A stretch of DNA of 64,000 nt, taken from Rhizobiales bacterium dw_265. GTDB taxonomy: Bacteria > Pseudomonadota > Alphaproteobacteria > Micropepsales > Micropepsaceae. The DNA lies in contig JAAVUU010000006.1 in assembly GCA_018449595.1 (NCBI GenBank), forward strand, positions 124,001-188,000, read 5' to 3'. This document shows positions 1 through 64,000 of this stretch, in pieces; the stretch's first letter is position 1, and each line of letters begins with the position of its first letter. Under the pieces are notes generated by a model. The model did not search any database. It was given only the letters and a program-made list of their open reading frames with translations, and had not been told where the DNA came from. The translations under genes were made by a program, and so were the position numbers.

Positions 1-74
1 AAGGTCTTCAGCGTGGTGGTGAAGGGCACGAAACTGTTGGTTTCCTGCTTCAGTTCGGCGATGGCGATGCGCAT
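1..74 (-). CDS. M81/MlrC-family metallopeptidase, N-terminal fragment (runs off the left edge)
   Basis: Only about 24 codons are present. They start at an ATG (complement of 72-74) preceded by a strong AGGAGG ribosome site six bases upstream. The visible start reads MRIAIAELKQETNSF followed by VPFTTTLKT. The I-A-x-x-K/Q-x-E-T-N-x-F signature is the characteristic opening of the M81 family, whose founder MlrC opens linearised microcystin. It lies 8 bp downstream of the double-ATPase gene on the same strand and is therefore the next gene of the peptide-uptake operon. The context suggests hydrolysis of an imported peptide or peptide-like compound; the substrate is unknown. Confidence 0.75.
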   Translation of the reverse strand, partial: MRIAIAELKQETNSFVPFTTTLKT

Positions 75-82
75 GACGCCTC

Positions 83-1672
83 CTATATCCGGCCGCAGCC
101 GGGGATCGCCGCCAGCAGGGCCCTGGTGTAATCGCTCGACGGCGCGGCAAAAACCTCGCGGGTCGGCCCGGATTCCACCACCCGGCCATGCCGCATCACC
201 ATCACCCGATGACAGACCTGGGCCGCCACCCGCATGTCATGGGTGATGAACAGCATGGCGAGATTCATCCGGCGGCGCACATCGTCCAGCAGGTCCAGCA
301 CCTGGGCCTGCACCGTCACATCCAGCGCCGATACCGGCTCGTCGGCTATCAGGACATCGGGCTTCAGCATCAGGGCCCGCGCCAGGCCGATGCGCTGGCG
401 CTGGCCGCCGGAGAATTCATGGGCAAAGCGGTCCATGGCCTGCGGGTTCAATCCCACCAGCCGCAGCATCTCGGCGGCGCGGGCGCGCGCGGCCCCGGCC
501 TCCTCGCCATAGGCGCGCGGCCCGGCGGTGAGGATGTCGCCGATGCGCCGGCGCGGATTGAGCGAGGAAAATGGGTCCTGGAACACCATCTGGATGCGGC
601 GGCGCAAGGGCCGCAGGCCGCGCGCCTTCATGCGGGCGATATCGGCGCCATCGAACAGCACCGCGCCCTCGTCGGGGTCCAGCAGCCGGATCACGCAGCG
701 CGCCAGGGTGGATTTGCCGGAGCCGGATTCCCCGACAATACCCAAGGTCTCGCCCCGGTTCAGGATCAGCGACACCCGGTCCACCGCCGCCACATCGGCG
801 CGCCGCGAAAACAGCCCGCCGCGGCGGAACCGCTTGCTGAGACCCGTGACCCGCACCAGCGGCGCGGCCTGCGGCAGCGGCGGCAGGGCGCAGGCATCCC
901 GGGGCACCGCCGCGATCAGGGCGCGTGTATAGGGATGCGCGGGCGCGCCCAGCACCTGCGCCACCGGGCCGCTTTCCAGCACCCGGCCATGGCGCATCAC
1001 CGCCACCCGGTCGGCGATGTCGGCGACCACGCCGAAATCATGGGTGATGAACAGCACGCTCATCTGACGCTCGGCCTGGATGGCCTTGATGAGTTTCAGG
1101 ATCTGCGCCTGGGTGGTGACATCCAGGGCGGTGGTGGGTTCATCGGCGATCAACAGCCGGGGCGATAGCGACAGCGCCATGGCGATCATCACCCGCTGGC
1201 GCTGGCCGCCCGAAAGCTGGTGCGGATAGGCTTTCAGCAAACCCGCCACATCCTTCAGGCCCATCTGGGAGAGCAGGTCGCCGGCCTGCCGCAGCGCGAG
1301 GCTTTCGGGGATGGCGCGATGCGCCCGGATCTGTTCGCTCACCTGCCCGCCGATGGCGACGACCGGATTCAGCGCCGCCATCGGGTCCTGGAAGATCATG
1401 GCGATGTCGCGGCCGCGCCGCGCGCGCAAGGCGGCGGGCGGCTCCTTCAGCAAATCCACGCCGTCGAACAGGATGCTGCCGCCGGTCGTCACCACGCCGC
1501 GCGGCAGCAGCCCCATGATGGCATGCGCCGTCACCGATTTGCCGGAACCGGATTCGCCCACGATGCAGACGATCTCATTGCGGGCGATGTCCAGGCTGAC
1601 ATCGCTGACCGCCAGCGGCCGGTCGGCGCCCGGCGGCAAGGCCACGCGGAGATCGCGCAGCGACACCAGCAT
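83..1672 (-). CDS. Peptide ABC transporter ATP-binding protein with two fused ATPase domains (DppD-DppF type)
   Basis: This 529-residue protein carries two complete ABC cassettes in tandem. The first has Walker A GESGSGKS near residue 40 and the signature LSGGQRQR near 155. The second has GESGSGKS near 313 and FSGGQRQR near 420. Walker B ([22 protein letters not shown]) and the switch histidine (FITHD) are present twice. Each half ends with the AHPYTRAL-like tail of the oligopeptide subfamily. One polypeptide thus supplies both ATPases that Dpp/Opp systems usually encode separately. Its ATG overlaps the stop of the upstream permease gene (ATGA), indicating translational coupling. Confidence 0.95.
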
Positions 1673-2496
1673 CAGCGCCGCCCCCGCGGATTGAGGGCAT
1701 CGTTCAGCCCATCACCGATGAAGGCCAGCGCCAGCACCGTCACCATGATGCACAGGCCCGGCAGCACCGTGGTCCACCAGGCCACCCACATGGCCGAGCG
1801 CGAGCCGCCGATCATGCTGCCCCAACTCAGCAGGTTGGGATCGCCCAGCCCCAGGAAACTCAGCGCCGATTCCGTCAGGATGGCGCTGCCCACCATCATC
1901 GAACTCACCACCAGGATCGGCGGCAGGGCATTGGGCAGGATTTCGGCGAAGATGATGCGGGCGTCGCTCAGTCCCAGGGTCTTTGCCGCCTGGACGAACT
2001 CCCGCGCGCGCAGGGCGAGGAATTCGCCGCGCACCACCCGCGCCACCTGCGGCCAGGAAATCAGCGCGATGCCGATGACCGTCGAGGCCAGGCTGGGCTG
2101 CAGGAACGCCACCAGCACCATCAGCAGCACAAAGCTCGGGATGATCTGGAAGAATTCCGTCACCCGCATCAGCAGGTCGTCCACCAGCCCGCCATAATAG
2201 CCCGCCACCGCCCCCAGCAGCACCCCGATCCCCACCGCGCCCAGGGTGGAAGCGATGCCGACCAGAAGCGAGATGCGCGCGCCATAGGCCAGCCCCACCG
2301 CCATGTCGCGGCCCAGCACATCGCTGCCGGCCAAGAGCCCCGGCGCGCCCGGCGGCAACAGCGGCATGCCGACAATGGCGAAGGGCCCGCGCGCGAAGAG
2401 CAGCGGCGCGGCCAGCGCCACCGCCACAATCGCCGCGAAGAGGACAAGGCCGGTCAGCGCAACAGGTCTGGACAGGAAGGCGCGAAGAAATCTCAT
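1672..2496 (-). CDS. Peptide ABC transporter permease, DppC type
   Basis: This 274-residue inner-membrane permease has an N-terminal transmembrane helix (residues 10-35) and an extended periplasmic loop containing the GSDVLGRDM motif typical of DppC/OppC. A BPD_transp_1 domain with five further helices follows. The EAA loop (EFVQAAKTLGLSDARI) that docks onto the ATPase lies near residue 165. The start overlaps the end of the DppB-type gene by 4 bp and its stop overlaps the ATPase start, so the three are co-translated. It is of normal length and appears intact. Confidence 0.95.
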   Translation of the reverse strand: MRFLRAFLSRPVALTGLVLFAAIVAVALAAPLLFARGPFAIVGMPLLPPGAPGLLAGSDVLGRDMAVGLAYGARISLLVGIASTLGAVGIGVLLGAVAGYYGGLVDDLLMRVTEFFQIIPSFVLLMVLVAFLQPSLASTVIGIALISWPQVARVVRGEFLALRAREFVQAAKTLGLSDARIIFAEILPNALPPILVVSSMMVGSAILTESALSFLGLGDPNLLSWGSMIGGSRSAMWVAWWTTVLPGLCIMVTVLALAFIGDGLNDALNPRGRR

Positions 2497-3467
2497 GCCA
2501 GCTCCACGCGCGGATCGGCGAGGGAATAGGCAATGTCCGTGACCAGGTTGAACAGGCTGATCAGGATGGCGGTGACGATGAAGATGCCCAGCAGCAGGGG
2601 ATTGTCGCGCGCCGTCACCGCCTCATAGGCCAGGGTGCCGATACCGGGCCAGGAAAACACATTCTCCACCAGCACGCTGCCGCCGACCAGGGTCGAGGCC
2701 TGCAATCCGGCATAGGTGATCAGCGGGATCAGCGCATTGCGCAATATGTGCCGCCGCCGCACCTGGCCCTCGCGGATGCCCTTGGCGCGCGCCGTCTTGA
2801 CGAAATCCTGGCCGGCGACCTCGATCATCGCGGTGCGGGTCAGCCGGGCGTAGCCGGCGAGGTAATAAAGCGCCAGGGTCATGCCCGGCAGGATCATGTG
2901 GCTGGCCACGTCGGCGACACGCGCCAGGCCGGTATAATCGGCGCCCATGGTTTCGATGCCGAAGGGCGGCAGCCACGCCAGCCATACCGCGAACAGCAGC
3001 ACCGCCATCATGCCCAGCCAGAATTGCGGCACGGCATAGAACAGCATCGAGAGCACCGTCACCGCGGCATCGCCCGCTGATCCCGGCCGCCGCGCCGCCA
3101 GGCCGCCCAGCCACACCCCGCCCGCGATCGCCACCACCAGGGCGAAGGCATCCAGCAGCAAGGTGTTGGGCAGGCGTTGCAGGATCACCTCCAGCACCGG
3201 CATGCGCCGCGCATACGATGTGCCCAGGTCGCCCTGCGCCACCGCGCCGAGATATTTCCACAGCTGCACCGGCAGCGGCCGGTCCAACCCATATTCGGCG
3301 CGCAGGCTTTTCACAAAGGCTTCGTCGGCATAGCCTGACTGGCCCGCCATCACGGTGGCGGCATCGCCCGGCGCCAGCCGGATCAGGAAGAAACTCAGCA
3401 CCACCACCGCGATGGTGACCAGCGCCGTCTTGACCAGCCGCATCGCGATATAGTGAAGCCTGTTCAT
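2493..3467 (-). CDS. Peptide ABC transporter permease, DppB type
   Basis: This is a 324-residue inner-membrane permease. The ATG at 3467 is preferred over an upstream in-frame start at 3518 for two reasons. It is preceded by AAAGG ten bases after the stop of the upstream gene, and it gives the standard DppB N-terminus (MNRLHYIAMRLVKT, then a hydrophobic helix). The loop SFFLIRLAPGDAA and the EAA motif (DFVKTARAKGIREGQV) are diagnostic of the DppB/OppB branch. It pairs with the DppC-type permease downstream to form the membrane pore. Confidence 0.95.
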   Translation of the reverse strand: MNRLHYIAMRLVKTALVTIAVVVLSFFLIRLAPGDAATVMAGQSGYADEAFVKSLRAEYGLDRPLPVQLWKYLGAVAQGDLGTSYARRMPVLEVILQRLPNTLLLDAFALVVAIAGGVWLGGLAARRPGSAGDAAVTVLSMLFYAVPQFWLGMMAVLLFAVWLAWLPPFGIETMGADYTGLARVADVASHMILPGMTLALYYLAGYARLTRTAMIEVAGQDFVKTARAKGIREGQVRRRHILRNALIPLITYAGLQASTLVGGSVLVENVFSWPGIGTLAYEAVTARDNPLLLGIFIVTAILISLFNLVTDIAYSLADPRVELA

Positions 3468-3477
3468 GCCAGGCCTT

Positions 3478-6384
3478 TCATGCGAGCCGCGCCGCGCCGA
3501 AGCCGTCGCAGGGACCATTGGGCCCCGTCACCACATCGGTCAGCCGCCGGTTGTAGAACAGCATGGGCTTGCGCTCATACATCCACAGCATGGCGGCGTC
3601 CTGGGTGAGGATCTGCTGCAGCCGGCTGTAATGGGCTTGCGCCTCGTCGCGGCTGATGGCGATGGCGGCCTTGGCGAACAGCGCATCCACTTCGGGATTG
3701 ATATAGCCCTGGATATTGGTCTGGGGCACGCCCTTGCGGATATTGGACGAGACGAAGAAGCGCGAGGTGCCGATGGCGGGATCGCCATATTCGCCATAGC
3801 TGTTGCAGTCGCAGTCGAAATCCCAGTTGCCGCTGCGCTGGCTGAAGGTGGGCCAGTCGGTGGCTTCCAGCTGCGCCTCCAGCCCCACCTCCAGCAGGGC
3901 CTGCTTGATGTATTGCGCGCCGCGGGTCCAGGCGCCACCGCCATCCGGGGTCAGCATGATGCCGAAACGGTGGCGCACCCCGCCCAGTTTCGGCTTCAAT
4001 CCCATCTCGTTCAGCAGGGCGCGGGCACGGGCCGGATCGTACGGATAGCGGGTCAGCGCCTTGGCGTCATAATAGGGCGCGGTGGAGGGAATGGGACCGT
4101 GCGCCACCTTGCCCAGGCCGAAATTGATCGCCGCAACCAGGAATTCGCGGTCCACCGCATGCAGGAAGGCGGCGCGAAAGCGGCGGTCGCCGAACGGCCA
4201 GCGCCGCATGTTCAACTCCATCACCGTGATCTCGCCGGTGCCGTTATAGGCGTCGGTGCTGGCAACCAGATCGGGATTGGCCACCAGCCGGGAATTGACC
4301 ACCGTGTCTATGTCGTCGGCCAGCGCCAGGTCCACCGCCCCGGTCTCGATCGCCACCATGCGCTGCTCCGGCGTGGGGCACAGCCGGTAATAGATGGCGT
4401 CCATGCCGGGCTGGCCGCGCCGCCAATAGCGCGGGTTGCGCTCCAGGTGGATGTACTGGCCGCGTTTCCATTCCGCGAACCGGAACGGCCCGGTGCCGAT
4501 GGGCTTGAAATTGAAGGGATTGGTGCGGAAGTCGGTACCTTCATAGATATGCGCCGGCATCATCGGCGCGCTGGACGCCATCAGCGACAGCAGGAACGCA
4601 TTGAAGGGCTGCTTGAGATGCACCACCGCCGTCCAGCGGTCGGGCGTCTCGATCCGCGCGATATGGCTGAAGGCATTGCGGCTGCGAGGATTGAGCTGGG
4701 GCAGCATCACGCCGCAACTGAAGGCCACGTCGCGGGCGGTGAAGGGCACACCGTCATGCCACACCACATCGGGGCGCAGATGAAAGGTGTAGGTCAGCCC
4801 GTCCGGCGTCATCTCGAACGCCCGCGCCAGGTTGGGCCGCGGCCGGAACTGCCAGTCGAACAGCAGCAGGGATTCGTTGATGTTGCCGCAGATTTCCTGC
4901 GCCAGCCTGGTGTTGAACAGCGGATAGCACAGGCTCGCCGGCTCGTCGGTCATCATCGCATTGATGATGCGGCGCCCGTTCGCCTGCGCCTGCGCCGGCC
5001 AGGCCGATGCGCCCAGCGCCGCTCCCAGCATGGCGCGGCGGTCCAGCATCAGGTCGCCGGAAAGGGAGTGAGGCTCGTGAAAAATCCCGGCGATGAAACC
5101 CCTGGTCATCCGGCTATCTCCCGCGCCGCGCGCGGCGTCCAGGGTCGCGTCTATCACCGCGTCGTCATGCGCAGCCGAGACAAACCAGGCGCCGCGCTCC
5201 AGCACCCGCACGCCGCGCCCAAGCAAGGCATGGACGAATTTCACATACAGCGCCTTGTCGGCTTTCAGCAGGTCGCGATAGTCGCGCGCCGGCGCCTCCA
5301 GCCCGAAGCCGATATGGAACATCAGTTCAAAGCCCGTGACCTGGGCCTTGATTCCGGCTTCGTTCAGAATCGCGCGCAACCCGTCGCGCAGCCGCACGCC
5401 GCGCACCGACCAGCCTTCATACAGTTCCGGCGTCAACGCCTGTTGCGTCGCCACCATCGCCGCCATCGCCACCGGCTGGGCATTGAAGGTGCCGCCATGC
5501 AGCACGCCGCCGCTCGCGAACAGGTCCAGCAGGTCGGCGCGGCCGGCGATGGCCGCCACCGGAAAGCCGTTGGCGATGGCCTTGGCGAAGAGGGAAAGAT
5601 CGGGCGTGACCCCGAAGCGCGCCTGTGCCCCCGCGCGGTCCAGCCGGAAGCCGGTGATGACTTCGTCGAAGATCAGCAAGGCGCCATGCCTGCGGCAGGC
5701 GGCCAGCGCGCCTTCCAGGTAACCGGCGGCCGGCGCGATGGCGCCCTGGTTGCACATGGCGGGCTCCATGATGACGCCGGCGATGTCGCCCCGCGCCAGC
5801 CGCGCTTCCAATCGGCCCAGGTCGTTCCAGCCGATCACGTCCAGTCCGTCGCCGGCGGCGGCCTCCTGGCCCGCACTGCCCGCCACTTTGACCGGCGCAT
5901 TCGCGCACTCCAATCGAGAGGGGGCGGTGGACCACAGGATATTGTCGAACCAGCCGTGATAATGGCCCTCGAACTTCAGGATGATGCGCTTGGCCGTCGC
6001 GGCGCGCGCCAGACGGAAGGCGGCCTGCACCACTTCCGAGCCCGACGATCCGAATCGGATGCGCCGGGCGGAGGCAATGCGCTCGCACAGAATCCTGGCG
6101 GCCTGGAATTCCACTTCGGACTGGCCGGCATAGAGGATGCCCTTGTCCACCTGGTCCTTCACCGCCTGCTGCACCCCGGCCGGCGTGTGGCCCAGCACCA
6201 TCGCGCCCATGCCGCAGTAATAATCGATCAGCCGGTTGCCGTCGGCATCGATCAGGTATGGCCCCTCGCCGCGCTGGAACACCAGCGGCCCGCCCTGCAT
6301 GCCGATGCGGAAATTGCTGTTGATCCCGCCCGCGATGGTTTTCGCATTCTCGGCGATCAGCGCGGCGGACTTGTCGAACAGCAT
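3478..6384 (-). CDS. Class III aminotransferase fused in frame to a peptide-binding protein (SBP_bac_5)
   Basis: One uninterrupted 968-codon frame holds two proteins normally encoded separately. Residues 1-425 are a PLP-dependent class III aminotransferase of the glutamate-1-semialdehyde aminomutase type, with FGSSGSEV, HYHGW, IFDEVITGFR and the Schiff-base lysine K268 in FAKAIANGFP. Residues about 470-968 are a dipeptide/oligopeptide solute-binding protein. Between them lies an apparent export signal (RRAMLG, then a hydrophobic stretch ending PAQAQA, residues 449-468), which is meaningless in the middle of a cytoplasmic enzyme. An internal ATG at 5109 has its own ribosome site. The most likely reading is two products from one frame: full-length or truncated aminotransferase, and separately initiated binding protein. 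A one-base indel that removed an aminotransferase stop is the main alternative. Confidence 0.85.
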   Translation of the reverse strand: MLFDKSAALIAENAKTIAGGINSNFRIGMQGGPLVFQRGEGPYLIDADGNRLIDYYCGMGAMVLGHTPAGVQQAVKDQVDKGILYAGQSEVEFQAARILCERIASARRIRFGSSGSEVVQAAFRLARAATAKRIILKFEGHYHGWFDNILWSTAPSRLECANAPVKVAGSAGQEAAAGDGLDVIGWNDLGRLEARLARGDIAGVIMEPAMCNQGAIAPAAGYLEGALAACRRHGALLIFDEVITGFRLDRAGAQARFGVTPDLSLFAKAIANGFPVAAIAGRADLLDLFASGGVLHGGTFNAQPVAMAAMVATQQALTPELYEGWSVRGVRLRDGLRAILNEAGIKAQVTGFELMFHIGFGLEAPARDYRDLLKADKALYVKFVHALLGRGVRVLERGAWFVSAAHDDAVIDATLDAARGAGDSRMTRGFIAGIFHEPHSLSGDLMLDRRAMLGAALGASAWPAQAQANGRRIINAMMTDEPASLCYPLFNTRLAQEICGNINESLLLFDWQFRPRPNLARAFEMTPDGLTYTFHLRPDVVWHDGVPFTARDVAFSCGVMLPQLNPRSRNAFSHIARIETPDRWTAVVHLKQPFNAFLLSLMASSAPMMPAHIYEGTDFRTNPFNFKPIGTGPFRFAEWKRGQYIHLERNPRYWRRGQPGMDAIYYRLCPTPEQRMVAIETGAVDLALADDIDTVVNSRLVANPDLVASTDAYNGTGEITVMELNMRRWPFGDRRFRAAFLHAVDREFLVAAINFGLGKVAHGPIPSTAPYYDAKALTRYPYDPARARALLNEMGLKPKLGGVRHRFGIMLTPDGGGAWTRGAQYIKQALLEVGLEAQLEATDWPTFSQRSGNWDFDCDCNSYGEYGDPAIGTSRFFVSSNIRKGVPQTNIQGYINPEVDALFAKAAIAISRDEAQAHYSRLQQILTQDAAMLWMYERKPMLFYNRRLTDVVTGPNGPCDGFGAARLA
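5104..5124 (-). promoter_or_regulatory. Internal ribosome-binding site and start for the peptide-binding half
   Basis: On the minus strand GGGAG lies eight bases before an ATG at 5109 (codon 426 of the long frame, reading MTRGFIAG). A second in-frame ATG at 5049 (MLDRRAMLG) opens directly onto the signal peptide but has no clear ribosome site. Bases around the ATG (GGATGACC) contain a TGA in the +1 frame, the usual form of an ATGA stop-start overlap between two genes. This suggests the pair was once arranged that way. Confidence 0.5.
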
Positions 6385-6483
6385 CCGGCATCCCCTCGGA
6401 TTTTCTCCATTAGGGAGAGGTCAAGCGGGTTTGACAAGCAGCCTGGGTGCGTAAATCCTTGGCCCAACAGCAAGGGGGATGGG

Positions 6484-7665
6484 ATGCGGCGCTTTCTGGT
6501 CATGGCCCTGCTGGGGCTTTGCCTGCCGGTTTCGGCGGCCGACTATTTCCCGCCCAAGAGCGGCTGGGCGACGCACACCCCGGCGCAGGAAAAGCTGGAC
6601 GCCGCCCGGCTGAAAGCGGCGATAGATTTCGCGGTCTCGGCCGAACTCACCTATCCGCCCGACCTGGCCAAGGTCGGCGACATCCGCGACCTGCCTTTTT
6701 CCGTGCCGCTGAAATATGCCGGCGAAGCCTTCAACACCCCCATCGGGCCGCTGAAAGCGCATTCGCCCGCCAACGGCATCATCATCCGCCACGGCTACAT
6801 CGTCGCCGAATGGGGCCGCACGCAGGATGTGGACATGACCTTTTCGGTGACCAAGACCTTTTTGTCGTCGGTGGCGGGCGTCGCCTTCGACAAGGGCCTG
6901 ATCAAAAGCGTCAACGACCGGGTCATCGACTATGTCCAGCCGACGGCGGATTTCCTGTTGCCGCATAACCAGCCCATCACCTGGGACAACATGCTGCGCC
7001 AGGACTCCGGCTGGATCGGGACGTTGTGGGGCAAGCCCTGGTGGGTCGACCGCCCCGATCCCGGCAATCCCGCCAGCGAACTGATCAAGGGGCCGCCGCC
7101 GGTCGGCGCGGCCTGGAAGTATAACGATGTGCGGGTGAATGCCCTGGCGCTGGCGTTGACGCATTTGTGGAAGCGGCCGCTGCCCGAGGTGCTCAAGCAA
7201 TATGTCGCCGATCCCATCGGCATGTCGGACGACTGGCACTGGGAAGGCTATGACAACAGCTTCACCGAGGTGGACGGCAAGCGCATCCATGTCGTGTCCG
7301 GCGGCGGCCATTGGGGCGGCGGCATGTTCCTTTCGGCGCGCGACCAGGCGCGGCTGGGCCTGCTGGGCCTCAACCGCGGCAAATGGGACGGCAAGACCAT
7401 CCTGTCCGGCAAATGGGTGGCTATGGCGACCACGCCGACCGGGCCCAATCCCGGCTATGGCTTCTGCAACTGGTATCTCAATACGGGTAGAAAACTCTAT
7501 CCGGCGGCGCGCGCCGACAGCGTCGCCTTCATCGGCGATGGCGCCAACATCGTCTTTGTGGACCATCAGCACGACATGGTGGCGGTGGTGCGCTGGATCG
7601 ACAGCGCCAAGATGAAGGAATTCGTCCGTCTGCTGATCGAGGCGACGGGGGAACCCGCGCAATAG
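6484..7665 (+). CDS. Exported serine hydrolase, beta-lactamase/penicillin-binding fold (class C family)
   Basis: This 393-residue protein has a Sec signal peptide (MRRFLVMALLGLCLPVSAA, cleaved near residue 19). The catalytic SxxK motif is seen as SVTK (residues 121-124). A tyrosine motif follows as WKYNDV near 217, and a GGGHWGGG stretch near 278 replaces the KTG box. These features place it in the Beta-lactamase (PF00144) family, which includes esterases, 6-aminohexanoate-dimer hydrolases and D-aminopeptidases. The ATG at 6484 follows AAGGGGG. It is divergent from the peptide-uptake operon, with only about 100 bp between, so a shared substrate class (amide-linked oligomers) is plausible but unproven. 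Confidence 0.85.
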   Translation: MRRFLVMALLGLCLPVSAADYFPPKSGWATHTPAQEKLDAARLKAAIDFAVSAELTYPPDLAKVGDIRDLPFSVPLKYAGEAFNTPIGPLKAHSPANGIIIRHGYIVAEWGRTQDVDMTFSVTKTFLSSVAGVAFDKGLIKSVNDRVIDYVQPTADFLLPHNQPITWDNMLRQDSGWIGTLWGKPWWVDRPDPGNPASELIKGPPPVGAAWKYNDVRVNALALALTHLWKRPLPEVLKQYVADPIGMSDDWHWEGYDNSFTEVDGKRIHVVSGGGHWGGGMFLSARDQARLGLLGLNRGKWDGKTILSGKWVAMATTPTGPNPGYGFCNWYLNTGRKLYPAARADSVAFIGDGANIVFVDHQHDMVAVVRWIDSAKMKEFVRLLIEATGEPAQ

Positions 7666-7834
7666 TTCCGGCGGCCTGGCGCGCAACACCGATCACGGGA
7701 ACGTCCGGAGTTCCCAAAGTTGCCAAAGTTCCGACGCAGCTTCGCCGGAAATGCGCCGGAAATTGTTCATGTACGGTTCAGAATGGATTCATACATTTCA
7801 CAGGCGGCGGAATCGTGAAAACGCCGCAGGAATT

Positions 7835-7875
7835 TTGATTCAAATCACGTGACTCGCTTTAACGATCTTTATACA
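7835..7875 (+). promoter_or_regulatory. FNR/CRP-type box with class II spacing to a -10 element, upstream of the coat-U pilus operon
   Basis: TTGAT-TCAA-ATCAC at 7835-7848 matches 9 of 10 positions of the FNR consensus TTGAT-N4-ATCAA and is a perfect TGATT-N2-AATCA dyad. A -10-like TATACA occurs at 7870-7875, which would place transcription start near 7882-7883 and the box centre about 41 bp upstream, the classical class II activator position. No good -35 hexamer is visible, as expected for an activator-dependent promoter. Two Crp/Fnr regulators are encoded elsewhere in the window. Confidence 0.5.
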
Positions 7876-7923
7876 CACCGCCTCCAATTCAAATCGCCAA
7901 TTCAAATCTAAGGAATGATCTCT

Positions 7924-8418
7924 GTGTCTCATGTTCTGCGTACTGCGTCGCGTGGCGTTCTCGGAATCCTGTTCCTTGGCGTTTCTTCCGTTGCCGCCCT
8001 GGCGACGACCAACACCGCCACCTTCCAGGTGACGGCCAATGTGCTGCCGACCTGCCAGATCTCGGCGGGCAATCTGAATTTCGGCGATTATTCCGGCGCC
8101 GCCCTCGTCAACACCTCGACCATCACCGTCAACTGCACCCAGAATCAGGGCTATGATGTCGGCCTGGATGCGGGCAACGGCAATGGTGGCGTCACGGGCC
8201 GCAAGATGACCGGCCCGAGCGGCGCGGCATTGGGTTATGGCCTCTATCGCGATTCCAACCACTCCACCAACTGGGGCAACACGGTGGGCACCGACACCTA
8301 TCACGGCAACGGCAGCGGCAACGCCCAGCCGCTGACCGTCTATGGCCAGTTGCCCGCCGCTGAATCCGTGATGGCCGGCGCCTATGCCGACACCATCACC
8401 GCCACCATCACCTACTGA
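7924..8418 (+). CDS. Spore coat U (SCPU) domain secreted pilin-like protein
   Basis: A secreted subunit of about 164 residues. After a signal peptide ending near SSVAALA comes the SCPU beta-sandwich. It has ATFQVTANVLPTCQI at the start with its conserved cysteine, the second cysteine in ITVNCTQ, the central YGLYRD, and a final strand TITATITY. GTG at 7924 is chosen because AAGGA (7910-7914) lies nine bases before it; the in-frame ATG at 7915 would sit directly on the ribosome site. It heads a chaperone-usher operon and is probably the major structural subunit, assembled on the cell surface by donor-strand exchange. Confidence 0.9.
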   Translation: MSHVLRTASRGVLGILFLGVSSVAALATTNTATFQVTANVLPTCQISAGNLNFGDYSGAALVNTSTITVNCTQNQGYDVGLDAGNGNGGVTGRKMTGPSGAALGYGLYRDSNHSTNWGNTVGTDTYHGNGSGNAQPLTVYGQLPAAESVMAGAYADTITATITY

Positions 8419-8425
8419 CAGGCGG

Positions 8426-9160
8426 GTGACGGCTCTGCGCCACCTGGGCCTGGTTCTTGCCCTTCTCGCGAGCGCGCCGGCGGCCATCCTCGCCGCCGGC
8501 GCGGCCCGCGCCCAGACCCTGGCGATCCAGCCCGTCACGGTGCAGCTTGCGCCGGGCCAGATGGCCGCCACCGTCACGGTGGTCAACCAGGGCACCAGCG
8601 ATTCCGCTTTCCAGGTCCGTCCTTTCGCCTGGGATGTGCAGGACGGCCAGGACCGGCTTTCCGCCACAGACCAGCTGATCGCCAGTCCGCCGCTTGGCAC
8701 CATCGCGCCCGGCGGCACACAGTTGATCCGCCTTGTGCTGCATGCCGCCGCCCAGGGCAAAGAGGCGGCCTATCGCATCTGGATTGATCAGATCCCTTCG
8801 GCCTCCGAGGCCGGCGCGGTGCGCATCGCGCTTCGGGTTTCCATTCCGGTCTTCGCCGAACCCGACAGCCGTGTGGCGCCCGCGCTTGCCTGGCATGTCG
8901 CGCTCCAGGACGGCAAAGCCTATCTGGTGGCCGACAACAGCGGCACGCGGCATGAAAGCGTGCGCGACATCGTGCTGTCGCGCCCCGGCGGCGGCGCCAT
9001 CGCGGTCGAAGGCGGTATCTCGCCGCATGTCCTGGCGGGGGCTTCGCGGCGCTGGCGCCTGGATGGCGCGCTGCCCGGCGCGGGAAGCCAGCTTCGGATC
9101 ACCGCGCATACCGATGGCGCCGATATTGACCAGACAGTCGCGGTCGGTCCCCGACCTTGA
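8426..9160 (+). CDS. Periplasmic pilus chaperone, PapD-like
   Basis: This protein of about 244 residues has a signal peptide (hydrophobic LVLALLASAPAAILAAG, cleavage after ARAQ) and a PapD N-terminal Ig domain: TLAIQPVTVQLAPGQMAATVTVVNQG, then FQVRPFAWD and IAPGGTQLIRLVL. The GTG at 8426, eight bases after the coat-U stop and preceded by CAGG, is preferred because the upstream ATG at 8384 lies inside the previous gene and gives no signal peptide. Chaperones of this class hold coat-U subunits and deliver them to the usher. The stop overlaps the usher start. Confidence 0.9.
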   Translation: MTALRHLGLVLALLASAPAAILAAGAARAQTLAIQPVTVQLAPGQMAATVTVVNQGTSDSAFQVRPFAWDVQDGQDRLSATDQLIASPPLGTIAPGGTQLIRLVLHAAAQGKEAAYRIWIDQIPSASEAGAVRIALRVSIPVFAEPDSRVAPALAWHVALQDGKAYLVADNSGTRHESVRDIVLSRPGGGAIAVEGGISPHVLAGASRRWRLDGALPGAGSQLRITAHTDGADIDQTVAVGPRP

Positions 9161-11616
9161 ACCTGTTCGCCCGCAGGGACGCGCGCACCGCCAGGTCAAG
9201 CCTGCCGCGCGCGCTGCGGCTGGCGGCGGCGGCCCTGCTCCTGCTGCTGGCGCGGACGCCCAAGACCGAAGCTGCGCCGGCGGACGAAACACTGGCGCTG
9301 GCGGTAACCATCAACGGCCACGTCACCGGCAAGATCGGCGAATTCCTGCTGCATGGTCAGGCGCTGTTCGCCATGCCGTCGGAACTGGCGCAGCTTGGGC
9401 TGCGATTGCCCGCGGGCGTGGTGCCGGGCCCGGACGGCCGGGTGGCGCTGTCGGCGGTGAAGGATCTGGTCTGGCGCCTGGACCAGCCCAGCCAGACCCT
9501 CTTTCTCACCGTTCCTGACGCGCTGCTGCAACCCACCTTGCTCGACGTGGCCGCGTCGCCGTCCGCGCCCTCGGCGGTGGAAAGCGGAATGGGCACCACC
9601 CTCAACTACGACATGGTGGGCAACCTGAGCGATGGACGCGGCACGGGCAGCGGCGCTTTCGACCTGCGCGGATTTTCGCCCTGGGGCGTGGCCTCGACCA
9701 GCATGCTGGGCTATGCGGGCGCGACGCCCTCCGGCGCGGGCGGAGTGAGCGCGATCCGGCTGGATTCCGGCTATGCCTATGCCGATCCCGAAACGCTACG
9801 GCGCTATCGGCTGGGCGATGTGATCGCCGGAAGCGTGAGCTGGAGCCGCCCGGTGCGGATGGGCGGCATCCAGATTCAGTCGGACTTCTCGCTGCGTCCC
9901 GATCTCATCACCTTTCCGCTGCCCACCATCGGCGGCCAGGCGGCGGTGCCGTCAACGGTGGACGTGCTGGTCAACAACGCCCAACTGCTGTCCCGCCAGG
10001 TGGGGCCCGGCCCCTTCCAGGTGAGCCAGCTTCCGCTGGTCACCGGCGCCGATACCGTCACCACCACCGTCACCAACGCATTGGGCCAGCAGGTGACCAC
10101 CAGCATGCCTTTCTATGCCAGCTCCGAACTGCTGGCGCCGGGGCTGCAAAGCTATTCCGCCGAACTGGGATGGGTGCGCCAGAACTGGGGCGTGCGCAGC
10201 GACGATTACGCCAGGCTGGCCGGATCGGGCACCTGGCGGCAGGGCCTGTCGCAGGACTTCACCGGCGAAATCCATGCCGAGGCCACCGGCGGACTGGCGA
10301 TGGGCGGGCTGGGGATCGCCGCCAATGCCTTCAACCTGGGCACCGTCAATCTGGCCGCCGCCGCCAGCAGCGGGCAAGGCCGCGACGGCGGGCAGGTTTC
10401 CTTCGGCGCCGAGCGCATCGGACAGGTGTTCAGCCTGGGCGGCGCGGCGATCTTTTCCAGCCCGGGATTCCGCGACATCGCCGCCATCAGCGGCCAGCCG
10501 GTGCCGCGCCGCCAGATCAGCGCCAATATCGGCCTGGCGCTGGGCAGGCTGGGCTCTTTTGGCGTGGCCTATACCGGCCTGGACCGCGATGCCGGCACCG
10601 TGCCCATCATCCTGGGAGGGACGGGAGGACTTTATATTCCGGGCCTTTCGGGCGCCAACGGCAACGGCTCGGGTTCGGACCTTGTCTCCTTCCTGCCGGC
10701 GCAGCACGCCCATGTGGTGTCGGTCAGCTATTCGGCGCAGGTGGGAAATCTCTCCTTCTATGCCACCGGCTTTGCCGACCTGGCCCAGGGTGGTTCCAGC
10801 GGCGCGATGCTGGGCCTGACCCTGCCGCTGGGGCCGCGCAGTTCGGCCAGCGCCGACCTGGGCACGGGCGGCGGCGGCGACTATGCCCAGCTCCAGGCCC
10901 AGCAGACGCCGGTGACCGTGGGCGACTGGGGCTATCAGGCCGACGTCACCAGCGGCCGGCCCGATCATGAATTCGGCCAGGTGCAATACAAGTCGCCCTG
11001 GGGCCTGGTATCGGCGGGCGCCGACCGGCTGGGCGGCCAGACCACCTTGCGCGCCGAGGGTCAGGGCGCGCTGTCGCTGGTGGATGACGGCCTGTTCGCC
11101 TCCAACAGCATTCAGGACAGCTTCGCCGTGGTGGATACCGGCGGGGTCGCGGGCATCAGGGTGATGGAAGAGAACCGCGATGTCGGCCGCACCGATTCCG
11201 ACGGTCAGGTTCTGGTACCCGACCTGCGCGCCTTCGACGTCAATCACATCGCGATCGATCCCACCGATGTGCCGGTGGGCGAGACACTGCCTTTCGACAC
11301 CCGCACGGTCAGGCCCCAGGACCGTTCCGGCGTGGTGGTGCCTTTTCCCATCGCGCCCAGCCGCGCCGCGCTGCTCAGGCTGGTGGACCGCAATGGCTTG
11401 CCGGTGCCGGTGGGCAGCGCCGCGACGCTTGCCGCCACGGGTGCTTCGGTCCCGGTGGGCTATGAGGGCGAGGCCTATCTGGAACATCTGATGCCCGGCC
11501 CCAACCGGCTGGAGGTGCTCGAAACCGATGGTCACCGCTGCACGGTGGATTTCGATTACCAGGCCGGTTCGGGCGCGCCGCCCATGCTGGGGCCCCTGCC
11601 CTGCCGGGAACAATAG
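9157..11616 (+). CDS. Outer-membrane fimbrial usher (FimD/PapC-like)
   Basis: This 819-residue outer-membrane secretion pore begins with a TTG at 9157 that overlaps the chaperone stop (TTGA). The signal peptide runs to about residue 40 (LRLAAAALLLLLA, then TEAAPA). It has the N-terminal usher domain, a 24-strand-type barrel region with LNYDMVGN and DLRGFSPWG, the plug region (TVDVLVNNAQLLSRQVGPGPF) and a C-terminal SGVVVPFPI segment typical of the coat-U ushers. It translocates and polymerises the pilin-like subunits encoded on both sides of it. The length is normal for the coat-U subfamily. Confidence 0.92.
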   Translation: MNLFARRDARTARSSLPRALRLAAAALLLLLARTPKTEAAPADETLALAVTINGHVTGKIGEFLLHGQALFAMPSELAQLGLRLPAGVVPGPDGRVALSAVKDLVWRLDQPSQTLFLTVPDALLQPTLLDVAASPSAPSAVESGMGTTLNYDMVGNLSDGRGTGSGAFDLRGFSPWGVASTSMLGYAGATPSGAGGVSAIRLDSGYAYADPETLRRYRLGDVIAGSVSWSRPVRMGGIQIQSDFSLRPDLITFPLPTIGGQAAVPSTVDVLVNNAQLLSRQVGPGPFQVSQLPLVTGADTVTTTVTNALGQQVTTSMPFYASSELLAPGLQSYSAELGWVRQNWGVRSDDYARLAGSGTWRQGLSQDFTGEIHAEATGGLAMGGLGIAANAFNLGTVNLAAAASSGQGRDGGQVSFGAERIGQVFSLGGAAIFSSPGFRDIAAISGQPVPRRQISANIGLALGRLGSFGVAYTGLDRDAGTVPIILGGTGGLYIPGLSGANGNGSGSDLVSFLPAQHAHVVSVSYSAQVGNLSFYATGFADLAQGGSSGAMLGLTLPLGPRSSASADLGTGGGGDYAQLQAQQTPVTVGDWGYQADVTSGRPDHEFGQVQYKSPWGLVSAGADRLGGQTTLRAEGQGALSLVDDGLFASNSIQDSFAVVDTGGVAGIRVMEENRDVGRTDSDGQVLVPDLRAFDVNHIAIDPTDVPVGETLPFDTRTVRPQDRSGVVVPFPIAPSRAALLRLVDRNGLPVPVGSAATLAATGASVPVGYEGEAYLEHLMPGPNRLEVLETDGHRCTVDFDYQAGSGAPPMLGPLPCREQ

Positions 11617-11618
11617 CC

Positions 11619-12050
11619 ATGCGCCACCGGCTGATCTTTCTTCTTCTTTTTATCCTGCCCGCGGCGCGCCCGGCGCTGGCCCAAAGCTGCATCCTGTCGG
11701 TGACGCCGGTGGTGTTCGGCAATTACCAGTCCTATGCCGCCGCGCCCCTGGATTCGACCGGCAAGGTGACGGCGAACTGCTCGGACGGCGTTTCCGCGAT
11801 GGTGGCGATGAATCCGGGCATGGGCGGGAATTTCGCCGGCCGCCGGATGCAAGGCCCGGGCGGTTCGCTCGCCTATCAGCTTTATGCCAATCCGGCGCAC
11901 AACATGGTGTGGGGCGACGGCACCGCCGGTTCTGTCCTGGCCCCGCTGTCGTCCAGCGGCGGTGTCACAATCTATGGCCGCATGCCCGCCGGACAGATCG
12001 CGGCGGCAGGCGCCTATAGCGACACGATACTGGTAACCATAAGCTTCTGA
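11619..12050 (+). CDS. Second spore coat U (SCPU) domain secreted protein
   Basis: This 143-residue protein has a short signal peptide (RLIFLLLFILPAARPALAQ). The core resembles the first subunit: SCILSVTPVVFGNY, a second cysteine in VTANCSDG, YQLYANPAHNMVWG, and the last strand DTILVTISF. It begins two bases after the usher stop and has the same domain in a shorter form. In coat-U operons such a second subunit is commonly a tip or minor adaptor; that role is inferred from position only. Confidence 0.88.
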   Translation: MRHRLIFLLLFILPAARPALAQSCILSVTPVVFGNYQSYAAAPLDSTGKVTANCSDGVSAMVAMNPGMGGNFAGRRMQGPGGSLAYQLYANPAHNMVWGDGTAGSVLAPLSSSGGVTIYGRMPAGQIAAAGAYSDTILVTISF

Positions 12051-12057
12051 ATCGGCG

Positions 12058-12076
12058 CGATGCTTAAAATGCATCG
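12058..12076. repeat. Inverted repeat CGATGC-N7-GCATCG
   Basis: A perfect 6-bp dyad with an A+T-rich centre (TTAAAAT) lies just after the second coat-U gene. It could be a weak transcription terminator without a U-tract or an operator for the small gene that follows. Nothing decides between these. Confidence 0.35.
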
Positions 12077-12123
12077 GATGTGCCTAAACCTTTCACAAGT
12101 GCGCACGTTTTACCTGATGGCAG

Positions 12124-12142
12124 GCCGGATCGGCGATCCGGC
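12124..12142. repeat. Hairpin GCCGGATC-GGC-GATCCGGC just before the ribosome site of the small gene
   Basis: An 8-bp perfect stem with a 3-base loop ends two bases before AGGGG, the ribosome site of the gene at 12154. In the transcript it would be a stable stem beside the translation start and may limit read-through or translation. Confidence 0.45.
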
Positions 12143-12153
12143 AGGGGTAGGCC

Positions 12154-12432
12154 ATGCGCGGTTTTCATCGGGAAGACGCAGAGGGTCGGCGCAGGGGCGC
12201 CGCGCTGCTGGCGCTCGTCTGGCTGGGCCTGCCGCAAGCCCATGCGGCGACGCGATCCGAGATCTTCCAGGTCGGGGCCTTTGTGGTCGCGCCCTGCAGG
12301 GTGGTCCTTTCCATGGGTCCGGTTCGCCCGGGCGCGCAATCGCCTGCCTGCCTGCCCGCGCCCGTGGTCCTGCCGCGGCCGATCGTGCGAACCGGAAACG
12401 GCGACGAGCCCGTGCTTACCCTGGAATTCTGA
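12154..12432 (+). CDS. Short secreted coat-U-like protein (minimal or truncated SCPU)
   Basis: This 92-residue frame has a good ribosome site (CAGGGGTAGGCC before the ATG) and a signal peptide (GAALLALVWLGLPQAHA). The mature part opens with SEIFQVGAFVVAPCRVVLSMG, which parallels ATFQVTANVLPTCQI of the first subunit including the cysteine. It ends with VLTLEF, resembling the closing strand of coat-U domains. The whole middle of the domain is absent. It may be a decayed third subunit or a capping peptide offering one strand; no similar named family is recognised. Confidence 0.55.
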   Translation: MRGFHREDAEGRRRGAALLALVWLGLPQAHAATRSEIFQVGAFVVAPCRVVLSMGPVRPGAQSPACLPAPVVLPRPIVRTGNGDEPVLTLEF

Positions 12433-12543
12433 CCCGCGCCGCGTCTGCGCTGCGTCTATCCCGGGCGCGCAAATTCCCCAGGCCTGGGCGATTGCACGTC
12501 ATCGAAATATACGCATCATTGCCTGTCACGGTTGGCCATTTCC

Positions 12544-15500
12544 ATGTCGAACGACCTGTCCGATCGCCGGGATGCCCGGCGCTTTCCCCGCATCTGGCTC
12601 TGGCTTCCGGTTTGCCTGGTCGTGCTGTTCGCCGCCTATGTGCTGGCCGGCTTTTACCTGGTGCCGGGCCTTGTGCGCTCTGAGGCCACCGGCTGGGTGA
12701 AGACCAATCTCGACAAGCCCATCGCGCTGGGCGAGATCCGGTTCGACCCCCTCACCTTCACCCTCGACATCAGCGACATCGCGCTGCCGGCGACGTCAAA
12801 ACCGATGGTCGCGGTGGGGCACCTGCGGCTGGGCTTCTCGATCCTGTCGCTGTTCCAGCCGGCCTACCGCTTCACCGAAGTGACCCTGGACCGGCCTTTC
12901 ATCCGCGCCCGTATCGCGCCCGACGGATCGCTCAATCTGGCCGAACTCCGGACCCGCACCCATTCCAGCGGACCCAATCCGGCGGTGAAGATCAGCATCC
13001 TCACCGTCAACCAGGGCCGGGTGAACTATGCCGATGACAGCCAGGCCCAGCGGCCGGAAGAAACGCTGATCCCTATCGCCTTCACCCTCACGGATTTCCA
13101 GACCAACCTGGCGGCCGGCGGCGGCTTCACCTTGAATGCCAGAAGCGAACAGGGCGAAGGCTTTGCCTGGCGCGGCACCTTGTCCATTGCGCCCATCGCC
13201 TCGCGCGGACGCCTCGCCGTCACGGCGCTCAAGAGCGAGACGGTGCAGAAATTCCTGGGCGGAAAGATGCCGCTGGCGCTTGCCGGCGGCGAGGCCAGCG
13301 TCACCGCCGATTATGATTTCGCCTATGGCCCGCAGGGTCTGCTGCTGACCCTGTCGCTGCCCCAGGTGACGGGCAGCGGCCTGTCGGTGGTGGGCGACAA
13401 GGCGCTGTTCCGGGGCAGGCTGACCCTCGCTCGCCTGAACGTCAGCGCCGGACCCATCCGGTTTGCGGCCAATGCCCATGGCATCACCCGGCTGACGCTG
13501 GCGATGCCCAGACTGGCGCTGCAGGGGCTTGGCGTCACGGCAGCGGGTGCGAGCGCGCCGGACCTTCAACTGAGCGACGCATCGCTGAGCGGCCTGACAC
13601 TGGATTTCGGCGCGCGCAAGCTGGCGCTGGGCAGCCTGGTTCTGGATGGGGCGGCAGCGTCGGTGCGCCGCCAGCACAATGGCCAGATCAGCCTGTTGAG
13701 CCTGTTGCCGCCAAAGCCTTCCGCGCCGGTCGCAACAGCCCCGGCCCGGCCCTGGCAGATATCCCTGGACCAGTTCGCGCTCAACGGCGCGCGGGTGCGT
13801 TTCGAGGACCGGGCGCCGGCACGCCCCGCCCGCTTCGATATCGCCCCGCTCACCGTCAGCGCCACCGGCGCGAGGAGCGACCTCAGCCAGCCGGTGACCC
13901 TCCATTTCGACACCGGCATCAACGGCAAGGGCCATGCCGCCGGCGATGCCACCCTGACGCCGGCAAGCCTGGCGGGCGACCTCAAATTCACCCTGACCGG
14001 CCTGGCGTTGAAGCCTTTCGCGCCCTATCTGCCGCCGCTCAAATCGCTGGAATTGCGCTCCGGCCAGGCCAGCGCATCCGGCGCCGTGCATTTCGAAGGC
14101 GCGAACCTCAAGGCGCTGCGCTTTGCCGGCAATGCGGCCATCGGCGATTTCAGCATGCTGGAAACCAGCACCAAGAGCCCGCTGTTTGCCTGGCGCTCTT
14201 TCACGCTCAAGGGCATGGACATCCGCGACAATCGTGTCGAGATCAACCAGGCCAGTCTGGTGCGGCCGCTGGGCCAGGTGGTGGTGCTGCCCGATCGCAG
14301 CTTCAACTTCACGCCGCTGATGCCGCCCAGACCTGCCGCATCGGTCAAGGCCGCCGCCATCGTGCCGATCCGGGCCGCGTCTGCCGCGCCGGCCTGGAGG
14401 GTTCACCTGAAACGGCTTGGCATCAGCGGCGGCTCGATGGGTTTCTCCGATCTGTCCATCCAGCCCAATTTTTCCGCCCGCGTCGAGGAACTGAAAGGCA
14501 CTATCGCCAATATCACCAACGCGCCCGGCCAGAGCGCCGCCATAGACCTGAGCGGCCAGGTGATCGACCAGTTCTCGCCCGTCACCATCAAGGGTTCGAT
14601 GGACCTGATGGCCTATGACCGCCAGACCGACATGCAGCTTGCCTTCCGCAATATCGAGCTGCCGGTGTTCAATCCCTATTCCGGCCGCTATGCCGGCTAT
14701 GCCATCGCCAAGGGCAAGCTCACCACCGAACTGTCCTACAAGATCGACAACCGGGCGCTGAAGGCAGACCATCATGTGATCGTCGACCAGCTGGAATGGG
14801 GCCAGGCCAGCACCAGCAAGGATGCCGTGCCGCTGCCCGTGCGGCTGGCGACCGCCCTGCTCAAGGACAGCAAGGGCGTGATCGACCTGGACCTGCCGGT
14901 GACGGGGTCGCTGGATGATCCCAAATTCAGCATCTGGCCCATCGTCTGGCAGGTCGTCGGCAATGTCATCGAAAAGGCGGTGACCGCGCCCTTCCGCCTG
15001 ATCGGTTCGCTGTTCGAAGGCGCCGACAAGGCGCAGTACATGGATTTCGCGCCGGGCTCCGCCGGCCTGCCGCAAGGCTCGGCCGAAGCCCTGGGCGCGC
15101 TTGCCAAGGCCCTGGACCAGCGGCCCGCCTTGAAGCTCGATATTCCCGCGGGTCCGGGCATCCGCGAAGACGCCGTCGCGGTGGCCGACGGCGCGATCGA
15201 CAAGGCGCTTGTGGCCAACGGCAAGGCGGCCAGCCTCGCGGCGCTGGATGCGGACGACCAGCATGACGGGCTGGAAGATCTTTATCGCGGCAAGCTGGGC
15301 AAGAAGCCGGCCTATCCCGATTTTTCCGCCGATGCCCTCAGGGGCGCGCCCGGCGCCAAGCCCGATGCCGGCGACGATGATCGCAAGACCCTGCTGGAAT
15401 CACAGTGGATGCGCGGCGAACTGCGCAAGAGCTTCATGCCCGGCAATGCCGAACTGGCCGCGCTGGGCACGGCGCGCGCCACCGCGGTGCGCAACGCGCT

Positions 15501-15606
15501 TCTGGCGGGCGACACCGCGCTCGATCCGGCCCGCGTCTTCATGGCCGCGGGCCTGACGGCAACGGCCACTGACGGCCATTCCCGCCTGGAGCTGAAATTC
15601 GAATAA
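12544..15606 (+). CDS. DUF748-domain envelope protein (AsmA-like)
   Basis: This protein of about 1020 residues has a single N-terminal membrane anchor (residues 18-42, LWLPVCLVVLFAAYVLAGFY), followed by a long periplasmic repetitive beta-rich region. Motifs typical of DUF748/AsmA-like proteins are visible: IALGEIRFDPLTF near the start, VDVAFRNIELP-like MQLAFRNIELPVFNPYSGRYAGY near 695, and LPVTGSLDDPKFSIWPIVWQ near 785. ATG 12544 is preferred to an upstream TTG at 12532. AsmA-like proteins bridge the periplasm and are thought to move lipids to the outer membrane; the exact role here is not known. Confidence 0.88.
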   Translation: MSNDLSDRRDARRFPRIWLWLPVCLVVLFAAYVLAGFYLVPGLVRSEATGWVKTNLDKPIALGEIRFDPLTFTLDISDIALPATSKPMVAVGHLRLGFSILSLFQPAYRFTEVTLDRPFIRARIAPDGSLNLAELRTRTHSSGPNPAVKISILTVNQGRVNYADDSQAQRPEETLIPIAFTLTDFQTNLAAGGGFTLNARSEQGEGFAWRGTLSIAPIASRGRLAVTALKSETVQKFLGGKMPLALAGGEASVTADYDFAYGPQGLLLTLSLPQVTGSGLSVVGDKALFRGRLTLARLNVSAGPIRFAANAHGITRLTLAMPRLALQGLGVTAAGASAPDLQLSDASLSGLTLDFGARKLALGSLVLDGAAASVRRQHNGQISLLSLLPPKPSAPVATAPARPWQISLDQFALNGARVRFEDRAPARPARFDIAPLTVSATGARSDLSQPVTLHFDTGINGKGHAAGDATLTPASLAGDLKFTLTGLALKPFAPYLPPLKSLELRSGQASASGAVHFEGANLKALRFAGNAAIGDFSMLETSTKSPLFAWRSFTLKGMDIRDNRVEINQASLVRPLGQVVVLPDRSFNFTPLMPPRPAASVKAAAIVPIRAASAAPAWRVHLKRLGISGGSMGFSDLSIQPNFSARVEELKGTIANITNAPGQSAAIDLSGQVIDQFSPVTIKGSMDLMAYDRQTDMQLAFRNIELPVFNPYSGRYAGYAIAKGKLTTELSYKIDNRALKADHHVIVDQLEWGQASTSKDAVPLPVRLATALLKDSKGVIDLDLPVTGSLDDPKFSIWPIVWQVVGNVIEKAVTAPFRLIGSLFEGADKAQYMDFAPGSAGLPQGSAEALGALAKALDQRPALKLDIPAGPGIREDAVAVADGAIDKALVANGKAASLAALDADDQHDGLEDLYRGKLGKKPAYPDFSADALRGAPGAKPDAGDDDRKTLLESQWMRGELRKSFMPGNAELAALGTARATAVRNALLAGDTALDPARVFMAAGLTATATDGHSRLELKFE

Positions 15607-15621
15607 CACCGGCCTTTGCGG

Positions 15622-16350
15622 TCATTCCTCCTCCGCGATGATGCGCAGCGCGGGAATATCGCGCACCGTCATCCATTGGCGGTCGAAGGCGATGACGTTC
15701 AGCCGCCGCAGCCGGTCCAGTGTGCGGTTGATATAGACGGTCGTCAGTCCCAGCGCGTCGGCGATGTCTTCCTGGCGCACCGGAAAATGAAACCGCCCTT
15801 CCTTGCTCAGGCCCCGGCCTCTCAGCCGTTCCTCCAGTTCCAGGATCAGCTGCGCCACGCGCCCCAAGGCGCTTCTGCGTCCCATGTCCACCAGGCGGCG
15901 GTTCATGCAGGCGACATTATAGTGCATGGTGGCGGCCAGCTGGCGCGCCTGGGCGCCCGATGCCTTGGTCAGCAGGATCATGTCCTCGAGCTTGAAGACG
16001 CAGACCGCGACGGCGGTGAGGCTTTTTACCGAGAAGGGAAGCGCGAAATTGGGGAAATACAGATTTTCCAGCATGATCGCATCGCCGGGGATCAGGAAAG
16101 ACAGAATCTGCCGCCGCCCGTCCGGCATCTGTTTGAAGCTGAACGCCCAGCCGGAATAAAGCGTGAAGATCTGCGACATGACCTCGCCTTCGCGCAGGAA
16201 TGTCTTCTGCGGCGCGATCTTCAGCACCCCGCGGCGGCGGGTGTAGATCTCGCCCGGTGTGGCGTCCCGCGTCGGGCCATACAGCGCGAAATGGCCGAGG
16301 CTGCAGTTCTGACACGCCAAAGGGGGCACGCGGCCCGTTTCCTCATCCAT
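15622..16350 (-). CDS. Crp/Fnr-family transcription regulator (three of four FNR cysteines)
   Basis: The frame extends 96 codons further upstream, but starting at the ATG at 16350 gives 242 residues, the usual family size. An N-terminal CxxC (C13, C16), a cyclic-nucleotide-type beta-barrel (FTLYSGWAFSFKQMPDGRRQIL) and a C-terminal winged helix (RQEDIADALGLTTVYINRTLDRLRR, residues about 190-215) are seen. A cysteine at 117 matches the fourth cluster ligand of FNR, but the third N-terminal cysteine is missing, so an intact [4Fe-4S] cluster is doubtful. It is a paralogue of the regulator at 29873. The start codon choice is uncertain. Confidence 0.85.
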   Translation of the reverse strand: MDEETGRVPPLACQNCSLGHFALYGPTRDATPGEIYTRRRGVLKIAPQKTFLREGEVMSQIFTLYSGWAFSFKQMPDGRRQILSFLIPGDAIMLENLYFPNFALPFSVKSLTAVAVCVFKLEDMILLTKASGAQARQLAATMHYNVACMNRRLVDMGRRSALGRVAQLILELEERLRGRGLSKEGRFHFPVRQEDIADALGLTTVYINRTLDRLRRLNVIAFDRQWMTVRDIPALRIIAEEE

Positions 16351-16899
16351 CTTCTTATCGTCGGGTCGCGAGGTTTTTACAGCCGGGATGCTCGACATCC
16401 TGCTTCGCAAGCATTTTGCACACTTTTCAATGGTCGGTCTGAAATCGGGGGTCGAAAGATCACGGCCGGGGAAATTGAATACAGTCTCTGCGAAACTCCG
16501 ATGAGAGTCCAAAGCAGGGTCACAACCCATTCGTGCAGATGGTTTTTGTAACAACCATTTCCAGCACGCAGCGCCGCCGAAAACGGGCGCCGATTGCCGC
16601 GCATGTTCCGGCAGGGACCGCCGATTGAGGCAGAGCAATGTCCGCGACGGCCGTGGGCATTTTGACCATTGCCATGGTTAACGATGCTCAGCGGATCGTG
16701 CAGACGGCGCTGACAGCCCCTTTGCAGGCGGCCGATACGGTCAACAATAATCCAGTTTATATATTTATCTAATAGATTGAGTTTATGGGCTTATTTGCCG
16801 CGGTTAACGCGCGATTAATCGGCAAATCCCAGCATTGCGCTCAGATATTTCCCGCGGCTGACAAGGGGTTCGCCGCCGGAAAAGCAAAGGGGTGGCGCA
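16351..16899. other. Intergenic region between the Crp/Fnr gene and the chemotaxis operon
   Basis: No credible gene is seen in these 549 bases. The part next to the chemotaxis operon (16750-16830) is A+T-rich (TTTATATATTTATCTAATAG) and includes the dyad CGATTAATCG, so the operon promoter is probably there. AAAGGGG lies eleven bases before the receptor ATG. No FNR box or flagellar sigma-28 promoter was recognised. Confidence 0.6.
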
Positions 16900-19179
16900 A
16901 TGTTCAATACGGTAAAGACAGTGTTTTCCGGCCATGGCGCGCGTGACGCGGCCGCGCAGCATCGCGAAGCCTTTTCCACTTTCATGTCCTCGGCGGCGGC
17001 GGTCGCGTCCATGCCGCTGATGATGGTCGATCGCAACCTGAACATCATCTATGTGAACGAGGCGACCAAGCGGCTGGTGCGGGACAATCTTCCCACCTTC
17101 CGCACCCTGATGTCGAACATCGACCCGGAGCGGATGCTGGGCGTCTGCATCGACGCCTTCCACAAGAATCCCTCCCATCAGCGCCAGATGCTGGCCGATC
17201 CCTCGCGGTTGCCCCATCGCGCCGACATCGCCATCGGCGACATGCGCTTCGCGCTCCATGTCAGCGCGGTGATGGACGCCAAGGGCGGCTATGTCGGCAA
17301 CATCCTGGAATGGCAGGATGTGAGCAAGCAGCGGGTCAACGAAGGCATGATCGCCGCCCTCGACCGCTCCCAGGCCATCATCGAATTCACCACCGACGGC
17401 CGCGTCCTCTCCGCCAACCGCAACTTCCTGGATACGCTGGGCTACACGCTGGAGGAAGTCCGCGGCCAGCATCACAGCCTGTTCGTGGACCCCGCCTATC
17501 GCCAGTCGCCCGAATACCGGCTGTTCTGGGAAAAGCTGGGGCGCGGCGAGTTCGACGCCAGCAAATACAAACGCATCGCCAAGGGCGGGCGCGAGGTCTG
17601 GATCCAGGCCAGCTACAATCCGGTGCTCGACCAGAGCGGCAAGCCCTACAAGGTGGTCAAGTTCGCCACCGACATCACCGCCGCGGAGAATGAGAGCAAC
17701 GAACTGAAGGCCAAGATCGCCGCCATCGGCCGTTCGCAGGCCGTGATCGAATTCGATCTCGACGGCAAGATTCTCGCCGCCAACGAGAATTTCCTGGCCA
17801 CCATGGGCTACAGCGCCGCCGAGATCGTCGGCCGCCACCACAGCATCTTCACCGATCCCGACTATGCCAAGAGCGGCGAATACCGCCAGTTCTGGGACCG
17901 CCTCAACCGCGGCGAATTCGTCGCCGACAAGTTCCTGCGCCTGGGCCGCGGGGGCAAGGAAATCTGGATCCAGGCCTCCTACAATCCGCTGGTCGATCTC
18001 AACGGCAAGCCCTTCAAGGTCGTCAAATTCGCCACCGACATCACCCAGGTGGAAAACGAGCGCCGCCAGGCCGAAGCCGAACGCGCCGCCAAGGCCGCCG
18101 AACAGGCGCTTGTGGTGCGTTCGCTGGCAACCGGCCTCAAGGAACTGTCGGCCGGCAATCTCGTGCCCCGGCTCAACGACCAGTTCGCGGGCGAATACGA
18201 ACAACTGCGCCAGGACTTCAATGCGGCCCTGAACCGCCTGCAGGAAACCATGCAGACGGTGATGTCCTCCACCGGCGGCATCTCCACCGGCGCGGCCGAG
18301 ATCAGCCAGGCCGCCGACGATTTGTCCAAGCGCACCGAGCAACAGGCCGCCAGCCTGGAGGAAACCGCCGCCGCGCTGGAACAGATCACCGCCACGGTGA
18401 AGAAGACCGCCCAGAACGCCAAGGACGCCAGCACCATCGTCACCACCGCCAAGTCGGCGGCGGAAAGCGGCGGCCAGATCGTGAACACCGCCATCAAGGC
18501 GATGGACCAGATCGAACAATCCTCCAAACAGATCACCGACATCATCGGGGTGATCGACGAGATCGCCTTCCAGACCAATCTTCTCGCCCTGAATGCGGGC
18601 GTGGAAGCGGCGCGGGCGGGCGACGCCGGCAAGGGCTTCGCCGTGGTGGCCAGCGAAGTGCGCGCCCTGGCGCAGCGCTCCAGCGAGGCGGCGCGCGAGA
18701 TCAAGACCCTCATCAAGGCCTCCAGCGAGCATGTCGCGTCGGGCGTGAAGCTGGTGGGCGAATCCGGCGAGGCGCTGCGCAAGATCGTCAGCCAGGTGGT
18801 GGAAATAAACGCCCTGGTGACCGAGATGGCCCAGGCCGCCCAGCAGCAGTCCACCGGCATCGAGGAAGTCAATACGGCGGTGACGCAGATGGACCAGGTC
18901 ACCCAGCAGAATGCCGCGATGGTCGAGCAGAGCACGGCGGCGTCGCGCAACCTGGCGGGCGAAACCGCCGAACTGTCGCAACTCGTGTCCTTCTTCCGCG
19001 TCGGCGCCCAGGATGCCCCGGAAGCCCGCATCACGGCGAAGCCGTCTCCCACCAGCGGCCATGCCGTGGCGCGCTCCGTCCCCCGGCCGGTCGCAAGACC
19101 CGCCGCCGGGGGGCGGCGCGCGGCAACCGCGACGGCGCTGCGGCCCGCGGCCCGCGAAGACGACTGGCAGGAATTTTGA
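16900..19179 (+). CDS. Soluble methyl-accepting chemotaxis receptor with three PAS domains
   Basis: This 759-residue protein has no transmembrane segment, so it is a cytoplasmic receptor. PAS domains lie at about 35-140, 150-265 and 275-385; the second and third are near duplicates (each with [13 protein letters not shown] or [13 protein letters not shown]-like sequence and a [10 protein letters not shown] end). A HAMP-like linker is at about 405-455. The MCP signalling hairpin spans 460-700, with the invariant tip [22 protein letters not shown]. The last residues DDWQEF fit the xWxxF pentapeptide used to tether CheR. PAS repeats of this type often bind haem or flavin and sense oxygen or redox state. 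It is the first gene of the chemotaxis operon. Confidence 0.93.
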
Positions 19180-19196
19180 GCGGCGGAGGGGACGCC

Positions 19197-19505
19197 ATGC
19201 CGAATTCCATACCAGACGCTGAAGGCCCGGCGCGGGTCGTCCTTCCCGCCATCCTGGACCTGAAGGCGATCCCGGCCCTGAAAGAAGAGCTGATGCAGGC
19301 CGCCGCGAGCGCGGGCGGGATCGCGGTCGATGCCGGCCAGGTGCAGCGCATCTCCTCGCTCTGCCTTCAGCTTCTGCTGGCGGCGGGCATGCAGACGGAA
19401 CTTCGCATTTCGCCTTGTTCGAAGGCGTTCAACGAAACGGCCCATGGCCTGGGGATCGCCCCGGCGCTCGGCCTTACAACAGACAGCGATGGCAGGAGAC
19501 AGTGA
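19197..19505 (+). CDS. STAS-domain protein of the chemotaxis operon
   Basis: This 102-residue single-domain protein resembles anti-sigma-factor antagonists and lipid-asymmetry MlaB-type STAS folds: VVLPAILDLKAIPALKEEL, then GGIAVDAGQVQRISSLCLQLLLAA. The start is ATG 19197 with GGAGG eight bases upstream. Small STAS proteins stand beside cheY in several alphaproteobacterial chemotaxis operons, where their role is not settled. The stop overlaps the cheY start (TGATG). The phosphorylatable serine position falls in RISSLCLQ. Confidence 0.8.
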   Translation: MPNSIPDAEGPARVVLPAILDLKAIPALKEELMQAAASAGGIAVDAGQVQRISSLCLQLLLAAGMQTELRISPCSKAFNETAHGLGIAPALGLTTDSDGRRQ

Positions 19506-19873
19506 TGGGCAAGACGATCCTGACGGTGGATGACTCCCGCACCATGCGCAACATGCTGGTGATGGCGCTGACCAATGCCGGCCATACCGTGGTGCAGGCC
19601 GAGGACGGCATGCATGGCGTGGAAATGCTGGCCCAAAATCCGGGCATCGATGTCATCATCACCGACATCAACATGCCGCGCATGGACGGCTATATGTTCA
19701 TCGACCATGTGCGGCGCGATCCCCAGGCCCGCACCACGCCCATCCTGGTGCTGACCACCGAAAGCGAGCCCGCCAAGAAGCAGCGGGCCCGCGATGCCGG
19801 CGCCACCGGCTGGATCGTCAAGCCGTTCGACGCCGAGAAGCTGGTCGCCGCCGTCCGCCGCATAGCGCCATAG
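19505..19873 (+). CDS. cheY: Chemotaxis response regulator CheY (first copy)
   Basis: This 122-residue stand-alone receiver has all catalytic residues: the acidic pair DD (9-10), phospho-acceptor D54 in IITDINMPRMDG, T84 in LVLTTESE, and K106 in VKPF. With no output domain it should act by binding the flagellar switch or serve as a phosphate sink for CheA. It sits directly upstream of cheA. Confidence 0.95.
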   Translation: MGKTILTVDDSRTMRNMLVMALTNAGHTVVQAEDGMHGVEMLAQNPGIDVIITDINMPRMDGYMFIDHVRRDPQARTTPILVLTTESEPAKKQRARDAGATGWIVKPFDAEKLVAAVRRIAP

Positions 19874-19881
19874 GCACCGCC

Positions 19882-21969
19882 ATGGATTCGATGGAAGTCA
19901 TCAGGCAGGGCTACTTCCAGGAATGCGAAGAGCTGCTGCTTGCCATGGAGGAAGGCCTCATCGCCATGGAAAGCGGCGAGGCCGACGCGGAGACCATCAA
20001 TGCGGTGTTCCGCGCCGTTCATTCCATCAAGGGCGGGGGCGGCGCCTTCGGCCTCAGTCACCTGGTCAAATTCGCGCATGGCTTTGAAACCGTGCTCGAC
20101 CATGTGCGTTCGGGGGTGCTGACGCCGGAGGCCGACAGCATCAAGATCCTGCTGCGGGCCGGCGATGTGCTGGCCGATCATGTCAATGCGGCACGCAGCG
20201 GCCGCGCCCTGGCGGCGGACCATGGCGACGATACCGTGGCCGATCTCGCCGCCCTGGCCGGCGGCGAGGCGGAAGAAGAAGAAGAGGGCGGCGATCCCTT
20301 CGCGTCCAGCTTCACGCCGCTGCGGCTGGACCTTGACGATGACACTTCCACACCGGGCACGCCGGGCATGCCGGGCTGGCGCATCCTGTTCCGCCCCACC
20401 GGCCGGCTGTATGCCAAGGCCAATGAGCCCTTCCTGATTCTGCGCGAACTGGAATCGCTGGGGCCCTGCGAGGTGGAAGCCGATCTTTCCGCGCTGCCGC
20501 CCCTGGCGGATTTCGACACCGACCGGAGCTACCTGGGCTGGACCATCCGCCTGATGGCCGATGTGCCGCGCGCGGCGGTGGAGGAGGTCTTCGAATTCGT
20601 TGTCGATGACTGCGTGCTGGAGATCGAGCTTTTGGCCGATCCGGTCGCGGACATCGAACTGCCCCTGCCTGCCATGGCGCCACAAGACGCGCCGGAAGCC
20701 CCGCAAACACCGGAGGCGCCCGACAAACAGGCCGCGCCCGCCGAGGCGCCCAAGCAGACCATCCGCGTCGATCTCGACAAGGTGGACCGGCTGGTGAACC
20801 TGGTGGGCGAGCTGGTCATCACCCAGGCCATGCTGACCCAGCGCGTCACGGAATCCGGCCTGGCCCGCACCTCGCTGGTCAGCAACGGACTGGCGGAACT
20901 GGAACATCTGCTGCGCGACCTGCAGGAAGGGGTGATGGCGATCCGCACCCAGCCGGTGAAGTCGGTATTCCAGCGCATGCCGCGCCTGGTGCGCGAACTG
21001 TCCGTGCAGACCGAAAAGCAGGTGCATCTGGTGCTGGAAGGCGAGGCAACCGAGGTGGACAAGACCGTGATCGAGCGGCTGGGCGAACCGCTGACCCATA
21101 TGATCCGCAATGCCGTGGATCACGGGCTGGAAGCGACCGCCGCCCGTATCGCGGCCGGCAAGCCGGCGGAAGGCACGGTGAAACTGTCGGCCGAACATCG
21201 CGGCGGGCGCATCGTCATCGAGGTCAGCGACAATGGCGGCGGCATTAACCGCGCCCGGGTGCGCGAAAAGGCGGTCGAGAAGGGCCTGATTTCCGCCGCC
21301 GCCGTCCTCACCGATGAGGAAACCGACAATCTGATCTTCAAGCCGGGCTTTTCCACCGCCAGCCAGGTCTCCAACATTTCCGGGCGCGGCGTCGGCATGG
21401 ATGTGGTCCGCCGCAGCATCCAGGACCTGGGCGGGCGCATCGTCATCAATTCCGTGCCGGGCCAGGGCAGCCGCTTCAGCCTGACCCTGCCGCTGACGCT
21501 GGCGGTGCTGGACGGCATGGTGGTGGCGGTGGGCGGCCAGACCTTCGTGCTGCCTTTGACCCATATCGTGGAAAGCCTGAAGCCGCGCGAACAGGATATC
21601 CGCCCCTTCGGCCGCGACCGCTCGCTGCTGAAGGTGCGCGATGCCTATGTGCCGCTGGTCAAGGTCGGCGCGCTCCTGGGCGTGCCCGGGTCGCAGCCGG
21701 ACGCGGCGGGCGGGGTGGTGATCCTGGTGGAAAGCGAAGGCTCGGGCCGGCTGGCCCTGGCGGTGGACCAGATTCTCGGCCAGCGCCAGGTGGTCATCAA
21801 GAGCTTCGAAGCCAATTATCGCAACATCGACGGCATCGCCGCCGCCACCATCCTGGGCGACGGCCGTGTCGCCCTCATCCTGGACGTGGACGGCATCGTC
21901 TCGCGCTGCCGCGCCGACGCCTGCCACAATGAAGACATCGAACTTGCAGCCACGGGGACCGGACCATGA
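19882..21969 (+). CDS. cheA: Chemotaxis histidine kinase CheA
   Basis: This 695-residue kinase has P1 with phospho-histidine H47 in AVHSIKGGGGAFG. A variable acidic linker and a P2-like segment (about 150-265) precede the dimerisation domain. The ATPase domain (about 340-540) carries the N box HMIRNAVDHGLE, the G1 box DNGGGI and the G2 box GRGVGMDVV. A CheW-like P5 domain closes the protein. It phosphorylates CheY, CheB and possibly the second CheY. The frame ends with a 4-bp overlap into cheW, typical of this operon. Confidence 0.96.
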   Translation: MDSMEVIRQGYFQECEELLLAMEEGLIAMESGEADAETINAVFRAVHSIKGGGGAFGLSHLVKFAHGFETVLDHVRSGVLTPEADSIKILLRAGDVLADHVNAARSGRALAADHGDDTVADLAALAGGEAEEEEEGGDPFASSFTPLRLDLDDDTSTPGTPGMPGWRILFRPTGRLYAKANEPFLILRELESLGPCEVEADLSALPPLADFDTDRSYLGWTIRLMADVPRAAVEEVFEFVVDDCVLEIELLADPVADIELPLPAMAPQDAPEAPQTPEAPDKQAAPAEAPKQTIRVDLDKVDRLVNLVGELVITQAMLTQRVTESGLARTSLVSNGLAELEHLLRDLQEGVMAIRTQPVKSVFQRMPRLVRELSVQTEKQVHLVLEGEATEVDKTVIERLGEPLTHMIRNAVDHGLEATAARIAAGKPAEGTVKLSAEHRGGRIVIEVSDNGGGINRARVREKAVEKGLISAAAVLTDEETDNLIFKPGFSTASQVSNISGRGVGMDVVRRSIQDLGGRIVINSVPGQGSRFSLTLPLTLAVLDGMVVAVGGQTFVLPLTHIVESLKPREQDIRPFGRDRSLLKVRDAYVPLVKVGALLGVPGSQPDAAGGVVILVESEGSGRLALAVDQILGQRQVVIKSFEANYRNIDGIAAATILGDGRVALILDVDGIVSRCRADACHNEDIELAATGTGP

Positions 21970-22430
21970 GCGACACGATTGACGAAATGCGTTTGCAGTT
22001 CATCACCTTTCTCACCGGCGAACAGGAATATGGCGCCAACATCATGACCATCCGCGAAATACGCGGCTGGACCGAAACCACGCCCTTGCCGCATTCCCCC
22101 GATTATGTGCGCGGCGTCATCAACCTGCGCGGCGTGGTGCTGCCGGTGGTGGACCTCAAGGCACGGCTGGGCCGGGGGCTGACCGCCGCCAATCCCAAGC
22201 ATGTCATCATCGTGGTCAATATGGGCGCGCGCACCCTGGGCCTGCTGGTGGATGCGGTGTCCGACATCCTCACCGCCAAGGCGGCGGAAATACAGCCCAC
22301 GCCGGACCTGGCGCGCGACACCCAGAGCGATTTCGTCGAGGGCATCGTGGTGCTGGACCAGCGCATGGTGACCCTGCTGTCGATGGAGAAACTGGCCCAG
22401 TCCTTCGCGGGCGCGGCCGAGGCGGCATGA
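21966..22430 (+). CDS. cheW: Chemotaxis adaptor CheW
   Basis: This 154-residue two-lobed SH3-like adaptor couples receptors to CheA. Recognisable signatures are FLTGEQEYGANIMTIREI at the start, the conserved SPDYVRGVINLRGVVLPVVDL block near residues 45-65, and VDAVSDIL near 95. It overlaps both cheA and cheR by 4 bp. Confidence 0.96.
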   Translation: MSDTIDEMRLQFITFLTGEQEYGANIMTIREIRGWTETTPLPHSPDYVRGVINLRGVVLPVVDLKARLGRGLTAANPKHVIIVVNMGARTLGLLVDAVSDILTAKAAEIQPTPDLARDTQSDFVEGIVVLDQRMVTLLSMEKLAQSFAGAAEAA

Positions 22431-23290
22431 TGGCGGTGGCGGCCGGATCGCAGGCAGGGCTGGTTCCCGACGCGGAATTCGCCTTCACGGCGGCGGATTT
22501 CCGCAAGATCGCGGCGCTGGTGCATGGCGAAGCGGGCATCGTGCTGTCCGAAGGCAAGGCGCATCTGGTCTATTCGCGCCTGGCCAAGCGGCTGCGCGGC
22601 ATCGGACTTCGCAGCTTTCGCGACTATTGCGCGCTGGTGCAAAGCGATGCCGGCGCCGACGAACGCATCGCCATGATCGCGGCCATGACCACCAATGTCA
22701 CCCGCTTCTTCCGCGAGCCGCATCATTTCGACCATCTGCGCACCCTGCTGCCGCCGCTGGCCGCCGCGGCGCGGGCCGGGCGGCGCCTGCGCATCTGGTC
22801 GGCCGGCTGTTCCTCGGGCGAGGAGCCCTATTCGATCGCGCTCACTTTGCTGGATGCGATGCCGGACGCGGCCCAGCATGACGTGCGCATCCTGGCCACC
22901 GATCTCGATCCCAACATGCTGACCCGGGGCCGGGCGGCGCGCTATTCGCGCCATGCGGTAGCGCAAGTGCCCCCGGCGCTGAAGGACCGCTTTACCGTCG
23001 CGGAAGCGGACGGCGTGGCGATCTGCGACGCGGCCCGCGCGCTGGTGCAGTTCAACGAACTCAACCTTCTGGCGCAATGGCCGATGAAGGGCCGCTTCGA
23101 CATCATCTTCTGCCGCAATGTCATGATCTATTTCGACGAGCCCACCCAGGAGGGCATCTGGCGCAAGTTCGCCGGCCTTCTCAATCCCGGCGGCTCGCTG
23201 TTCATCGGCCATTCCGAGCGCATCGCCACCGAGCGCCAGCCCTTCGACCTGGTGGCCCAGACCACCTACAAATTGCGGGGGCACCGATGA
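22427..23290 (+). CDS. cheR: Chemotaxis protein methyltransferase CheR
   Basis: This 287-residue enzyme transfers methyl groups from S-adenosylmethionine to receptor glutamates. It has an N-terminal helical domain with TNVTRFFREPHHF near residue 90, the SAM-binding loop WSAGCSSGEEPYSIA near 124-138, and FCRNVMIYFDEPTQ near 228-241. No extra C-terminal TPR is present. The receptor at the head of the operon ends in a WQEF motif that could recruit it. Confidence 0.96.
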   Translation: MMAVAAGSQAGLVPDAEFAFTAADFRKIAALVHGEAGIVLSEGKAHLVYSRLAKRLRGIGLRSFRDYCALVQSDAGADERIAMIAAMTTNVTRFFREPHHFDHLRTLLPPLAAAARAGRRLRIWSAGCSSGEEPYSIALTLLDAMPDAAQHDVRILATDLDPNMLTRGRAARYSRHAVAQVPPALKDRFTVAEADGVAICDAARALVQFNELNLLAQWPMKGRFDIIFCRNVMIYFDEPTQEGIWRKFAGLLNPGGSLFIGHSERIATERQPFDLVAQTTYKLRGHR

Positions 23291-24345
23291 CCGCGCCCAT
23301 CCGCGTCCTGATCGTGGACGATTCCGCCACCATCCGCAGCCTGTTGTCGGCGCTGCTGTCGCGCGATCCGCAAATCGAAGTGGTGGGCGAAGCGCCCGAA
23401 CCGGCCGTGGCCCGCCAGATGATCAAGGATCTCAGCCCGGATGTGATCACCCTGGATGTGGAAATGCCCCATATGAACGGGCTGGAATTCCTGGAAAAGA
23501 TCATGCGGCTGCGGCCCATGCCGGTGGTGATGGTCTCCACACTCACCCAGAAGGGCGCCGAGGTGACCCTGGCGGCGCTGGAGCTGGGCGCGGTCGATTT
23601 CTTTCCCAAGCCCACCGACAATGCCGCCGCCCTGCTGGAAGGCGGCGGCGCGGAACTGGTCGCCAAGGTCAAGGCCGCCGCCCGCGCCCGCGTGCGGCCC
23701 CTGTCGCGTACCATTGTCGTGCCGCCGCTGGAAGGTTTCGATCCCGGCGACAGCGTGGTCGCCATCGGCTCCTCGACCGGCGGCGTGGAAGCCTTGTTGC
23801 AGGTGCTGTCGGCCTTTCCGGCCAACTGCCCGCCCACCGTCATCACCCAGCACATGCCGCCGCATTTCACCGCCTCCTTCGCGGCCCGGCTGTCGCGGAT
23901 GTGCCGGCCGCAGGTCAGCGAGGCCCGCGACGGCGATGTGCTGCGCCCCGGCCATGTCTTCATCGCGCCGGGCGGCGAGGCGCATCTGGAAATCACCGGG
24001 CGCACCACCCTGCGCTGCAAGCTGGATGCCTCGGCGCCGGTCAGCGGCCATCGTCCGTCGGTGGATGTGTTGTTTCGTTCCGTCGCGGCCTCGGCCGGCG
24101 GCCGCGCCGTCGGCGCGATCCTCACCGGGATGGGCAGCGACGGCGCCAGCGGCCTGCTGGAGATGCGCAAGGCCGGCGCCGCCACCATCGGACAGGACGA
24201 AGCCAGCGCCATCATCTACGGCATGCCGCGGGCCGCCTTCGAGCGGGGCGCGGTTCAGACCCAGCTGCCGCTGGAGAAGATAGGACCGGAAATACTTCGT
24301 CTTTGTGGAACCGAAAAGGAGAAGCGCCATGCCCGCAGCGGCTAA
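23287..24345 (+). CDS. cheB: Chemotaxis response regulator protein-glutamate methylesterase CheB
   Basis: This 352-residue protein has a receiver (1-120) with DD at 11-12 and phospho-acceptor D57 (TLDVEMPHMNG), followed by the methylesterase domain. The catalytic triad motifs are Ser in IGSSTGG near 160, His in TQHMPPHFT near 186 and Asp in TGMGSDGA near 282. It removes receptor methyl groups (and deamidates glutamines) when phosphorylated by CheA. The ATG overlaps the cheR stop. Confidence 0.96.
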   Translation: MTAPIRVLIVDDSATIRSLLSALLSRDPQIEVVGEAPEPAVARQMIKDLSPDVITLDVEMPHMNGLEFLEKIMRLRPMPVVMVSTLTQKGAEVTLAALELGAVDFFPKPTDNAAALLEGGGAELVAKVKAAARARVRPLSRTIVVPPLEGFDPGDSVVAIGSSTGGVEALLQVLSAFPANCPPTVITQHMPPHFTASFAARLSRMCRPQVSEARDGDVLRPGHVFIAPGGEAHLEITGRTTLRCKLDASAPVSGHRPSVDVLFRSVAASAGGRAVGAILTGMGSDGASGLLEMRKAGAATIGQDEASAIIYGMPRAAFERGAVQTQLPLEKIGPEILRLCGTEKEKRHARSG

Positions 24346-24718
24346 ATTGAAAGTGGTGGTGGTGGACGACCAGATGACCATGCGCAGCCTGGTCCGCACC
24401 AGCCTGCAGCAGATGGGCGTGGTCGAAATCCGCGAATATCCTTCCGCCGGCGAGGCGTTGCAGGGATTGAAGGAGGCGCCCACCCATCTGGTGATCTCCG
24501 ATTTCAACATGCCGGGCATCGACGGGTTGGAGTTCCTGCACACCGTGCGCACCGATGCGGCGCTGAAAAGCACGGCTTTCATTCTCCTGACCGGACGGGC
24601 GGACAAGGATCTGGTGCAGCGCGCCGCGCAACTCGGCGCCAACAACTACCTGGTCAAGCCTTTCACGGTGGCCAATCTCAAGGGCAAGCTGGAACAGGTC
24701 TTCGGGCCGCTTTCGTGA
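24329..24718 (+). CDS. cheY: Chemotaxis response regulator CheY (second copy)
   Basis: This 129-residue receiver-only protein has acidic residues DD at 13-14, phospho-acceptor D58 in VISDFNMPGIDG, and the K in VKPF near 110. The start at ATG 24329 has AAAGGAG upstream and overlaps the end of cheB by 17 bp; a GTG at 24305 is less likely. Two CheY proteins in one alphaproteobacterial operon usually divide labour, one contacting the motor and one draining phosphate; which is which cannot be told. Confidence 0.93.
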   Translation: MPAAAKLKVVVVDDQMTMRSLVRTSLQQMGVVEIREYPSAGEALQGLKEAPTHLVISDFNMPGIDGLEFLHTVRTDAALKSTAFILLTGRADKDLVQRAAQLGANNYLVKPFTVANLKGKLEQVFGPLS

Positions 24719-25305
24719 TGCAAAATTCCGCGGCATGGCAGGACACCGAACAAGGATTGCGGCGGTTTCGCAACCCGCAGGACGGTCAGTGGCATGTCCA
24801 GATCATGCAGGGCGACTATTATGTCTCCGACCGGCCCGACGAAGTGCTGACCACCATCCTGGGCTCCTGCATCTCCGCCTGCATCCGCGATCCGGTGGCC
24901 GGGCTGGGCGGCATGAATCATTTCCTGCTGCCGGAAGGCAGCGGCGCCGACGCCAGCGCCCAGCGTTTCGGCGTCAATGCGATGGAAAAGCTGATCAACG
25001 GCATTCTGGGCCGGGGCGGCGACCGCCGCCGGCTGGAGGCCAAGCTGTTCGGCGGCGCCAATGTCATCGCCGCGCTGTCTTCGGTCGGCACCCGCAACGC
25101 CGCTTTCGCCCGCCGCTTCCTGGAGGATGAAGGCATTGGGCTGGCCGGCGGCGATGTCGGCGGCACCCATCCGCGTCGCATCCAGTTCTGGCCGGCATCG
25201 GGACGCGCCCGCCAACTGGCGGTGCGCGCCGACAGCAAGACGCTGGTGGAAAGCGAAATCCGGGATTCGCGCCGTCCGGTCGAGTCCGACGTGGAACTGT
25301 TTTAG
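24718..25305 (+). CDS. cheD: Chemoreceptor glutamine deamidase CheD
   Basis: This protein of about 195 residues has the cysteine-hydrolase signature LGSCISAC (nucleophile C51) and the catalytic histidine in GMNHFLLP (H68), both in their expected spacing. It deamidates receptor glutamines. Start ATG 24718 gives a TGATG overlap with the second cheY; GTG 24715 is the alternative. About 40 residues at the C-terminus (ADSKTLVESEIRDSRRPVESDVELF region) extend beyond the core fold. Confidence 0.92.
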   Translation: MQNSAAWQDTEQGLRRFRNPQDGQWHVQIMQGDYYVSDRPDEVLTTILGSCISACIRDPVAGLGGMNHFLLPEGSGADASAQRFGVNAMEKLINGILGRGGDRRRLEAKLFGGANVIAALSSVGTRNAAFARRFLEDEGIGLAGGDVGGTHPRRIQFWPASGRARQLAVRADSKTLVESEIRDSRRPVESDVELF

Positions 25306-25313
25306 GAGCGGCG

Positions 25314-25637
25314 ATGGAAAATTCACTCCTCTGGCTGGATGCGGTGGCGCAGGAATTGAAACTGCTGGCGGACGATATCGCCGCGCTCGGCGAACGGCTT
25401 TCGGGCGAAGCAGGCAACGGGCCTTGCGCGGCGCTTCAATATTTCGACCCGCTGTCGCAGCGCGCCGCGGCGCAGGCCGACCTGCTGCTGGCGCTTCGCA
25501 CACGCGGCGCCGATCCGGCGATGCTGATCGCGCGGGTGCCGTTTCACGACGCCAGGCTGCGCCTGCTGGCGGCGGTGACGGGGGAGGCCCGGCCGCCTGC
25601 GGCGCCGGACGGCGTTGCCGGGATGGAGCTGTTCTGA
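25314..25637 (+). CDS. Small protein of unknown function in the chemotaxis operon
   Basis: This 107-residue, probably all-helical and acidic protein (WLDAVAQELKLLADDIAALGERL) follows cheD after 8 bp and has GGAGCGGCG before the ATG. It ends GMELF; CheD just upstream ends VELF. No domain is recognised. Position between cheD and a degenerate receiver makes a chemotaxis role likely; candidates are a phosphatase-like or scaffold protein, but no CheZ/CheX motif is seen. Confidence 0.75.
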   Translation: MENSLLWLDAVAQELKLLADDIAALGERLSGEAGNGPCAALQYFDPLSQRAAAQADLLLALRTRGADPAMLIARVPFHDARLRLLAAVTGEARPPAAPDGVAGMELF

Positions 25638-25647
25638 GGGACCGGCC

Positions 25648-26238
25648 ATGAGCGCGAAGCGATACAATCTCTCCAACCTGTCGGCCCTGATCGTGGACGG
25701 CGACACCCATGCGGTGGAGTTGCTGGGCGGCATGTTGCGCGCCTTCGGCCTGCAACGCCAGACCGTGGCGCCGACCGGCGGCGAGGTTCTGTCCCGGCTG
25801 GTCGGGCGGACGGCGTTCGACCTGGTGCTGTGCGAATCCGAATTGAGCGACATGGCGGGCGCCGAACTGGTGAGCCGGTTGCGGCGTCAGGCCGATAACG
25901 CCATCCGCTTTGCCCCCATCGTCGTGCTGACCGGGCATACCCCGCTTTCCAGCGTCGGCGCACTGCGCGACAGCGGGGCCCATTGCATCGTCAAGAAGCC
26001 GATCTCGCCCGCGACGCTGTTCGACCGCATTGTCTGGGCGGCCGAAAATACCCGCACCTTCGTCGAAACCGACAGCTATGCCGGACCCGACCGGCGCTTC
26101 CGCAACCTGCCGCCGGCCGATGGCGTATGGCGGCGCTCCACCGATCTGACCTCCCAGGTGGGCGAGGCGAGCGAGCCCAATCTCAGCCAGGCGGAAATCG
26201 ATTCCTTCATGAAACCCACAAGGATATCCCTCGAATGA
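25648..26238 (+). CDS. Receiver-domain protein lacking the phospho-acceptor aspartate, with GPDRRF tail
   Basis: This 196-residue protein has a receiver fold over residues 12-130. The usual phospho-acceptor position holds glutamate (E63 in DLVLCESELSDM), and the acidic pair is reduced to VDGD. The lysine in VKKP (116-117) remains. After the receiver comes the YAGPDRRFR motif (145-151) found in a group of alphaproteobacterial receivers, then an acidic tail. It therefore probably works without phosphorylation, or imitates the phosphorylated state. The start at ATG 25648 follows GAGGG. Its stop overlaps the next gene. Confidence 0.85.
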   Translation: MSAKRYNLSNLSALIVDGDTHAVELLGGMLRAFGLQRQTVAPTGGEVLSRLVGRTAFDLVLCESELSDMAGAELVSRLRRQADNAIRFAPIVVLTGHTPLSSVGALRDSGAHCIVKKPISPATLFDRIVWAAENTRTFVETDSYAGPDRRFRNLPPADGVWRRSTDLTSQVGEASEPNLSQAEIDSFMKPTRISLE

Positions 26239-26768
26239 CCGCCAAGGCGCGCCTGATCACTCCGCCCTACCAGCTTCAGCAGAAGCTTCTCGAACCCGGC
26301 GGCATCGAGAAGGACAAGGCCGTGGCGGACGCCGCCGCGGCCGTTGAAAATCTTCGCCAGAAACTGTCCATCGCGCTGGCCGAAGAGGTGGCGCGGCTGG
26401 AGAAAAGCGCGTCGCAGGATGGCCGGGGGGATGAAACGGCGGTGGGCGACCTGCGGAAAATCGCGCGGGTGATCTACAATCTGGCCGGCACTTATAGAAA
26501 TGCCGAACTGCAGTTCGTGGCCGCCAACCTGCTGGATTCGATGGAGGCGATGCGCGACCGGGGCGTCTCCTGCACCGCGCCGGTGGAAGTGCATGCCCGC
26601 GCCGCCCGCCTGTTCGCCGCCGCCGGAGACAAGGTCTCGCCGGCCAGCACCGACGCCGTGCTGAAACAGTTGAAGGGCATGACCGAACACCTGCAGTTGC
26701 AGCGGCCCTGTTCGCCCGAAAACTGCGCGCGCTGCCCCGCGGCGCCCAGGTCCCAGGCCCCGGGATAG
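26235..26768 (+). CDS. Chemotaxis-operon protein of unknown function, possibly CheE-like
   Basis: This 177-residue, mostly helical protein (DAAAAVENLRQKLSIALAEEVARLEK; later a helix around residues 75-105) has a C-terminal CSPENCARCP cysteine cluster that could bind metal. The ATG overlaps the previous stop (ATGA), so it belongs to the chemotaxis operon and is its last gene. The opening (KARLITPPYQLQQKLLEPGG) and place in the operon recall the CheE proteins of Caulobacterales, a comparison made from memory. Function is otherwise unknown. Confidence 0.75.
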   Translation: MTAKARLITPPYQLQQKLLEPGGIEKDKAVADAAAAVENLRQKLSIALAEEVARLEKSASQDGRGDETAVGDLRKIARVIYNLAGTYRNAELQFVAANLLDSMEAMRDRGVSCTAPVEVHARAARLFAAAGDKVSPASTDAVLKQLKGMTEHLQLQRPCSPENCARCPAAPRSQAPG

Positions 26769-26781
26769 TCCGCGGTTTTCT

Positions 26782-27339
26782 TCAGGGAACCAGCCCGCTG
26801 GCACGATAGGCCTGGACAATCGCGTCGTAGACCGAAACATCGCCACGGCTTCGGGCAACGAGCTGGGCGCCCTCGATCGCCGCGAAAATCGCCAGCGCGC
26901 GATGCGGAACCGCATCCGCGTCTTTCCTGAGCGACAGGGCCTTGGCAAGCCAGCGGACGTTCATCTCGCCGAACTTCACCACTTCGTCTCTCACCTCGGC
27001 GGGTAATTCACTGTGTTCCGCCGCCATGATTCCACCCAGGCACATGCGGTTCTGGTTCTGCAAGGTGGTGCGGAAGACGTCGGCATATTTGCGGATGCAG
27101 GCCGCCGGATCGGAACTGCCGGCGAGCACGCCCTCCAGATAGTCCTCGAAGTCCGCGGTGTAACGGCGCGCCAGCGCACCACCCAAGTTCCCCTTGTTCG
27201 GGAAATAATGATGGATGCTCGCGCTTTTGATGCCGACATCCTTCGCCAGCTCGCGGAAGCTCAATCCGCTATAGCCGCGATCCTGCACCGTCAGGCGCGC
27301 CGCCGCCATGATCTTTTCCCTGGTATCGCCTGCGGTCAC
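26782..27339 (-). CDS. TetR-family repressor
   Basis: This 185-residue protein has an N-terminal helix-turn-helix (residues 9-55, with FRELAKDVGIKSASIHHYFPNKGNLG) and a helical ligand domain of TetR_C type. It starts with GTG at 27339 behind AGGAGG. It is divergent from an amidase gene and the 124-bp interval carries two matching operator copies, so it most likely represses itself and the amidase until an inducer binds. Confidence 0.93.
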   Translation of the reverse strand: MTAGDTREKIMAAARLTVQDRGYSGLSFRELAKDVGIKSASIHHYFPNKGNLGGALARRYTADFEDYLEGVLAGSSDPAACIRKYADVFRTTLQNQNRMCLGGIMAAEHSELPAEVRDEVVKFGEMNVRWLAKALSLRKDADAVPHRALAIFAAIEGAQLVARSRGDVSVYDAIVQAYRASGLVP

Positions 27340-27349
27340 GGGAGCCTCC

Positions 27350-27369
27350 TATCTACCTGACGATAGATA
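27350..27369. promoter_or_regulatory. TetR-type operator, copy proximal to the repressor gene
   Basis: TATCTA-CCTGACGA-TAGATA forms an inverted repeat. Its inner 15 bases (27352-27366) are the exact reverse complement of 27424-27438 near the amidase. It lies just upstream of the repressor ribosome site. Confidence 0.7.
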
Positions 27370-27419
27370 GGGGTTGACAACAAAGATTGGAAGGCCCAGT
27401 TGAAGCCCGTCAGGCTTAC

Positions 27420-27438
27420 CTACCTATCGTCAGGTAGA
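27420..27438. promoter_or_regulatory. TetR-type operator, copy proximal to the amidase gene
   Basis: CTACCT-ATCGTC-AGGTAG (27420-27437) is a perfect 6-bp dyad and shares a 15-base core, in opposite orientation, with the copy at 27352-27366. It lies 26 bp before the amidase ATG. A TTGACA hexamer at 27374 between the two copies may be a -35 element. Confidence 0.7.
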
Positions 27439-27463
27439 ATTATCGCCCGGCAGGAGAACAGCC

Positions 27464-28888
27464 ATGACCAATCCGAAAATCAGCGACACCAACCCCATCC
27501 ACTACCAGGACGCGGCCGCTCTCGCGGCGCTCATCCGGACCAGGCAGCTTTCGTCACGCGAGGTTGTGCAGGCGCATCTGGACCGCATCGCCGCCGTCAA
27601 TCCGCCGATCAATGCCGTCGTGACCCTCATGGCCGAAGATGCGCTCAAGGGCGCGGACCTTGCCGACAAGGCCGTCGCGGCTGGCGCGGCCTTGGGTCCG
27701 CTGCACGGCGTTCCCTTCTCGATCAAGGATTCCCTGGACACGGCGGGCGTGCTGACCCAGCGCGGCTCCAGACTGTTCGCGGGCAACATACCGGACAAGG
27801 ACGCGACCGCCGTCGCACGCTTCAAGGCGGCCGGCGGCATTGCGCTGATGAAGACCAATGTGCCGGAATTCTCCTTCTGGACCGAGACGGACAATCGCGT
27901 CACCGGCCGCACCAACAATCCCTGGAATCTCGCGCGCACCCCCGGCGGTTCGTCGGGCGGCGAATCGGCCGCGCTCGCCGCCGGCATGTCGCCCATCGGC
28001 ATCGGCAGCGACGTGATGATATCCCTGCGTGGGCCTGCCGCCTTCACCGGAATCGCAGCGCTGAAGGCCACCCATGGCCGTGTTCCCTATACCGGCCACT
28101 ATCCCAGCATCCTTTCGCACTGGTGGCATGTCGGCGTCATGGCCCGCACCGTCGGCGACGTGGCGCTCGGCCATGCGATCCTCAAAGGTCCCGACGGGAT
28201 GGATGGTTACGCCATCCATGCCCGGAGCGCCGAGGCTGACGGCATCAGGCTCGCCGGTCAGCCCCTCCGCATCGGCTGGGTCTCGGATGCGGCCTTCGGT
28301 CCTGTCGATCCCGAGATCACCGCCGCCGTCGCCGCGGCAGCGGCCCAGCTTGCCGGTCTCGGATGCGCGGTCGAAGAGGTGACGTTGCCCTTTATCGGCA
28401 ATGCGTTCGGGGCGCTCGCCACGCTCGTCTATGGTGAAATCGTACCGTTCATCAAGGCGATTGCCGCTGGCCGTGAGAGCGAGTTGCATGCCGTGGGCGT
28501 CGGCGCCATTGCCCTTTCGGACCCAAGCTTCGGCGATTTCGCGGCGGCCCATGTCCAGTCCGAAGCGCTCCGATCCGCCTTCGCCGGTTTTTTCGAGAAA
28601 TACGACGTGCTGCTGACGCCGGTGAACCCGATGACCGCCACGCCGCACGGCGCCCAGGAAGTGGTCGTCAATGGCGTGACCGTGCCCTGGACCCATGTCA
28701 TGGCCGCGACTTCACCGTTCAACCTGGCCGGGCTGCCTGCGCTGTCGGTTCCCTATGGCTTCAGTTCCGAGAAACTGCCCATCGGCATCCAGCTTGTCGC
28801 GAAATGGCTGGATGAGGCCACCATATTGCGCCTTGGCGCCATGCTCGAACGCCGCGGCGGTCTCGGCAGCCGGCATCCCGACATCTGA
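27464..28888 (+). CDS. Amidase-signature hydrolase
   Basis: This 474-residue cytoplasmic hydrolase has the Ser-cisSer-Lys arrangement: lysine in PFSIKDSLDTAG (near 89), GGSSGGESAALAAG (near 162-175) and the nucleophile serine in SDVMISLRGPA (near 188). The last block normally reads D-x-G-G-S-I-R; here both oxyanion-hole glycines are replaced (M and I). This departs from the classical signature and may mark a subfamily with altered substrate. AGGAG lies eight bases before the ATG. Not a GatA of the amidotransferase complex, since no gatB/C is nearby. Confidence 0.9.
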   Translation: MTNPKISDTNPIHYQDAAALAALIRTRQLSSREVVQAHLDRIAAVNPPINAVVTLMAEDALKGADLADKAVAAGAALGPLHGVPFSIKDSLDTAGVLTQRGSRLFAGNIPDKDATAVARFKAAGGIALMKTNVPEFSFWTETDNRVTGRTNNPWNLARTPGGSSGGESAALAAGMSPIGIGSDVMISLRGPAAFTGIAALKATHGRVPYTGHYPSILSHWWHVGVMARTVGDVALGHAILKGPDGMDGYAIHARSAEADGIRLAGQPLRIGWVSDAAFGPVDPEITAAVAAAAAQLAGLGCAVEEVTLPFIGNAFGALATLVYGEIVPFIKAIAAGRESELHAVGVGAIALSDPSFGDFAAAHVQSEALRSAFAGFFEKYDVLLTPVNPMTATPHGAQEVVVNGVTVPWTHVMAATSPFNLAGLPALSVPYGFSSEKLPIGIQLVAKWLDEATILRLGAMLERRGGLGSRHPDI

Positions 28889-28981
28889 CCATATCCGTGG
28901 TCAGAATGGGACCGCATGGTCGCGGCGCAGCCTGGCCTGAAGAGGCCGTGTATTTGGCTGAATTGGCGATAAGATGGCGCG

Positions 28982-29755
28982 ATGGAGCTGCTGGCCCTCG
29001 CCCGGATTGTCACCTGGCAATGCGCCAGCCTGTGGGTTGCCGATGTCACGCCGGCCGGGGTGCGAAAAACCCAGCATACCGATTTGCATTCTCATCACGC
29101 CATCCAGGTCGTCATTGCGCTCGGCGGGCGTTTCCGGCTGCAAACGTCTTGCGCCGAGGTCGGTGGCGATGCCGCCGCGGTCGCGGCGGACGTCTTTCAC
29201 AGTTTCGAAGCGGAAGGCTTGATCGCGCTTCTTTTCATCGAGCCGGAAAGCCGCACCGGCTGCGCGATCTCCGAGAACCTGTTTTCCGACCGGGAAGCGG
29301 CAACGCTTCCATCCGGCATCGCGGGCGATATCGGCGCCAGGATCGCCACCGCCTACCATGCCCAGGTTCGGAATGATGAAACCTTGGTCGCATTGGGCAA
29401 CGCCCTGCTTGCCCGCATGGCGGGCAACACCATCGCCTGCAGCCCGGATCTGCGCGTCCGCAAAGTGATCGCCTGGGCGGCCGGGCGGCTTGAAACCCCG
29501 ATCAGGCTGGCGGATGCCGCCCGTGTGGGCGGGTTGTCCGCCGGCCGGTTGCGCCATCTGTTTGTCGAACAGACCGGCCTGCCGCTGCGAACCTATCTGT
29601 TGTGGATGCGGCTGACTCGCGGCATTCAGTTGCTTGCCGAAGGCCAGTCCCTCACGCATGCCGCCCACCGGGCCGGCTTCGCGGACTCCGCGCATTTCAG
29701 CCGGACATTCCGGCGGATGTTTGGAATCGCGCCGACCAACCTTCGAATATCATAG
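28982..29755 (+). CDS. AraC-family transcription regulator
   Basis: This 257-residue protein has an N-terminal cupin-like sensing region (HTDLHSHHAIQVVIALGGRF, then AADVFHSFEAEG) and a C-terminal double helix-turn-helix (residues about 165-255). The second helix-turn-helix has AAHRAGFADSAHFSRTFRRMFGIAP, a near-perfect AraC signature. It follows the amidase after 93 bp on the same strand. Target genes cannot be inferred. Confidence 0.92.
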   Translation: MELLALARIVTWQCASLWVADVTPAGVRKTQHTDLHSHHAIQVVIALGGRFRLQTSCAEVGGDAAAVAADVFHSFEAEGLIALLFIEPESRTGCAISENLFSDREAATLPSGIAGDIGARIATAYHAQVRNDETLVALGNALLARMAGNTIACSPDLRVRKVIAWAAGRLETPIRLADAARVGGLSAGRLRHLFVEQTGLPLRTYLLWMRLTRGIQLLAEGQSLTHAAHRAGFADSAHFSRTFRRMFGIAPTNLRIS

Positions 29756-29872
29756 CCCTTTCATTCAAGCATTGCGCCTGGCGCGTTCCCAGGTAACCGC
29801 TGCCAAGGGCGGAAATCTGGAGAGCCAGTAACCGGCCAGATACCGGAGCCGGGCCCGCGCCCGCGACGCATC

Positions 29873-30643
29873 ATGTTAGAACGCGAATGTTTGCCGGCAA
29901 ATCTCCAGCCGATGTTTGACGAGAGCATCACCGTGCGCCCGCCGGTCGAATGCACGGCCTGCAGGCTGGGCCGCCATGTCATCTGCAGGCCAAACGGCAA
30001 TGCGGAGCCGGACGAGATCAATGTACGCCGCCAGGGCATAACCATGTTCGATCCCGGGAAACTTCTTGCACGCCAGGGAGAGACGGTAACGCAGAGCATG
30101 ACGCTTTATTCCGGCTGGGCCTACCGCTTCAGGCAATTGGCGGATGGGCGCCGGCAGATTCTGTCCTTTGCCGTTCCGGGCGATTTGCTGATGCCCGAAA
30201 GCGCGTTCTTTCCAGACTATGCGGCGCCCTATTCCATCAAATCCCTGACAAGAGTCTCGATCTGCATCATTCCGCTCAAGGACATGATGGCGCTGATGCA
30301 CCGCTCTCCCGAGCGGGAGCACCAGTTCAAATCGTTGATCGCGCATGAGGCCGCGGTCATGAGGCGGCTGATTGTCGATCTCGGTAAACGCAGCGCCCTG
30401 GGCCGTGTTTCCCAGCTGATCCTGGAACTGTATCACCGGCTTGCGAGCAAACAGCTCAGCGCGAAAGGGCAATTTCATTTTCCGGTAAGACAGGAGCAGC
30501 TGGCGGACGCAGTCGGGCTGACGCCGGTCTATGTCAATCGCACCCTGGACCGCCTGCGCCAGAAAAACCTGATCGCATTCGACCGCCAGCGCATGACGAT
30601 CCTGGATGTCGAGGAGCTTCATGCCATCGCGGAAGAAGAATAG
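29873..30643 (+). CDS. FNR-like Crp/Fnr regulator with four candidate cluster cysteines
   Basis: This protein of about 256 residues has C27, C30 and C38 (ECTACRLGRHVIC) plus C131 (RVSICIIP). In E. coli FNR the ligands are C20, C23, C29 and C122; the distance from third to fourth cysteine is 93 residues in both, supporting an oxygen-sensitive [4Fe-4S] cluster. The sensor barrel and the winged helix (RQEQLADAVGLTPVYVNRTLDRLR) are close to those of the paralogue at 15622. The start is uncertain: neither ATG 29873 nor ATG 29912 has a clear ribosome site. Confidence 0.88.
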   Translation: MLERECLPANLQPMFDESITVRPPVECTACRLGRHVICRPNGNAEPDEINVRRQGITMFDPGKLLARQGETVTQSMTLYSGWAYRFRQLADGRRQILSFAVPGDLLMPESAFFPDYAAPYSIKSLTRVSICIIPLKDMMALMHRSPEREHQFKSLIAHEAAVMRRLIVDLGKRSALGRVSQLILELYHRLASKQLSAKGQFHFPVRQEQLADAVGLTPVYVNRTLDRLRQKNLIAFDRQRMTILDVEELHAIAEEE

Positions 30644-30903
30644 CCCCGCAACAGGAAGCGACCCTTACTTATCGCAAGCACCCCCGGCACGATCTGCGCG
30701 AACCCGCACTGCGAACCCTTTATCTTCCAGGGCGCGACCGCGCCCCGGCGATCGTCCGCCGCCCCCGCGGAGCCGTCATGCGAAGCATGACCGGCGTGAG
30801 TGTTGTCCGCCCAGTATAGCTGGACTCGGTTTTCAATAAAATCAGGCACTTAGCGAATTCTCGGCATCGGGATTGGACTGATTCGGACTCATATGCCCGG
30901 ACT

Positions 30904-30923
30904 ATCCGGCAAAATTGCCGGAT
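30904..30923. repeat. Palindrome ATCCGGCAA-AA-TTGCCGGAT
   Basis: A perfect 9-bp inverted repeat with a 2-base centre sits in the degenerate region, within the end of the short fragment at 30923. Possible old terminator or element end; no second copy was seen in the window. Confidence 0.45.
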
Positions 30924-31078
30924 CAGGTCGGACTCACCTTTCCACCAGCGCCAATACAAGCGCCCAGGAAGGACCGCACGGCGCCGGATGGCTGGTAGCC
31001 CCAGATGGTCGGGCGTCCAGAAGCTTCCAGAACGCTGGAGAATGCTGCCTCTACCGGGCGCTGCGGCGCACCCGGCGA
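30923..31078 (-). pseudogene. Unidentified gene tail (about 51 codons, no start)
   Basis: The frame is open from a TAA (31079-31081) to a TGA at 30923. It reads EAAFSSVLEASGRPTIWGYQ, then PSGAVRSFLGACIGAGGKVSPT, composition typical of real protein rather than a random frame. No start codon or ribosome site is present. It directly follows the E2-like relic on the same strand and may be the remains of the next gene of that operon. Confidence 0.3.
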
Positions 31079-31305
31079 TTACAGGTCTCAGCATCGTCCG
31101 GGTTGGGATGCTCGCCGCCGCCCTTCCACTCATCGGACCCTAGCCATTCCTCGAAATAGAATAGCCAAGTCGCTGTCCATGGCACGAACGTCTGATCGAT
31201 GCGCATGGAGCCTGCCCATTCATCGGACCCCGGGAGGTAGAGGCCGAGCCTTGTCGGATTGTGATAGATGTGGGGCAAGTCCCTTTGCGAACAGCGATAG
31301 ACGGA
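31051..31305 (-). pseudogene. E2-like (ubiquitin-conjugating-fold) protein relic, active-site cysteine lost
   Basis: The frame opens after an in-frame TGA and reads LPHIYHNPTRLGLYLPGSDEW, then MRIDQTFVPWTATWLFYFEEW and WKGGGEHP. The pattern H-x-Y...L-C-L-Y-x-P...E-W...VPW...WL-x-Y-x-x-W...W-x-GGG-x-HP is, from memory, that of small bacterial E2-like proteins, including those of short type II CBASS loci. The position expected to hold the catalytic cysteine is glycine here (LGLYLP). A plausible ATG at 31315 (MTFDPSIAVRKG) is out of frame by one base. Probably a dead gene. No cyclase or effector gene is recognisable beside it. Confidence 0.45.
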
Positions 31306-31726
31306 TCAAACGTCATCTCACCCTTCATGACGGTCCTCCTGGGCGCGATGTTCATCGGCCACGACTTTGGCATACCGCCGCTGGAGCTAACGGATTTCAT
31401 CCATGCTCCCGGACTTAGGTTGAAGCCCAGCGAATTGCCTGTAACTGCTTGAGAACCCAGACAGTTTTCTGCCAGCCGGATGGCTCCCGGTAAACATGGC
31501 GACGATAAGTCTGGGAGGAAATACCCCCATTTGAGCCTTACAGCGCCCGGCCGCTACGTGCACCTGGAATTTTCATTCTGCGCCCCGATCAAGCCGCCTG
31601 AGGGCGAATTCCTCGGTGGCGCAGCATCAATCGAACCTTGCCTGCGCACCTAGCAGAAGAAGCGCGGGTCAGACACTGTCAACACGGCAACGTCCGGCAA
31701 ACCCAATTGTTAGGATTACGCGGCCC

Positions 31727-33760
31727 TCACTGCCTCTGGGTCCAACACTGATACATTCCTATAAAGGCATTGGGGTTGTCTTGTTCAAAACTGTGCCAGA
31801 GCGATAGATCGTTTTCCCCGCCCAAAAACCGATCTTGAAAGCATCGCATCATGCGCTCGTCCACATCCATACCGATGAAGCGCTGATCCGAACGGGAAAG
31901 AAAATGCTCAATCTCTCGCAATGTGAACAGACTTTCCTGCTCATGAAATAGCATGTCCCGGCATTCGTTGATGCTGTAAAAGTCCGGCATTGACAACAAC
32001 GGCTCGGCTATCTGCGGCTGTGCCAAAATCGCCTGACGTGCTTGACGTATCCCTGCATCGCTTCGCGCCAGCCCTGCCAAACGACGCGCCGGTTCCAAGC
32101 TCCGCCGTGCCAGAGCACTGTAAAGCCCGACCTGCATAAAACCACCAGGGCGCAGCAGGTTCGTCAGGGCACGCCAACCGCCAAGCGGATCATGCAGATG
32201 GTGCAGTACGCCGCCGGCGCTGATGAAATCAAATTTCTGCTCGGAAAGCGCCAGCAAGTCGCCATGCGCGAATGTGATGTTTACGCCAAGCTCGCGCGCC
32301 TTGCGCTTAGCATAGCTCAGACTGGCAAGACTTAGGTCCAGCGCCAAGATGTTCGCTCCGGGTAGCAGTTGAGCGCATTCGATCGCTGAACGCCCGGTCC
32401 CGCACCCTGCCACCAGGACATCCACGACAGGTCTCTCAACCAGACACGCGCGCGGAAAATTGCTGCGCAGATAGGTCGTCAGAGACATGGCCCCGCCGGG
32501 CCGCGCTGCTCTGGTCCAGCGCGGATAGGGATGAGCTTCGTATTGTTCCCGGACCCTTAGTGATGTCTCGTCATGGATGGGCGTGATGGCCTTGATGGTC
32601 TCACGCAGCTTCAGTTCCTCCAAAGGCTCGCCGACCTGCTGCTTCAGCAAATCCGCGACGGGCCGTGGCCAGTTGCTAGCGCAGAGTGTCGCTGCCTCAG
32701 GCATGGCATGGAGCGGTCGATAGGCCGCTCGCGCAACCACATGCTGAATCTCTGTTCCCAGTATGGCAACTGCCTCCTCCTCTTCCGCAGAAACCACGAA
32801 AACATAGCCGTTAATGAAGCACTGCTGCGCCAAGGCGGCATGAAAAGCCAGAGTTGGAGCACTCCAGGGCCGCTCGATGTCTTCGAGCATCGTGCGACGC
32901 GCTTTGGTCAGAAGCTTCTCCATTTCCGGATCGCAGACAGGGGATGAGACCAGCAGAGCCGAAAACAGTGGATCGTTGAAGAGAGCTTCAATGGCACAAC
33001 CATGTCTGCTACGCAGAAACGACAGCACCGGTGCGCAAAGATCGCCAGGCCGGCACCAGCCTTCCGTGAGTGCGCGCAACAGCATCTCCGGGCTTGCATG
33101 AGTTCCCCCCGTCCGAAGAATACGGCCAGCCAAGGCCCGGTTGGCGCCATTGTCATCCAGCACAAGTGCCCGGCCGATGGCAGCAAGAGCAGCTGCCGTC
33201 TCACCCGCCAGGAGATAAAGGAGCGCCATGTTGCTCCATATCGTGGAAGATCGGGGCGCGAGGGTGAGTGCCTGGCGATACGCGGCCTCCGCATCCGCCC
33301 AATGTCCTTCCTCACGCAGCGCGTTTCCCAGATTGGCGTGCGCTTGCGCAAAATCAGGTACCAGCGCCAGCGCGTAACGATAATGTACGATCGCCTGCGA
33401 CCAATCGCCAAGTTCAGCCAACACCGTGCCCAGATTGTTATGGGCCTGCGCAAAATCCGGCCGCAGTGTCAGAGCGCGACGATAACTGTCAGCCGCTTCC
33501 TGAAGCTGTCCCGCATCACATTCGACCGTTCCCAGGTCGTTATGAAACTCAGCGCGGTTCAGATCGGTCGCCACTGCGCGCCGCATCAGCGCCAGCGCCT
33601 CGACATGGTCACCTCCCATATGGACCAGGCTCCCCAACAGGTGCAGCGCTTCCGGATGGTCGGGGATATCGGCCAAGACCGCGCGGCAGGCGAGCGCGGC
33701 CGCGCGGTGCTGCCCGGACCTAGCATGGGCTCTCGCCGCCTCCATCTGCCTGACCGTCAT
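31727..33760 (-). CDS. TPR-repeat protein with C-terminal SAM-dependent methyltransferase domain
   Basis: This 677-residue protein has about six tetratricopeptide repeats in residues 1-215 (for example DFAQAHNNLGTVLAELGDWS and DFAQAHANLGNALREEGHW), an uncharacterised middle, and a class I methyltransferase at about 430-600. Motif I is VLVAGCGTGRSA, followed by LALDLSLASLSYAKRKA and HGDLL with FDFISAGGVLHHLHDP. GAGGGG lies eight bases before the ATG. Such TPR-methyltransferases modify small molecules or proteins; the target is unknown. It is the first intact gene of the A+T-richer segment and is downstream of the MFS relic. Confidence 0.9.
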   Translation of the reverse strand: MTVRQMEAARAHARSGQHRAAALACRAVLADIPDHPEALHLLGSLVHMGGDHVEALALMRRAVATDLNRAEFHNDLGTVECDAGQLQEAADSYRRALTLRPDFAQAHNNLGTVLAELGDWSQAIVHYRYALALVPDFAQAHANLGNALREEGHWADAEAAYRQALTLAPRSSTIWSNMALLYLLAGETAAALAAIGRALVLDDNGANRALAGRILRTGGTHASPEMLLRALTEGWCRPGDLCAPVLSFLRSRHGCAIEALFNDPLFSALLVSSPVCDPEMEKLLTKARRTMLEDIERPWSAPTLAFHAALAQQCFINGYVFVVSAEEEEAVAILGTEIQHVVARAAYRPLHAMPEAATLCASNWPRPVADLLKQQVGEPLEELKLRETIKAITPIHDETSLRVREQYEAHPYPRWTRAARPGGAMSLTTYLRSNFPRACLVERPVVDVLVAGCGTGRSAIECAQLLPGANILALDLSLASLSYAKRKARELGVNITFAHGDLLALSEQKFDFISAGGVLHHLHDPLGGWRALTNLLRPGGFMQVGLYSALARRSLEPARRLAGLARSDAGIRQARQAILAQPQIAEPLLSMPDFYSINECRDMLFHEQESLFTLREIEHFLSRSDQRFIGMDVDERMMRCFQDRFLGGENDLSLWHSFEQDNPNAFIGMYQCWTQRQ

Positions 33761-33817
33761 GGTCGCATCCCCTCTCCCATTGGACCGCGATTGCCGCCGC
33801 CGTGCAAGGCGGCCGGA

Positions 33818-35043
33818 TCACACCGGGCCCGGTCGCTCCATTACAATGCCATGAGCTTCGGGACCAACCTTCATCAGCGCGGCGATAGACAGCGCGGCAA
33901 ATGCCGCCACCACGGCCAGGGCAATGGAATAATTGCCTGTGCGTTCGGCGATGGCTGTCTGCAGGACGGCATTAACCGAGGCGATCAGGTTGCCCAGCTG
34001 ATAATAGGTCCCCGGAAAGGTGCCCCTGGCTGCGGCAGGCGACAATTCATTGAGATGGGCCGGGACCACGCCCCAGGCGCCCTGAACGCAGAACTGCATC
34101 ATGAAGGCTCCCGCAGCAAGCATTCCGGCAGTGGTCGAAAAGGCCCACAGACCCACCACGGGCAACGCCAGAAGCGCTATCACGATCACCGTCCTGCGCC
34201 TGCCAAAGTTCTGGCTGATCGAACCGAAGATCAACCCGCCGGCGATGGCGCCTATATTGTAGATCACGGCGACGTTCTTCACCGTGGCAGGACCGAAGTG
34301 ATGCTGCACCTGAAGGAAGGTGGGATAAATATCCTGGGTGCCATGACTGAAAAAGTTATAACAGGTCATCAGCGCGATGGCATACAGCGCCATCTTCCAG
34401 TGATCGCGCAGTACAGAAAATGTTGAAGCAGCGGGCGACCGCGCCTGCCGGCGATAGAAATGCTGTGATTCTGGGACACAGAAAAAGATATAGGCGATCA
34501 GCAACAACGCCGGCAGCACGCCGCTCATGAACATGCCGCGCCAGCCTATCGCGGCATAAAAAAACCATAAACCAGGGACGCTACCAGATAGCCCGAAGGA
34601 TATCCCGACTGCAGGATGCCCGAAACCATGCCGCGCGCTTTCCCGGGTATGGTCTCCATGGAAAGCGAGGCGCCGATACCCCAGACGCCTCCCATCGCCA
34701 CTCCGAAACAGGCGCAGACCGCATAGAAGGTCCACAGCCCAGTGGTGAAGGCTATGGCGAAGCTGAGCAGCGAATAGAGCAGCACATCCAGCATTAGGAT
34801 GGGACGGCGGCCGAAGTAATCCGCCAACCGGCCGAAGAGAAAGGCGCCGATGGGCTTGCAGGCCAGTGTCAGCATGACCGCGACCGCGATCCTGGGAATG
34901 GATGTACCGAACTGAGCCGCTATATCCTTGAACACAAAAACCATCAGGAAGAAATCGTAGGCGTCCATCGTCCAGGCGAGGTAGCTGGCCGTTACGGTAT
35001 GGATCGCGGCTCCGGTCCATGGCGATGCTTTGCTGAAAACCAT
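33818..35043 (-). pseudogene. MFS transporter of SHS (sialate/lactate-type) family, frameshifted at a run of seven A
   Basis: Two overlapping frames make one carrier. The N-terminal part starts at ATG 35043 (GGAAG upstream) with the SHS signature WTMDAYDFFLMV and GRLADYFGRRPIL, and stops soon after VASLVYGFFM. The C-terminal part continues as FFYAAIGWRGMF and contains FSHGTQDIYPTFL, diagnostic of the SHS group, to 33818. The break lies at A7 (34558-34564, T7 in the gene); adding one base restores VYGFFYAAIGW. It is either a true inactivating deletion, a phase-variable homopolymer or a sequencing error. Neighbouring cupin genes suggest it imports an organic acid. Confidence 0.85.
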
Positions 35044-35066
35044 CGTGTCTTCCGGTCCTGCCAATG

Positions 35067-35474
35067 TCAGGGCACGGCAGCGGGGGTTAGCAGCGGCTTG
35101 CCTTTGTCGACCGTCCAGGCATTGACCAACTTGACCGCTTCATCGCCCAACGGAACGGAGCGGTGGATAGCGCCGCGCGGAACCATAAAGCTGTCGCCAG
35201 GACCCAGTTCGCGCGGCGCCTGGCCCACGACTTCCAGGCGGATGTGTCCCTGCACGACATATCCCATCTCACTACCATAATGGGTATGGAACGGATTGCC
35301 GCTGCCCGGGGCGACTTCGACGGTGCCGAACAGGGTTTCCTGCGCAGGATCGGCAGCGACATCCGCTCGCTGCAGGATAATGCGCCGCGCCGCCGGCTTG
35401 GGCGTATCCTGTGCAGCGGCGGAAACCAGACAGACCGTGAGAAACGCGACAGTGAAACCGGACCAGCGCATCAT
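35067..35474 (-). CDS. Exported single-domain cupin protein
   Basis: This 135-residue protein has a signal peptide (RWSGFTVAFLTVCLVSAAAQ) and one cupin domain with metal-ligand motifs: GNPFHTHYGSEMGYVVQG (H-x-H...E) and GDSFMVPRGAIHRS (H). The start at ATG 35474 with AGG upstream is preferred; a longer frame to 35678 is an artefact. It is third of three consecutive exported cupins. A catalytic role (isomerase or dioxygenase-like) on the compound handled by the cluster is possible but not shown. Confidence 0.85.
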   Translation of the reverse strand: MMRWSGFTVAFLTVCLVSAAAQDTPKPAARRIILQRADVAADPAQETLFGTVEVAPGSGNPFHTHYGSEMGYVVQGHIRLEVVGQAPRELGPGDSFMVPRGAIHRSVPLGDEAVKLVNAWTVDKGKPLLTPAAVP

Positions 35475-35479
35475 GGCAC

Positions 35480-35974
35480 CTATTGCCGGATGAAACCGGG
35501 AGCCCCAGGGGTAGCAGTCTTCTTGCCGCTGGGCCCCACCCCCATCATCTGCACGATGGTCTCTTCGTTCCGGGCGCCGTCGTAATGCACCTTGCCGGCG
35601 GGATGGATCATAATCCCTCCGACCGGAATCCCCACCGCCGAGGCGGGATCGAACTTGTCGCCGGTCCCTGTCCACCAAGTGCCCTTGATCACGGTGCCAA
35701 TCCGGGTCTCGGGATGGGAATGGGGCGTGCTCATCACCCCGGGCGGAAATTTCAGGCGAATGACATACAGGCCTTGCTTGGTGGGATCACCATAGATGAA
35801 AGCTTCCTTGATGCCGAATTTGGCACCGTCGCCGGGATAGTCCACCCATTTGATCGTTTCCGGCGTCAGGCGCAGGAAATCGGTACCGTCGGAACCCATA
35901 TTCTGACCATGGACGACGGTGCCACCGGCCACCGCCAGAAAAGCAGCAAGGCCGGCGATCTTCCAATTTTTCAT
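35480..35974 (-). CDS. Exported cupin protein
   Basis: This 164-residue protein has a signal peptide (KIAGLAAFLAVAGGTVVHGQ) and a cupin fold: PPGVMSTPHSHPETRIGTVIKG supplies the H-x-H-x3-E set, and HPAGKVHYDGARNEE the last histidine. GGAG lies nine bases before the ATG at 35974. Proteins of this kind resemble the DUF4437/ChrR-type cupins. It is five bases from the next cupin gene, hence an operon. Confidence 0.85.
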   Translation of the reverse strand: MKNWKIAGLAAFLAVAGGTVVHGQNMGSDGTDFLRLTPETIKWVDYPGDGAKFGIKEAFIYGDPTKQGLYVIRLKFPPGVMSTPHSHPETRIGTVIKGTWWTGTGDKFDPASAVGIPVGGIMIHPAGKVHYDGARNEETIVQMMGVGPSGKKTATPGAPGFIRQ

Positions 35975-36003
35975 GATGCTGAACTCCAATATTGGCTGGG
36001 ACG

Positions 36004-36933
36004 TCATTCGCCGCCGGTATGTTCGGACTGGTAGTAATGCAGACTGGGCGGGCGTGGTGTGACCGCCAGGCGCGTCCCCATGGCGGTGCCGCCCGAGGTG
36101 GCACGATGCCAGCGCTCCTCGGGGGCAAACACGATGTCGCCGACGTTGGCGGTGATCGGTGGCACGCCCTCGATCAGGAAATCGAGCTTACCTTCCAATA
36201 CGATCCAGAACTCCGCGAAGTTCTCGTGGAAATGGCCGTAATTGCTGTCCGGCGGCGTGGGAATGCCCGGCGTGCGGATGATATTGGCCCAGGTATGATC
36301 ATCCTTGACAAAAGGACCGCCCTTGCCATTTGCCCCCACAATGTCTTTTTCAAAATCGATATAGAGCCTGTTGATCTCGTCATACTTGCCGCGGCCCGTA
36401 TAACTCGCCTTGGTGAATTTGAAGCCGGGCACGGGCACAGGCGTTTCGGCGATCGGATAGCTTGGGGTTTCACCTGCCGCCCGCACCTCAAAACGCAGCG
36501 ACGGCGCAGTGCCTACCGTTTCCATGCTGTAGGGAATGCGATAAGGCACTTGCACCAGGAAACCCTTCGACGCCACGAACGGCTCCTGGCCCTCGACGGT
36601 GAAGCGAATCTGCCCCGACATTACAACCCAGAAGACGCGGTCGTCGGCATAGAATTGGGTCTTGGTCTTTCGGCCAGGAGCCATGGAGATATACTGTCCG
36701 ACGTAATCGCGGGTCAGCACCTCAGTCTCGGCCCAGTCGCTCTGACCGGCATGACGAGCCAAGATATCGGACAGCCGCCTGAGCGGCTTGTTGGGCGGTG
36801 TGAACGGCGCCGGCTTTTTCGGCTGTGGCGCCCATGCCAGCAAGGACGCGGACTTCTCAGGCTGGGCCCCCGCCACGACGGCCGTCAGCAGCGACAGAAC
36901 AACGAAAGATGCGGCGTATCTCAATGAAAACAT
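36004..36933 (-). CDS. Exported two-domain cupin (bicupin)
   Basis: This protein of about 309 residues has a signal peptide (FSLRYAASFVVLSLLTAVVAGAQ). The first cupin half (about 60-160) has weak ligands. The second (about 225-300) carries GHFHENFAEFWIVLEGKLDF and GDIVFAPEERWH, an intact H-x-H...E...H metal site. GGGGGAA ten bases upstream selects ATG 36933 rather than the TTG at 36951. It leads the cupin series and is preceded by the 39-bp element shared with the TonB receptor gene. Confidence 0.85.
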   Translation of the reverse strand: MFSLRYAASFVVLSLLTAVVAGAQPEKSASLLAWAPQPKKPAPFTPPNKPLRRLSDILARHAGQSDWAETEVLTRDYVGQYISMAPGRKTKTQFYADDRVFWVVMSGQIRFTVEGQEPFVASKGFLVQVPYRIPYSMETVGTAPSLRFEVRAAGETPSYPIAETPVPVPGFKFTKASYTGRGKYDEINRLYIDFEKDIVGANGKGGPFVKDDHTWANIIRTPGIPTPPDSNYGHFHENFAEFWIVLEGKLDFLIEGVPPITANVGDIVFAPEERWHRATSGGTAMGTRLAVTPRPPSLHYYQSEHTGGE

Positions 36934-37023
36934 CCGATGTGCTTCCCCCAAAATGCTTGTTATTTTTCTATTTTCCGTCGTCGATTGTTGGCAAGCGATC
37001 CTGCGCCGTCAACGCTGCACGGA

Positions 37024-37062
37024 CGATTTGTTTTGATCGCATCATCTGCTTTTGTGATCGCG
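37024..37062. promoter_or_regulatory. 39-bp element upstream of the cupin operon, shared with the TonB receptor gene
   Basis: CGATTTGTTTTGATC at the left end, then ATCTG, TTTTG, GAT and GCG at fixed distances, are identical to 41289-41327 (31 of 39 positions counted by eye). The element lies 91 bp before the bicupin start on the same relative strand as the second copy, 83 bp before the TonB gene. Within it TTTTG-x0-2-GATC-like units repeat about two helical turns apart, as expected for a dimeric activator such as LysR. Confidence 0.6.
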
Positions 37063-37088
37063 TCCCTGATGCGCCGTAAGATCGAATA

Positions 37089-37964
37089 TCATATCGCACG
37101 GAATGCCTTTCCATACAGGCGGGCGGAGTCGAGGAAAGTGGATAAAGCGCTGGAGACGAAACCGTCGCGGCGGCGCGCGAACAATGTCTGCACCTGGCAA
37201 TCCTCGCCGGTGACGCGGTGGGCGCGCATCGCATCGGGCGGCGCCAAGTTGAGCACCGCGCGCGGCAGCAGGGTGACGCCAAGCCCGGCGCCGACGCAGC
37301 CCACGATCAACTCCAGCGTGTCAAGCTCCATGACGCGGGCGACCTCGATATTCTGGCGGGCAAGAATGGCGCGCAACCGGCGTTGGTAATAGCTGCCCTG
37401 CCCCAGCACAATCAGCCTTGTGTTGGATGGGATCGCCGCGATGCTGGAAATTTCAGGGGCGGTGAAAACCGCCAGTTCCTCGTCCAGGATGATCTCGGTC
37501 ACCAGATCGTGGTGCTTGGCCGGATCGCAGACGAAAGCGCCCTCGATCCGGCGCTCCAGGATCAGATCGGTCAGCAGAGGCGTCGTTTCGGTGCGCACCG
37601 TGATGTCCACCGCCGGAAATTCAGCCAGATAGGAGCATAGCAGCTTGTTCAGATGCAGGGCGGTAGTGGTCTTGCGCGAACCGATCACCAATGGCCCACT
37701 GGGCGTGCCGCCATCGGTAATGGCGCGCTTGGCGTTTTCGATTTCCACCCGGACTTCAATAGCGTAAGGCAACAGCCGGATACCTGCCGGTGTCAGAACC
37801 ATGCCGCTCGAGCGCCGCTCGAACAACAGAACTCCCAGCTCATCTTCCAGAGCGCGAATGTGGGCCGTCACGTTGGATTGGACCGTATTCAGTTCCAGCG
37901 CCGCGCGCTTCATGCCCTCATGGCGCGCCACCGCTTCGAAAACCCTGAGATCCTTGACATCCAA
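37089..37964 (-). CDS. LysR-family regulator (first paralogue, TTG start)
   Basis: The 291-residue form starts at TTG 37964, seven bases after GGAG, and reads LDVKDLRVFEAVARHEGMKRAA. The paralogue at 43493 begins MDAKDLRVFEVVARHEGMKRAA, so this start is well supported and the longer frame (334 residues) is wrong. It has an N-terminal winged helix (NTVQSNVTAHIRALEDELGVLLFERR) and a LysR substrate domain (GPLVIGSRKTTTALHL). It is close to CbbR/CysB-like regulators of unknown inducer. It probably controls the adjacent cupin and TonB genes. Confidence 0.92.
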   Translation of the reverse strand: MDVKDLRVFEAVARHEGMKRAALELNTVQSNVTAHIRALEDELGVLLFERRSSGMVLTPAGIRLLPYAIEVRVEIENAKRAITDGGTPSGPLVIGSRKTTTALHLNKLLCSYLAEFPAVDITVRTETTPLLTDLILERRIEGAFVCDPAKHHDLVTEIILDEELAVFTAPEISSIAAIPSNTRLIVLGQGSYYQRRLRAILARQNIEVARVMELDTLELIVGCVGAGLGVTLLPRAVLNLAPPDAMRAHRVTGEDCQVQTLFARRRDGFVSSALSTFLDSARLYGKAFRAI

Positions 37965-38064
37965 AGCCGTTCTCCGCCTCAAAAAGAAGATGAGCGCCGC
38001 GACATAAGCCGCAGCGCTCAAGACCTGGCCGCTCAGGGGGACTAAGCGATCAGTCTTTACCTCG

Positions 38065-38124
38065 GGGCCCATGAAGCGTGGGCCCAAAGGCAACCTCGAC
38101 GCACATACTGCTTGCGGGCAGTAT
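38065..38124 (-). terminator. Two stem-loops after the TonB receptor gene
   Basis: ATACTGC-TTGCGG-GCAGTAT (38105-38124) lies five bases past the stop, and GGGCCCA-TGAAGCG-TGGGCCC (38065-38085) further on. Both are perfect 7-bp stems. Neither is followed by a U-run, so they may end transcription weakly or protect the message 3' end. Confidence 0.4.
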
Positions 38125-38128
38125 ATGC

Positions 38129-41100
38129 TTACATTTTGACGCGCACACCCAAGCGGTAATAGCGCCCGACGATATCATAGGTCGTCACATTGATGCCGCT
38201 GGAGGAAACTGCAGGCGGCAGATTGGCGATATTATCTACTTTGCCGTAAACCTGCGTCGTGTCGCTCAGATTGTAGCTGGCACCGACGTCGAGATAAAAT
38301 GCACCATCCATATGGTTATAGTTGATGGTCGGGTTGGCGACCGTAGGCAACGGACAGCTTCCGACATCGCATTGAATGTACGACTTGTTGAACACGCCAT
38401 CGGAAAACCAGCGCTCGGTAAGAGTCAAGCTACCCCAGTCAGCGGTGTAATCCTCGGTGACGTACGCCTTCCACAGAGGCGTTGTACCTCCGGTGGCATT
38501 GTAGGTTGTGCTGGTGCTGAAATTGGCTAGCGCGCCGGCGGTTTCGGAAATCGGCTGACCCGGCACGCCAGGATCGGTGATGAACTTGCTGGTATGATTG
38601 ACCAAAGCGCGCAAAGTGAAGGCGCCGGGGACGTTCCAGTCCTGCAAGTCGAACTGATAGGACGATTCAATGTCGAACCCATCCGTCGTCTGCGACGCTA
38701 GATTGAATACTTGTGAGACGATTTGCTTGAATGGAGACGTCGCCGCCGGACCGCCATCGGCGGTTACGATTACATTGCCACCGCAATAAGCAGCGTTGCC
38801 GTAATAGCACAGGTCCACGACGTTCTGGATCGAGAGCGCAGCAATTACACCTTTGACGGCGATGCGGTAATAATCGACCGAGGTGCTGAAGCCGGGGAGC
38901 CAGTCAGGCTGGAAGACCACGCCAATCTCGGTGGTTTGCGACTTTTCAGGCTTCAGCGCCAGGTTGCCCGCATTGACCTGCTGGACGCTAACCGCCGGCG
39001 TGCCTGGCAGGAAGTCGTTCTTAACCGTGGAATTCATAACCGAGCTCGGTGCGAACAATTCGCTGAGGTTCGGAGCGCGCACGTCGCGCGATTGCAGGGC
39101 GCGCAGACGGACGCCGGGAATCGGCGTTTCCCAAGTACCACCAACCTTCCAGGTCATCACCTGTCCAGAGGTGCTGTAGCCCGTCATGCGACCGGCAAGA
39201 TCAACATCCATTTTTCCCCAGGTTGCATCGTTGAGCACCGGAATTCCGACTTCCACGAAACCTTCGCTTTCGTGATAGTTGCCCTTACCATCATGGAAAT
39301 TGCCGGCATACCAACTGTTGCCGGCGGTTCCAGTCACCGGATCGACAGGATACGCCATGGTGTTGGGATTGGTGGCCGTGACGCCGTTGCCGTATGGATC
39401 ATCATAGGTGTTATAGGCTTCCTCGCGATATTCCACACCGGTAGCCAACGCGATCGGGCCGGCCCAATCCGAGAAGGGCGTGCCATTGACACTGAGGCTG
39501 AATGCCTCCTGCCTTTGACTGGTGATGGAGTAGGGGCCATCGGCCGGCTCGACATAGGCTAGCGCTTCCGGCGAAATCGGCACGTCGCCGATGATGTTGA
39601 GCGGCACGCAACCCGCCGCCTGCGCAACCGCCGAGCGGCACACGATGGAGCCGTTGGGACCTGCCACCGCGTCAATTGCTGCATTGTAGCGCGGGGTCAG
39701 CGACATGTTCTTGATATGGATGCTGGTATCTGACTCGCCGTGTTCGAAATAGCTGTCCCATGACCAGTCCTTGTTAAACAGGCGGAACTGGCCATCTGCG
39801 CCGACTACATAACGGCGCTGGGCATGATAAACGTCGATCTGCTCATAATTTGGGAAAGCGGCGCTTTCGGTGCCGTACTGGAAGTTCGTGATGTTGTTGG
39901 CGATGCAGGCCGCGTTGATCGAGGCGGGCAGGAACGCGTTGGGACCACCGGGAGCATTGCCGCACTGAATGGTGAGGTTTGCGTTCTTGTAGGGGCCCGG
40001 ATTGGGGTGGCTCATGCCGCGGGAGACGCCGAAATTGACCGTGGCATAGACCTCCATATCCGGCGTCAGGTTGTAGGATAGGCGGGTGTAGAAATTGCCG
40101 CGCGTCAGGGCGGACTGTAGTGTTTGCCCGCTCTGGAAGCTGCTGAGATCTCCCGGATCCGCGGCGGTGCCGAAGCAGGTGGGGCTGACGCAGCCATTCA
40201 CCGCACCGCTGGCGGAGTGGGACGGAGTGCCGCCGCCGGCATAATTGAAGTTATAGGGCGCGCCGTTGACGCCGAAGCCGATACCCTGCAGCGGGCCGGC
40301 CGTGATCAGACCATACTTCGTATACTGATAATTCTGCGCCGGGGCACCAAACGTATATTCCGGCGAACCGGCAGGCGTCGCCGCGATGGAACGCATCTGG
40401 ACACCGGTGAATTGATTGAAATTGCGGCCGTCGATGCCGTGGCTGTCATAGCCGGTATCGGCCGGATGGCCGGTCGGCTGGATGCCGGGACTGTACATGT
40501 ATTCGGCGGCCCCCTCGATATGACCGCGCCCCCCGAACAGGTCGGTGCCCAAGGCGATCTGGCCGGTGCCGCCTTCGTCATCACCATAATTGCTGATGCC
40601 GCCTTGAATATTAGCCTTCAGGCCAGTGAAGTGCTTGTCGGTTACGAAGTTAACCACGCCCGCCACCGCGTCGGAGCCCCAGGAGGCAGACGCGCCGCCG
40701 GTCACCACATCGACACGCTGCAGCAGCAGCTGCGGCATTAAGCTGACATCGACCACGCCGTTGAAGTTGGAGCCCACGACGCGCTGGCCATCCAGCAGTG
40801 TCAAGGTGCGCAGCGGACTGAGGCCGCGCAAGGCAAAAGCGGAAATGCCGTTCAGGCCCGTGCTGGTTGAACCGGTTTCGTAGGTCGTGCCGGTGCTGCC
40901 CTGCAATGCGGGCAACTGCACGATAGCGTCGAAAACATTGGGCTGGGCATTCTTCTCGATGTCGGCGGCCCCCACCACGGTGGTCGGCGTGGGTGCATCG
41001 AAGCCTGCGCTCTGCAGGCGTGTGGATGAGACGACGACCTGCTCGACCTGTTCGCTGGCGGCCTGGGCAGAGGCCGACGTGGCCCCCGCCACGGACGCCA

Positions 41101-41206
41101 TCAGCAGCAGCGCGGCCGCGCTGGTTGTCGACATCATATGCTTGCCGCGAAAAATAGCGATGTTATGCAACGGCGCAATGCGCCGGTTGCCGTATCGAAC
41201 CGTCAT
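38129..41206 (-). CDS. TonB-dependent outer-membrane receptor
   Basis: This protein of about 1025 residues has a long signal region ending SVAGATSASAQ near residue 48, then a TonB-box-like EQVEQVVVSSTR. The plug domain (about 60-180) has GLNGISAFALRGLSPLRTLTLLDGQR and DVVTGGASASWGSDAVAGVVNF. A barrel follows and ends with YYRLGVRVKM. GAGG before ATG 41206 selects the start over 41338. The plug and length fit the oligosaccharide/aromatic receptors of Sphingomonas-Caulobacter type rather than small siderophore receptors. It probably imports the substrate of the PQQ dehydrogenase. Confidence 0.93.
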   Translation of the reverse strand: MTVRYGNRRIAPLHNIAIFRGKHMMSTTSAAALLLMASVAGATSASAQAASEQVEQVVVSSTRLQSAGFDAPTPTTVVGAADIEKNAQPNVFDAIVQLPALQGSTGTTYETGSTSTGLNGISAFALRGLSPLRTLTLLDGQRVVGSNFNGVVDVSLMPQLLLQRVDVVTGGASASWGSDAVAGVVNFVTDKHFTGLKANIQGGISNYGDDEGGTGQIALGTDLFGGRGHIEGAAEYMYSPGIQPTGHPADTGYDSHGIDGRNFNQFTGVQMRSIAATPAGSPEYTFGAPAQNYQYTKYGLITAGPLQGIGFGVNGAPYNFNYAGGGTPSHSASGAVNGCVSPTCFGTAADPGDLSSFQSGQTLQSALTRGNFYTRLSYNLTPDMEVYATVNFGVSRGMSHPNPGPYKNANLTIQCGNAPGGPNAFLPASINAACIANNITNFQYGTESAAFPNYEQIDVYHAQRRYVVGADGQFRLFNKDWSWDSYFEHGESDTSIHIKNMSLTPRYNAAIDAVAGPNGSIVCRSAVAQAAGCVPLNIIGDVPISPEALAYVEPADGPYSITSQRQEAFSLSVNGTPFSDWAGPIALATGVEYREEAYNTYDDPYGNGVTATNPNTMAYPVDPVTGTAGNSWYAGNFHDGKGNYHESEGFVEVGIPVLNDATWGKMDVDLAGRMTGYSTSGQVMTWKVGGTWETPIPGVRLRALQSRDVRAPNLSELFAPSSVMNSTVKNDFLPGTPAVSVQQVNAGNLALKPEKSQTTEIGVVFQPDWLPGFSTSVDYYRIAVKGVIAALSIQNVVDLCYYGNAAYCGGNVIVTADGGPAATSPFKQIVSQVFNLASQTTDGFDIESSYQFDLQDWNVPGAFTLRALVNHTSKFITDPGVPGQPISETAGALANFSTSTTYNATGGTTPLWKAYVTEDYTADWGSLTLTERWFSDGVFNKSYIQCDVGSCPLPTVANPTINYNHMDGAFYLDVGASYNLSDTTQVYGKVDNIANLPPAVSSSGINVTTYDIVGRYYRLGVRVKM

Positions 41207-41288
41207 CGTTTCCCCTCTGTGTTTTTTGGCATCTCTGCCTTCGCTAACAGATGGGTTAGGAAGCCGATCCAAGTCAATTCTTGTGGAG

Positions 41289-41327
41289 CGATTTGTTTTG
41301 ATCTGCCGATCTGTTTTTGCGATTGCG
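41289..41327. promoter_or_regulatory. 39-bp element upstream of the TonB receptor gene
   Basis: Second copy of the element at 37024-37062, same orientation. The mismatches are concentrated in the middle five bases. The left half (CGATTTGTTTTGATC) is identical. It lies in the 229-bp divergent interval between the TonB receptor and PQQ dehydrogenase genes, so it might also serve the latter; a looser GATTTG...TTTGATTTT resemblance occurs at about 41358-41383. Confidence 0.6.
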
Positions 41328-41435
41328 GCAATCAACATCGTTGCGATGACATCGCTTGATTTGCGCAGTGCTTTGATTTTGGAATGTCACCGAGCCGTGA
41401 TGGCACTCATCGCCGGCGCACAGGAGACGATCGCG

Positions 41436-43502
41436 ATGACTTCCCTTACCAGGCGAACCCTGCTTTCGACAGCGGCCGTCGGCCTTTCCACATCAGTTTG
41501 GCCTGCATCGGCGCATGCATCTACCGATAGCGATTGGCGCAATTATGCCAACGATCTGGCCAACAGCCGGTATGCACCGCTGGACCAGATCAATGCTTCG
41601 AACTTCAGCAACCTGGAAGTGGCATGGCGCTTCCGCACCGAAGCGTTAGGACCGCACCCCGAATATCAATATGAGGCGACGCCACTCGTCATAAGCGGAA
41701 AACTTTACAGCACTGCAGGATCGCGGCGCGACGTGATCTGCCTCGATGCAGCGAGCGGCGAGATCATCTGGATGCACGGCGAAAATGAGGGTGAGCGTGG
41801 TACCAACGCACCGCGGCAGCTGTCGGGACGCGGTGTCGCCTATTGGACGGACGGTACCGGCGACGGCCGCATCCTGTATGTGACGCCGGGTTATCGCCTG
41901 ATCGCTCTGGATGCAAGGACCGGAATTCCCATTGAAGGATTTGGAAGCAACGGCGTCGTCGATCTCAAGCTCGATGACGATCAGCAGATTGATCTCGTCA
42001 CCGGAGACGTGGGGTTACATGCTACGCCGGTCGTGGCCGGCAATGTAGTGATTGTCGGCGCAGCCCATCTCTCGGGCAGCGTTCCCAAGCACCGCGGCAA
42101 TATTAAGGGCTATGTGCGCGGCTTCGATGTTAGGACCGGCAAGCGTATCTGGATCTTCCACACGATCCCACTCAAGGGCGAATTCGGTTACGACACATGG
42201 CTGCATCCAGGGGATGCGGAAATAGCCGGCAACGCCGGATGTTGGGGCCAGATCTCGGTGGATATGGAACTCGGCCTCGCTTATCTGCCCATTGAACTTC
42301 CGAGCGGCGATGAAGTCGGTATTTATCGTAGCGGATCGGCATTGTTTGGCGAGAGCATTGTCGCCGTTGAACTTCAGACCGGCAAACGCCGCTGGCATTA
42401 CCAGACAGTTCATCATGGACTTTGGGACCGCGATATTCCATGCGCCCCGCTCCTGTGCGACATCCCCCATGAGGGTCGGATCGTCAAAGCGCTGGCGCAA
42501 CCGACCAAGCAATGTTTTCTCTATGTACTGGATCGCGAGACCGGCAAACCGATCTGGCCGATTCCTGAGAGGCCGCAACCCGCCGGCAACGTGCCCGGAG
42601 AGTGGTACTCTCCGACGCAGCCGATTCCCTCACGACCGCCGGCATACGATGTGCAATCTATCAACGCCGATACGATAATAGATTTTACGCCCGAGCTACA
42701 TGCGAAGGGACTGGAAATCATCTCGCATTATCGTACCGGCGGCATCTATACCCCGCCGACACTTTCGACCTCCGGCGGCAGTTGGGGATCGTTGGTCGCG
42801 CTGACGACGCAGGGCGGCACCAACTGGCCAGGCGGCGCCTACGACCCCGAAACACACTTGGCTTATGTCTTCTCGCAAACCACGGCCGGCGCGATGGGCG
42901 TGGTGCCTGTCACCGATAAGAAGGTGTCGGAATTTGCGTATGTCCATGGTATGGCCGGCGAGGAAACCAAGCCAGTCGGCGTCATGGGCGGTATATCACG
43001 GCCCGGCGTTCCGGCGAAAGAAGCACCTCCGGCAGGTGGCCTGCATCCAGGCCGGCTGATGGTGGACGGCCTGCCCCTGATGAAACCGCCATACGGGCGT
43101 ATTACCGCCATCGACCTCACCAAGGGCAACATAGCTTGGCAGATAGCACACGGCGAGACCCCGGACTATATCCGCAATCATCCTGCCCTGAAGGGCCTCA
43201 AAATTCCCCGTACGGGACGGCCTGGACTATTGGGGGTAACGCTGACGAAAACACTGGTTATCTGCGGCGAGGCTGGCTTTTTCACGACCCCCTCGGGCCG
43301 ACGCGGCGCGATGCTACGAGCCTATGACAAGGCGAACGGTGAAGAAAAAGGCGCTGTCTATATGCCTGCGCCACAGACCGGTTCTCCCATGACCTTCATG
43401 CTGGACGGACGCCAGTATATCGTGGTGGCCATAGGGGGAGGCGGCTATCCAGCCGAATTGATCGCGTTCTGCCTGCCGCGCGATCGTCAGGGTCAGGCTT
43501 GA
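41436..43502 (+). CDS. Tat-exported PQQ-dependent dehydrogenase (quinoprotein glucose dehydrogenase-like)
   Basis: This 688-residue periplasmic protein has a twin-arginine signal (TRRTLLSTAAVGLSTSVWPA, cleaved near SAHA). An eight-bladed PQQ propeller follows: DWRNYANDLANSRYAPLDQI, GDGRILYVTPGYRLIALDARTG, KLYSTAGSRRDVICLDAASG, GRITAIDLTKGNIAWQIAHGE. It lacks the N-terminal membrane domain of mGDH, so electrons go to a soluble or membrane acceptor not in the window. AGGAG lies nine bases before ATG 41436. Its end overlaps the convergent LysR gene by 10 bp. The substrate is unknown; family members oxidise sugars, alcohols and shikimate-type acids. Confidence 0.92.
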   Translation: MTSLTRRTLLSTAAVGLSTSVWPASAHASTDSDWRNYANDLANSRYAPLDQINASNFSNLEVAWRFRTEALGPHPEYQYEATPLVISGKLYSTAGSRRDVICLDAASGEIIWMHGENEGERGTNAPRQLSGRGVAYWTDGTGDGRILYVTPGYRLIALDARTGIPIEGFGSNGVVDLKLDDDQQIDLVTGDVGLHATPVVAGNVVIVGAAHLSGSVPKHRGNIKGYVRGFDVRTGKRIWIFHTIPLKGEFGYDTWLHPGDAEIAGNAGCWGQISVDMELGLAYLPIELPSGDEVGIYRSGSALFGESIVAVELQTGKRRWHYQTVHHGLWDRDIPCAPLLCDIPHEGRIVKALAQPTKQCFLYVLDRETGKPIWPIPERPQPAGNVPGEWYSPTQPIPSRPPAYDVQSINADTIIDFTPELHAKGLEIISHYRTGGIYTPPTLSTSGGSWGSLVALTTQGGTNWPGGAYDPETHLAYVFSQTTAGAMGVVPVTDKKVSEFAYVHGMAGEETKPVGVMGGISRPGVPAKEAPPAGGLHPGRLMVDGLPLMKPPYGRITAIDLTKGNIAWQIAHGETPDYIRNHPALKGLKIPRTGRPGLLGVTLTKTLVICGEAGFFTTPSGRRGAMLRAYDKANGEEKGAVYMPAPQTGSPMTFMLDGRQYIVVAIGGGGYPAELIAFCLPRDRQGQA

Positions 43503-44407
43503 ACCAGCGACAGCATCCGGCGAGGCCGTTCGTCATGCAGATGCTGGCGGCCATAGGCGCGCGCGCAGTCGAGGAAGGCGGACAGGGCACTCGAAACGAA
43601 GGCATCGCCACGCCGCACGAACAGCGTCTGAACCCTGCAATCTTCGTCCGCCACGCGATGAGCTCGCACACTGCCCCGAGGAGAAATCATGTTGAGCACT
43701 GCGCGCGGCAACAATGTGATACCCAGACCGGCACTTACACAATCCACGATTACTTCCAATGTTCCCAACTCGATTATCCGGCCGGCATTGACACCCCGGC
43801 GTGCAAGCAGCGCCTGCAACTGGTTCTGGTAGAAGCTGCCCTGCCCAAGCACCACCAGCTTGATGTCGTGCGGAATGTCTTTCATCCGGTGGATGTTGGG
43901 CGATGTCAGAACCACAAGCTCTTCGTCCAGAATGACTTCGCCTACCAAATCATGATGATCCACGGGATCGCAGACGAATGCTCCCTCGATGCGGCGTTTC
44001 AAGATCAGATCCTTCAACAACGGAGAGGTCTCGGTGCGGACCTTGATGTCCACGTCAGGGAAATCGCCCAAATAGGAAGCGAGAATCCGCCCGAGATGCA
44101 TGGCTGTCGTGGATTTACGCGATCCAATCACCAGCGGGCCAGACGGCGTTCCCCCATCGGTGGCGGCGCGCCTGGCATCTTCGATCGTGGAGCGCACTTC
44201 ATGAGCATAAGGAAGCAAACGAAGTCCCGCGGGCGTCAGGACCATGCCGGTCGGACGTCGCTCGAATAGCGACACCCCCAGTTCATCCTCCAGCGCACGA
44301 ATGCGCGCTGTCACATTGGACTGTACGGTGTTCAGTTCCCTGGCAGCCCGCTTCATGCCTTCATGGCGGGCCACAACTTCAAATACTCTCAGATCCTTCG
44401 CATCCAT
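43493..44407 (-). CDS. LysR-family regulator (second paralogue)
   Basis: This 304-residue protein is highly similar throughout to the regulator at 37089 (for example NTVQSNVTARIRALEDELGV, GPLVIGSRKSTTAMHL, RRIEGAFVCDPVDHHDLV). GGAGG lies six or seven bases before ATG 44407. The two paralogues flank the TonB receptor and PQQ dehydrogenase genes, and probably arose by duplication inside the cluster. They may bind the same 39-bp element in response to different ligands. Confidence 0.93.
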   Translation of the reverse strand: MDAKDLRVFEVVARHEGMKRAARELNTVQSNVTARIRALEDELGVSLFERRPTGMVLTPAGLRLLPYAHEVRSTIEDARRAATDGGTPSGPLVIGSRKSTTAMHLGRILASYLGDFPDVDIKVRTETSPLLKDLILKRRIEGAFVCDPVDHHDLVGEVILDEELVVLTSPNIHRMKDIPHDIKLVVLGQGSFYQNQLQALLARRGVNAGRIIELGTLEVIVDCVSAGLGITLLPRAVLNMISPRGSVRAHRVADEDCRVQTLFVRRGDAFVSSALSAFLDCARAYGRQHLHDERPRRMLSLVQA

Positions 44408-44612
44408 TACTGCCCTCCCTTCCGCTCTTCGGCGGCCGACAATTATCTCCGAAATGGCAGAAACAACAACTTATAGCTTCCATTGAGACAGTCCAACCGG
44501 AGCGAAGCAGGCGCGAATTGATGGTGCGAATGCTAAGTCGCGGCACAACCAATACCAACGAATACCTGCTTTATCGCGACATAAGCTATTGATTCAAATT
44601 CTATTTCCGAGC

Positions 44613-44726
44613 GTCTCTGACATCGCCAAAGAGCACGGTGTCAGCGCTGAACTGTGCCAGTGGCGCGTGCGGATGACGGGAGTGGATTATCAGCTCGGCG
44701 TTAAAGCGCGCGGGCGCTCTCATTGA
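44613..44726 (+). pseudogene. Transposase helix-turn-helix remnant (IS3/IS66 OrfA-like)
   Basis: Thirty-seven codons read VSDIAKEHGVSAELCQWRVR, then MTGVDYQLGVKARGRSH and a stop. The V-S-x-I-A-x-x-H-G-V-S pattern is the recognition HTH at the start of many insertion-sequence OrfA proteins. Nothing upstream or downstream continues the gene, so this is a scrap of an old element. Confidence 0.4.
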
Positions 44727-44740
44727 TCAAGTTATGCCGT

Positions 44741-45455
44741 TTAAACGACTCTCTGTAGCTTGGAGGCGCTCTGGTATTCTGCAAGCCGCTGCGTGAAATT
44801 TCCCTTCGTATCGTGACGGTCGCTCAAGGCGGCGGCGCCGAAGAGCGGCCCATGTTCCTCGAACCGATCGATCCAGTCGATGACGGTCGTGAAGCCAGGG
44901 GCCCTCTCGGTCGGCTCCTGCCGGCGGCGTTTGAGCGCAATCGACCTGATGATCGGGACCAAAATAGTTCGGAGCGACAATAGTCAGGATGAGCTTTGCA
45001 TTCGGTGACATAATCCAACTTGCGCGTGTTGGCGACGTCGCCCACGGTTAGGGGGCTTCCCCATCCAGCGCAATGTCGACAAACGATGCGGGGCACATGG
45101 CCGGGAACCCCAGCGTGCGCCGCTCGGCACCATGATAGTATTGGGTGGAGGCACCGCGTTCGGTCGGGATGCCCCAGTTCGCCGACCCCATATGCACAAT
45201 GCCCCGGCGCACATAGAGCAGCGGAAACCGCTCGCCTTGGTCCAGAAGATGCGGCACAGGAAGCGTTCCCCATGCATCTTCCACGGTGACACGCGGAAAG
45301 TTGCAGCGAAACTGGCCGGGGACGAAGAAGTTGCGGGCAAAGTCCGCAATAGGCTTTTCAATACCGATGCGGACATGCAGGCGGGTGAGATCGAAAGGGT
45401 GTGCGTATTTCAACGGGAGGGGTCCTTGAGAGTGCGCGGGCGACGGCGCCTCCAA
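44741..45455 (-). pseudogene. Broken coding stretch of unknown family
   Basis: The minus-strand frame 45048-45455 (135 codons) is protein-like: KPIADFARNFFVPGQFRCNF, TLPVPHLLDQGERFPLLYVR, SANWGIPTERGASTQYYHG. After its stop the neighbouring frame continues as VGDVANTRKLDYVTECKAHP. A third frame (44741-44980) then gives PGFTTVIDWIDRFEEHGPLF and KGNFTQRLAEYQ. The succession of frames suggests one or two genes ruined by frameshifts. No family could be recognised. Confidence 0.35.
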
Positions 45456-45706
45456 GGGGGCGAACTGCGCGCGCAGATGCTCTGGTCACCGCAGTGACGA
45501 GCAGTCGTTGGTGGGGTAAAATGGATACTGGACGCGACCCGCGCCGATGCAATCCAGTGCCGGAATCCTGCAATGACTGGATAGATTTGTCAATAATTTC
45601 AATCTCTTGCCGCGGATTCCGCGCCGAGGTGGATAACAAAACAGGGTTTACGCCCAGGTCTGTCGGACTTGCCTGTCCCAGATCATGGCAAACATGACAA
45701 GGGGCC

Positions 45707-45862
45707 TCATCGCGGTGGCGCCTTTTTGTCCGTGTGCCACTCCATATCGATGTTGAGACACCAGTTATCGAAATCCAAGATCACCATACCGGCGGCATCC
45801 TCAGCCCACTGGAACAGCATGAACCAGGCTCCCGAATGCGGCCTTACGCTCTCTTTTTTGGG
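45707..45862 (-). pseudogene. Short gene-end fragment of unknown family
   Basis: Fifty-one codons between stops include AWFMLFQWAEDAAGMVILDF, then DNWCLNIDMEWHTDKKAPPR. The residue mixture is that of a folded protein, and there is no proper start. Probably the 3' end of a lost gene. Confidence 0.25.
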
Positions 45863-46106
45863 CTACGCCGGAATTAAGATTGCGCCCGTTTTCCGGTACT
45901 GAGGCGATCCGATCCTCATTCCTAGACTTAATCTAAGAGTGGCCGAAGTCCTGCGCGAACGACCGGAACGGTCGCTGCCCAGTATAATTCGCCTAATTTT
46001 TGTTGGGCGTTGATGCGGCGGTCATTCGCGGTGGTCCGCACCACCTCTGCTGCTGCAGTCCAATTTTATTTGGCCGAGTCCGGCCATTTGTGGCGGACAA
46101 CAAAAA

Positions 46107-46183
46107 TGGTGCACCCGAAGAGATTCGAACTCCTGACCCCCAGATTCGTAGTCTGGTGCTCTATCCAGCTGAGCTACGGGTGC
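46107..46183 (-). tRNA. tRNA-Arg (anticodon ACG), CCA encoded
   Basis: The minus strand forms a full cloverleaf. The acceptor is GCACCCG/CGGGTGC, the D arm GCTC...GAGC, the anticodon stem CCAGA/TCTGG with loop CTACGAA (anticodon ACG), the T arm AGGAG-TTCGAAT-CTCTT, and the end A-CCA. The 3' end faces the A+T-rich accessory region, a typical island target. Plus-strand frames across it translate to the familiar EEIRTPDPQIRSLVL artefact. Confidence 0.97.
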
Positions 46184-46466
46184 GTTTTGGAGGCGCGAAC
46201 CTATTTGGGTGCCTCTCCAAAGGCAAGAACAACCGCGCGGGACTGAAACATTGCCGTAACACTCCCCCTTTTCCGGCCAAGCCCCGGTGAAAACATGAGG
46301 ATTTCCACCCAAGCGGCATTGTGCTCCCTTGTCCCCTCCCGCCCCTCTGGTTAAGACTTGGCGTCAAGGTCTGCCCGCGCGGCGCGCAGCGGACGGGGTT
46401 GGGTTTTGGCGTCCATGCGACCGTATCCCGGTCGCGGGGCAGGGGCGCCGGGCAGCGGAGAGCATA

Positions 46467-47615
46467 ATGACGGGAATTCCGGCAAGGCAGGGGCTCAAAA
46501 AGGGCCTTGTTCTGGCTTTTGCGCTGGCGGCTGGCTTTGGCCTGACCGCCTGTTCCGATGTTGACAGCATGTTCGGCGATGACTCCGGCGGCATGTCGGC
46601 CTCGGATGCCCCCACAGCCGATGGCGCCGGCGCGCCGCCCACCGCCACGGCGGTCGCCGCCCTGCCGCCGGCCCCGGGCGCCGCGCCCGTGGCCACCATC
46701 ACCCCGGTCACCATCGAGTCCGGCAGCGATACCGGCACCCAGGTCAACAAGACCATCCAGTCGCTGCGCGCCCAGGTCGCGGGCCTGCAGGGCAAGCTGG
46801 CCGCCAATGCCGGCCGCCTGGCCGACCTGCGCAACCAGGGCGCCGGCGCTGCCGGGGCCTATCAGGAAGCCAAGGCCCACATCACCACCCGCCTGCAGGT
46901 GGGCACCACCCGCGGCAACCCGGAACTGGTGGCCGAATGGAACACCGCCCAAGGCCAGCTGGACGCCCTGTCGGCCAATATCAACGGGTTGAATGCGCTG
47001 GGCACCGACGTCAACAATGACAGTTCCACCGCCCATTATGCGCTGGACCAGATCGGCGCCACCTACAATGTCTCCGGCGCGGTGGATGAAGACCATCGCC
47101 AGCTGCGCCTGCTGGAAGACGAAACCAGCCAGACCATCGTGATGATCGACCGCATGCTGCGCGAGGTTTCCGACGCCACCCAGCGCCAGACCGCCTATGT
47201 CGGGACCGAGCGCGCCAACCTCTCCACCCTGGCCGCCTCGATCAAGAGCGGCGACTTCTTCGGCGGCGGCGTCACCGGCTCCATCGGCGGCGGTGGCCTG
47301 CAGACCGCTGCGGCGGGCACGCCGCTGGTGGTGGTAAAGTTCGACCATCCCGATGTGGACTATCAGCAGATTCTCTATGCCGCGCTGAACCAGGCGCTGC
47401 AGAACCGCCCCGGCGCCAGCTTCCAGGTGGTGGCGGTTTCGCCCACCCGCGGCACCGCCGCCTCGGTGCAGATCGCCCAGTCCACCGCCCGCCGCCATGC
47501 CCAGGACGTGATGCGCTCCATGACCGACATGGGCGTGCCCGCGACCCGGCTGAACGTGGCCTCGACCACCGATCCCGCCACCAGCGTCAGCGAAGTGCGC
47601 GTCTTCGTGCGCTGA
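46467..47615 (+). CDS. Lipoprotein with coiled region and OmpA-like C-terminus
   Basis: This 382-residue protein has a lipoprotein signal (LVLAFALAAGFGLTAC, lipobox LTAC). A Pro/Ala-rich linker follows, then a helical coiled segment (about 95-240, TQVNKTIQSLRAQVAGLQGKL). The C-terminal domain (about 285-382, STARRHAQDVMRSMTDMGVPATRLNVAS and SEVRVFVR) resembles OmpA-type peptidoglycan-binding modules. CGGAG lies eight bases before ATG 46467. Probably an outer-membrane or periplasmic anchor; no named family was recognised. It ends at a strong terminator. Confidence 0.8.
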   Translation: MTGIPARQGLKKGLVLAFALAAGFGLTACSDVDSMFGDDSGGMSASDAPTADGAGAPPTATAVAALPPAPGAAPVATITPVTIESGSDTGTQVNKTIQSLRAQVAGLQGKLAANAGRLADLRNQGAGAAGAYQEAKAHITTRLQVGTTRGNPELVAEWNTAQGQLDALSANINGLNALGTDVNNDSSTAHYALDQIGATYNVSGAVDEDHRQLRLLEDETSQTIVMIDRMLREVSDATQRQTAYVGTERANLSTLAASIKSGDFFGGGVTGSIGGGGLQTAAAGTPLVVVKFDHPDVDYQQILYAALNQALQNRPGASFQVVAVSPTRGTAASVQIAQSTARRHAQDVMRSMTDMGVPATRLNVASTTDPATSVSEVRVFVR

Positions 47616-47636
47616 TATTTCAGGCATTTGAATTCA

Positions 47637-47666
47637 AAAGGCCTCGCTGTCGCAGCGGGGCCTTTT
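47637..47666 (+). terminator. Rho-independent terminator of the lipoprotein gene
   Basis: The stem AAAGGCCTCGCTG pairs with CAGCGGGGCCTTT around a TCG loop (one G-U pair) and runs into TTTT. It lies 22 bases past the stop codon. Confidence 0.9.
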
Positions 47667-47725
47667 CATTTGTGGCGTTTGTGCAAAGCCGCTTACCATC
47701 CGCGCAGGGATAGCGCGGGGTCGTC

Positions 47726-49441
47726 ATGAAATTTGCGGGCACGAGTTTGAGGGCGCTGTGCGCCGCCGCCCTGATCGCCACATCGCTGCCGGTGACAGCG
47801 CAGGTAACGGAAACCGTCGCCAAGCACCACATGATCGCCGCCGCCAACCCCCATGCCGCCCAGGCCGGCCTGGACATGATGCGCGCCGGCGGCAGCGCGG
47901 TGGATGCCGCCATCGCGGCGCAGCTGGTGCTGGGTCTGGTCGAGCCGGAGTCCTCGGGCATCGGCGGCGGCGCCTTCATGCTGGTCTACAATCCCAAGAC
48001 CCGCAAAACCACCAGCTTTGACGGCCGCGAACAGGCTCCTGCCTCCGCCACGCCGACCATGTTCCTGGATGCCGCCGGCCAGCCGCGGGCGCATTTCGAT
48101 CCCATTCCCGGCGGACTGTCGGTGGGCATTCCCGGCGTGGTGCGCATGCTGGCCCTGGCGCACAAGAAGTACGGCAAGCTGCCCTGGGCGAAACTGTTCG
48201 ACCCCGCCATCAGGCTGGCGGAAAAGGGCTTCCCGGTCGGCCCCAAGATGGTGCGCCAGATCAAGGCGATGCAGAGCCGCGTCAGCGATATGCCCGACAT
48301 CAGGGCGCGCTTCTTCCACGCCGACGGCACGCCGCTGGCCGAAGGCGAGACCTACAAGAATCCCGAATATGCCGCGACCCTGAAGAAGATCGCCAAGGAC
48401 GGTCCCGACGCCTTCTACAAGGGCGAGATCGCCCAGGCCATTGTTGACGCCGTACACCACGCGCCCAAGAACCAGGGCGGCATGACGCTGGCCGACCTGG
48501 CCGGCTATCGGGCCAGGGAACGCGCGCCGGTCTGCGGCGACTATCGCCAGTATCATCTCTGCTCCATGGGCCCACCCTCGTCCGGCGGCATTGCCGTGCT
48601 GCAGATGCTGGGCATGCTGCAGCGTTTCCCGTCGGAACAGTTGACGCCCGGCACCCTCAGCGGCGCGCATCTGTTCGCGGAAGCCAGCCGCCTGGCCTAT
48701 GCCGACCGCGCGCAATATCTGGGCGATCCCGCTTTTGTGAATGTCCCGATCGCCGGGCTGACCGACAAGGGCTATATCGCCAGCCGCGCCGCGCTGATCG
48801 ATCCCGCCCATGACATGGGCACCGCCGTGGCCGGCGATCCGCCGGAGAAACACGCCGCGCTATCGCCCCAGGTGTCGCCGGTGCTGCATGGCACCAGCCA
48901 CATGACCATCGTGGACGACAAGGGCGAGGTGGTGGCGATGACCACCTCGGTGGAGTTCATCTTCGGCGCGGAAATCTTCGCCAAGGGTTTTTTGCTCAAC
49001 AACACCCTGACCGATTTCTCCTTCCAGCCGGTGCGCGACGGCAAGCCGGTGGCCAATGCGCCCGCGCCGGGCAAGCTGCCTTTGTCGGCCATGTCGCCCA
49101 CCATCGTGTTCGACAAGGACAACCGCTTCCTGGTCTCGGTCGGCTCCCCCGGCGGCCCCGCCATCATCGATTATGTCGCCCAGACCCTGGTCGGCATCCT
49201 GGACGCCCATATGAGCCCCAAGGACGCCATCTCCATGCCGCGGGAAATCAACATGAACGGTATCACCCTGCTGGAGAAAGGCCCTGGGGCCGAGACCCTG
49301 GCCGCCCAGCTGACCGCCATGGGCCATACCGTCCAGGTTCCCGAGGTCGAGGGCAGCGGGTTGCATGGCATCATGCGGGTCAAAAACGGCTATATCGGCG
49401 CCGCCGACCCCCGCCGGGACGGAATCGCGCTGGGGGACTGA
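47726..49441 (+). CDS. ggt: Gamma-glutamyltranspeptidase, periplasmic
   Basis: This 571-residue Ntn-hydrolase precursor has a signal peptide (SLRALCAAALIATSLPVTAQ). The large subunit has RAGGSAVDAAIAAQLVLGLVEP and SSGIGGGAFMLVYN. The self-cleavage site and nucleophile are the threonine of GTSHMTIVDDKGEVVAMT near residue 390. The small subunit has SAMSPTIVFDKDNRFLVSVGSPGG. It cleaves gamma-glutamyl bonds of glutathione and related peptides. It is of normal length with no sign of damage, flanked by a terminator upstream and a convergent regulator gene. Confidence 0.95.
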   Translation: MKFAGTSLRALCAAALIATSLPVTAQVTETVAKHHMIAAANPHAAQAGLDMMRAGGSAVDAAIAAQLVLGLVEPESSGIGGGAFMLVYNPKTRKTTSFDGREQAPASATPTMFLDAAGQPRAHFDPIPGGLSVGIPGVVRMLALAHKKYGKLPWAKLFDPAIRLAEKGFPVGPKMVRQIKAMQSRVSDMPDIRARFFHADGTPLAEGETYKNPEYAATLKKIAKDGPDAFYKGEIAQAIVDAVHHAPKNQGGMTLADLAGYRARERAPVCGDYRQYHLCSMGPPSSGGIAVLQMLGMLQRFPSEQLTPGTLSGAHLFAEASRLAYADRAQYLGDPAFVNVPIAGLTDKGYIASRAALIDPAHDMGTAVAGDPPEKHAALSPQVSPVLHGTSHMTIVDDKGEVVAMTTSVEFIFGAEIFAKGFLLNNTLTDFSFQPVRDGKPVANAPAPGKLPLSAMSPTIVFDKDNRFLVSVGSPGGPAIIDYVAQTLVGILDAHMSPKDAISMPREINMNGITLLEKGPGAETLAAQLTAMGHTVQVPEVEGSGLHGIMRVKNGYIGAADPRRDGIALGD

Positions 49442-49456
49442 GGCTTCTTTTCCATT

Positions 49457-49801
49457 TTAGCTGCTCGAAACTTCCAGTTTCAGAAGAATTTTGTCGAGCG
49501 GTACGCCCATGATGTCGGCAATCTCGCTGCGAGCCTCTTCAATGATTGTGCGAATAGTCCGGATCACCTCAGCTGCCTTAGGAGCAAAAGCGGGCAAGCC
49601 GGTCCTCAGAAAAATCTCAGTGACGCCCAGAGCGGTGGCGGCTTTCACGAAGGTTTCGTAGCGAGGGATGATGCCGTTCTCTTCCCAGTTCCACACGGCG
49701 GTGGTGGTCACTCCACTCTGACGGGCAAGTTCAGACTTTGACATTTTTAGGCCTTCCCGTAGGGCCTTGATACGCTTGGCGATTTCAAGATCACGTTTCA
49801 T
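49457..49801 (-). CDS. XRE-family helix-turn-helix regulator
   Basis: This 114-residue protein has an HTH_3 domain over residues 8-65: IKALREGLKMSKSELARQSGVTTTAVWNWEENGIIPRY (shown only in part by its core SELARQSG and TAVWNWEENG), and a C-terminal helical region. The gene and the adjacent 49802-49930 interval are A+T-richer than the surroundings, which suggests a recent arrival between ggt and rpmH. No partner toxin gene is seen. Confidence 0.85.
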   Translation of the reverse strand: MKRDLEIAKRIKALREGLKMSKSELARQSGVTTTAVWNWEENGIIPRYETFVKAATALGVTEIFLRTGLPAFAPKAAEVIRTIRTIIEEARSEIADIMGVPLDKILLKLEVSSS

Positions 49802-49958
49802 ATTTCGTAATATCTCATCAAGTTTCCGCTGCTTCTATAGCCATAAGTTGAAGTTATATACAATTTAATTTCACATACTTTGAAGATGATGAAACCATTA
49901 CCTGTCCTGAGGGGGCAACCCGAATATTATTTCAACGCTGCGGCCGGCCGGCAGGTCG

Positions 49959-49987
49959 TTGACAGGCGGGGCTCGCCCCCCTAAAAA
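49959..49987 (+). promoter_or_regulatory. Sigma-70-type promoter for rpmH
   Basis: TTGACA (49959-49964) is separated by 17 bases from TAAAAA (49982-49987). It is followed by a short leader with the hairpin CGGCC-TTC-GGCCG, 47 bases before the rpmH ATG. The -35 and spacing are consensus, as expected for a heavily expressed ribosomal protein gene. Confidence 0.65.
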
Positions 49988-50033
49988 CCGCGCTCTTTTC
50001 CGGCCTTCGGCCGACTTTTGGAGCCTGACGACC

Positions 50034-50168
50034 ATGAAGCGCACCTATCAGCCGAGCAAACTCGTGCGCAAGCGCCGCCATGGCTTCCGTTCGCGCATGG
50101 CGACCGCCGGTGGCCGCAAGGTGTTGAACCGCCGCCGTTCGTCCGGCCGCAAGAAGCTCTCGGCCTGA
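50034..50168 (+). CDS. rpmH: 50S ribosomal protein L34
   Basis: The 44-residue basic protein begins [20 protein letters not shown] and ends [12 protein letters not shown], the invariant L34 sequence. ATG 50034 is used; the open frame continues upstream without meaning. It is the first gene of the rpmH-rnpA-yidD-yidC unit. Confidence 0.97.
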
Positions 50169-50196
50169 GCCTAGGCACCCCAGGGGGCCTCTCATT

Positions 50197-50556
50197 GTGG
50201 ATCATCTGAAGAAACGCGCCGACTTCCTGAGGGCGGCGCGGGGAATCCGCCGCGTCGAAGGCGCCGTCACCCTGGAAACCTGCCCCTCGCCCGAAGCGGG
50301 TTCCGGTTTGCGCGTGGGCTTCACCGCCAGCAAGAAGGTCGGCAATGCCGTGGCCCGCAACCGCGCCAAGCGCCGGTTGCGCGCCGCTGCGTCGCAACTG
50401 CTGCCCCTTTTGGGCCGCCAGGGCCATGACTATGTTCTGGTGGCGCGCGGCACCACCGGGACGCGTCCGTTCCAGGCCCTTTTGTCCGACATCGCCACGG
50501 CCCTGAAAGCGGCGCACAAGAAGCTGGACGCAGGCAGGGGAGAGGGTCATGCGTAA
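50197..50556 (+). CDS. rnpA: Ribonuclease P protein component
   Basis: This 119-residue protein starts at GTG 50197 behind AGGGGG. It has [13 protein letters not shown], the conserved [22 protein letters not shown] (RNA-binding block, residues 39-61) and DYVLVARG. It assists the RNase P RNA in trimming tRNA 5' ends. The end overlaps yidD by 8 bp. Confidence 0.96.
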
Positions 50557-50803
50557 CATCGCCATTGCGATCCTGTCCGCGCCGATCCGCGCCTATCGCG
50601 CCTTGCTGTCGCCGCTGATGCCCAGTGCCTGCCGCTTCACGCCGAGCTGTTCGGTCTATGCCCTGGAAGCCCTGCACCAACATGGGCCCGTCACCGGCCT
50701 GTGGCTGACTGCGAAGCGCCTGGCGCGCTGCCATCCCATCACCTGGCTCGGCGGTTCGTCGGGCTTCGATCCCGTTCCTCTTTCAAAGACCCCGCATCCA
50801 TGA
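50549..50803 (+). CDS. yidD: Membrane protein insertion efficiency factor YidD
   Basis: This 84-residue protein has the family core [22 protein letters not shown] (three cysteines in C-x5-C) and [18 protein letters not shown]. The amphipathic N-terminus attaches to the inner membrane, where it supports YidC-dependent insertion. It overlaps both rnpA and yidC (ATGA). Confidence 0.95.
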
Positions 50804-52584
50804 ACAACAACAAGAATGTGCTTTTTGCCATCGCGCTGGCGGCGGCGACCCTGTTCCTGTGGCAGTATTTCGTCGCCACGCCTTCGATGAAGGCCGAGCA
50901 GGCGCGCCAGGCCCACCTGTCGCACCAGGAAAAGAACAAGCCGGTGGCCAGCGCCCCCGGCCTGCCCGGCATCGCGGGCGGCGACACCCATCTGAGCCGC
51001 GAGGCGGCGCTGAAGGCGGGCGGCAAGCGGGTGGCGATCGACACCGCGATGGTGGACGGCTCGATCCTGCTCAAGGGCGCGCGCATCGACGATCTGCGCC
51101 TGAAGAAATACCACGAGACGGTGGACCCCAGGTCGCCGGAGATTGTGCTCCTGGCCCCCAAAAGCACCGACTATCCCTATTATGCCGAGTTCGGCTGGAT
51201 CGGGGGGCAGAACATGCCCGATGACAACAGCCGGTGGGTCCAGACCGGCGGCGGCACGCTCGCCCCCGGCAAGCCGGTGACGCTGAGCTGGGACAATGGC
51301 CATGGCCTGGTCTTCACCCGCACCATCGCCATCGACGACAAATACCTGTTCACCGTCGCCGACAGCGTCGCCAACAAGAGCAGCGCCCCGGTCACCCTGT
51401 TTCCCTTCGGCTATGTCGCGCGCCAGAACATTCCCAAGACCACCAGCAGCTGGATCCTGCATGAAGGCTTTGTCGGCGTCGCCGACGGCAGCGAGGTGGA
51501 CGCCAAATATACCGACTTCAAGGATCCCGGCACCCCGCCCAAGGCATTTGCCTCGACCGGCGGCTGGGTCGGCATCACCGACAAATACTGGATGGCGGCC
51601 ATCGTGCCGCCCCAGGGCGAAGGCTTCAGCGGCCAGTATCTGGGGGCCAAGACTCCGGCCGGCGCCGACGCCTATCAGGCCAATTACCGCCTGAATGCGC
51701 GCATCCTGGCCCCCGGCGCCTCGGCCAGCGTCACCCACCGGCTGTTCGCCGGCGCCAAGGTGGTGGACATCCTGCGCGGCTATCAGGACAGCCAGAACAT
51801 CACCCATTTCGACCTGGCGGTGGACTGGGGCTGGTTCTGGTTCCTGACCCGGCCCTTCTTCTGGCTGCTGGACACGCTCTACAAATATCTCGGCAATTTC
51901 GGCCTCGCCATCCTGGCGCTGACGGTGATCGTCAAGATCGTCTTCTTCCCGCTGGCCAATGCCAGCTTCCGCGCCATGACCAAGATGAAGAAGCTGCAGC
52001 CGCAGATGGAGGCGCTGAAGAAGGAGCACGGCAAGGACCCGCAGAAGCTGCAGCTGGAAACCATGGCGCTGTACAAGCGCGAAAAGGCCAATCCGGTGTC
52101 GGGCTGCCTGCCGATCCTGCTCACCATTCCGGTGTTCTTCTCGCTCTACAAGGTGCTGTACGTCACCATCGAGATGCGGCATGCGCCGTTCTACGGCTGG
52201 ATTCACGACCTGTCGGCGCCCGATCCCACCTCGCTGCTCAACCTGTTCGGGCTGATCCCCTACGACCCGCATGCCGTGCTGCCCCAGGCGGTCGCCTTTT
52301 TGTCCATCGGCGCCTGGCCGATCCTTTACGGCATGACGCAGTGGATGCAGACCAAGCTGAACCCCGCGCCCGCCGATCCGGTGCAGGCCAAGATGTTCGC
52401 CTTCATGCCGCTGATCTTCACCTTCATGTTCGCCACCTTCCCGGCGGGGCTGGTGATCTATTACGCCTGGAACAACCTGCTGACGGTGATCCAGCAGTAC
52501 ATCTTCATGCGCAGCCATGGCGTGGAAGTGAAGTTCTTCGAGAATGTCGGCGTGAAAAAGAAGCTGAAAGCCGCCAATGACTGA
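50800..52584 (+). CDS. yidC: Membrane protein insertase YidC
   Basis: This 594-residue inner-membrane insertase has a first helix at 6-24 ([19 protein letters not shown]) and a large periplasmic beta-supersandwich domain (about 70-350). The conserved C-terminal helices contain [21 protein letters not shown] and [22 protein letters not shown]. The hydrophilic-groove arginine is probably the one in [13 protein letters not shown]'s neighbourhood but was not assigned. ATG 50800 is supported by overlap with yidD and by homologous N-termini. Confidence 0.96.
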
Positions 52585-53212
52585 ACCGGACGGCGGCGCT
52601 GCTGGGGAAGCCGCGCGCAAGCTGTTCGCGGGGCCGTGCGATTTCGTCTGGGGCGCGACCACGGCGGAAAACCTGCCGCCGGAAAAGCTTAACGAGGTCG
52701 CCTTTGTCGGCCGCTCCAATGCCGGCAAGTCCAGCCTGGTCAACGCCCTGACCGGCAGGAAGGCGCTGGCGCGAGTGTCGCAGACGCCGGGCGCCACCCG
52801 CCAGATCAACTTCTTCAATCTGTCGGATCGGCTGATGCTGGTGGACCTGCCCGGCTATGGCTTCGCCAAGCGCTCCAAGACCGAGGCCAATGCCTGGCAG
52901 GCGATGATCTTCGCCTATCTGCAAAGCCGTTCCCGCCTGCGCCGCGTGGCGCTTCTGATCGATGCGCGGCGCGGCCCGATGGATACCGACATCCAGGTGA
53001 TGGACCTGCTGGACCGGGCCGCCGTCTCCTACGGCCTGGTCCTGACCAAGAGCGATGAGATCAGCGCCGCAGACCGCGCCAAGGCCATCGCCGCCGCGGC
53101 CACCGAAGCCGCCAGGCACACCGCCGCTTTGGCGCAAGTGCAGCTGACCTCGGCGCTGAAGGGTGAGGGCATAGCCGCCCTGCGCACCCATCTGGCGGCA
53201 TTGGCGGAATAA
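52577..53212 (+). CDS. engB: Ribosome-biogenesis GTPase EngB (YihA/YsxC)
   Basis: This 211-residue GTPase has G1 GRSNAGKSSL (near 45), G2 TPGATR, G3 DLPGYGFAK (near 93) and G4 LTKSD (near 157). It acts in late assembly of the large ribosomal subunit. The start overlaps the last 8 bp of yidC, so they are co-transcribed. Confidence 0.96.
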   Translation: MTEPDGGAAGEAARKLFAGPCDFVWGATTAENLPPEKLNEVAFVGRSNAGKSSLVNALTGRKALARVSQTPGATRQINFFNLSDRLMLVDLPGYGFAKRSKTEANAWQAMIFAYLQSRSRLRRVALLIDARRGPMDTDIQVMDLLDRAAVSYGLVLTKSDEISAADRAKAIAAAATEAARHTAALAQVQLTSALKGEGIAALRTHLAALAE

Positions 53213-53273
53213 TCCGTAGAAAGACCTGCCTTGCCGCGCTATAAGGCGCGCGCTTTTCAACTGAGCTTGCCCG

Positions 53274-54200
53274 ATGGCCGGATCCTCCGACGAGCCTGAA
53301 GACCGGAACCTGCGGGTGATGGCGCGCTGGCGCTCCACCGGCCGGGTGCTGGTCGAGGCCCTGCCCTACATCCTGAAATACGACCAGAAGACCATCGTGG
53401 TGAAGTATGGCGGCAACGCCATGACCGGCGCCGGCACCGACGACTTCGCCCAGGACATCGTGCTGATGAAGCAGACCGGCATCGATCCGGTGGTGGTGCA
53501 TGGCGGCGGGCCCCAGATCGGGGCGATGCTGAAGCGGCTGAACATCGACTCCACCTTCATCGACGGGCTGCGCGTCACCGACGAAGCGACGGTCGAGGTG
53601 GTGGAGATGGTGCTGACCGGCTCGATCAACGCCCAGATCGTCACCGGCATCAATTTCGCCGGCGGCCGCGCCGTGGGCCTGTCGGGCAAGGACGGCAACC
53701 TGGTGGTGGCGCGCAAGCTGGCCATGACCAAGATCAATCCCGCCACCGGCGAGCGTGAGGCGGTGGACCTGGGCTTTGTCGGCGAGCCCGACACCGTGAA
53801 CCCGGAAGTGCTGCACTCCATCATGAAGTCGGAGACCATTCCGGTGATCGCGCCCATCGGCGTCGGCGCCAAGGGCGAGACTTTCAATATCAACGCCGAT
53901 ACGGTGGCGGGCGCGGTCGCCTGCGCGCTGCGGGCCGAGCGCCTGATCCTGCTGACCGATGTGGAAGGCGTGCTGGACCAGGACAAGAAACTGATCCCGC
54001 GCCTGACCCTGGCCGAAGCGCGCGAACTGATCGCCAACGGCACCATCTCCGGCGGCATGATCCCCAAGATCCAGACCGCGATCGATGCGGTGGAAGGCGG
54101 CGTGCATGCCGCCGTCATCCTGGACGGGCGCATTCCCCATGTGCTGCTGCTCGAACTGTTCACCGAGCACGGCGCGGGCACGCTGATTACCGCCGAATGA
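53274..54200 (+). CDS. argB: Acetylglutamate kinase
   Basis: This 308-residue enzyme carries out the second step of arginine synthesis. The nucleotide-binding KYGGNAM (near 44) and [14 protein letters not shown] (near 75) motifs, [17 protein letters not shown] (near 135-150) and [10 protein letters not shown] (near 227) are intact. About 20 residues precede the usual start, common in alphaproteobacterial copies. The stop overlaps the DUF1036 gene start. Confidence 0.96.
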
Positions 54201-55207
54201 CGCGCGGGCTGCTGCTTGCGGCCCTGGTGCTGGCGGGCCAGACGATTCTGATGTGCGCCCCGGCGCGCGCCGCGCTGACCCTGTGCAACCGCACCAGCTA
54301 TATCCTTTATGCCGCGTCGTCCGCGATCCAGTCGCCGCGCAGCGAGACCGAAGGCTGGACCCGGGTGGTGCCCGGCGACTGCCAGGTGGCGCGCAAGGAA
54401 CCGCTGACGGCGGAGACCTATCTGGTGCATGCGCGTTCCTCCATCGCCCATTCGGGGCCGCCGCGCGCCTGGGGCGGCAACTATCCGGTCTGCGTGAAAG
54501 ACGCCAATTTCGTCCTCAAGCAGGGCGTCACCCAGCCGGTCTGCATGGCCGACGACACTTTCGCGCTGCCTTTTGCGCCGCTGGACAATCGCGGCAAAAG
54601 CATCTGGACGATGAATTTCGACGAACAGCCGGCGATGACCCTGACCCAGGCGCAACTGGCCGGGGTCAAGCGTCTGTTGAAGGACAATGGCTATGCCATC
54701 GGCCGCATCGACGGCGCCCCCGACAAGGCGACCGGCGCGGCGCTGGCGGATTTCCGCAAGCGCATGCATTTCACCAACGATGCCGGCAATGCCCAGCTTT
54801 TCGACGCCCTGGAGCGCGAAGCCCGCAAGCAGATCGCCCCCGCCGGCTATACCGTCTGCAATGACGGCCGCGAGGCGCTGCTGGTGGCGCTGGGCCAGAT
54901 TTCAAATCAGAACGAAGGCGGCAAGTCGGTGTCGCGCGGCTGGTGGACCGTGCAGGGCGGCGCCTGCGCCCACACCATCACCACGCCGCTGGGCAGCGAC
55001 GCGGTGTTCCTGCTGGCGCAGCGCAAGGGCGGCGGCACGCTTGTTGGCGGGGCACAGCGCTTCTGCACCGTTTCGGCCGCCTTTGAAATCCAGGGCGCGG
55101 GCAATTGCGGCGCCCGCGGCTATGGCGAATCCGGTTTCGCGCCGACGCCCACCAAGGGTGTCCCCGGCTATGTCGCCCATATCGGCGTGTCAGGGCTGAA
55201 GCGCTAG
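54197..55207 (+). CDS. Exported DUF1036 protein with an inserted peptidoglycan-binding-like domain
   Basis: This 336-residue protein has a signal peptide ([22 protein letters not shown]). Two DUF1036 modules are seen: residues 26-125 ([24 protein letters not shown]) and 225-336 ([25 protein letters not shown]). Between them is a PG_binding_1-like segment ([33 protein letters not shown], core [12 protein letters not shown]). The duplicated-module plan suggests a periplasmic wall-associated protein. It overlaps argB by 4 bp, though no link with arginine synthesis is apparent. Confidence 0.85.
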
Positions 55208-56481
55208 GCCGGGATGTTGAAATAGTTGAGATGCCAGCGCATCTCTTCCTTGGTCAGGGGAAAGCCGACCCCGCCCCGTGCCGGAAGAATGTCGCGGGTC
55301 GGCAGCTTCATGATGAAGGTCTGGATCTTGAAGGCCACGCGCATCGAAAGATGGGCGTGCCACACCAGCGCCACCACGGGCTTGGCGCTGCCCGCCGCCA
55401 GGATCTTCTTCACTGTCTGTTCGGTGACATTGGCAAGCTGGGCCAGCGCCACGATCACCATTTCGCGGCTTCCCGCCAGCGCCGCCTGTTCCAGGAACAG
55501 GCCGTCCAGCCGCCCTTCGTACCGGGCCGCGGCCACGGCCTCGGCGGGAGAAACCGCATCCGGCGCCAGCGGGTTTTCCGCCAGCCGGGCCCGCAATTCG
55601 CGGTTCAGGTGAATGCGGGTGGCGTCGGACAAGTCGTTGCGCGCCGCCAGCCGTTCCAGGATGGAAGCGCCGACCAGGCTGGCAATGCGGCGCACGGCGC
55701 GGGCCGACAGGTCGGCGCGCAACGCCAGCGGCAAATGCCAGGCGTGCATCTCTTCCGCCTGGTCGATGATGCGGTCCAGGATTTCCTTGCGGATGGCCGC
55801 GTCGGGATTGACCAGCAGCGCCGCCACCGCCGACACGTCCAGCGATTGCACCAGCCGCTCGCTGACGGCTTCGCTGACCGGCTTGCGGCTGGCGATGGCC
55901 GCCAGCGCCTCCTGCACCTGCCCGCAGGCGATGATCTCGATCAGGTCGGCATCGGACAGAAGCGGCGAATATTGCAGGATGGGCCCCGCGACGATGCTGT
56001 TCAGGTCGCGCGCCAGGATCAGGACAATGTCCTTGGGGATGCAGTCCAGGCTTTTGATCTCTTCCGCCAGTATGGCGCGCACGCGCACGTCCGCGTCGCG
56101 GGCCAGGCATTCCAAGGTCTCGACGGTGAGGGCGAAAATGTGGGAGCTTTCGCGCTCCGACAGGCCCGGCATCAGGCGCGCGATCTTCACCGCCAGTTCG
56201 GCGCGGACATCCTCATTGTCGTCAATCGCCAGCACCCGGTTGGTGAAAGCCGACGCGACGGGATTGGCGGCGACGGCGGCGCGGGTCGCGGGCCCGCCAT
56301 GGGTGGCGAGATAGTGCAGCACATCGGGGCCGGCATCGGTGCTGGAGGCCAGTTCGGCGGCGCCGCGTTCCTGCCCGCGCTGGCGCGCGGTGCGCAGGTC
56401 CAGGATATCCAGCGCATCGCGCGGATCGAGGCCCGGCTTGGCCTGGCCGGTTCCGTATCCTGGTGGCGTTCGCTGTTCCAT
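55204..56481 (-). CDS. DUF2336 helical-repeat protein
   Basis: This 425-residue soluble all-helical protein is typical of alphaproteobacteria. HEAT-like repeats are visible in ADVRVRAILAEEIKSL, PVSEAVSERLVQSLDVSAVAALLVNP and ARAVRRIASLVGASILERLA. The start at ATG 56481 has GAGGAAGC upstream. The stop codons of this gene and the convergent DUF1036 gene share CTAG. The family has no settled function; some members are linked with cell-cycle or stress regulation. Confidence 0.85.
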   Translation of the reverse strand: MEQRTPPGYGTGQAKPGLDPRDALDILDLRTARQRGQERGAAELASSTDAGPDVLHYLATHGGPATRAAVAANPVASAFTNRVLAIDDNEDVRAELAVKIARLMPGLSERESSHIFALTVETLECLARDADVRVRAILAEEIKSLDCIPKDIVLILARDLNSIVAGPILQYSPLLSDADLIEIIACGQVQEALAAIASRKPVSEAVSERLVQSLDVSAVAALLVNPDAAIRKEILDRIIDQAEEMHAWHLPLALRADLSARAVRRIASLVGASILERLAARNDLSDATRIHLNRELRARLAENPLAPDAVSPAEAVAAARYEGRLDGLFLEQAALAGSREMVIVALAQLANVTEQTVKKILAAGSAKPVVALVWHAHLSMRVAFKIQTFIMKLPTRDILPARGGVGFPLTKEEMRWHLNYFNIPA

Positions 56482-56583
56482 GCTTCCTCTTGTCGCGATT
56501 GTGCGGCCCGCCGCTTTAACAGTTGTTAAAGAGACATGGTGGACATCCCTTAACGGTGCTTGCCCCTGTCGCGGGGCTGGGCC

Positions 56584-57318
56584 ATGTTCCCGCTCATGGA
56601 AACCGGCGTTTTGACGGAAAATGGTGCGGTGCAGCCAGATTCGCGGCCCGATTTCCGTCATGTGCGGTATTGGATTTTCGACCTCGACAACACGCTCTAC
56701 CGGGCCGACAACGGCATCTTCGCGCAGATCGAATCGCGCATGACCGATTATGTGGCCGCGCTGCTGAAGCTGCCGCGCGACCAGGCGCGGCTGCGCCAGA
56801 AGGAACTGTACCGCCAGTATGGCACCACCCTGAGCGGACTGATGTGCGAGCATGATGTGGATGCGGAGGATTACCTGCACCATGTCCATGACATCGACCT
56901 GGGCGAACTGGGGCCCGATGCACCGCTGGCGGAAGCGGTCGCGGCCCTGCCGGGACAGCGCTTTATCTTCACCAATGGCTGCCGCAACCATGCGGCGCGC
57001 ATCCTGGACCGGCTGGGCATGACGCATCTGTTCGAGTCGGTGTGGGACATCCGCACCATCGCCTTCGCCCCCAAGCCGCAGGCGGCCGCCTATGACAGCG
57101 TGGTGCGCGCGGGCGGCGTGGACGCGCGCGCCAGCGCCATGTTCGACGACATTCCCCGCAACCTGGTGCCGGCGCGCGCCCTGGGCATGACCACGGTATG
57201 GCTGAACAACAGGGATTCGCCCTGGACGCAACACGGGCCGCAGATGGATGTCGCGGACGGCGACATCAGCCACGAAACCGACGACCTCACCACGTTTTTG
57301 AACAGCATCAGGATTTGA
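56584..57318 (+). CDS. HAD-family pyrimidine 5'-nucleotidase
   Basis: This protein of about 244 residues has all four HAD motifs: [14 protein letters not shown] (near 40), [12 protein letters not shown] (near 130), III the lysine in [10 protein letters not shown] (near 165) and [11 protein letters not shown] (near 189). Length and motif spacing match the SDT1/pyrimidine 5'-nucleotidase group. ATG 56584 is taken; ATG 56596 and an upstream TTG are alternatives. It is followed after one base by dapD. Confidence 0.9.
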
Positions 57319-57319
57319 C

Positions 57320-58143
<824 letters not shown>

Positions 58144-58144
<1 letters not shown>

Positions 58145-59298
58145 TGCCCAAACACATTGACGCGCTGACCATCGACGCTTTGGTCCTGGCCCAGGCCCTT
58201 ATCCGCCGCCCCTCGGTGACGCCGAAAGATGCCGGCGCGCTGGACGTGCTGGAAGCCGTGCTGAAGGAACTGGGCTTTGCCACCCATCGCCTGCCTTTTG
58301 GCGATATTGACAATCTCTATGCCCGGCTTGGCGATGCGGCGCCGCATTTCTGCTTTGCCGGCCATACCGATGTGGTGCCGGTGGGCGAAGGCTGGCAGGC
58401 CGATCCCTTCGCCGCCGATGTGCGCGACGGCATGCTGTATGGCCGCGGCGCCGCCGACATGAAGTCGGCCATCGCCGCCTTTGTCGCCGCCTGCGCCCGC
58501 GTCGGCACGCCCAAAGGTTCGGTCAGCCTGCTGATCACCGGCGACGAGGAAGGCGAGGCGGTCAACGGCACCGTCAAGCTGCTGGAATGGCTGAAGGCGC
58601 GCGGCGAGAGGATCGACCATTGCGTGGTGGGCGAGCCGACCTCGGTCGGCCATGCCGGCGACACGCTGAAGATCGGCCGCCGCGGCTCGATCAACTTCCG
58701 GGTGACCGTGACCGGCAGCCAGGGCCATGTCGGCTATCCGCAAAAGGCCGTCAACCCGATTCCGGCGCTGGCCGAACTGGTGACGCAGCTGGCGTCGCAC
58801 AAACTGGACAAGGGCAGCGAGCATTTCGATCCCTCCACTCTGGCCTTCACCACCATGGATGTCGGCAACACGGCGACCAATGTGATCCCGGGCGAGGCGT
58901 GGGCGGGATTCAACATCCGCTTCAACGACAGGCACACGCCCGAAAGCCTGACCAACTGGGTCAGTGACCGCGCGGATCGCATTGCCGAGGAAACCGGCTG
59001 CAAGATCACGGTGACGGCCAAGACCTCCGGCGTGGCCTTCCTGACCGCGCCGGGCAAGTTCACCCAACTGGTCAGCGACACAGTCTCCAGCGTCACCGGC
59101 CAGTCGCCGTTCTTTTCCACCAGCGGCGGCACGTCGGATGCGCGTTTCATCAAGGATTTCTGCCCGGTGGTGGAGTTGGGGCTGGCGGGCGGCACCATGC
59201 ACAAGGCCGACGAATGCGTGCCGGTCAGCGAGATCGCGGCATTGACGGACATCTATGCGGCGCTGCTGACGGCATACTTCGCAAAGCCGCCGATCTAA
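58144..59298 (+). CDS. dapE: Succinyl-diaminopimelate desuccinylase
   Basis: This 384-residue dinuclear zinc hydrolase has metal ligands in [11 protein letters not shown] (near 70), GRGAADMKS (near 104), GDEEGEA (catalytic glutamate, near 137) and GTMHKADE (near 353). It releases LL-diaminopimelate two steps after DapD. The ATG 58144 is set by overlap with dapD. It converges on truA, with 4 bp shared between the two ends. Confidence 0.97.
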
Positions 59299-60029
59299 TA
59301 ATCCACGCGCACCAGATACAACCCATCCGGCGGCGAGACCGGGCCGCAGGCGGCGCGGTCGCGTGCCTCCAGCGCCGCCTTCACGTCGCGGGGCTGCCAC
59401 TTGCCTTCGCCTACCAGTTTCAGCGTTCCGGCGAAAGAGCGGATCTGGTGATGCAGGAAGGAGCGCGCCGAAGCCGCGATGTGAATCTCATCGGCGCGGC
59501 GTGACACGTCCAATCGGTCCAGGGTCTTGACCGGCGACTGGGCCTGGCATTCGGCGGCGCGGAAGGTGGTGAAGTCGTGCTGGCCCGTGAGAAACTGCGC
59601 CGCGGCATGCATGGCCTCGGCGTCCAGCCTGGGCGAGACATGCCAGACGCGGCCGTGTTCCAACGCGGGCGGGCTGCGGCGGTTGAGAATACGGAACAGG
59701 TAATGCCGCGCCTTGGCCGAGAACCGCGCATGGAATTCGCTGTCGGTCGCGGCGGCTTCCAGCACGGAAACCGGCGCGGGGCGCAGATAATGGTTCAGCG
59801 CGTCGCGCACCTTGCCGGCGTCGAATTCCTTGACCAAGTCGAAATGCGCCACCTGTCCCAGGGCATGGACGCCGGCATCGGTGCGGCCCGCGCCGGTGAC
59901 GGTGACGCGCTCGCCCGACAGTTTTTCAATCGCGGTTTCCAGCGCGCCCTGCACCGAAGCACCCTCGTTCTGGCGCTGCCAGCCGACAAAAGGCCCGCCG
60001 TCATATTCGAGGGTCAGGCGGTAGCGCAT
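59295..60029 (-). CDS. truA: tRNA pseudouridine(38-40) synthase TruA
   Basis: This 244-residue enzyme has the N-terminal [13 protein letters not shown], the catalytic aspartate in [14 protein letters not shown] (D52), and [13 protein letters not shown] near 205. It modifies positions 38-40 of many tRNAs. Last of the def-fmt-truA operon; its ATG overlaps the fmt stop. Confidence 0.96.
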
Positions 60030-60967
60030 CAGGCCAGTATCGTGCCGGGCGGCAGGGGAAATCCTTTGAGAAGCTCCCGACCGCTCATCGCGCGCGCGCC
60101 TGCGCGTTGAACGCGGTCAAGATGAATGTACCCTTCGCCGCACGCCACGACCAAATTCCCTTCATGGCTGTCGAGAACTTGCCCGGACCTTTCGGTTGTC
60201 CGCCCCACCATCTGTCCTGGTGTCGAATACAGAACCTTGAGGCGTTCGCCATTCGCTTCCGACCAAGCTCCTGGCCATGGCGAAAGCCCGCGTATTTGCC
60301 GGTCAATCTCCCAAGCACTTTTCGTCCAGTCTATGCGCGCTTCTTCCTTCAGGATTTTCTTCGCATAGGTCACGCCGGCCTCGCTTTGCGGCACCGGCGT
60401 CACGCCGCCGCGCTCCAGCGCCCCCAGCGCCCGCACCATCAGGTCGGCGCCCAGCCCTGACAGTTCCGCCGCCAGTTCGCCGCTGGTCTTGCGGCCGACC
60501 GGCACGCGCTCGGCCATCAGCACTGGGCCGGTGTCAAGCCCTTCCTCCATCCGCATCACCATCACCCCGGTCTGGGCATCGCCGGCCATCACCGCGCGCT
60601 GGATGGGGGCGGCGCCGCGCCAGCGCGGCAGCAGCGAACCATGCAGATTGAAACAGCCCAGTCTTGGCGCATCCAGAATGGCTTTGGGCAGCAACAAGCC
60701 GTAAGCCACGACAATGGCACCATCCAGGTCCAGCGCCGCGAAACCCGCCTGTTCGTCCGCGCCCTTCAAGGACAGCGGCGTGCGCACCGGCAATTTGTGA
60801 TCGAGGGCGAATTTGTGGACGGGGCCGGGTTCCAGCGCCATGCCCCGGCCCTTGGGGCGCGGCGGCTGGCTGTAGACGGCGGCGATGTCATGGCCCTGGG
60901 CGATCAGTTCCGCCAGCGTCGGCACCGCGAAATCGGGCGTGCCCATGAACGCAAGGCGGAGCGTCAT
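60029..60967 (-). CDS. fmt: Methionyl-tRNA formyltransferase
   Basis: This 312-residue enzyme has an N-terminal formyltransferase domain: [16 protein letters not shown], then [25 protein letters not shown] and the catalytic HGSLLP with D-T-G ([10 protein letters not shown]). The C-terminal domain binds initiator tRNA. It works with the peptide deformylase encoded just upstream; the two overlap by an ATGA. Confidence 0.97.
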
Positions 60968-61485
60968 CAGCCGGCCGCCGCCAGCTTCTTGGCCTTGGTA
61001 AGCTTCTTGACCGCCATGCTGCGCTTCAGACGCGACAGATGGTCGATGAAAAGCACCCCGTTCAGGTGGTCCATCTCATGCTGCAGGCAGGTCGCCAGCA
61101 AGCCGTCGGCTTCCAGCACCTGCTTGTTGCCGTCGCGATCCAGATACTCCGCCTTGATGCGGGCGGGGCGCTCGACATCGTCCCAGATTTCGGGCACCGA
61201 CAGGCAGCCTTCCTCGAACACCGCCGTCTCTTCCGAAGCCCAGAGGATTTTCGGATTGATATAGGCGACCGGATTGCGCTGGCCCTCTTTCTGATCCAGG
61301 TCGATCACCAGCACCCGCTTGGGAACACCAATCTGGATGGCAGCGAGGCCGATGCCGTCGGCGGCGTACATGCTGTCGGCCATGTCGTCCACCAGGGCGC
61401 GAATCTCGTCGGTCACGGCCTCCACATCGGTGGAGACGGCTTGGAGGCGCGGATCGGGGGCGGTTAGAATGGGGCGAACGGTCAT
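60967..61485 (-). CDS. def: Peptide deformylase
   Basis: This 172-residue metalloenzyme has the three family motifs: [10 protein letters not shown] (near 45), EEGCLSVP (near 92, metal cysteine) and QHEMDHLNG (near 136, two metal histidines and the catalytic glutamate). The first motif has I where P is commoner. First gene of def-fmt-truA, divergent from rmuC with 41 bp between. Confidence 0.97.
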
Positions 61486-61526
61486 GGGCGTGAAATAGTC
61501 ATTGCGCCCCGAAGGGTCAAGTTTCG

Positions 61527-62585
61527 ATGGATTTTGCGCTGATTATTCTGGCGGTTGCCGTGGTTACCGGCGCGCTGATCCTGGCCTTTGCGCGCCCCAG
61601 ACCGGCCGCCGCGCCCGCGCCCGATCCGCGGCTGGATACCCTGCTGGCCAAGCAGGGCGAGATCGGCGGCCAGTTCACCCAGACGGTGGCGGCGCAGGAA
61701 TCCCTGGCCCGCACCCTGGGCGAACGGCTGGAGGCGCTGGAAAAACGCATGGGCGAAGGGCTGGCCGCCAGCACCAAGCAGACCGGCGACACCTTTGTCA
61801 GCATCACCGAGCGGCTGACCGTGATCGACACGGCGCAAAAGAATATCACCGAACTCAGCGGCCATGTCGTGTCGCTGAAGGCGATCTTCAGCGACAAGCA
61901 GGCGCGCGGCGCCATCAGCCAGGACCAGATGGAAGCCATTGTCGCCGAGCATCTGTCGCCCGACCAGTATGAGTTCCAGGCCACGCTGTCGAACGGCAAG
62001 CGGCCCGACTGCGCCATCCGCATTCCCAATGTCACCGCGCGGATCGTGGTGGATTCCAAATTCCCGCTGGAAGCCTTCGAGGCGCTGCGCATTGCCGACA
62101 GCGACGAGGCCAGGAAAGCCGCCATGGTGTTCGTGCGCGATTCCATGGCCAAGCATGTCAAGGACATCAAGGAGAAATACCTGATCCCCGGCGAGGTGCA
62201 GACCCCGGCGATCATGTTCGTGCCGTCGGATTCCATCTATGCCGAACTGCATGCCAGCTTTCCCGAAACCCTGCGCCGGGCGCGCCAGGACCAGGTGGTG
62301 GTGGTCAGCCCGCATGTCTTCATGCTGGTGATCGGCACCATCCAGAGCCTGATGCGCGACGCCCGGATGCGCGAACAGGCCGACCTGATCCGAAAGGAGG
62401 TCGGCACCATGCTGAAGGACGTGCGGCTGCTGGGCGAGCGGGTCGAGAAACTGCAACGGCACTTCAACCAGGCCGATGGCGACATCAAGGACATTCTCAT
62501 CAGCCGCGACAAGGTGGTGGGGCGGGCGGAAAAGATCGAGAAGGTCGAAATCACCGCGACGGAAACGCCCAAGGCTCTCGGCTAG
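61527..62585 (+). CDS. rmuC: DNA recombination protein RmuC
   Basis: This 352-residue protein has a membrane helix (residues 3-22, FALIILAVAVVTGALILAF), a coiled-coil stretch (about 30-120) and the RmuC nuclease-like domain (about 135-330: PDCAIRIPNVTARIVVDSKFPLEAFEAL core, FVPSDSIYAELHASFPETL). It is associated with limiting DNA inversions. It appears intact but is at the short end for the family. Confidence 0.93.
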   Translation: MDFALIILAVAVVTGALILAFARPRPAAAPAPDPRLDTLLAKQGEIGGQFTQTVAAQESLARTLGERLEALEKRMGEGLAASTKQTGDTFVSITERLTVIDTAQKNITELSGHVVSLKAIFSDKQARGAISQDQMEAIVAEHLSPDQYEFQATLSNGKRPDCAIRIPNVTARIVVDSKFPLEAFEALRIADSDEARKAAMVFVRDSMAKHVKDIKEKYLIPGEVQTPAIMFVPSDSIYAELHASFPETLRRARQDQVVVVSPHVFMLVIGTIQSLMRDARMREQADLIRKEVGTMLKDVRLLGERVEKLQRHFNQADGDIKDILISRDKVVGRAEKIEKVEITATETPKALG

Positions 62586-62683
62586 AACATCGGCCATCGC
62601 CGCCATTTTTTCGCACTCGGCTATCAAGCGGTCCAGCCGGGCGAAACGCAGGCGGTCGGCGGCGGTTCGGCCGCGCATTTCGC

Positions 62684-62968
62684 CTAGCCCTCCCCTTTAT
62701 CCACGGCTCTGGTGACATGCCCCTGCGCGGCGTCGCCGCGCGAAACATGGATGTTGTGGCGAGTTTCGCCCTTCAGCCGCGCCAGCGATTCCGTCAGCCG
62801 GGCGCTGGCCTTCATCAGCTTTGCGACATAAGCCAGATCGTTACGGCGCTGGTGGCCATATTCGTCATTGTCGCGCGGTTGGCGCGACTGGGCCAGGCAG
62901 TCCTGCATCGCCGCCAGACAGGTGGCGAGCTGGTCGTTGAGCAATTGTTCGGGCGTCTTGTCTGTCAT
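62684..62968 (-). CDS. Small protein of unknown function
   Basis: This 94-residue charged, helical protein (PEQLLNDQLATCLAAMQDCL, AYVAKLMKASARLTESLARLKG) belongs to no recognised family, though its helices (KLMKASARLTESLARL) recall small alphaproteobacterial phage-terminase-like or hypothetical proteins. ATG 62968 gives a sensible start; no strong ribosome site is visible. The gene stands alone between rmuC and recR. Confidence 0.6.
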   Translation of the reverse strand: MTDKTPEQLLNDQLATCLAAMQDCLAQSRQPRDNDEYGHQRRNDLAYVAKLMKASARLTESLARLKGETRHNIHVSRGDAAQGHVTRAVDKGEG

Positions 62969-63082
62969 CCGCCCATGTTAGGCGCGGACAAGGCCGTGTG
63001 GATTGGCGGGAAGCGATGTTCTGGCGCCAAATCGCGCGCGGACAATGCAAAAATAAATTCCGGCGGATGTGGACAAGCATCG

Positions 63083-63129
63083 CTGTCATCCCCTTCCCTC
63101 GCGGCTACGCCGCTCGCCGGGGATGACAG
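63083..63129. repeat. Palindromic intergenic element next to recR
   Basis: CTGTCATCCCC (63083-63093) is matched by GGGGATGACAG (63119-63129), a perfect 11-bp stem. Inside it GCGGC-TAC-GCCGC (63101-63113) forms a second hairpin. The form is that of dispersed REP-like elements whose ends read TGTCATCCCC in many bacterial genomes. It lies three bases past the recR stop and may act as its transcript end. Confidence 0.7.
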
Positions 63130-63131
63130 TC

Positions 63132-63722
63132 TCAGAGTGCGCGGCGGGCCTTGAAGGCGGCCGACAGGGTGCCTTCATCCAGATAGTCCAGTTCGCCGCC
63201 CACCGGCACGCCATGGGCCAGACGGGTGACTTTCCTGTCTCCGAGCAGGTCCATCAGGTAATGCGCCGTGGTCTGGCCCTCGACCGTGGCGTTCATCGCC
63301 AGGATCACTTCATCGATGCCGTCTTTCACCCGAACAAGAAGACCGGAGACATTCAGCCGCTCCGGCGTCACCCCGTCCAGCGCCGACAGCGCCCCGCCCA
63401 GCACATGATAGCGGCCGCGGAAGACGCCCGCGCGTTCCAGCGCCCACAGGTCGGCCACATCTTCCACCACACACAGGGTGTGCGGATCGCGGCGCGGATC
63501 GCTGCAGATGGTGCAGGGCGACTGGGTATCGAGATTGCCGCAGATCTCGCAGGTGAGGATGGCGTCGGCGGCCTCGCGCAGCGCGTCGGCCAGCGGCTCC
63601 AGCAAGGTGTCGCGCTTCTTCAGCAGCGCCAGCGCCGCGCGGCGCGCCGAACGCGGCCCAAGCCCCGGCAGCTTGGCCAGCAGCCCGATCAGGCGCTCGA
63701 TTTCGGAGCCGATGGCGGGCAT
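63132..63722 (-). CDS. recR: Recombination mediator protein RecR
   Basis: This 196-residue protein has an HhH motif ([17 protein letters not shown]), a four-cysteine zinc finger ([16 protein letters not shown], near 56-71) and a Toprim domain ([30 protein letters not shown]). ATG 63722 is chosen; a longer frame to 63932 has no support. It helps RecF/RecO load RecA at gaps. It directly follows dnaX; the usual ybaB gene between them is absent. Confidence 0.96.
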
Positions 63723-63731
63723 CAGAAAGAC

Positions 63732-63783
63732 CCCTCCCCGAAAAATCCCCAAGGGATTTTTCGACCCTCCCTCAAGGGGAGGG
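63732..63783. repeat. Nested palindrome between dnaX and recR covering the recR ribosome site
   Basis: The outer arms CCCTCCCC (63732-63739) and GGGGAGGG (63776-63783) enclose an inner perfect stem GAAAAATCCC-CAA-GGGATTTTTC (63740-63762). On the recR strand the outer left arm supplies the GGGGAGGG ribosome site, so folding would hide it. Confidence 0.65.
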
Positions 63784-63801
63784 TGAACAATGAAGAGCGG
63801 T

Positions 63802-64000
63802 TCATTCTTCGTCTTTGTCCGGCATGGGGGCGGCGATTTCGGGGGTGGCGGTGTCGCGCACCGCCACGATCTCCGCGCCGGGGAAGCGATCCAGCACGGC
63901 GCGCACCATCGGTTCCTGCGCCACGCTTTCAAAGCGCGCCGTCTTGGCCGCCTGCTTCTGTTCCGCCAGCGTCGGCGCGCCGCCGCTGTTGGCGATGGAG
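63802..64000 (-). CDS. dnaX: DNA polymerase III gamma/tau subunit, C-terminal end (runs off the right edge)
   Basis: The last 65 codons are visible, ending ...[37 protein letters not shown] and [14 protein letters not shown]. The G-G-x-P-T-L-x-E-Q and F-P-G-A-x-I motifs are those of alphaproteobacterial DnaX tails, which contact the polymerase subunit. It sits upstream of recR, the expected order. Confidence 0.75.

Follow-up and report, generated by a model that had tools for sequence, protein, structure and literature searches.

The window analysed here is a stretch of 64,000 nucleotides from Rhizobiales bacterium dw_265 (contig JAAVUU010000006.1). The source is a soil or freshwater-type bacterium. 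Genes for a double cupin (dcup), two single cupins (cup2 and cup3) and an SHS-type carrier form a tight operon on the minus strand, and a minus-strand gene for a TonB-dependent receptor is divergent from a plus-strand gene for a Tat-type quinoprotein. The core of the locus spans 33818-43502; a second LysR gene lies outside this span but belongs to the locus. The features are as follows.

33818-35064 (-): SHS-family (2.A.1.12-like) MFS carrier, frameshifted; TIGR00891 is the best NCBIfam model for both halves
33818-34600 (-): C-terminal half of the carrier, in a different frame from the N-terminal half
34546-35064 (-): N-terminal half of the carrier
34558-34564 (-): T7 run, where the carrier's two frames meet in the alignment with L267
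35067-35471 (-): cup3, predicted exported single cupin, 134 aa, HxH..E..H motif (Cupin_2 E 3e-16, alignment A4)
35480-36007 (-): cup2, predicted exported single cupin
36004-36933 (-): dcup, predicted exported double cupin, 309 aa
37024-37062 (no strand assigned): operator-like 39-bp site, copy 1
37089-37964 (-): LysR1 regulator (HTH_1 and LysR_substrate), start uncertain
38129-41137 (-): TonB-dependent receptor (Pfam Plug and barrel); the ORF extends to 41338, with a signal-like start at about 41137
41289-41327 (no strand assigned): operator-like 39-bp site, copy 2
41436-43502 (+): quinoprotein (PQQ) dehydrogenase P0008, with a Tat-type export signal and without a membrane domain (PF01011 E 2.8e-170)
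43493-44407 (-): LysR2 regulator, paralog of LysR1 (72% identity)

Family matches of the locus genes lie far above the curated cut-offs, with the exception of cup2; its hits to cupin models are weak (E 0.0003 to 0.007), but a homolog alignment and the structure model (pLDDT 86.2, single-cupin folds) indicate a cupin barrel. As opened, cup2 has 175 residues and overlaps the end of dcup by 4 bases; its likely start is Met12, at about 35974. An earlier sequence-only reading had listed a TonB receptor, a PQQ dehydrogenase, three exported metal cupins, an SHS carrier and regulators, and all of these are in place apart from the carrier, which is not a single ORF. Two details need correcting: the 309-residue cupin is a double cupin whose metal motif (HxH..E..H; H234, H236, E241 and H276) is confined to the C-terminal barrel, and the second of the two LysR genes falls beyond the span originally given. 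The export signals ascribed to the enzymes are supported by the twin-arginine pattern at the quinoprotein start and by predicted N-terminal hydrophobic cores in the receptor and the three cupins, where the maximum 11-residue Kyte-Doolittle value is 2.3 to 2.9, compared with 0.67 for LysR2 and 1.44 for the Tat-type core of the quinoprotein; this measure is supportive only, as a cytoplasmic-looking control, a TPR-methyltransferase, reaches 1.87.

The carrier halves score 133.6 and 182.8 bits against a TIGR00891 cut-off of 552.9, the frame being broken at the T7 run. A single-ORF homolog of 433 residues (L267, from genome G070) aligns to both halves, and it is on this one relative that the frameshift call rests; ORFs of carrier relatives mostly exceed 400 residues. 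With the carrier frameshifted, the final import step may have been lost or may be carried out by another carrier, or the break may be an assembly error.

Upstream of both transcription units lies a predicted operator-like site of 39 bp, one copy about 90 bp before the dcup start and ahead of the cupin-carrier operon, the other in the gap from which the receptor and quinoprotein genes diverge; the copies are identical at 31 of 39 positions. Allowing up to three mismatches, the pattern matches exactly twice in the 4.2-Mb genome, both times at this locus, against no match genome-wide for a reversed-pattern control, and the pair scores 19.0, compared with at most 12.5 among 150 shuffled pairs. Just downstream of copy 1, a promoter-like pair (37012-36984, minus strand) is within chance numbers. 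With the predicted site common to both units, the genes look like one co-regulated unit, as had been proposed, and independent regulation, which had been named as the finding that would speak against the proposal, is not what the shared site suggests.

P0008 carries a PF01011 propeller (568 bits, cut-off 26.7) that is 30% identical to that of Escherichia coli Gcd, and its Asp333 and Lys360 match Gcd Asp466 and Lys493, which we take to be the catalytic Asp and the PQQ-binding Lys, respectively. Judged by propeller and matched residues, P0008 is a PQQ-dependent quinoprotein. It departs from Gcd in that the alignment begins only at Gcd residue 150, a Tat-type N terminus standing in place of the membrane domain, and in having a gap at the position of Gcd His262. 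The top NCBIfam model is TIGR03074 (membrane-bound PQQ dehydrogenases of the glucose/quinate/shikimate group), but the score of 365 bits is under the cut-off of 832.65 and the N-terminal membrane domain of that group is absent. The locus encodes neither a cytochrome c nor any other electron acceptor. Neither PqqE nor PqqC is found over the curated cut-offs in the genome itself or in any of the 21 family genomes with dcup, though at least one of the two occurs in 22 of the 96 genomes of the family. Without PqqE and PqqC, PQQ would have to be scavenged; the source organism appears, from its gene content, unable to make it. A search for PqqU homologs, run without a positive control, returned none at E 1e-40 or better in the 96 family genomes. 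The locus receptor was itself considered as a PqqU and rejected, its best match being a 148-column plug alignment (E 0.007) with no full-length homology.

The exported double cupins have no function assigned in the libraries searched. In VIA-align, the dcup model (pLDDT 90.9) is closest to salicylate/gentisate 1,2-dioxygenases (Z 20.1-21.0, rmsd 2.9-3.6, 227-242 residues aligned) and to the quercetin dioxygenase YxaG (Z 20.1, rmsd 3.6, 230 aligned), with oxalate decarboxylases and seed storage proteins at Z 17-19; against the salicylate/gentisate dioxygenase, quercetinase and oxalate decarboxylase bicupins taken together, Z is 17 to 21 at 10-16% identity. Among the families on the VIA-align list, fold comparison pointed to no particular function for the cupins, the matches being to general cupin folds only. 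The double cupins form an expanded family, with as many as 14 matches in a single genome of one genus and runs of up to five, and they are also found in Acidobacteria, Steroidobacteraceae and Sphingobium. At E 1e-20, cup3 occurs in 2 of the 385 genomes of a class sample, its own included; as a marker of the module it was discarded, since none of its six close family orthologs (65-74%) adjoins a dcup gene.

The expectation that the gene set would be conserved in relatives fails: of the 96 family genomes searched, none besides its own carries it in full. Scattering of the genes, which had been held to argue against a pathway, is seen in one relative (G055), where orthologs of the three cupins lie on three separate contigs, yet receptor and cupins stand together in a Caulobacteraceae MAG (RYN_455, locus L210). 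There a TonB gene is followed by cup2 (61%), dcup (47%) and cup3 (65%), so that the row of receptor and cupins is alike; next come a two-component pair, made up of a histidine kinase and a sigma-54-type regulator, and then the carboxylate carrier DctA, which replaces the SHS carrier. No quinoprotein lies within the 11 kb examined, on a contig that starts inside the TonB gene. The architecture is similar in four genomes of one genus (L189, L191, L193 and L198), with a TonB gene on one strand and dcup, a small cupin and a quinoprotein on the opposite strand. More generally, the first 3 kb around double cupins elsewhere are enriched in genes for quinoproteins, small cupins and TonB receptors: around 67 dcup loci, densities per 100 kb at 0-3, 3-6 and 6-10 kb are 5.2, 1.1 and 1.3 for quinoproteins, 3.8, 0 and 0.3 for small cupins, and 2.6, 1.4 and 0 for TonB receptors.

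Genes around the relatives have a sugar theme. One and the same exported arabinofuranosidase-like gene (85% identical) adjoins the dcup ortholog in L057 and shares a stretch with the cup2 ortholog in L143, where a sorbosone/glucose dehydrogenase gene is also present, and SMP-30, lactonase, galactonate-dehydratase-like, KDPG-aldolase, D-galactonate-type transporter, PdxA, DHDPS and Gfo/Idh genes occur in the surroundings. Over the same three distance classes, however, enrichment near dcup is not seen for ACS-type transporters (0.9, 1.1 and 2.0), enolase-type dehydratases (MR; 0.9, 0.7 and 1.6) or KDPG aldolase (0, 0.7 and 0.3). The sugar theme is therefore context rather than proof.

We propose, with a probability of about 0.5, that the locus is one jointly regulated unit for uptake, periplasmic oxidation and import, probably under LysR control, either LysR being a candidate for binding the operator-like site. 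The substrate would be a small compound with several hydroxyl groups, in all likelihood a sugar, a sugar-like polyol or a glycoside-derived alcohol; it would enter through the TonB receptor and be oxidised in the periplasm by the soluble quinoprotein, using PQQ taken from the surroundings. The oxidation product may next be isomerised, opened or cleaved by the three cupins to a carboxylate, which the SHS-type symporter would import. Weighing against this reading are the frameshifted carrier, the missing electron acceptor, the lack of PqqE and PqqC, the absence of the whole set from other family genomes and the RYN_455 locus with no quinoprotein in view.

The double-cupin model and the quinoprotein's family could also be read as pointing to an aromatic or quinate/shikimate-type substrate: the alcohol oxidised by the quinoprotein would be cyclic, and the double cupin would act as a ring-cleaving dioxygenase; the closest predicted fold matches and the top NCBIfam model are both in keeping with this. 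Sequence identity is low, however, oxalate decarboxylases and seed storage proteins also score, the dcup metal motif is present in one barrel only, and the annotated genes of the window include no dehydroshikimate dehydratase or ring-cleavage gene, so we regard this substrate class as quite improbable. The carrier frameshift raises the separate matter of decay: the locus may be a horizontally gained remnant that is losing function, its parts no longer a pathway. G+C is 0.591 across 30644-46106, compared with 0.659 and 0.651 in the flanks, the two sides have stretches (about 1.1 kb and 1.7 kb) in which no genes could be recognised, and a tRNA-Arg is found at the right edge. Against this, all other genes are full ORFs with catalytic or metal motifs kept and the operator pair is intact, and we consider a remnant unlikely. 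A genomic island with att sites finds no support: comparison of the tRNA-Arg end with the window gave only chance matches of 10-14 bases, with no tRNA-end repeat, and none of the annotated genes was recognised as an integrase. Remnant frames at 44824-45455 have no Pfam match.

What the receptor carries bears on the cofactor as well as on the substrate. It may import PQQ rather than substrate, supplying the divergent quinoprotein in a lineage that does not make the cofactor; the pattern of PqqE and PqqC, the intergenic operator-like site common to the two genes and the absence of PqqU matches would all fit. Yet the receptor has no more than the general plug in common with E. coli PqqU, a related receptor stands beside cupins in RYN_455 with no quinoprotein in view, and TonB receptors are many in these genomes (40 preliminary candidates in the source genome, G000, and as many as 58 in one relative), leaving this a very doubtful alternative. 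Equally a long shot is a novel periplasmic pathway of a quinoprotein-rich alphaproteobacterial lineage that does not make PQQ, in which the cupins would act successively on the oxidised product and a TonB receptor class unrelated to PqqU would supply PQQ, or PQQ together with the substrate. Under our preferred reading of a single uptake and oxidation unit, the locus offers a compact, testable case for the expanded double cupin family: with one predicted operator, the substrate could be traced through regulator binding or transcript response.

A search of the literature outside most subscription journals found no paper on this gene set. Among known systems, the operons with which sphingomonads degrade polyethylene glycol (PEG) and polyvinyl alcohol combine a TonB receptor, an exported or membrane dehydrogenase, a permease and a regulator in one locus. 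The kinds of genes are alike, but to our knowledge those operons lack cupins, which the present locus has. The cluster on pSRL1 of Sphingobium indicum B90A and similar Sphingobium and Steroidobacter loci have in one stretch a quinoprotein 65% identical to P0008, a double cupin (45%), a TonB receptor and an MFS carrier. They differ in having added cytochromes c, a CoA transferase, an enoyl-CoA hydratase, aldehyde and alcohol dehydrogenases and SMP-30; no relatives of cup2 or cup3 were found in them, and for the related MFS carriers in Steroidobacter and S. ummariense the best-scoring type is D-galactonate rather than SHS. Finally, E. coli PqqU (PMC12124388) is likewise a TonB receptor of a cell with a quinoprotein but no PQQ synthesis, although the receptor here is non-homologous beyond the plug. 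That article expects Alphaproteobacteria to be chiefly producers of PQQ and for the most part to lack PqqU, and quinoprotein-rich alphaproteobacteria without PQQ synthesis, as the present lineage appears to be, bear on this expectation.

The locus is real and carries strong predicted signs of co-regulation, and to that extent the sequence-only reading, which had proposed a single uptake and oxidation pathway, holds; it needs revision in that the component families recur jointly in relatives but in varying combinations, and in that the carrier is broken in the present sequence. From its genes we predict an uncharacterised kind of periplasmic oxidation. The source genome is 4.2 Mb in 21 contigs and an estimated 98.6% complete; the window covers 124001-188000 of its contig C18, and the gene set is arranged as follows:

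33818-44407, minus strand: SHS-family carrier, two exported single cupins (cup3, cup2), exported double cupin (dcup), LysR1, TonB receptor, LysR2
33818-44407, plus strand: quinoprotein dehydrogenase (P0008)

The genes for dcup and cup2 share 4 bases, 8 bases separate cup2 from cup3, and the gap from cup3 to the carrier is 2 bases, given a carrier start at TTG; because of this spacing the four genes are likely to constitute one operon. The dehydrogenase and receptor genes form a divergent pair. Two intergenic regions, one upstream of dcup and one between receptor and quinoprotein, share a pattern, CGATTTGTTTTGATC-5-ATCTG-1-TTTTG-1-GAT, the two copies being identical at 31 of 39 bases. The pair scores 19.0, against 12.5 for the best of 150 dinucleotide-shuffled pairs, and with up to three mismatches the pattern occurs twice genome-wide, both times at the locus (a reversed-pattern control gave no genome-wide match at the same tolerance). 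This putative operator is the strongest evidence that both transcription units belong together, and a LysR protein is the obvious candidate for binding it; LysR1 and LysR2 are 72% identical. A promoter-like pair lies directly downstream of the dcup copy, though such pairs are no more numerous in the region than expected by chance. The 12-mer CGCGACATAAGC, perhaps a site of autoregulation, is found upstream of both LysR genes (at about 37999 and 44574). Between the receptor end and LysR1 is a 13-pair terminator-like hairpin (37991-38020, minus strand), of a kind no commoner in the region than chance would give, which suggests that these two genes may be transcribed separately.

G+C content is 0.591 over 30644-46106 of the window and about 0.65 on either side. 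This low-G+C stretch ends at a tRNA-Arg; no integrase was recognised among the annotated genes, and no repeat of that tRNA's end was found in the window. There are no recognisable genes at 30650-31720 or 44410-46100, and frames at 44824-45455 resemble a decayed gene, without a match to any Pfam family.

Within the family (96 genomes), dcup is found in 21 genomes at E 1e-10, all of the source genome's own genus (one of seven), with seven matches in the source genome. The quinoprotein type is present in 32 genomes at E 1e-150 (six in the source genome), cup2 in 39 at E 1e-6 (above 60% in just one other, G055), cup3 in 16 at E 1e-10 (65-74% in six others) and the receptor in 17 at E 1e-150, all but itself at or below 54%. 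The full set was seen in none of the other genomes of the 96. Scattering of the genes in relatives had been named as an observation that would refute a single pathway, and such scattering is seen in G055, where the orthologs of dcup, cup2 and cup3 are on separate contigs (C6, C29 and C24).

Beyond the family, a scan of genome contigs yielded 104 confirmed relatives, of which 78 loci were kept, from Alphaproteobacteria, Steroidobacter/Peristeroidobacter, Sphingobium and several groups of Acidobacteria; gene calling recovered dcup in 67. Around these, densities per 100 kb at 0-3, 3-6 and 6-10 kb were 5.2, 1.1 and 1.3 for quinoproteins, 3.8, 0.0 and 0.3 for small cupins, 2.6, 1.4 and 0.0 for TonB receptors, and 1.4, 0.7 and 0.0 for lactonases, the loci being non-independent (several share a genome) and the profiles partly derived from these very loci. 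Sugar-acid transporter and dehydratase families showed no concentration near dcup in this set, and 25 of the 67 loci had a quinoprotein, a small cupin or a TonB receptor, or more than one of these, within 10 kb. In the source genome, three of five dcup loci are at most 5 kb from a quinoprotein-type gene, against a mean of 0.28 under random placement (P 0.0017, with a few propeller fragments counted as genes). Four genomes of the genus have a window-like arrangement, with TonB on one strand and dcup, small cupin and quinoprotein on the other; LysR is present in three of the four, hydantoinase-type genes in three, and a D-serine-dehydratase-like cluster gene in all four (family assigned by Pfam in one member). 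A short contig (L080, G083:C148) carries a row of five double-cupin genes at 775-5728.

The N- and C-terminal pieces of the carrier are in different frames, joined at a run of seven Ts. A homolog from G070 (433 aa, single open frame) aligns over both, at 53% (35097-34558) and 67% (34564-33839), and 55 of the 96 genomes, the source genome included, have relatives at E 1e-30 or better. The break is either real or an assembly error.

The quinoprotein begins with a twin-arginine pattern (MTSLTRRTLLSTAAVG...). In the receptor and in each of the three cupins, the N terminus comprises a hydrophobic core with an alanine-rich end; a simple hydropathy measure, imperfect in discrimination, favours these as export-type starts. 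In dcup, H234, H236, E241 and H276, all in the C-terminal barrel, are invariant in 20 aligned double cupins and remain so in a 28-row alignment. Its AlphaFold model (pLDDT 90.9) is a bicupin, matched at low identity by VIA-align to salicylate/gentisate dioxygenases (Z 20-21), quercetinases (Z 19-20), and oxalate decarboxylases and seed globulins (Z about 17-19); such matches to a predicted model establish fold, not reaction. The cup2 model (pLDDT 86.2) is about as close to the Mn-cupin TM1459 as to hydroxynitrile lyase, DMSP lyases and KdgF. An HxH pair is invariant in the cup2 and cup3 alignments, as is a later histidine in cup3 (nearly so in cup2).

Where would the cofactor come from? PqqE exceeds the cut-off in 21 and PqqC in 20 of the 96 genomes, neither doing so in the source genome; the latter has about two dozen PQQ-type propeller matches. 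One or the other is found in 0/21 dcup genomes against 22/75 others (Fisher P 0.0027), and within the genus in 0/21 against 7/48 (P 0.09), values that are guides only, the genomes being related. A weak PqqC-like match, at 49 bits far under the cut-off of 240, is present in the dcup genome G076. Neither protein exceeds its cut-off in 28 of the 32 genomes with the quinoprotein type, and a search of the 96, run without a positive control, gave no receptor like E. coli PqqU at E 1e-40. Therefore, either PQQ is scavenged, or the enzymes are without it.

The gene context of relatives leans towards sugars as substrate. An exported arabinofuranosidase-like gene adjoins a 71% dcup ortholog, and a second copy, 85% identical, is in a cup2-ortholog stretch that also carries a sorbosone/glucose dehydrogenase; genes for SMP-30, lactonase, a galactonate-dehydratase-like protein and aldolase turn up at further dcup loci. 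Immediately left of the window (G000:C18:105000-124999), a second dcup (54%) stands beside a cytochrome-c-quinoprotein fusion, with a D-galactonate-type transporter, a galactonate-dehydratase-like gene and KDPG aldolase.

The quinoprotein (PF01011, 568 bits; far under the TIGR03074 cut-off) is 30% identical to E. coli glucose dehydrogenase, Gcd, the alignment running from residue 150 of Gcd through its C-terminal end; unlike Gcd it has no membrane domain, and no cytochrome c is encoded in the locus. Gcd Asp466 and Lys493, which serve in catalysis and PQQ binding, align with Asp333 and Lys360 of P0008, and His262 with a gap. Among 145 stretches compared with the window proteins (some of them duplicates of one contig), only that of Caulobacteraceae MAG RYN_455 has all three cupins and a receptor; there, a histidine kinase, a sigma-54-type regulator and DctA follow the cupins. 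As carboxylate carriers of two families thus stand after the same cupins, we infer that the imported compound may be an acid. A further comparison is a plasmid cluster:

Sphingobium indicum pSRL1, 39913-70680: two quinoproteins, three cytochromes c, SMP-30, two cupins, MFS, TonB receptor, CoA transferase, enoyl-CoA hydratase

Similar stretches occur in Steroidobacter-type genomes and two other Sphingobium. The pSRL1 quinoprotein is 65% identical to that of the locus, and the plasmid stretch has in addition alcohol and aldehyde dehydrogenases, the CoA transferase and the enoyl-CoA hydratase, which would fit other small alcohols too.

Follow-up and report, generated by a model that had tools for sequence, protein, structure and literature searches.

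The window, i.e., the whole 64-kb stretch of DNA analysed here, carries two copies of a 39-bp element, one (copy A) before a cupin operon and the other (copy B) between the divergent genes for a TonB-dependent receptor and a PQQ-dependent dehydrogenase. The genes and features of the locus are as follows:

33818..35064, minus strand: MFS transporter gene with a frame broken near 34546-34570 (two halves in different frames, one family)
35067..35471, minus strand: cupin protein C (domain search)
35480..36007, minus strand: cupin-like protein B (weak, below the Pfam cut-offs)
36004..36933, minus strand: cupin protein A, the first gene behind copy A, with two cupin stretches and an N-terminal signal-like stretch (domain search)
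37024..37062, minus strand: copy A, predicted operator before the cupin operon, reading CGCGATCACAAAAGCAGATGATGCGATCAAAACAAATCG on the minus strand (31/39 identity to copy B; top-scoring place in the genome, 17.3 bits, for a model made of foreign sites alone)
37089..37964, minus strand: LysR1, a LysR-type transcriptional regulator (LTTR) with a probable TTG start (Pfam HTH_1 and LysR_substrate)
37991..38020, minus strand: terminator-like hairpin between the TonB-receptor gene and LysR1 (13-pair stem, then TCTTCTTTTT)
38129..41206, minus strand: TonB-dependent receptor, predicted target of copy B (plug and beta-barrel domains)
41289..41327, minus strand: copy B, predicted operator in the gap from which the TonB-receptor and PQQ-dehydrogenase genes diverge (12.4 bits in this orientation)
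41436..43502, plus strand: PQQ-dependent dehydrogenase, divergent from copy B, a possible further target (PF01011)
43493..44407, minus strand: LysR2, paralogue of LysR1 (72% identity; sister in the tree, support 0.975)

The earlier note on this DNA had reported the two copies at these coordinates, in a single orientation and with 31/39 identity, all of which was borne out by direct comparison; the distances to the start codons, given there as 91 and 83 bp, were close to the measured 90 bp (copy A to the cupin ATG at 36933) and 82 bp (copy B to the TonB-receptor ATG at 41206). On the strand of the TonB-receptor gene that it precedes, copy B reads CGCAATCGCAAAAACAGATCGGCAGATCAAAACAAATCG. The flanks of the copies are unrelated, and the likeness ends with the element, save for a TTGAC lying exactly 11 bp beyond both. 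The other 39-mers of the 64-kb window resembled either copy at 22/39 positions at best, and the best match of copy A across 40 shuffled windows was 24/39. Over all window pairs, 0.05 pairs as good as copies A and B are expected at the composition of the window, and this expectation rises to 2.7 if the composition is taken from the A+T-rich element. Taken alone, the bare repeat is only moderately improbable and is weak evidence by itself, so that evidence beyond the repeat was needed; it was supplied by the comparison with relatives.

The two LysR genes had been described as paralogues flanking the copies. The paralogy stands, the flanking of both copies does not: LysR1 sits between the copies (26 bp separate it from copy A), and LysR2 is located some 2.2 kb past copy B. 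The next relatives of the pair in the tree are two same-genus homologues. Searches at the level of genus, class and phylum yielded homologues of LysR1 and LysR2 (41-63% identity), and the recognition-helix stretch TVQSNVT is identical in 26/27 proteins of the clade. The gene neighbourhoods around these homologues differ from that of the window and are therefore unusable as support for a regulon. The strong hairpin before LysR1 lies only 26 bp from its start codon and leaves little room for a promoter of its own, so that transcription of LysR1 may rely on read-through from the promoter at copy B; such read-through may create a feedback loop.

A 34-bp pattern of the element, with up to 3 mismatches allowed, occurred only as copies A and B in the 4.2-Mb genome and returned nothing from 95 other genomes of the order. 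As direct DNA-similarity footprinting had failed in these genomes, the LysR gene was used as a guide instead; contig scans with the LysR proteins as queries gave nothing or only remote matches. In most of the homologous loci, ATCTG-N5-CAGAT or a near variant adjoins the LysR gene, and once the loci were aligned on this box, a second part appeared at a fixed distance: ATC-N9-GAT is followed by 7 (rarely 6) bases and ATC-N7-AYCG, often then by TTT. The pattern ATC-N9-GAT-N6/7-ATC-N7-AYCG adjoins LysR1/LysR2 homologues in 13 other genomes, with the same bipartite layout as in the window. It replaces the "TTTTG...GATC units" proposed earlier as the repeat unit, since the unit conserved across relatives is ATC-N9-GAT and then ATC-N7-AYCG. 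In the window, the parts of this layout and the adjoining promoter boxes were assigned as follows:

37044..37058, minus strand: distal half of copy A, ATC-N9-GAT (T-N11-A, the predicted LTTR recognition half-site; read directly and found in 19/19 related loci)
37024..37037, minus strand: proximal half of copy A, ATC-N7-ATCG, putative activation half-site (aligned with ATC-N7-AYCG of the relatives)
37007..37012, minus strand: predicted -35 box of the cupin genes, TTGACG, 11 bp past copy A (sequence reading)
41309..41323, minus strand: distal half of copy B, ATC-N9-GAT (read directly; the identical 15-mer adjoins a LysR homologue in the related locus L060)
41289..41302, minus strand: proximal half of copy B, ATC-N7-ATCG (read directly and aligned)
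41272..41277, minus strand: predicted -35 box of the TonB-receptor gene, TTGACT, 11 bp past copy B and so at the same spacing as that of copy A (direct reading)
41307..41335, plus strand: partial reverse-facing match at copy B, toward the PQQ dehydrogenase (13.2 bits with model R1, see below)

Both copies thus contain T-N11-A within an imperfect dyad and a second half-site nearer the promoter, and the LysR-family gene adjoining copy A at 26 bp has its domains confirmed. AACAAT, 17 bp beyond TTGACG, may serve as a weak -10 box of the cupin promoter; promoter-like sites around this promoter were no more frequent than in shuffled sequences.

To quantify the association with the regulator gene, patterns were counted in 271 kb from 19 related loci, divided into 7.6 kb beside LysR genes and the other 263 kb. 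All 19 loci have ATC-N9-GAT at 200 bp or less from the LysR gene; it was counted 28 times beside LysR genes vs. 82 times elsewhere, a 12-fold enrichment; ATC-N9-GAT-N5-7-ATC was counted 14 times beside LysR vs. 11 elsewhere, and the full pattern of the window copies (spacer 5-7 bp) 8 times vs. none, these counts depending in part on the choice of pattern, as the spacer range was widened after the relatives had been seen. The leave-one-out ranks are cleaner: the site beside the LysR gene ranked first in 9/9 seed loci. Outside the seed, the top match of the seed matrix in 20 kb lay just behind the LysR gene in 4/4 loci. The spacer is 6 bp in the window copies vs. 7 bp in 16/17 aligned foreign sites. 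In two loci of the same genus (L051 and L052), only the palindromic half is clear and the full site is not; this and the spacer difference count against an operator reading of the copies. The relatives of the TonB receptor in other genomes of the genus gave no model match, a point in favour of that reading.

Some sites lie elsewhere than beside the homologue used as a query. In L060, a site (12706-12745) is found about 55 bp before a nitronate-monooxygenase-like gene, with the LysR gene 2 kb away; operators of this kind can thus be remote from the regulator, as in the window. In L082 (Paraburkholderia), a site at 5917-5955 precedes a second, adjacent LysR gene that is not the query homologue, and L080 has a match (5939-5976) at the corresponding place, where the genes are unannotated.

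For the search of the own genome, we used a sequence-only model with gaps allowed (R1), built from 13 foreign sites and containing no window sequence. Over the 4.2-Mb genome, R1 gave copy A 17.3 bits and copy B 12.4 bits in the expected orientation, plus 13.2 bits for copy B in reverse; nothing besides copies A and B was returned at E up to 10. The E-values themselves, rough as they are from short sequence models, are modest (0.025 for copy A and 0.9 for copy B), and the strength of the result is that nothing else scores. The genome-wide search with the element suggested in the earlier note, when run with this window-free model, thus returned the two copies only. A second model, R2, which includes the window copies, again found only copies A and B, indicating that the genome holds no further strong sites, in particular none upstream of LysR2; the upstream regions of LysR1 and LysR2 themselves gave no match with either model. 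The reverse-facing match at 41307..41335, which uses the same recognition half as copy B, is absent from the R2 listing.

R1 was also applied to 9 independent homologous loci held out from it. In 4 of them, L069, L083 (Caballeronia), L079 (Rhizobium sp. AB2/73) and L081 (R. tropici), the best match lay about 50 bp or less from the LysR gene; the other 5/9 loci gave no R1 match. One locus missed by R1, from Acidiphilium (L084), carries a site of the same layout recognised by eye, ATCATATAATACGAT-CTCCTCT-ATC-TTATAAA-TTCG, located between the LysR gene and divergent genes for a YbfB-type MFS transporter and a nitronate monooxygenase. An ungapped matrix of the foreign sites placed copy A at rank 2 in the window and copy B only at rank 68, owing to the window spacer being one base shorter, and the gap-allowing model solved this. 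Two other high matches of the ungapped matrix, at 16737 and 49778, are A+T-rich stretches that did not recur with the gapped model and were discarded.

The earlier note had proposed a regulon of exported cupins, TonB receptor, PQQ dehydrogenase and MFS carrier. A shared LysR operator before the cupin operon and the TonB-receptor gene is supported by the conserved site and by the genome search. For the PQQ dehydrogenase, which starts 108 bp from copy B, is divergent from it and is faced by the partial reverse match, joint control from copy B is plausible, no more; its best NCBIfam match is the glucose/quinate/shikimate family, below the cut-off. The MFS gene is downstream of the cupins and co-oriented with them, but has no intact reading frame in the assembly; the break is near a run of seven A and is either a genuine frameshift or a fault of the assembly. 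In relatives, the usual gene behind the site encodes a YbfB/YjiJ-type MFS transporter or a nitronate monooxygenase, and a search of the own genome for the YbfB family gave remote members only. A similar set of genes is found on the Sphingobium indicum plasmid pSRL1 (L085, record 45913-64680), comprising a PQQ dehydrogenase, cytochrome c, an SMP-30/gluconolactonase, two cupin genes, an MFS transporter and a TonB receptor; the PQQ dehydrogenases are 34% identical, and cupin protein A is 44% identical to a cupin of this cluster. The operator was looked for in the pSRL1 cluster and is absent there, and the cupin/PQQ/MFS/TonB module thus probably exists independently of regulation by this operator.

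The comparisons with relatives and the genome searches demonstrate a conserved predicted operator, its tie to the LysR1/LysR2 clade and its uniqueness in the genome. We consider it very probable that each of the 39-bp copies makes up a full operator for the regulator clade of LysR1/LysR2, and that the cupin operon and the TonB-receptor gene form the regulon, which perhaps extends to the PQQ dehydrogenase. LysR binding and activation rather than repression are what we infer, and the roles of the half-sites are taken from general knowledge of LTTRs. The distal half, ATC-N9-GAT, would be the recognition site held by a LysR dimer; it has T-N11-A within it and is more conserved than any other part, which fits an expected recognition site. 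The proximal half, ATC-N7-ATCG, 6 bp further toward the gene, would be the activation site for a second dimer. With the ligand, the tetramer would settle on both halves and recruit RNA polymerase to a promoter whose TTGAC -35 box lies at an equal distance (11 bp, about one helical turn) from both copies; the weak -10 boxes are as expected where a promoter needs an activator. LTTR tetramers are described as holding the recognition site and shifting on the activation site upon ligand binding (PMC12609908).

The same layout could also be read with the opposite sign, the LysR proteins binding both copies but acting as repressors, with both targets off in the absence of the ligand. LTTRs can act as repressors, and the two-site layout fits either sign. 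Moreover, PtrR of E. coli, whose family has the best score among the named ones, is reported to repress sad (PMC9068703), which counts for repression. However, the proximal half-site lies upstream of the -35 box and not over it, and the -10 boxes are weak in the manner of activator-dependent promoters, which would point to activation; we regard repression, a variant of our reading with the sign reversed, as unlikely.

Far less probable is that the copies serve another regulator, with the LysR genes as chance neighbours. The window does encode two Crp/Fnr-type regulators of similar make-up, one confirmed (29873-30643) and one read at 15622-16638, and copy A contains TTGATCGCATCAT, which is loosely Fnr-box-like. 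But the spacing of this stretch is wrong and it is missing from copy B, so that a Crp/Fnr box was rejected, and the site tracks the LysR homologues through unrelated neighbourhoods in other families and classes. About as improbable is a reading in which the copies bind nothing and are either left over from the duplication of a promoter segment or alike by chance. The LysR paralogy does show a past duplication in the area, and 31/39 identity alone is not beyond chance at the composition of the element, but the likeness does not extend past the element and the -35 box, the flanks being unrelated, and the pattern is kept beside homologues in other families and in Betaproteobacteria. We thus retain the reading of both copies as operators of the LysR1/LysR2 clade, which would tie the exported cupins, the TonB receptor and probably the PQQ dehydrogenase into one two-promoter response and narrow the search for the substrate.

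The operator type as such is ordinary. In LTTR operators, a T-N11-A recognition half is distal and the activation half is nearer the promoter; the window copies are alike in the distal T-N11-A dyad, the promoter-nearer second half, a centre-to-centre distance of about two helical turns and the adjoining LysR gene. What is new is the operator of an uncharacterised LysR clade, for which a testable consensus in Alpha- and Betaproteobacteria is now at hand: within the open-access literature searched, no description of the sequence ATC-N9-GAT-N6/7-ATC-N7-AYCG was found. The closest layout is that of the nod box bound by NodD in rhizobia, with the core AT-N11-AT-N7-AT (PMC4782375; also PMC5596368) and the full consensus AT-N11-AT-N7-AT-N2-A-N4-AT-N2-ATT-N-T (PMC4782375). 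Most of the foreign sites have this layout in common, and those of L061 and L065 match 11/13 fixed positions, whereas both window copies match only 8/13 and have an N6 spacer. R1 did not find a nod box of Sinorhizobium meliloti in L078, and NodD is absent among the best 25 NCBIfam matches of the LysR proteins. We rejected the window copies as nod boxes on account of the positions matched, the spacer and the failure of R1 to find the nod box, and kept the likeness as one of layout, the two being set apart by the sites alone; the shared layout offers a concrete case for how LysR operators diversify. Tentatively, and with the odds rather against it, one may imagine that an undescribed, widespread LysR clade uses an operator of nod-box layout, the nod box being one case of an older design, and that the duplicated pair described here has abandoned the usual nitronate monooxygenase/MFS targets and now governs a cluster for surface uptake and oxidation from two shared operators, perhaps in competition or in mixed tetramers.

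Among named LysR families, PtrR (YneJ), the regulator of putrescine utilisation in E. coli, scores highest for both proteins, but its 160 and 188 bits are far below the curated cut-off of NF047711 (400 bits), so the identity was rejected. Its published operator, TTCtCGATTCGTGAA (PMC9068703), differs from copies A and B by direct comparison and was likewise set aside. The LysR regulators of Alphaproteobacteria whose genes neighbour those for YbfB/YjiJ MFS transporters and nitronate monooxygenases belong to the same clade (about 46-55% identity) and have the same operator; the window differs from these loci in its predicted targets, which are the cupins, the TonB receptor and perhaps the PQQ dehydrogenase.
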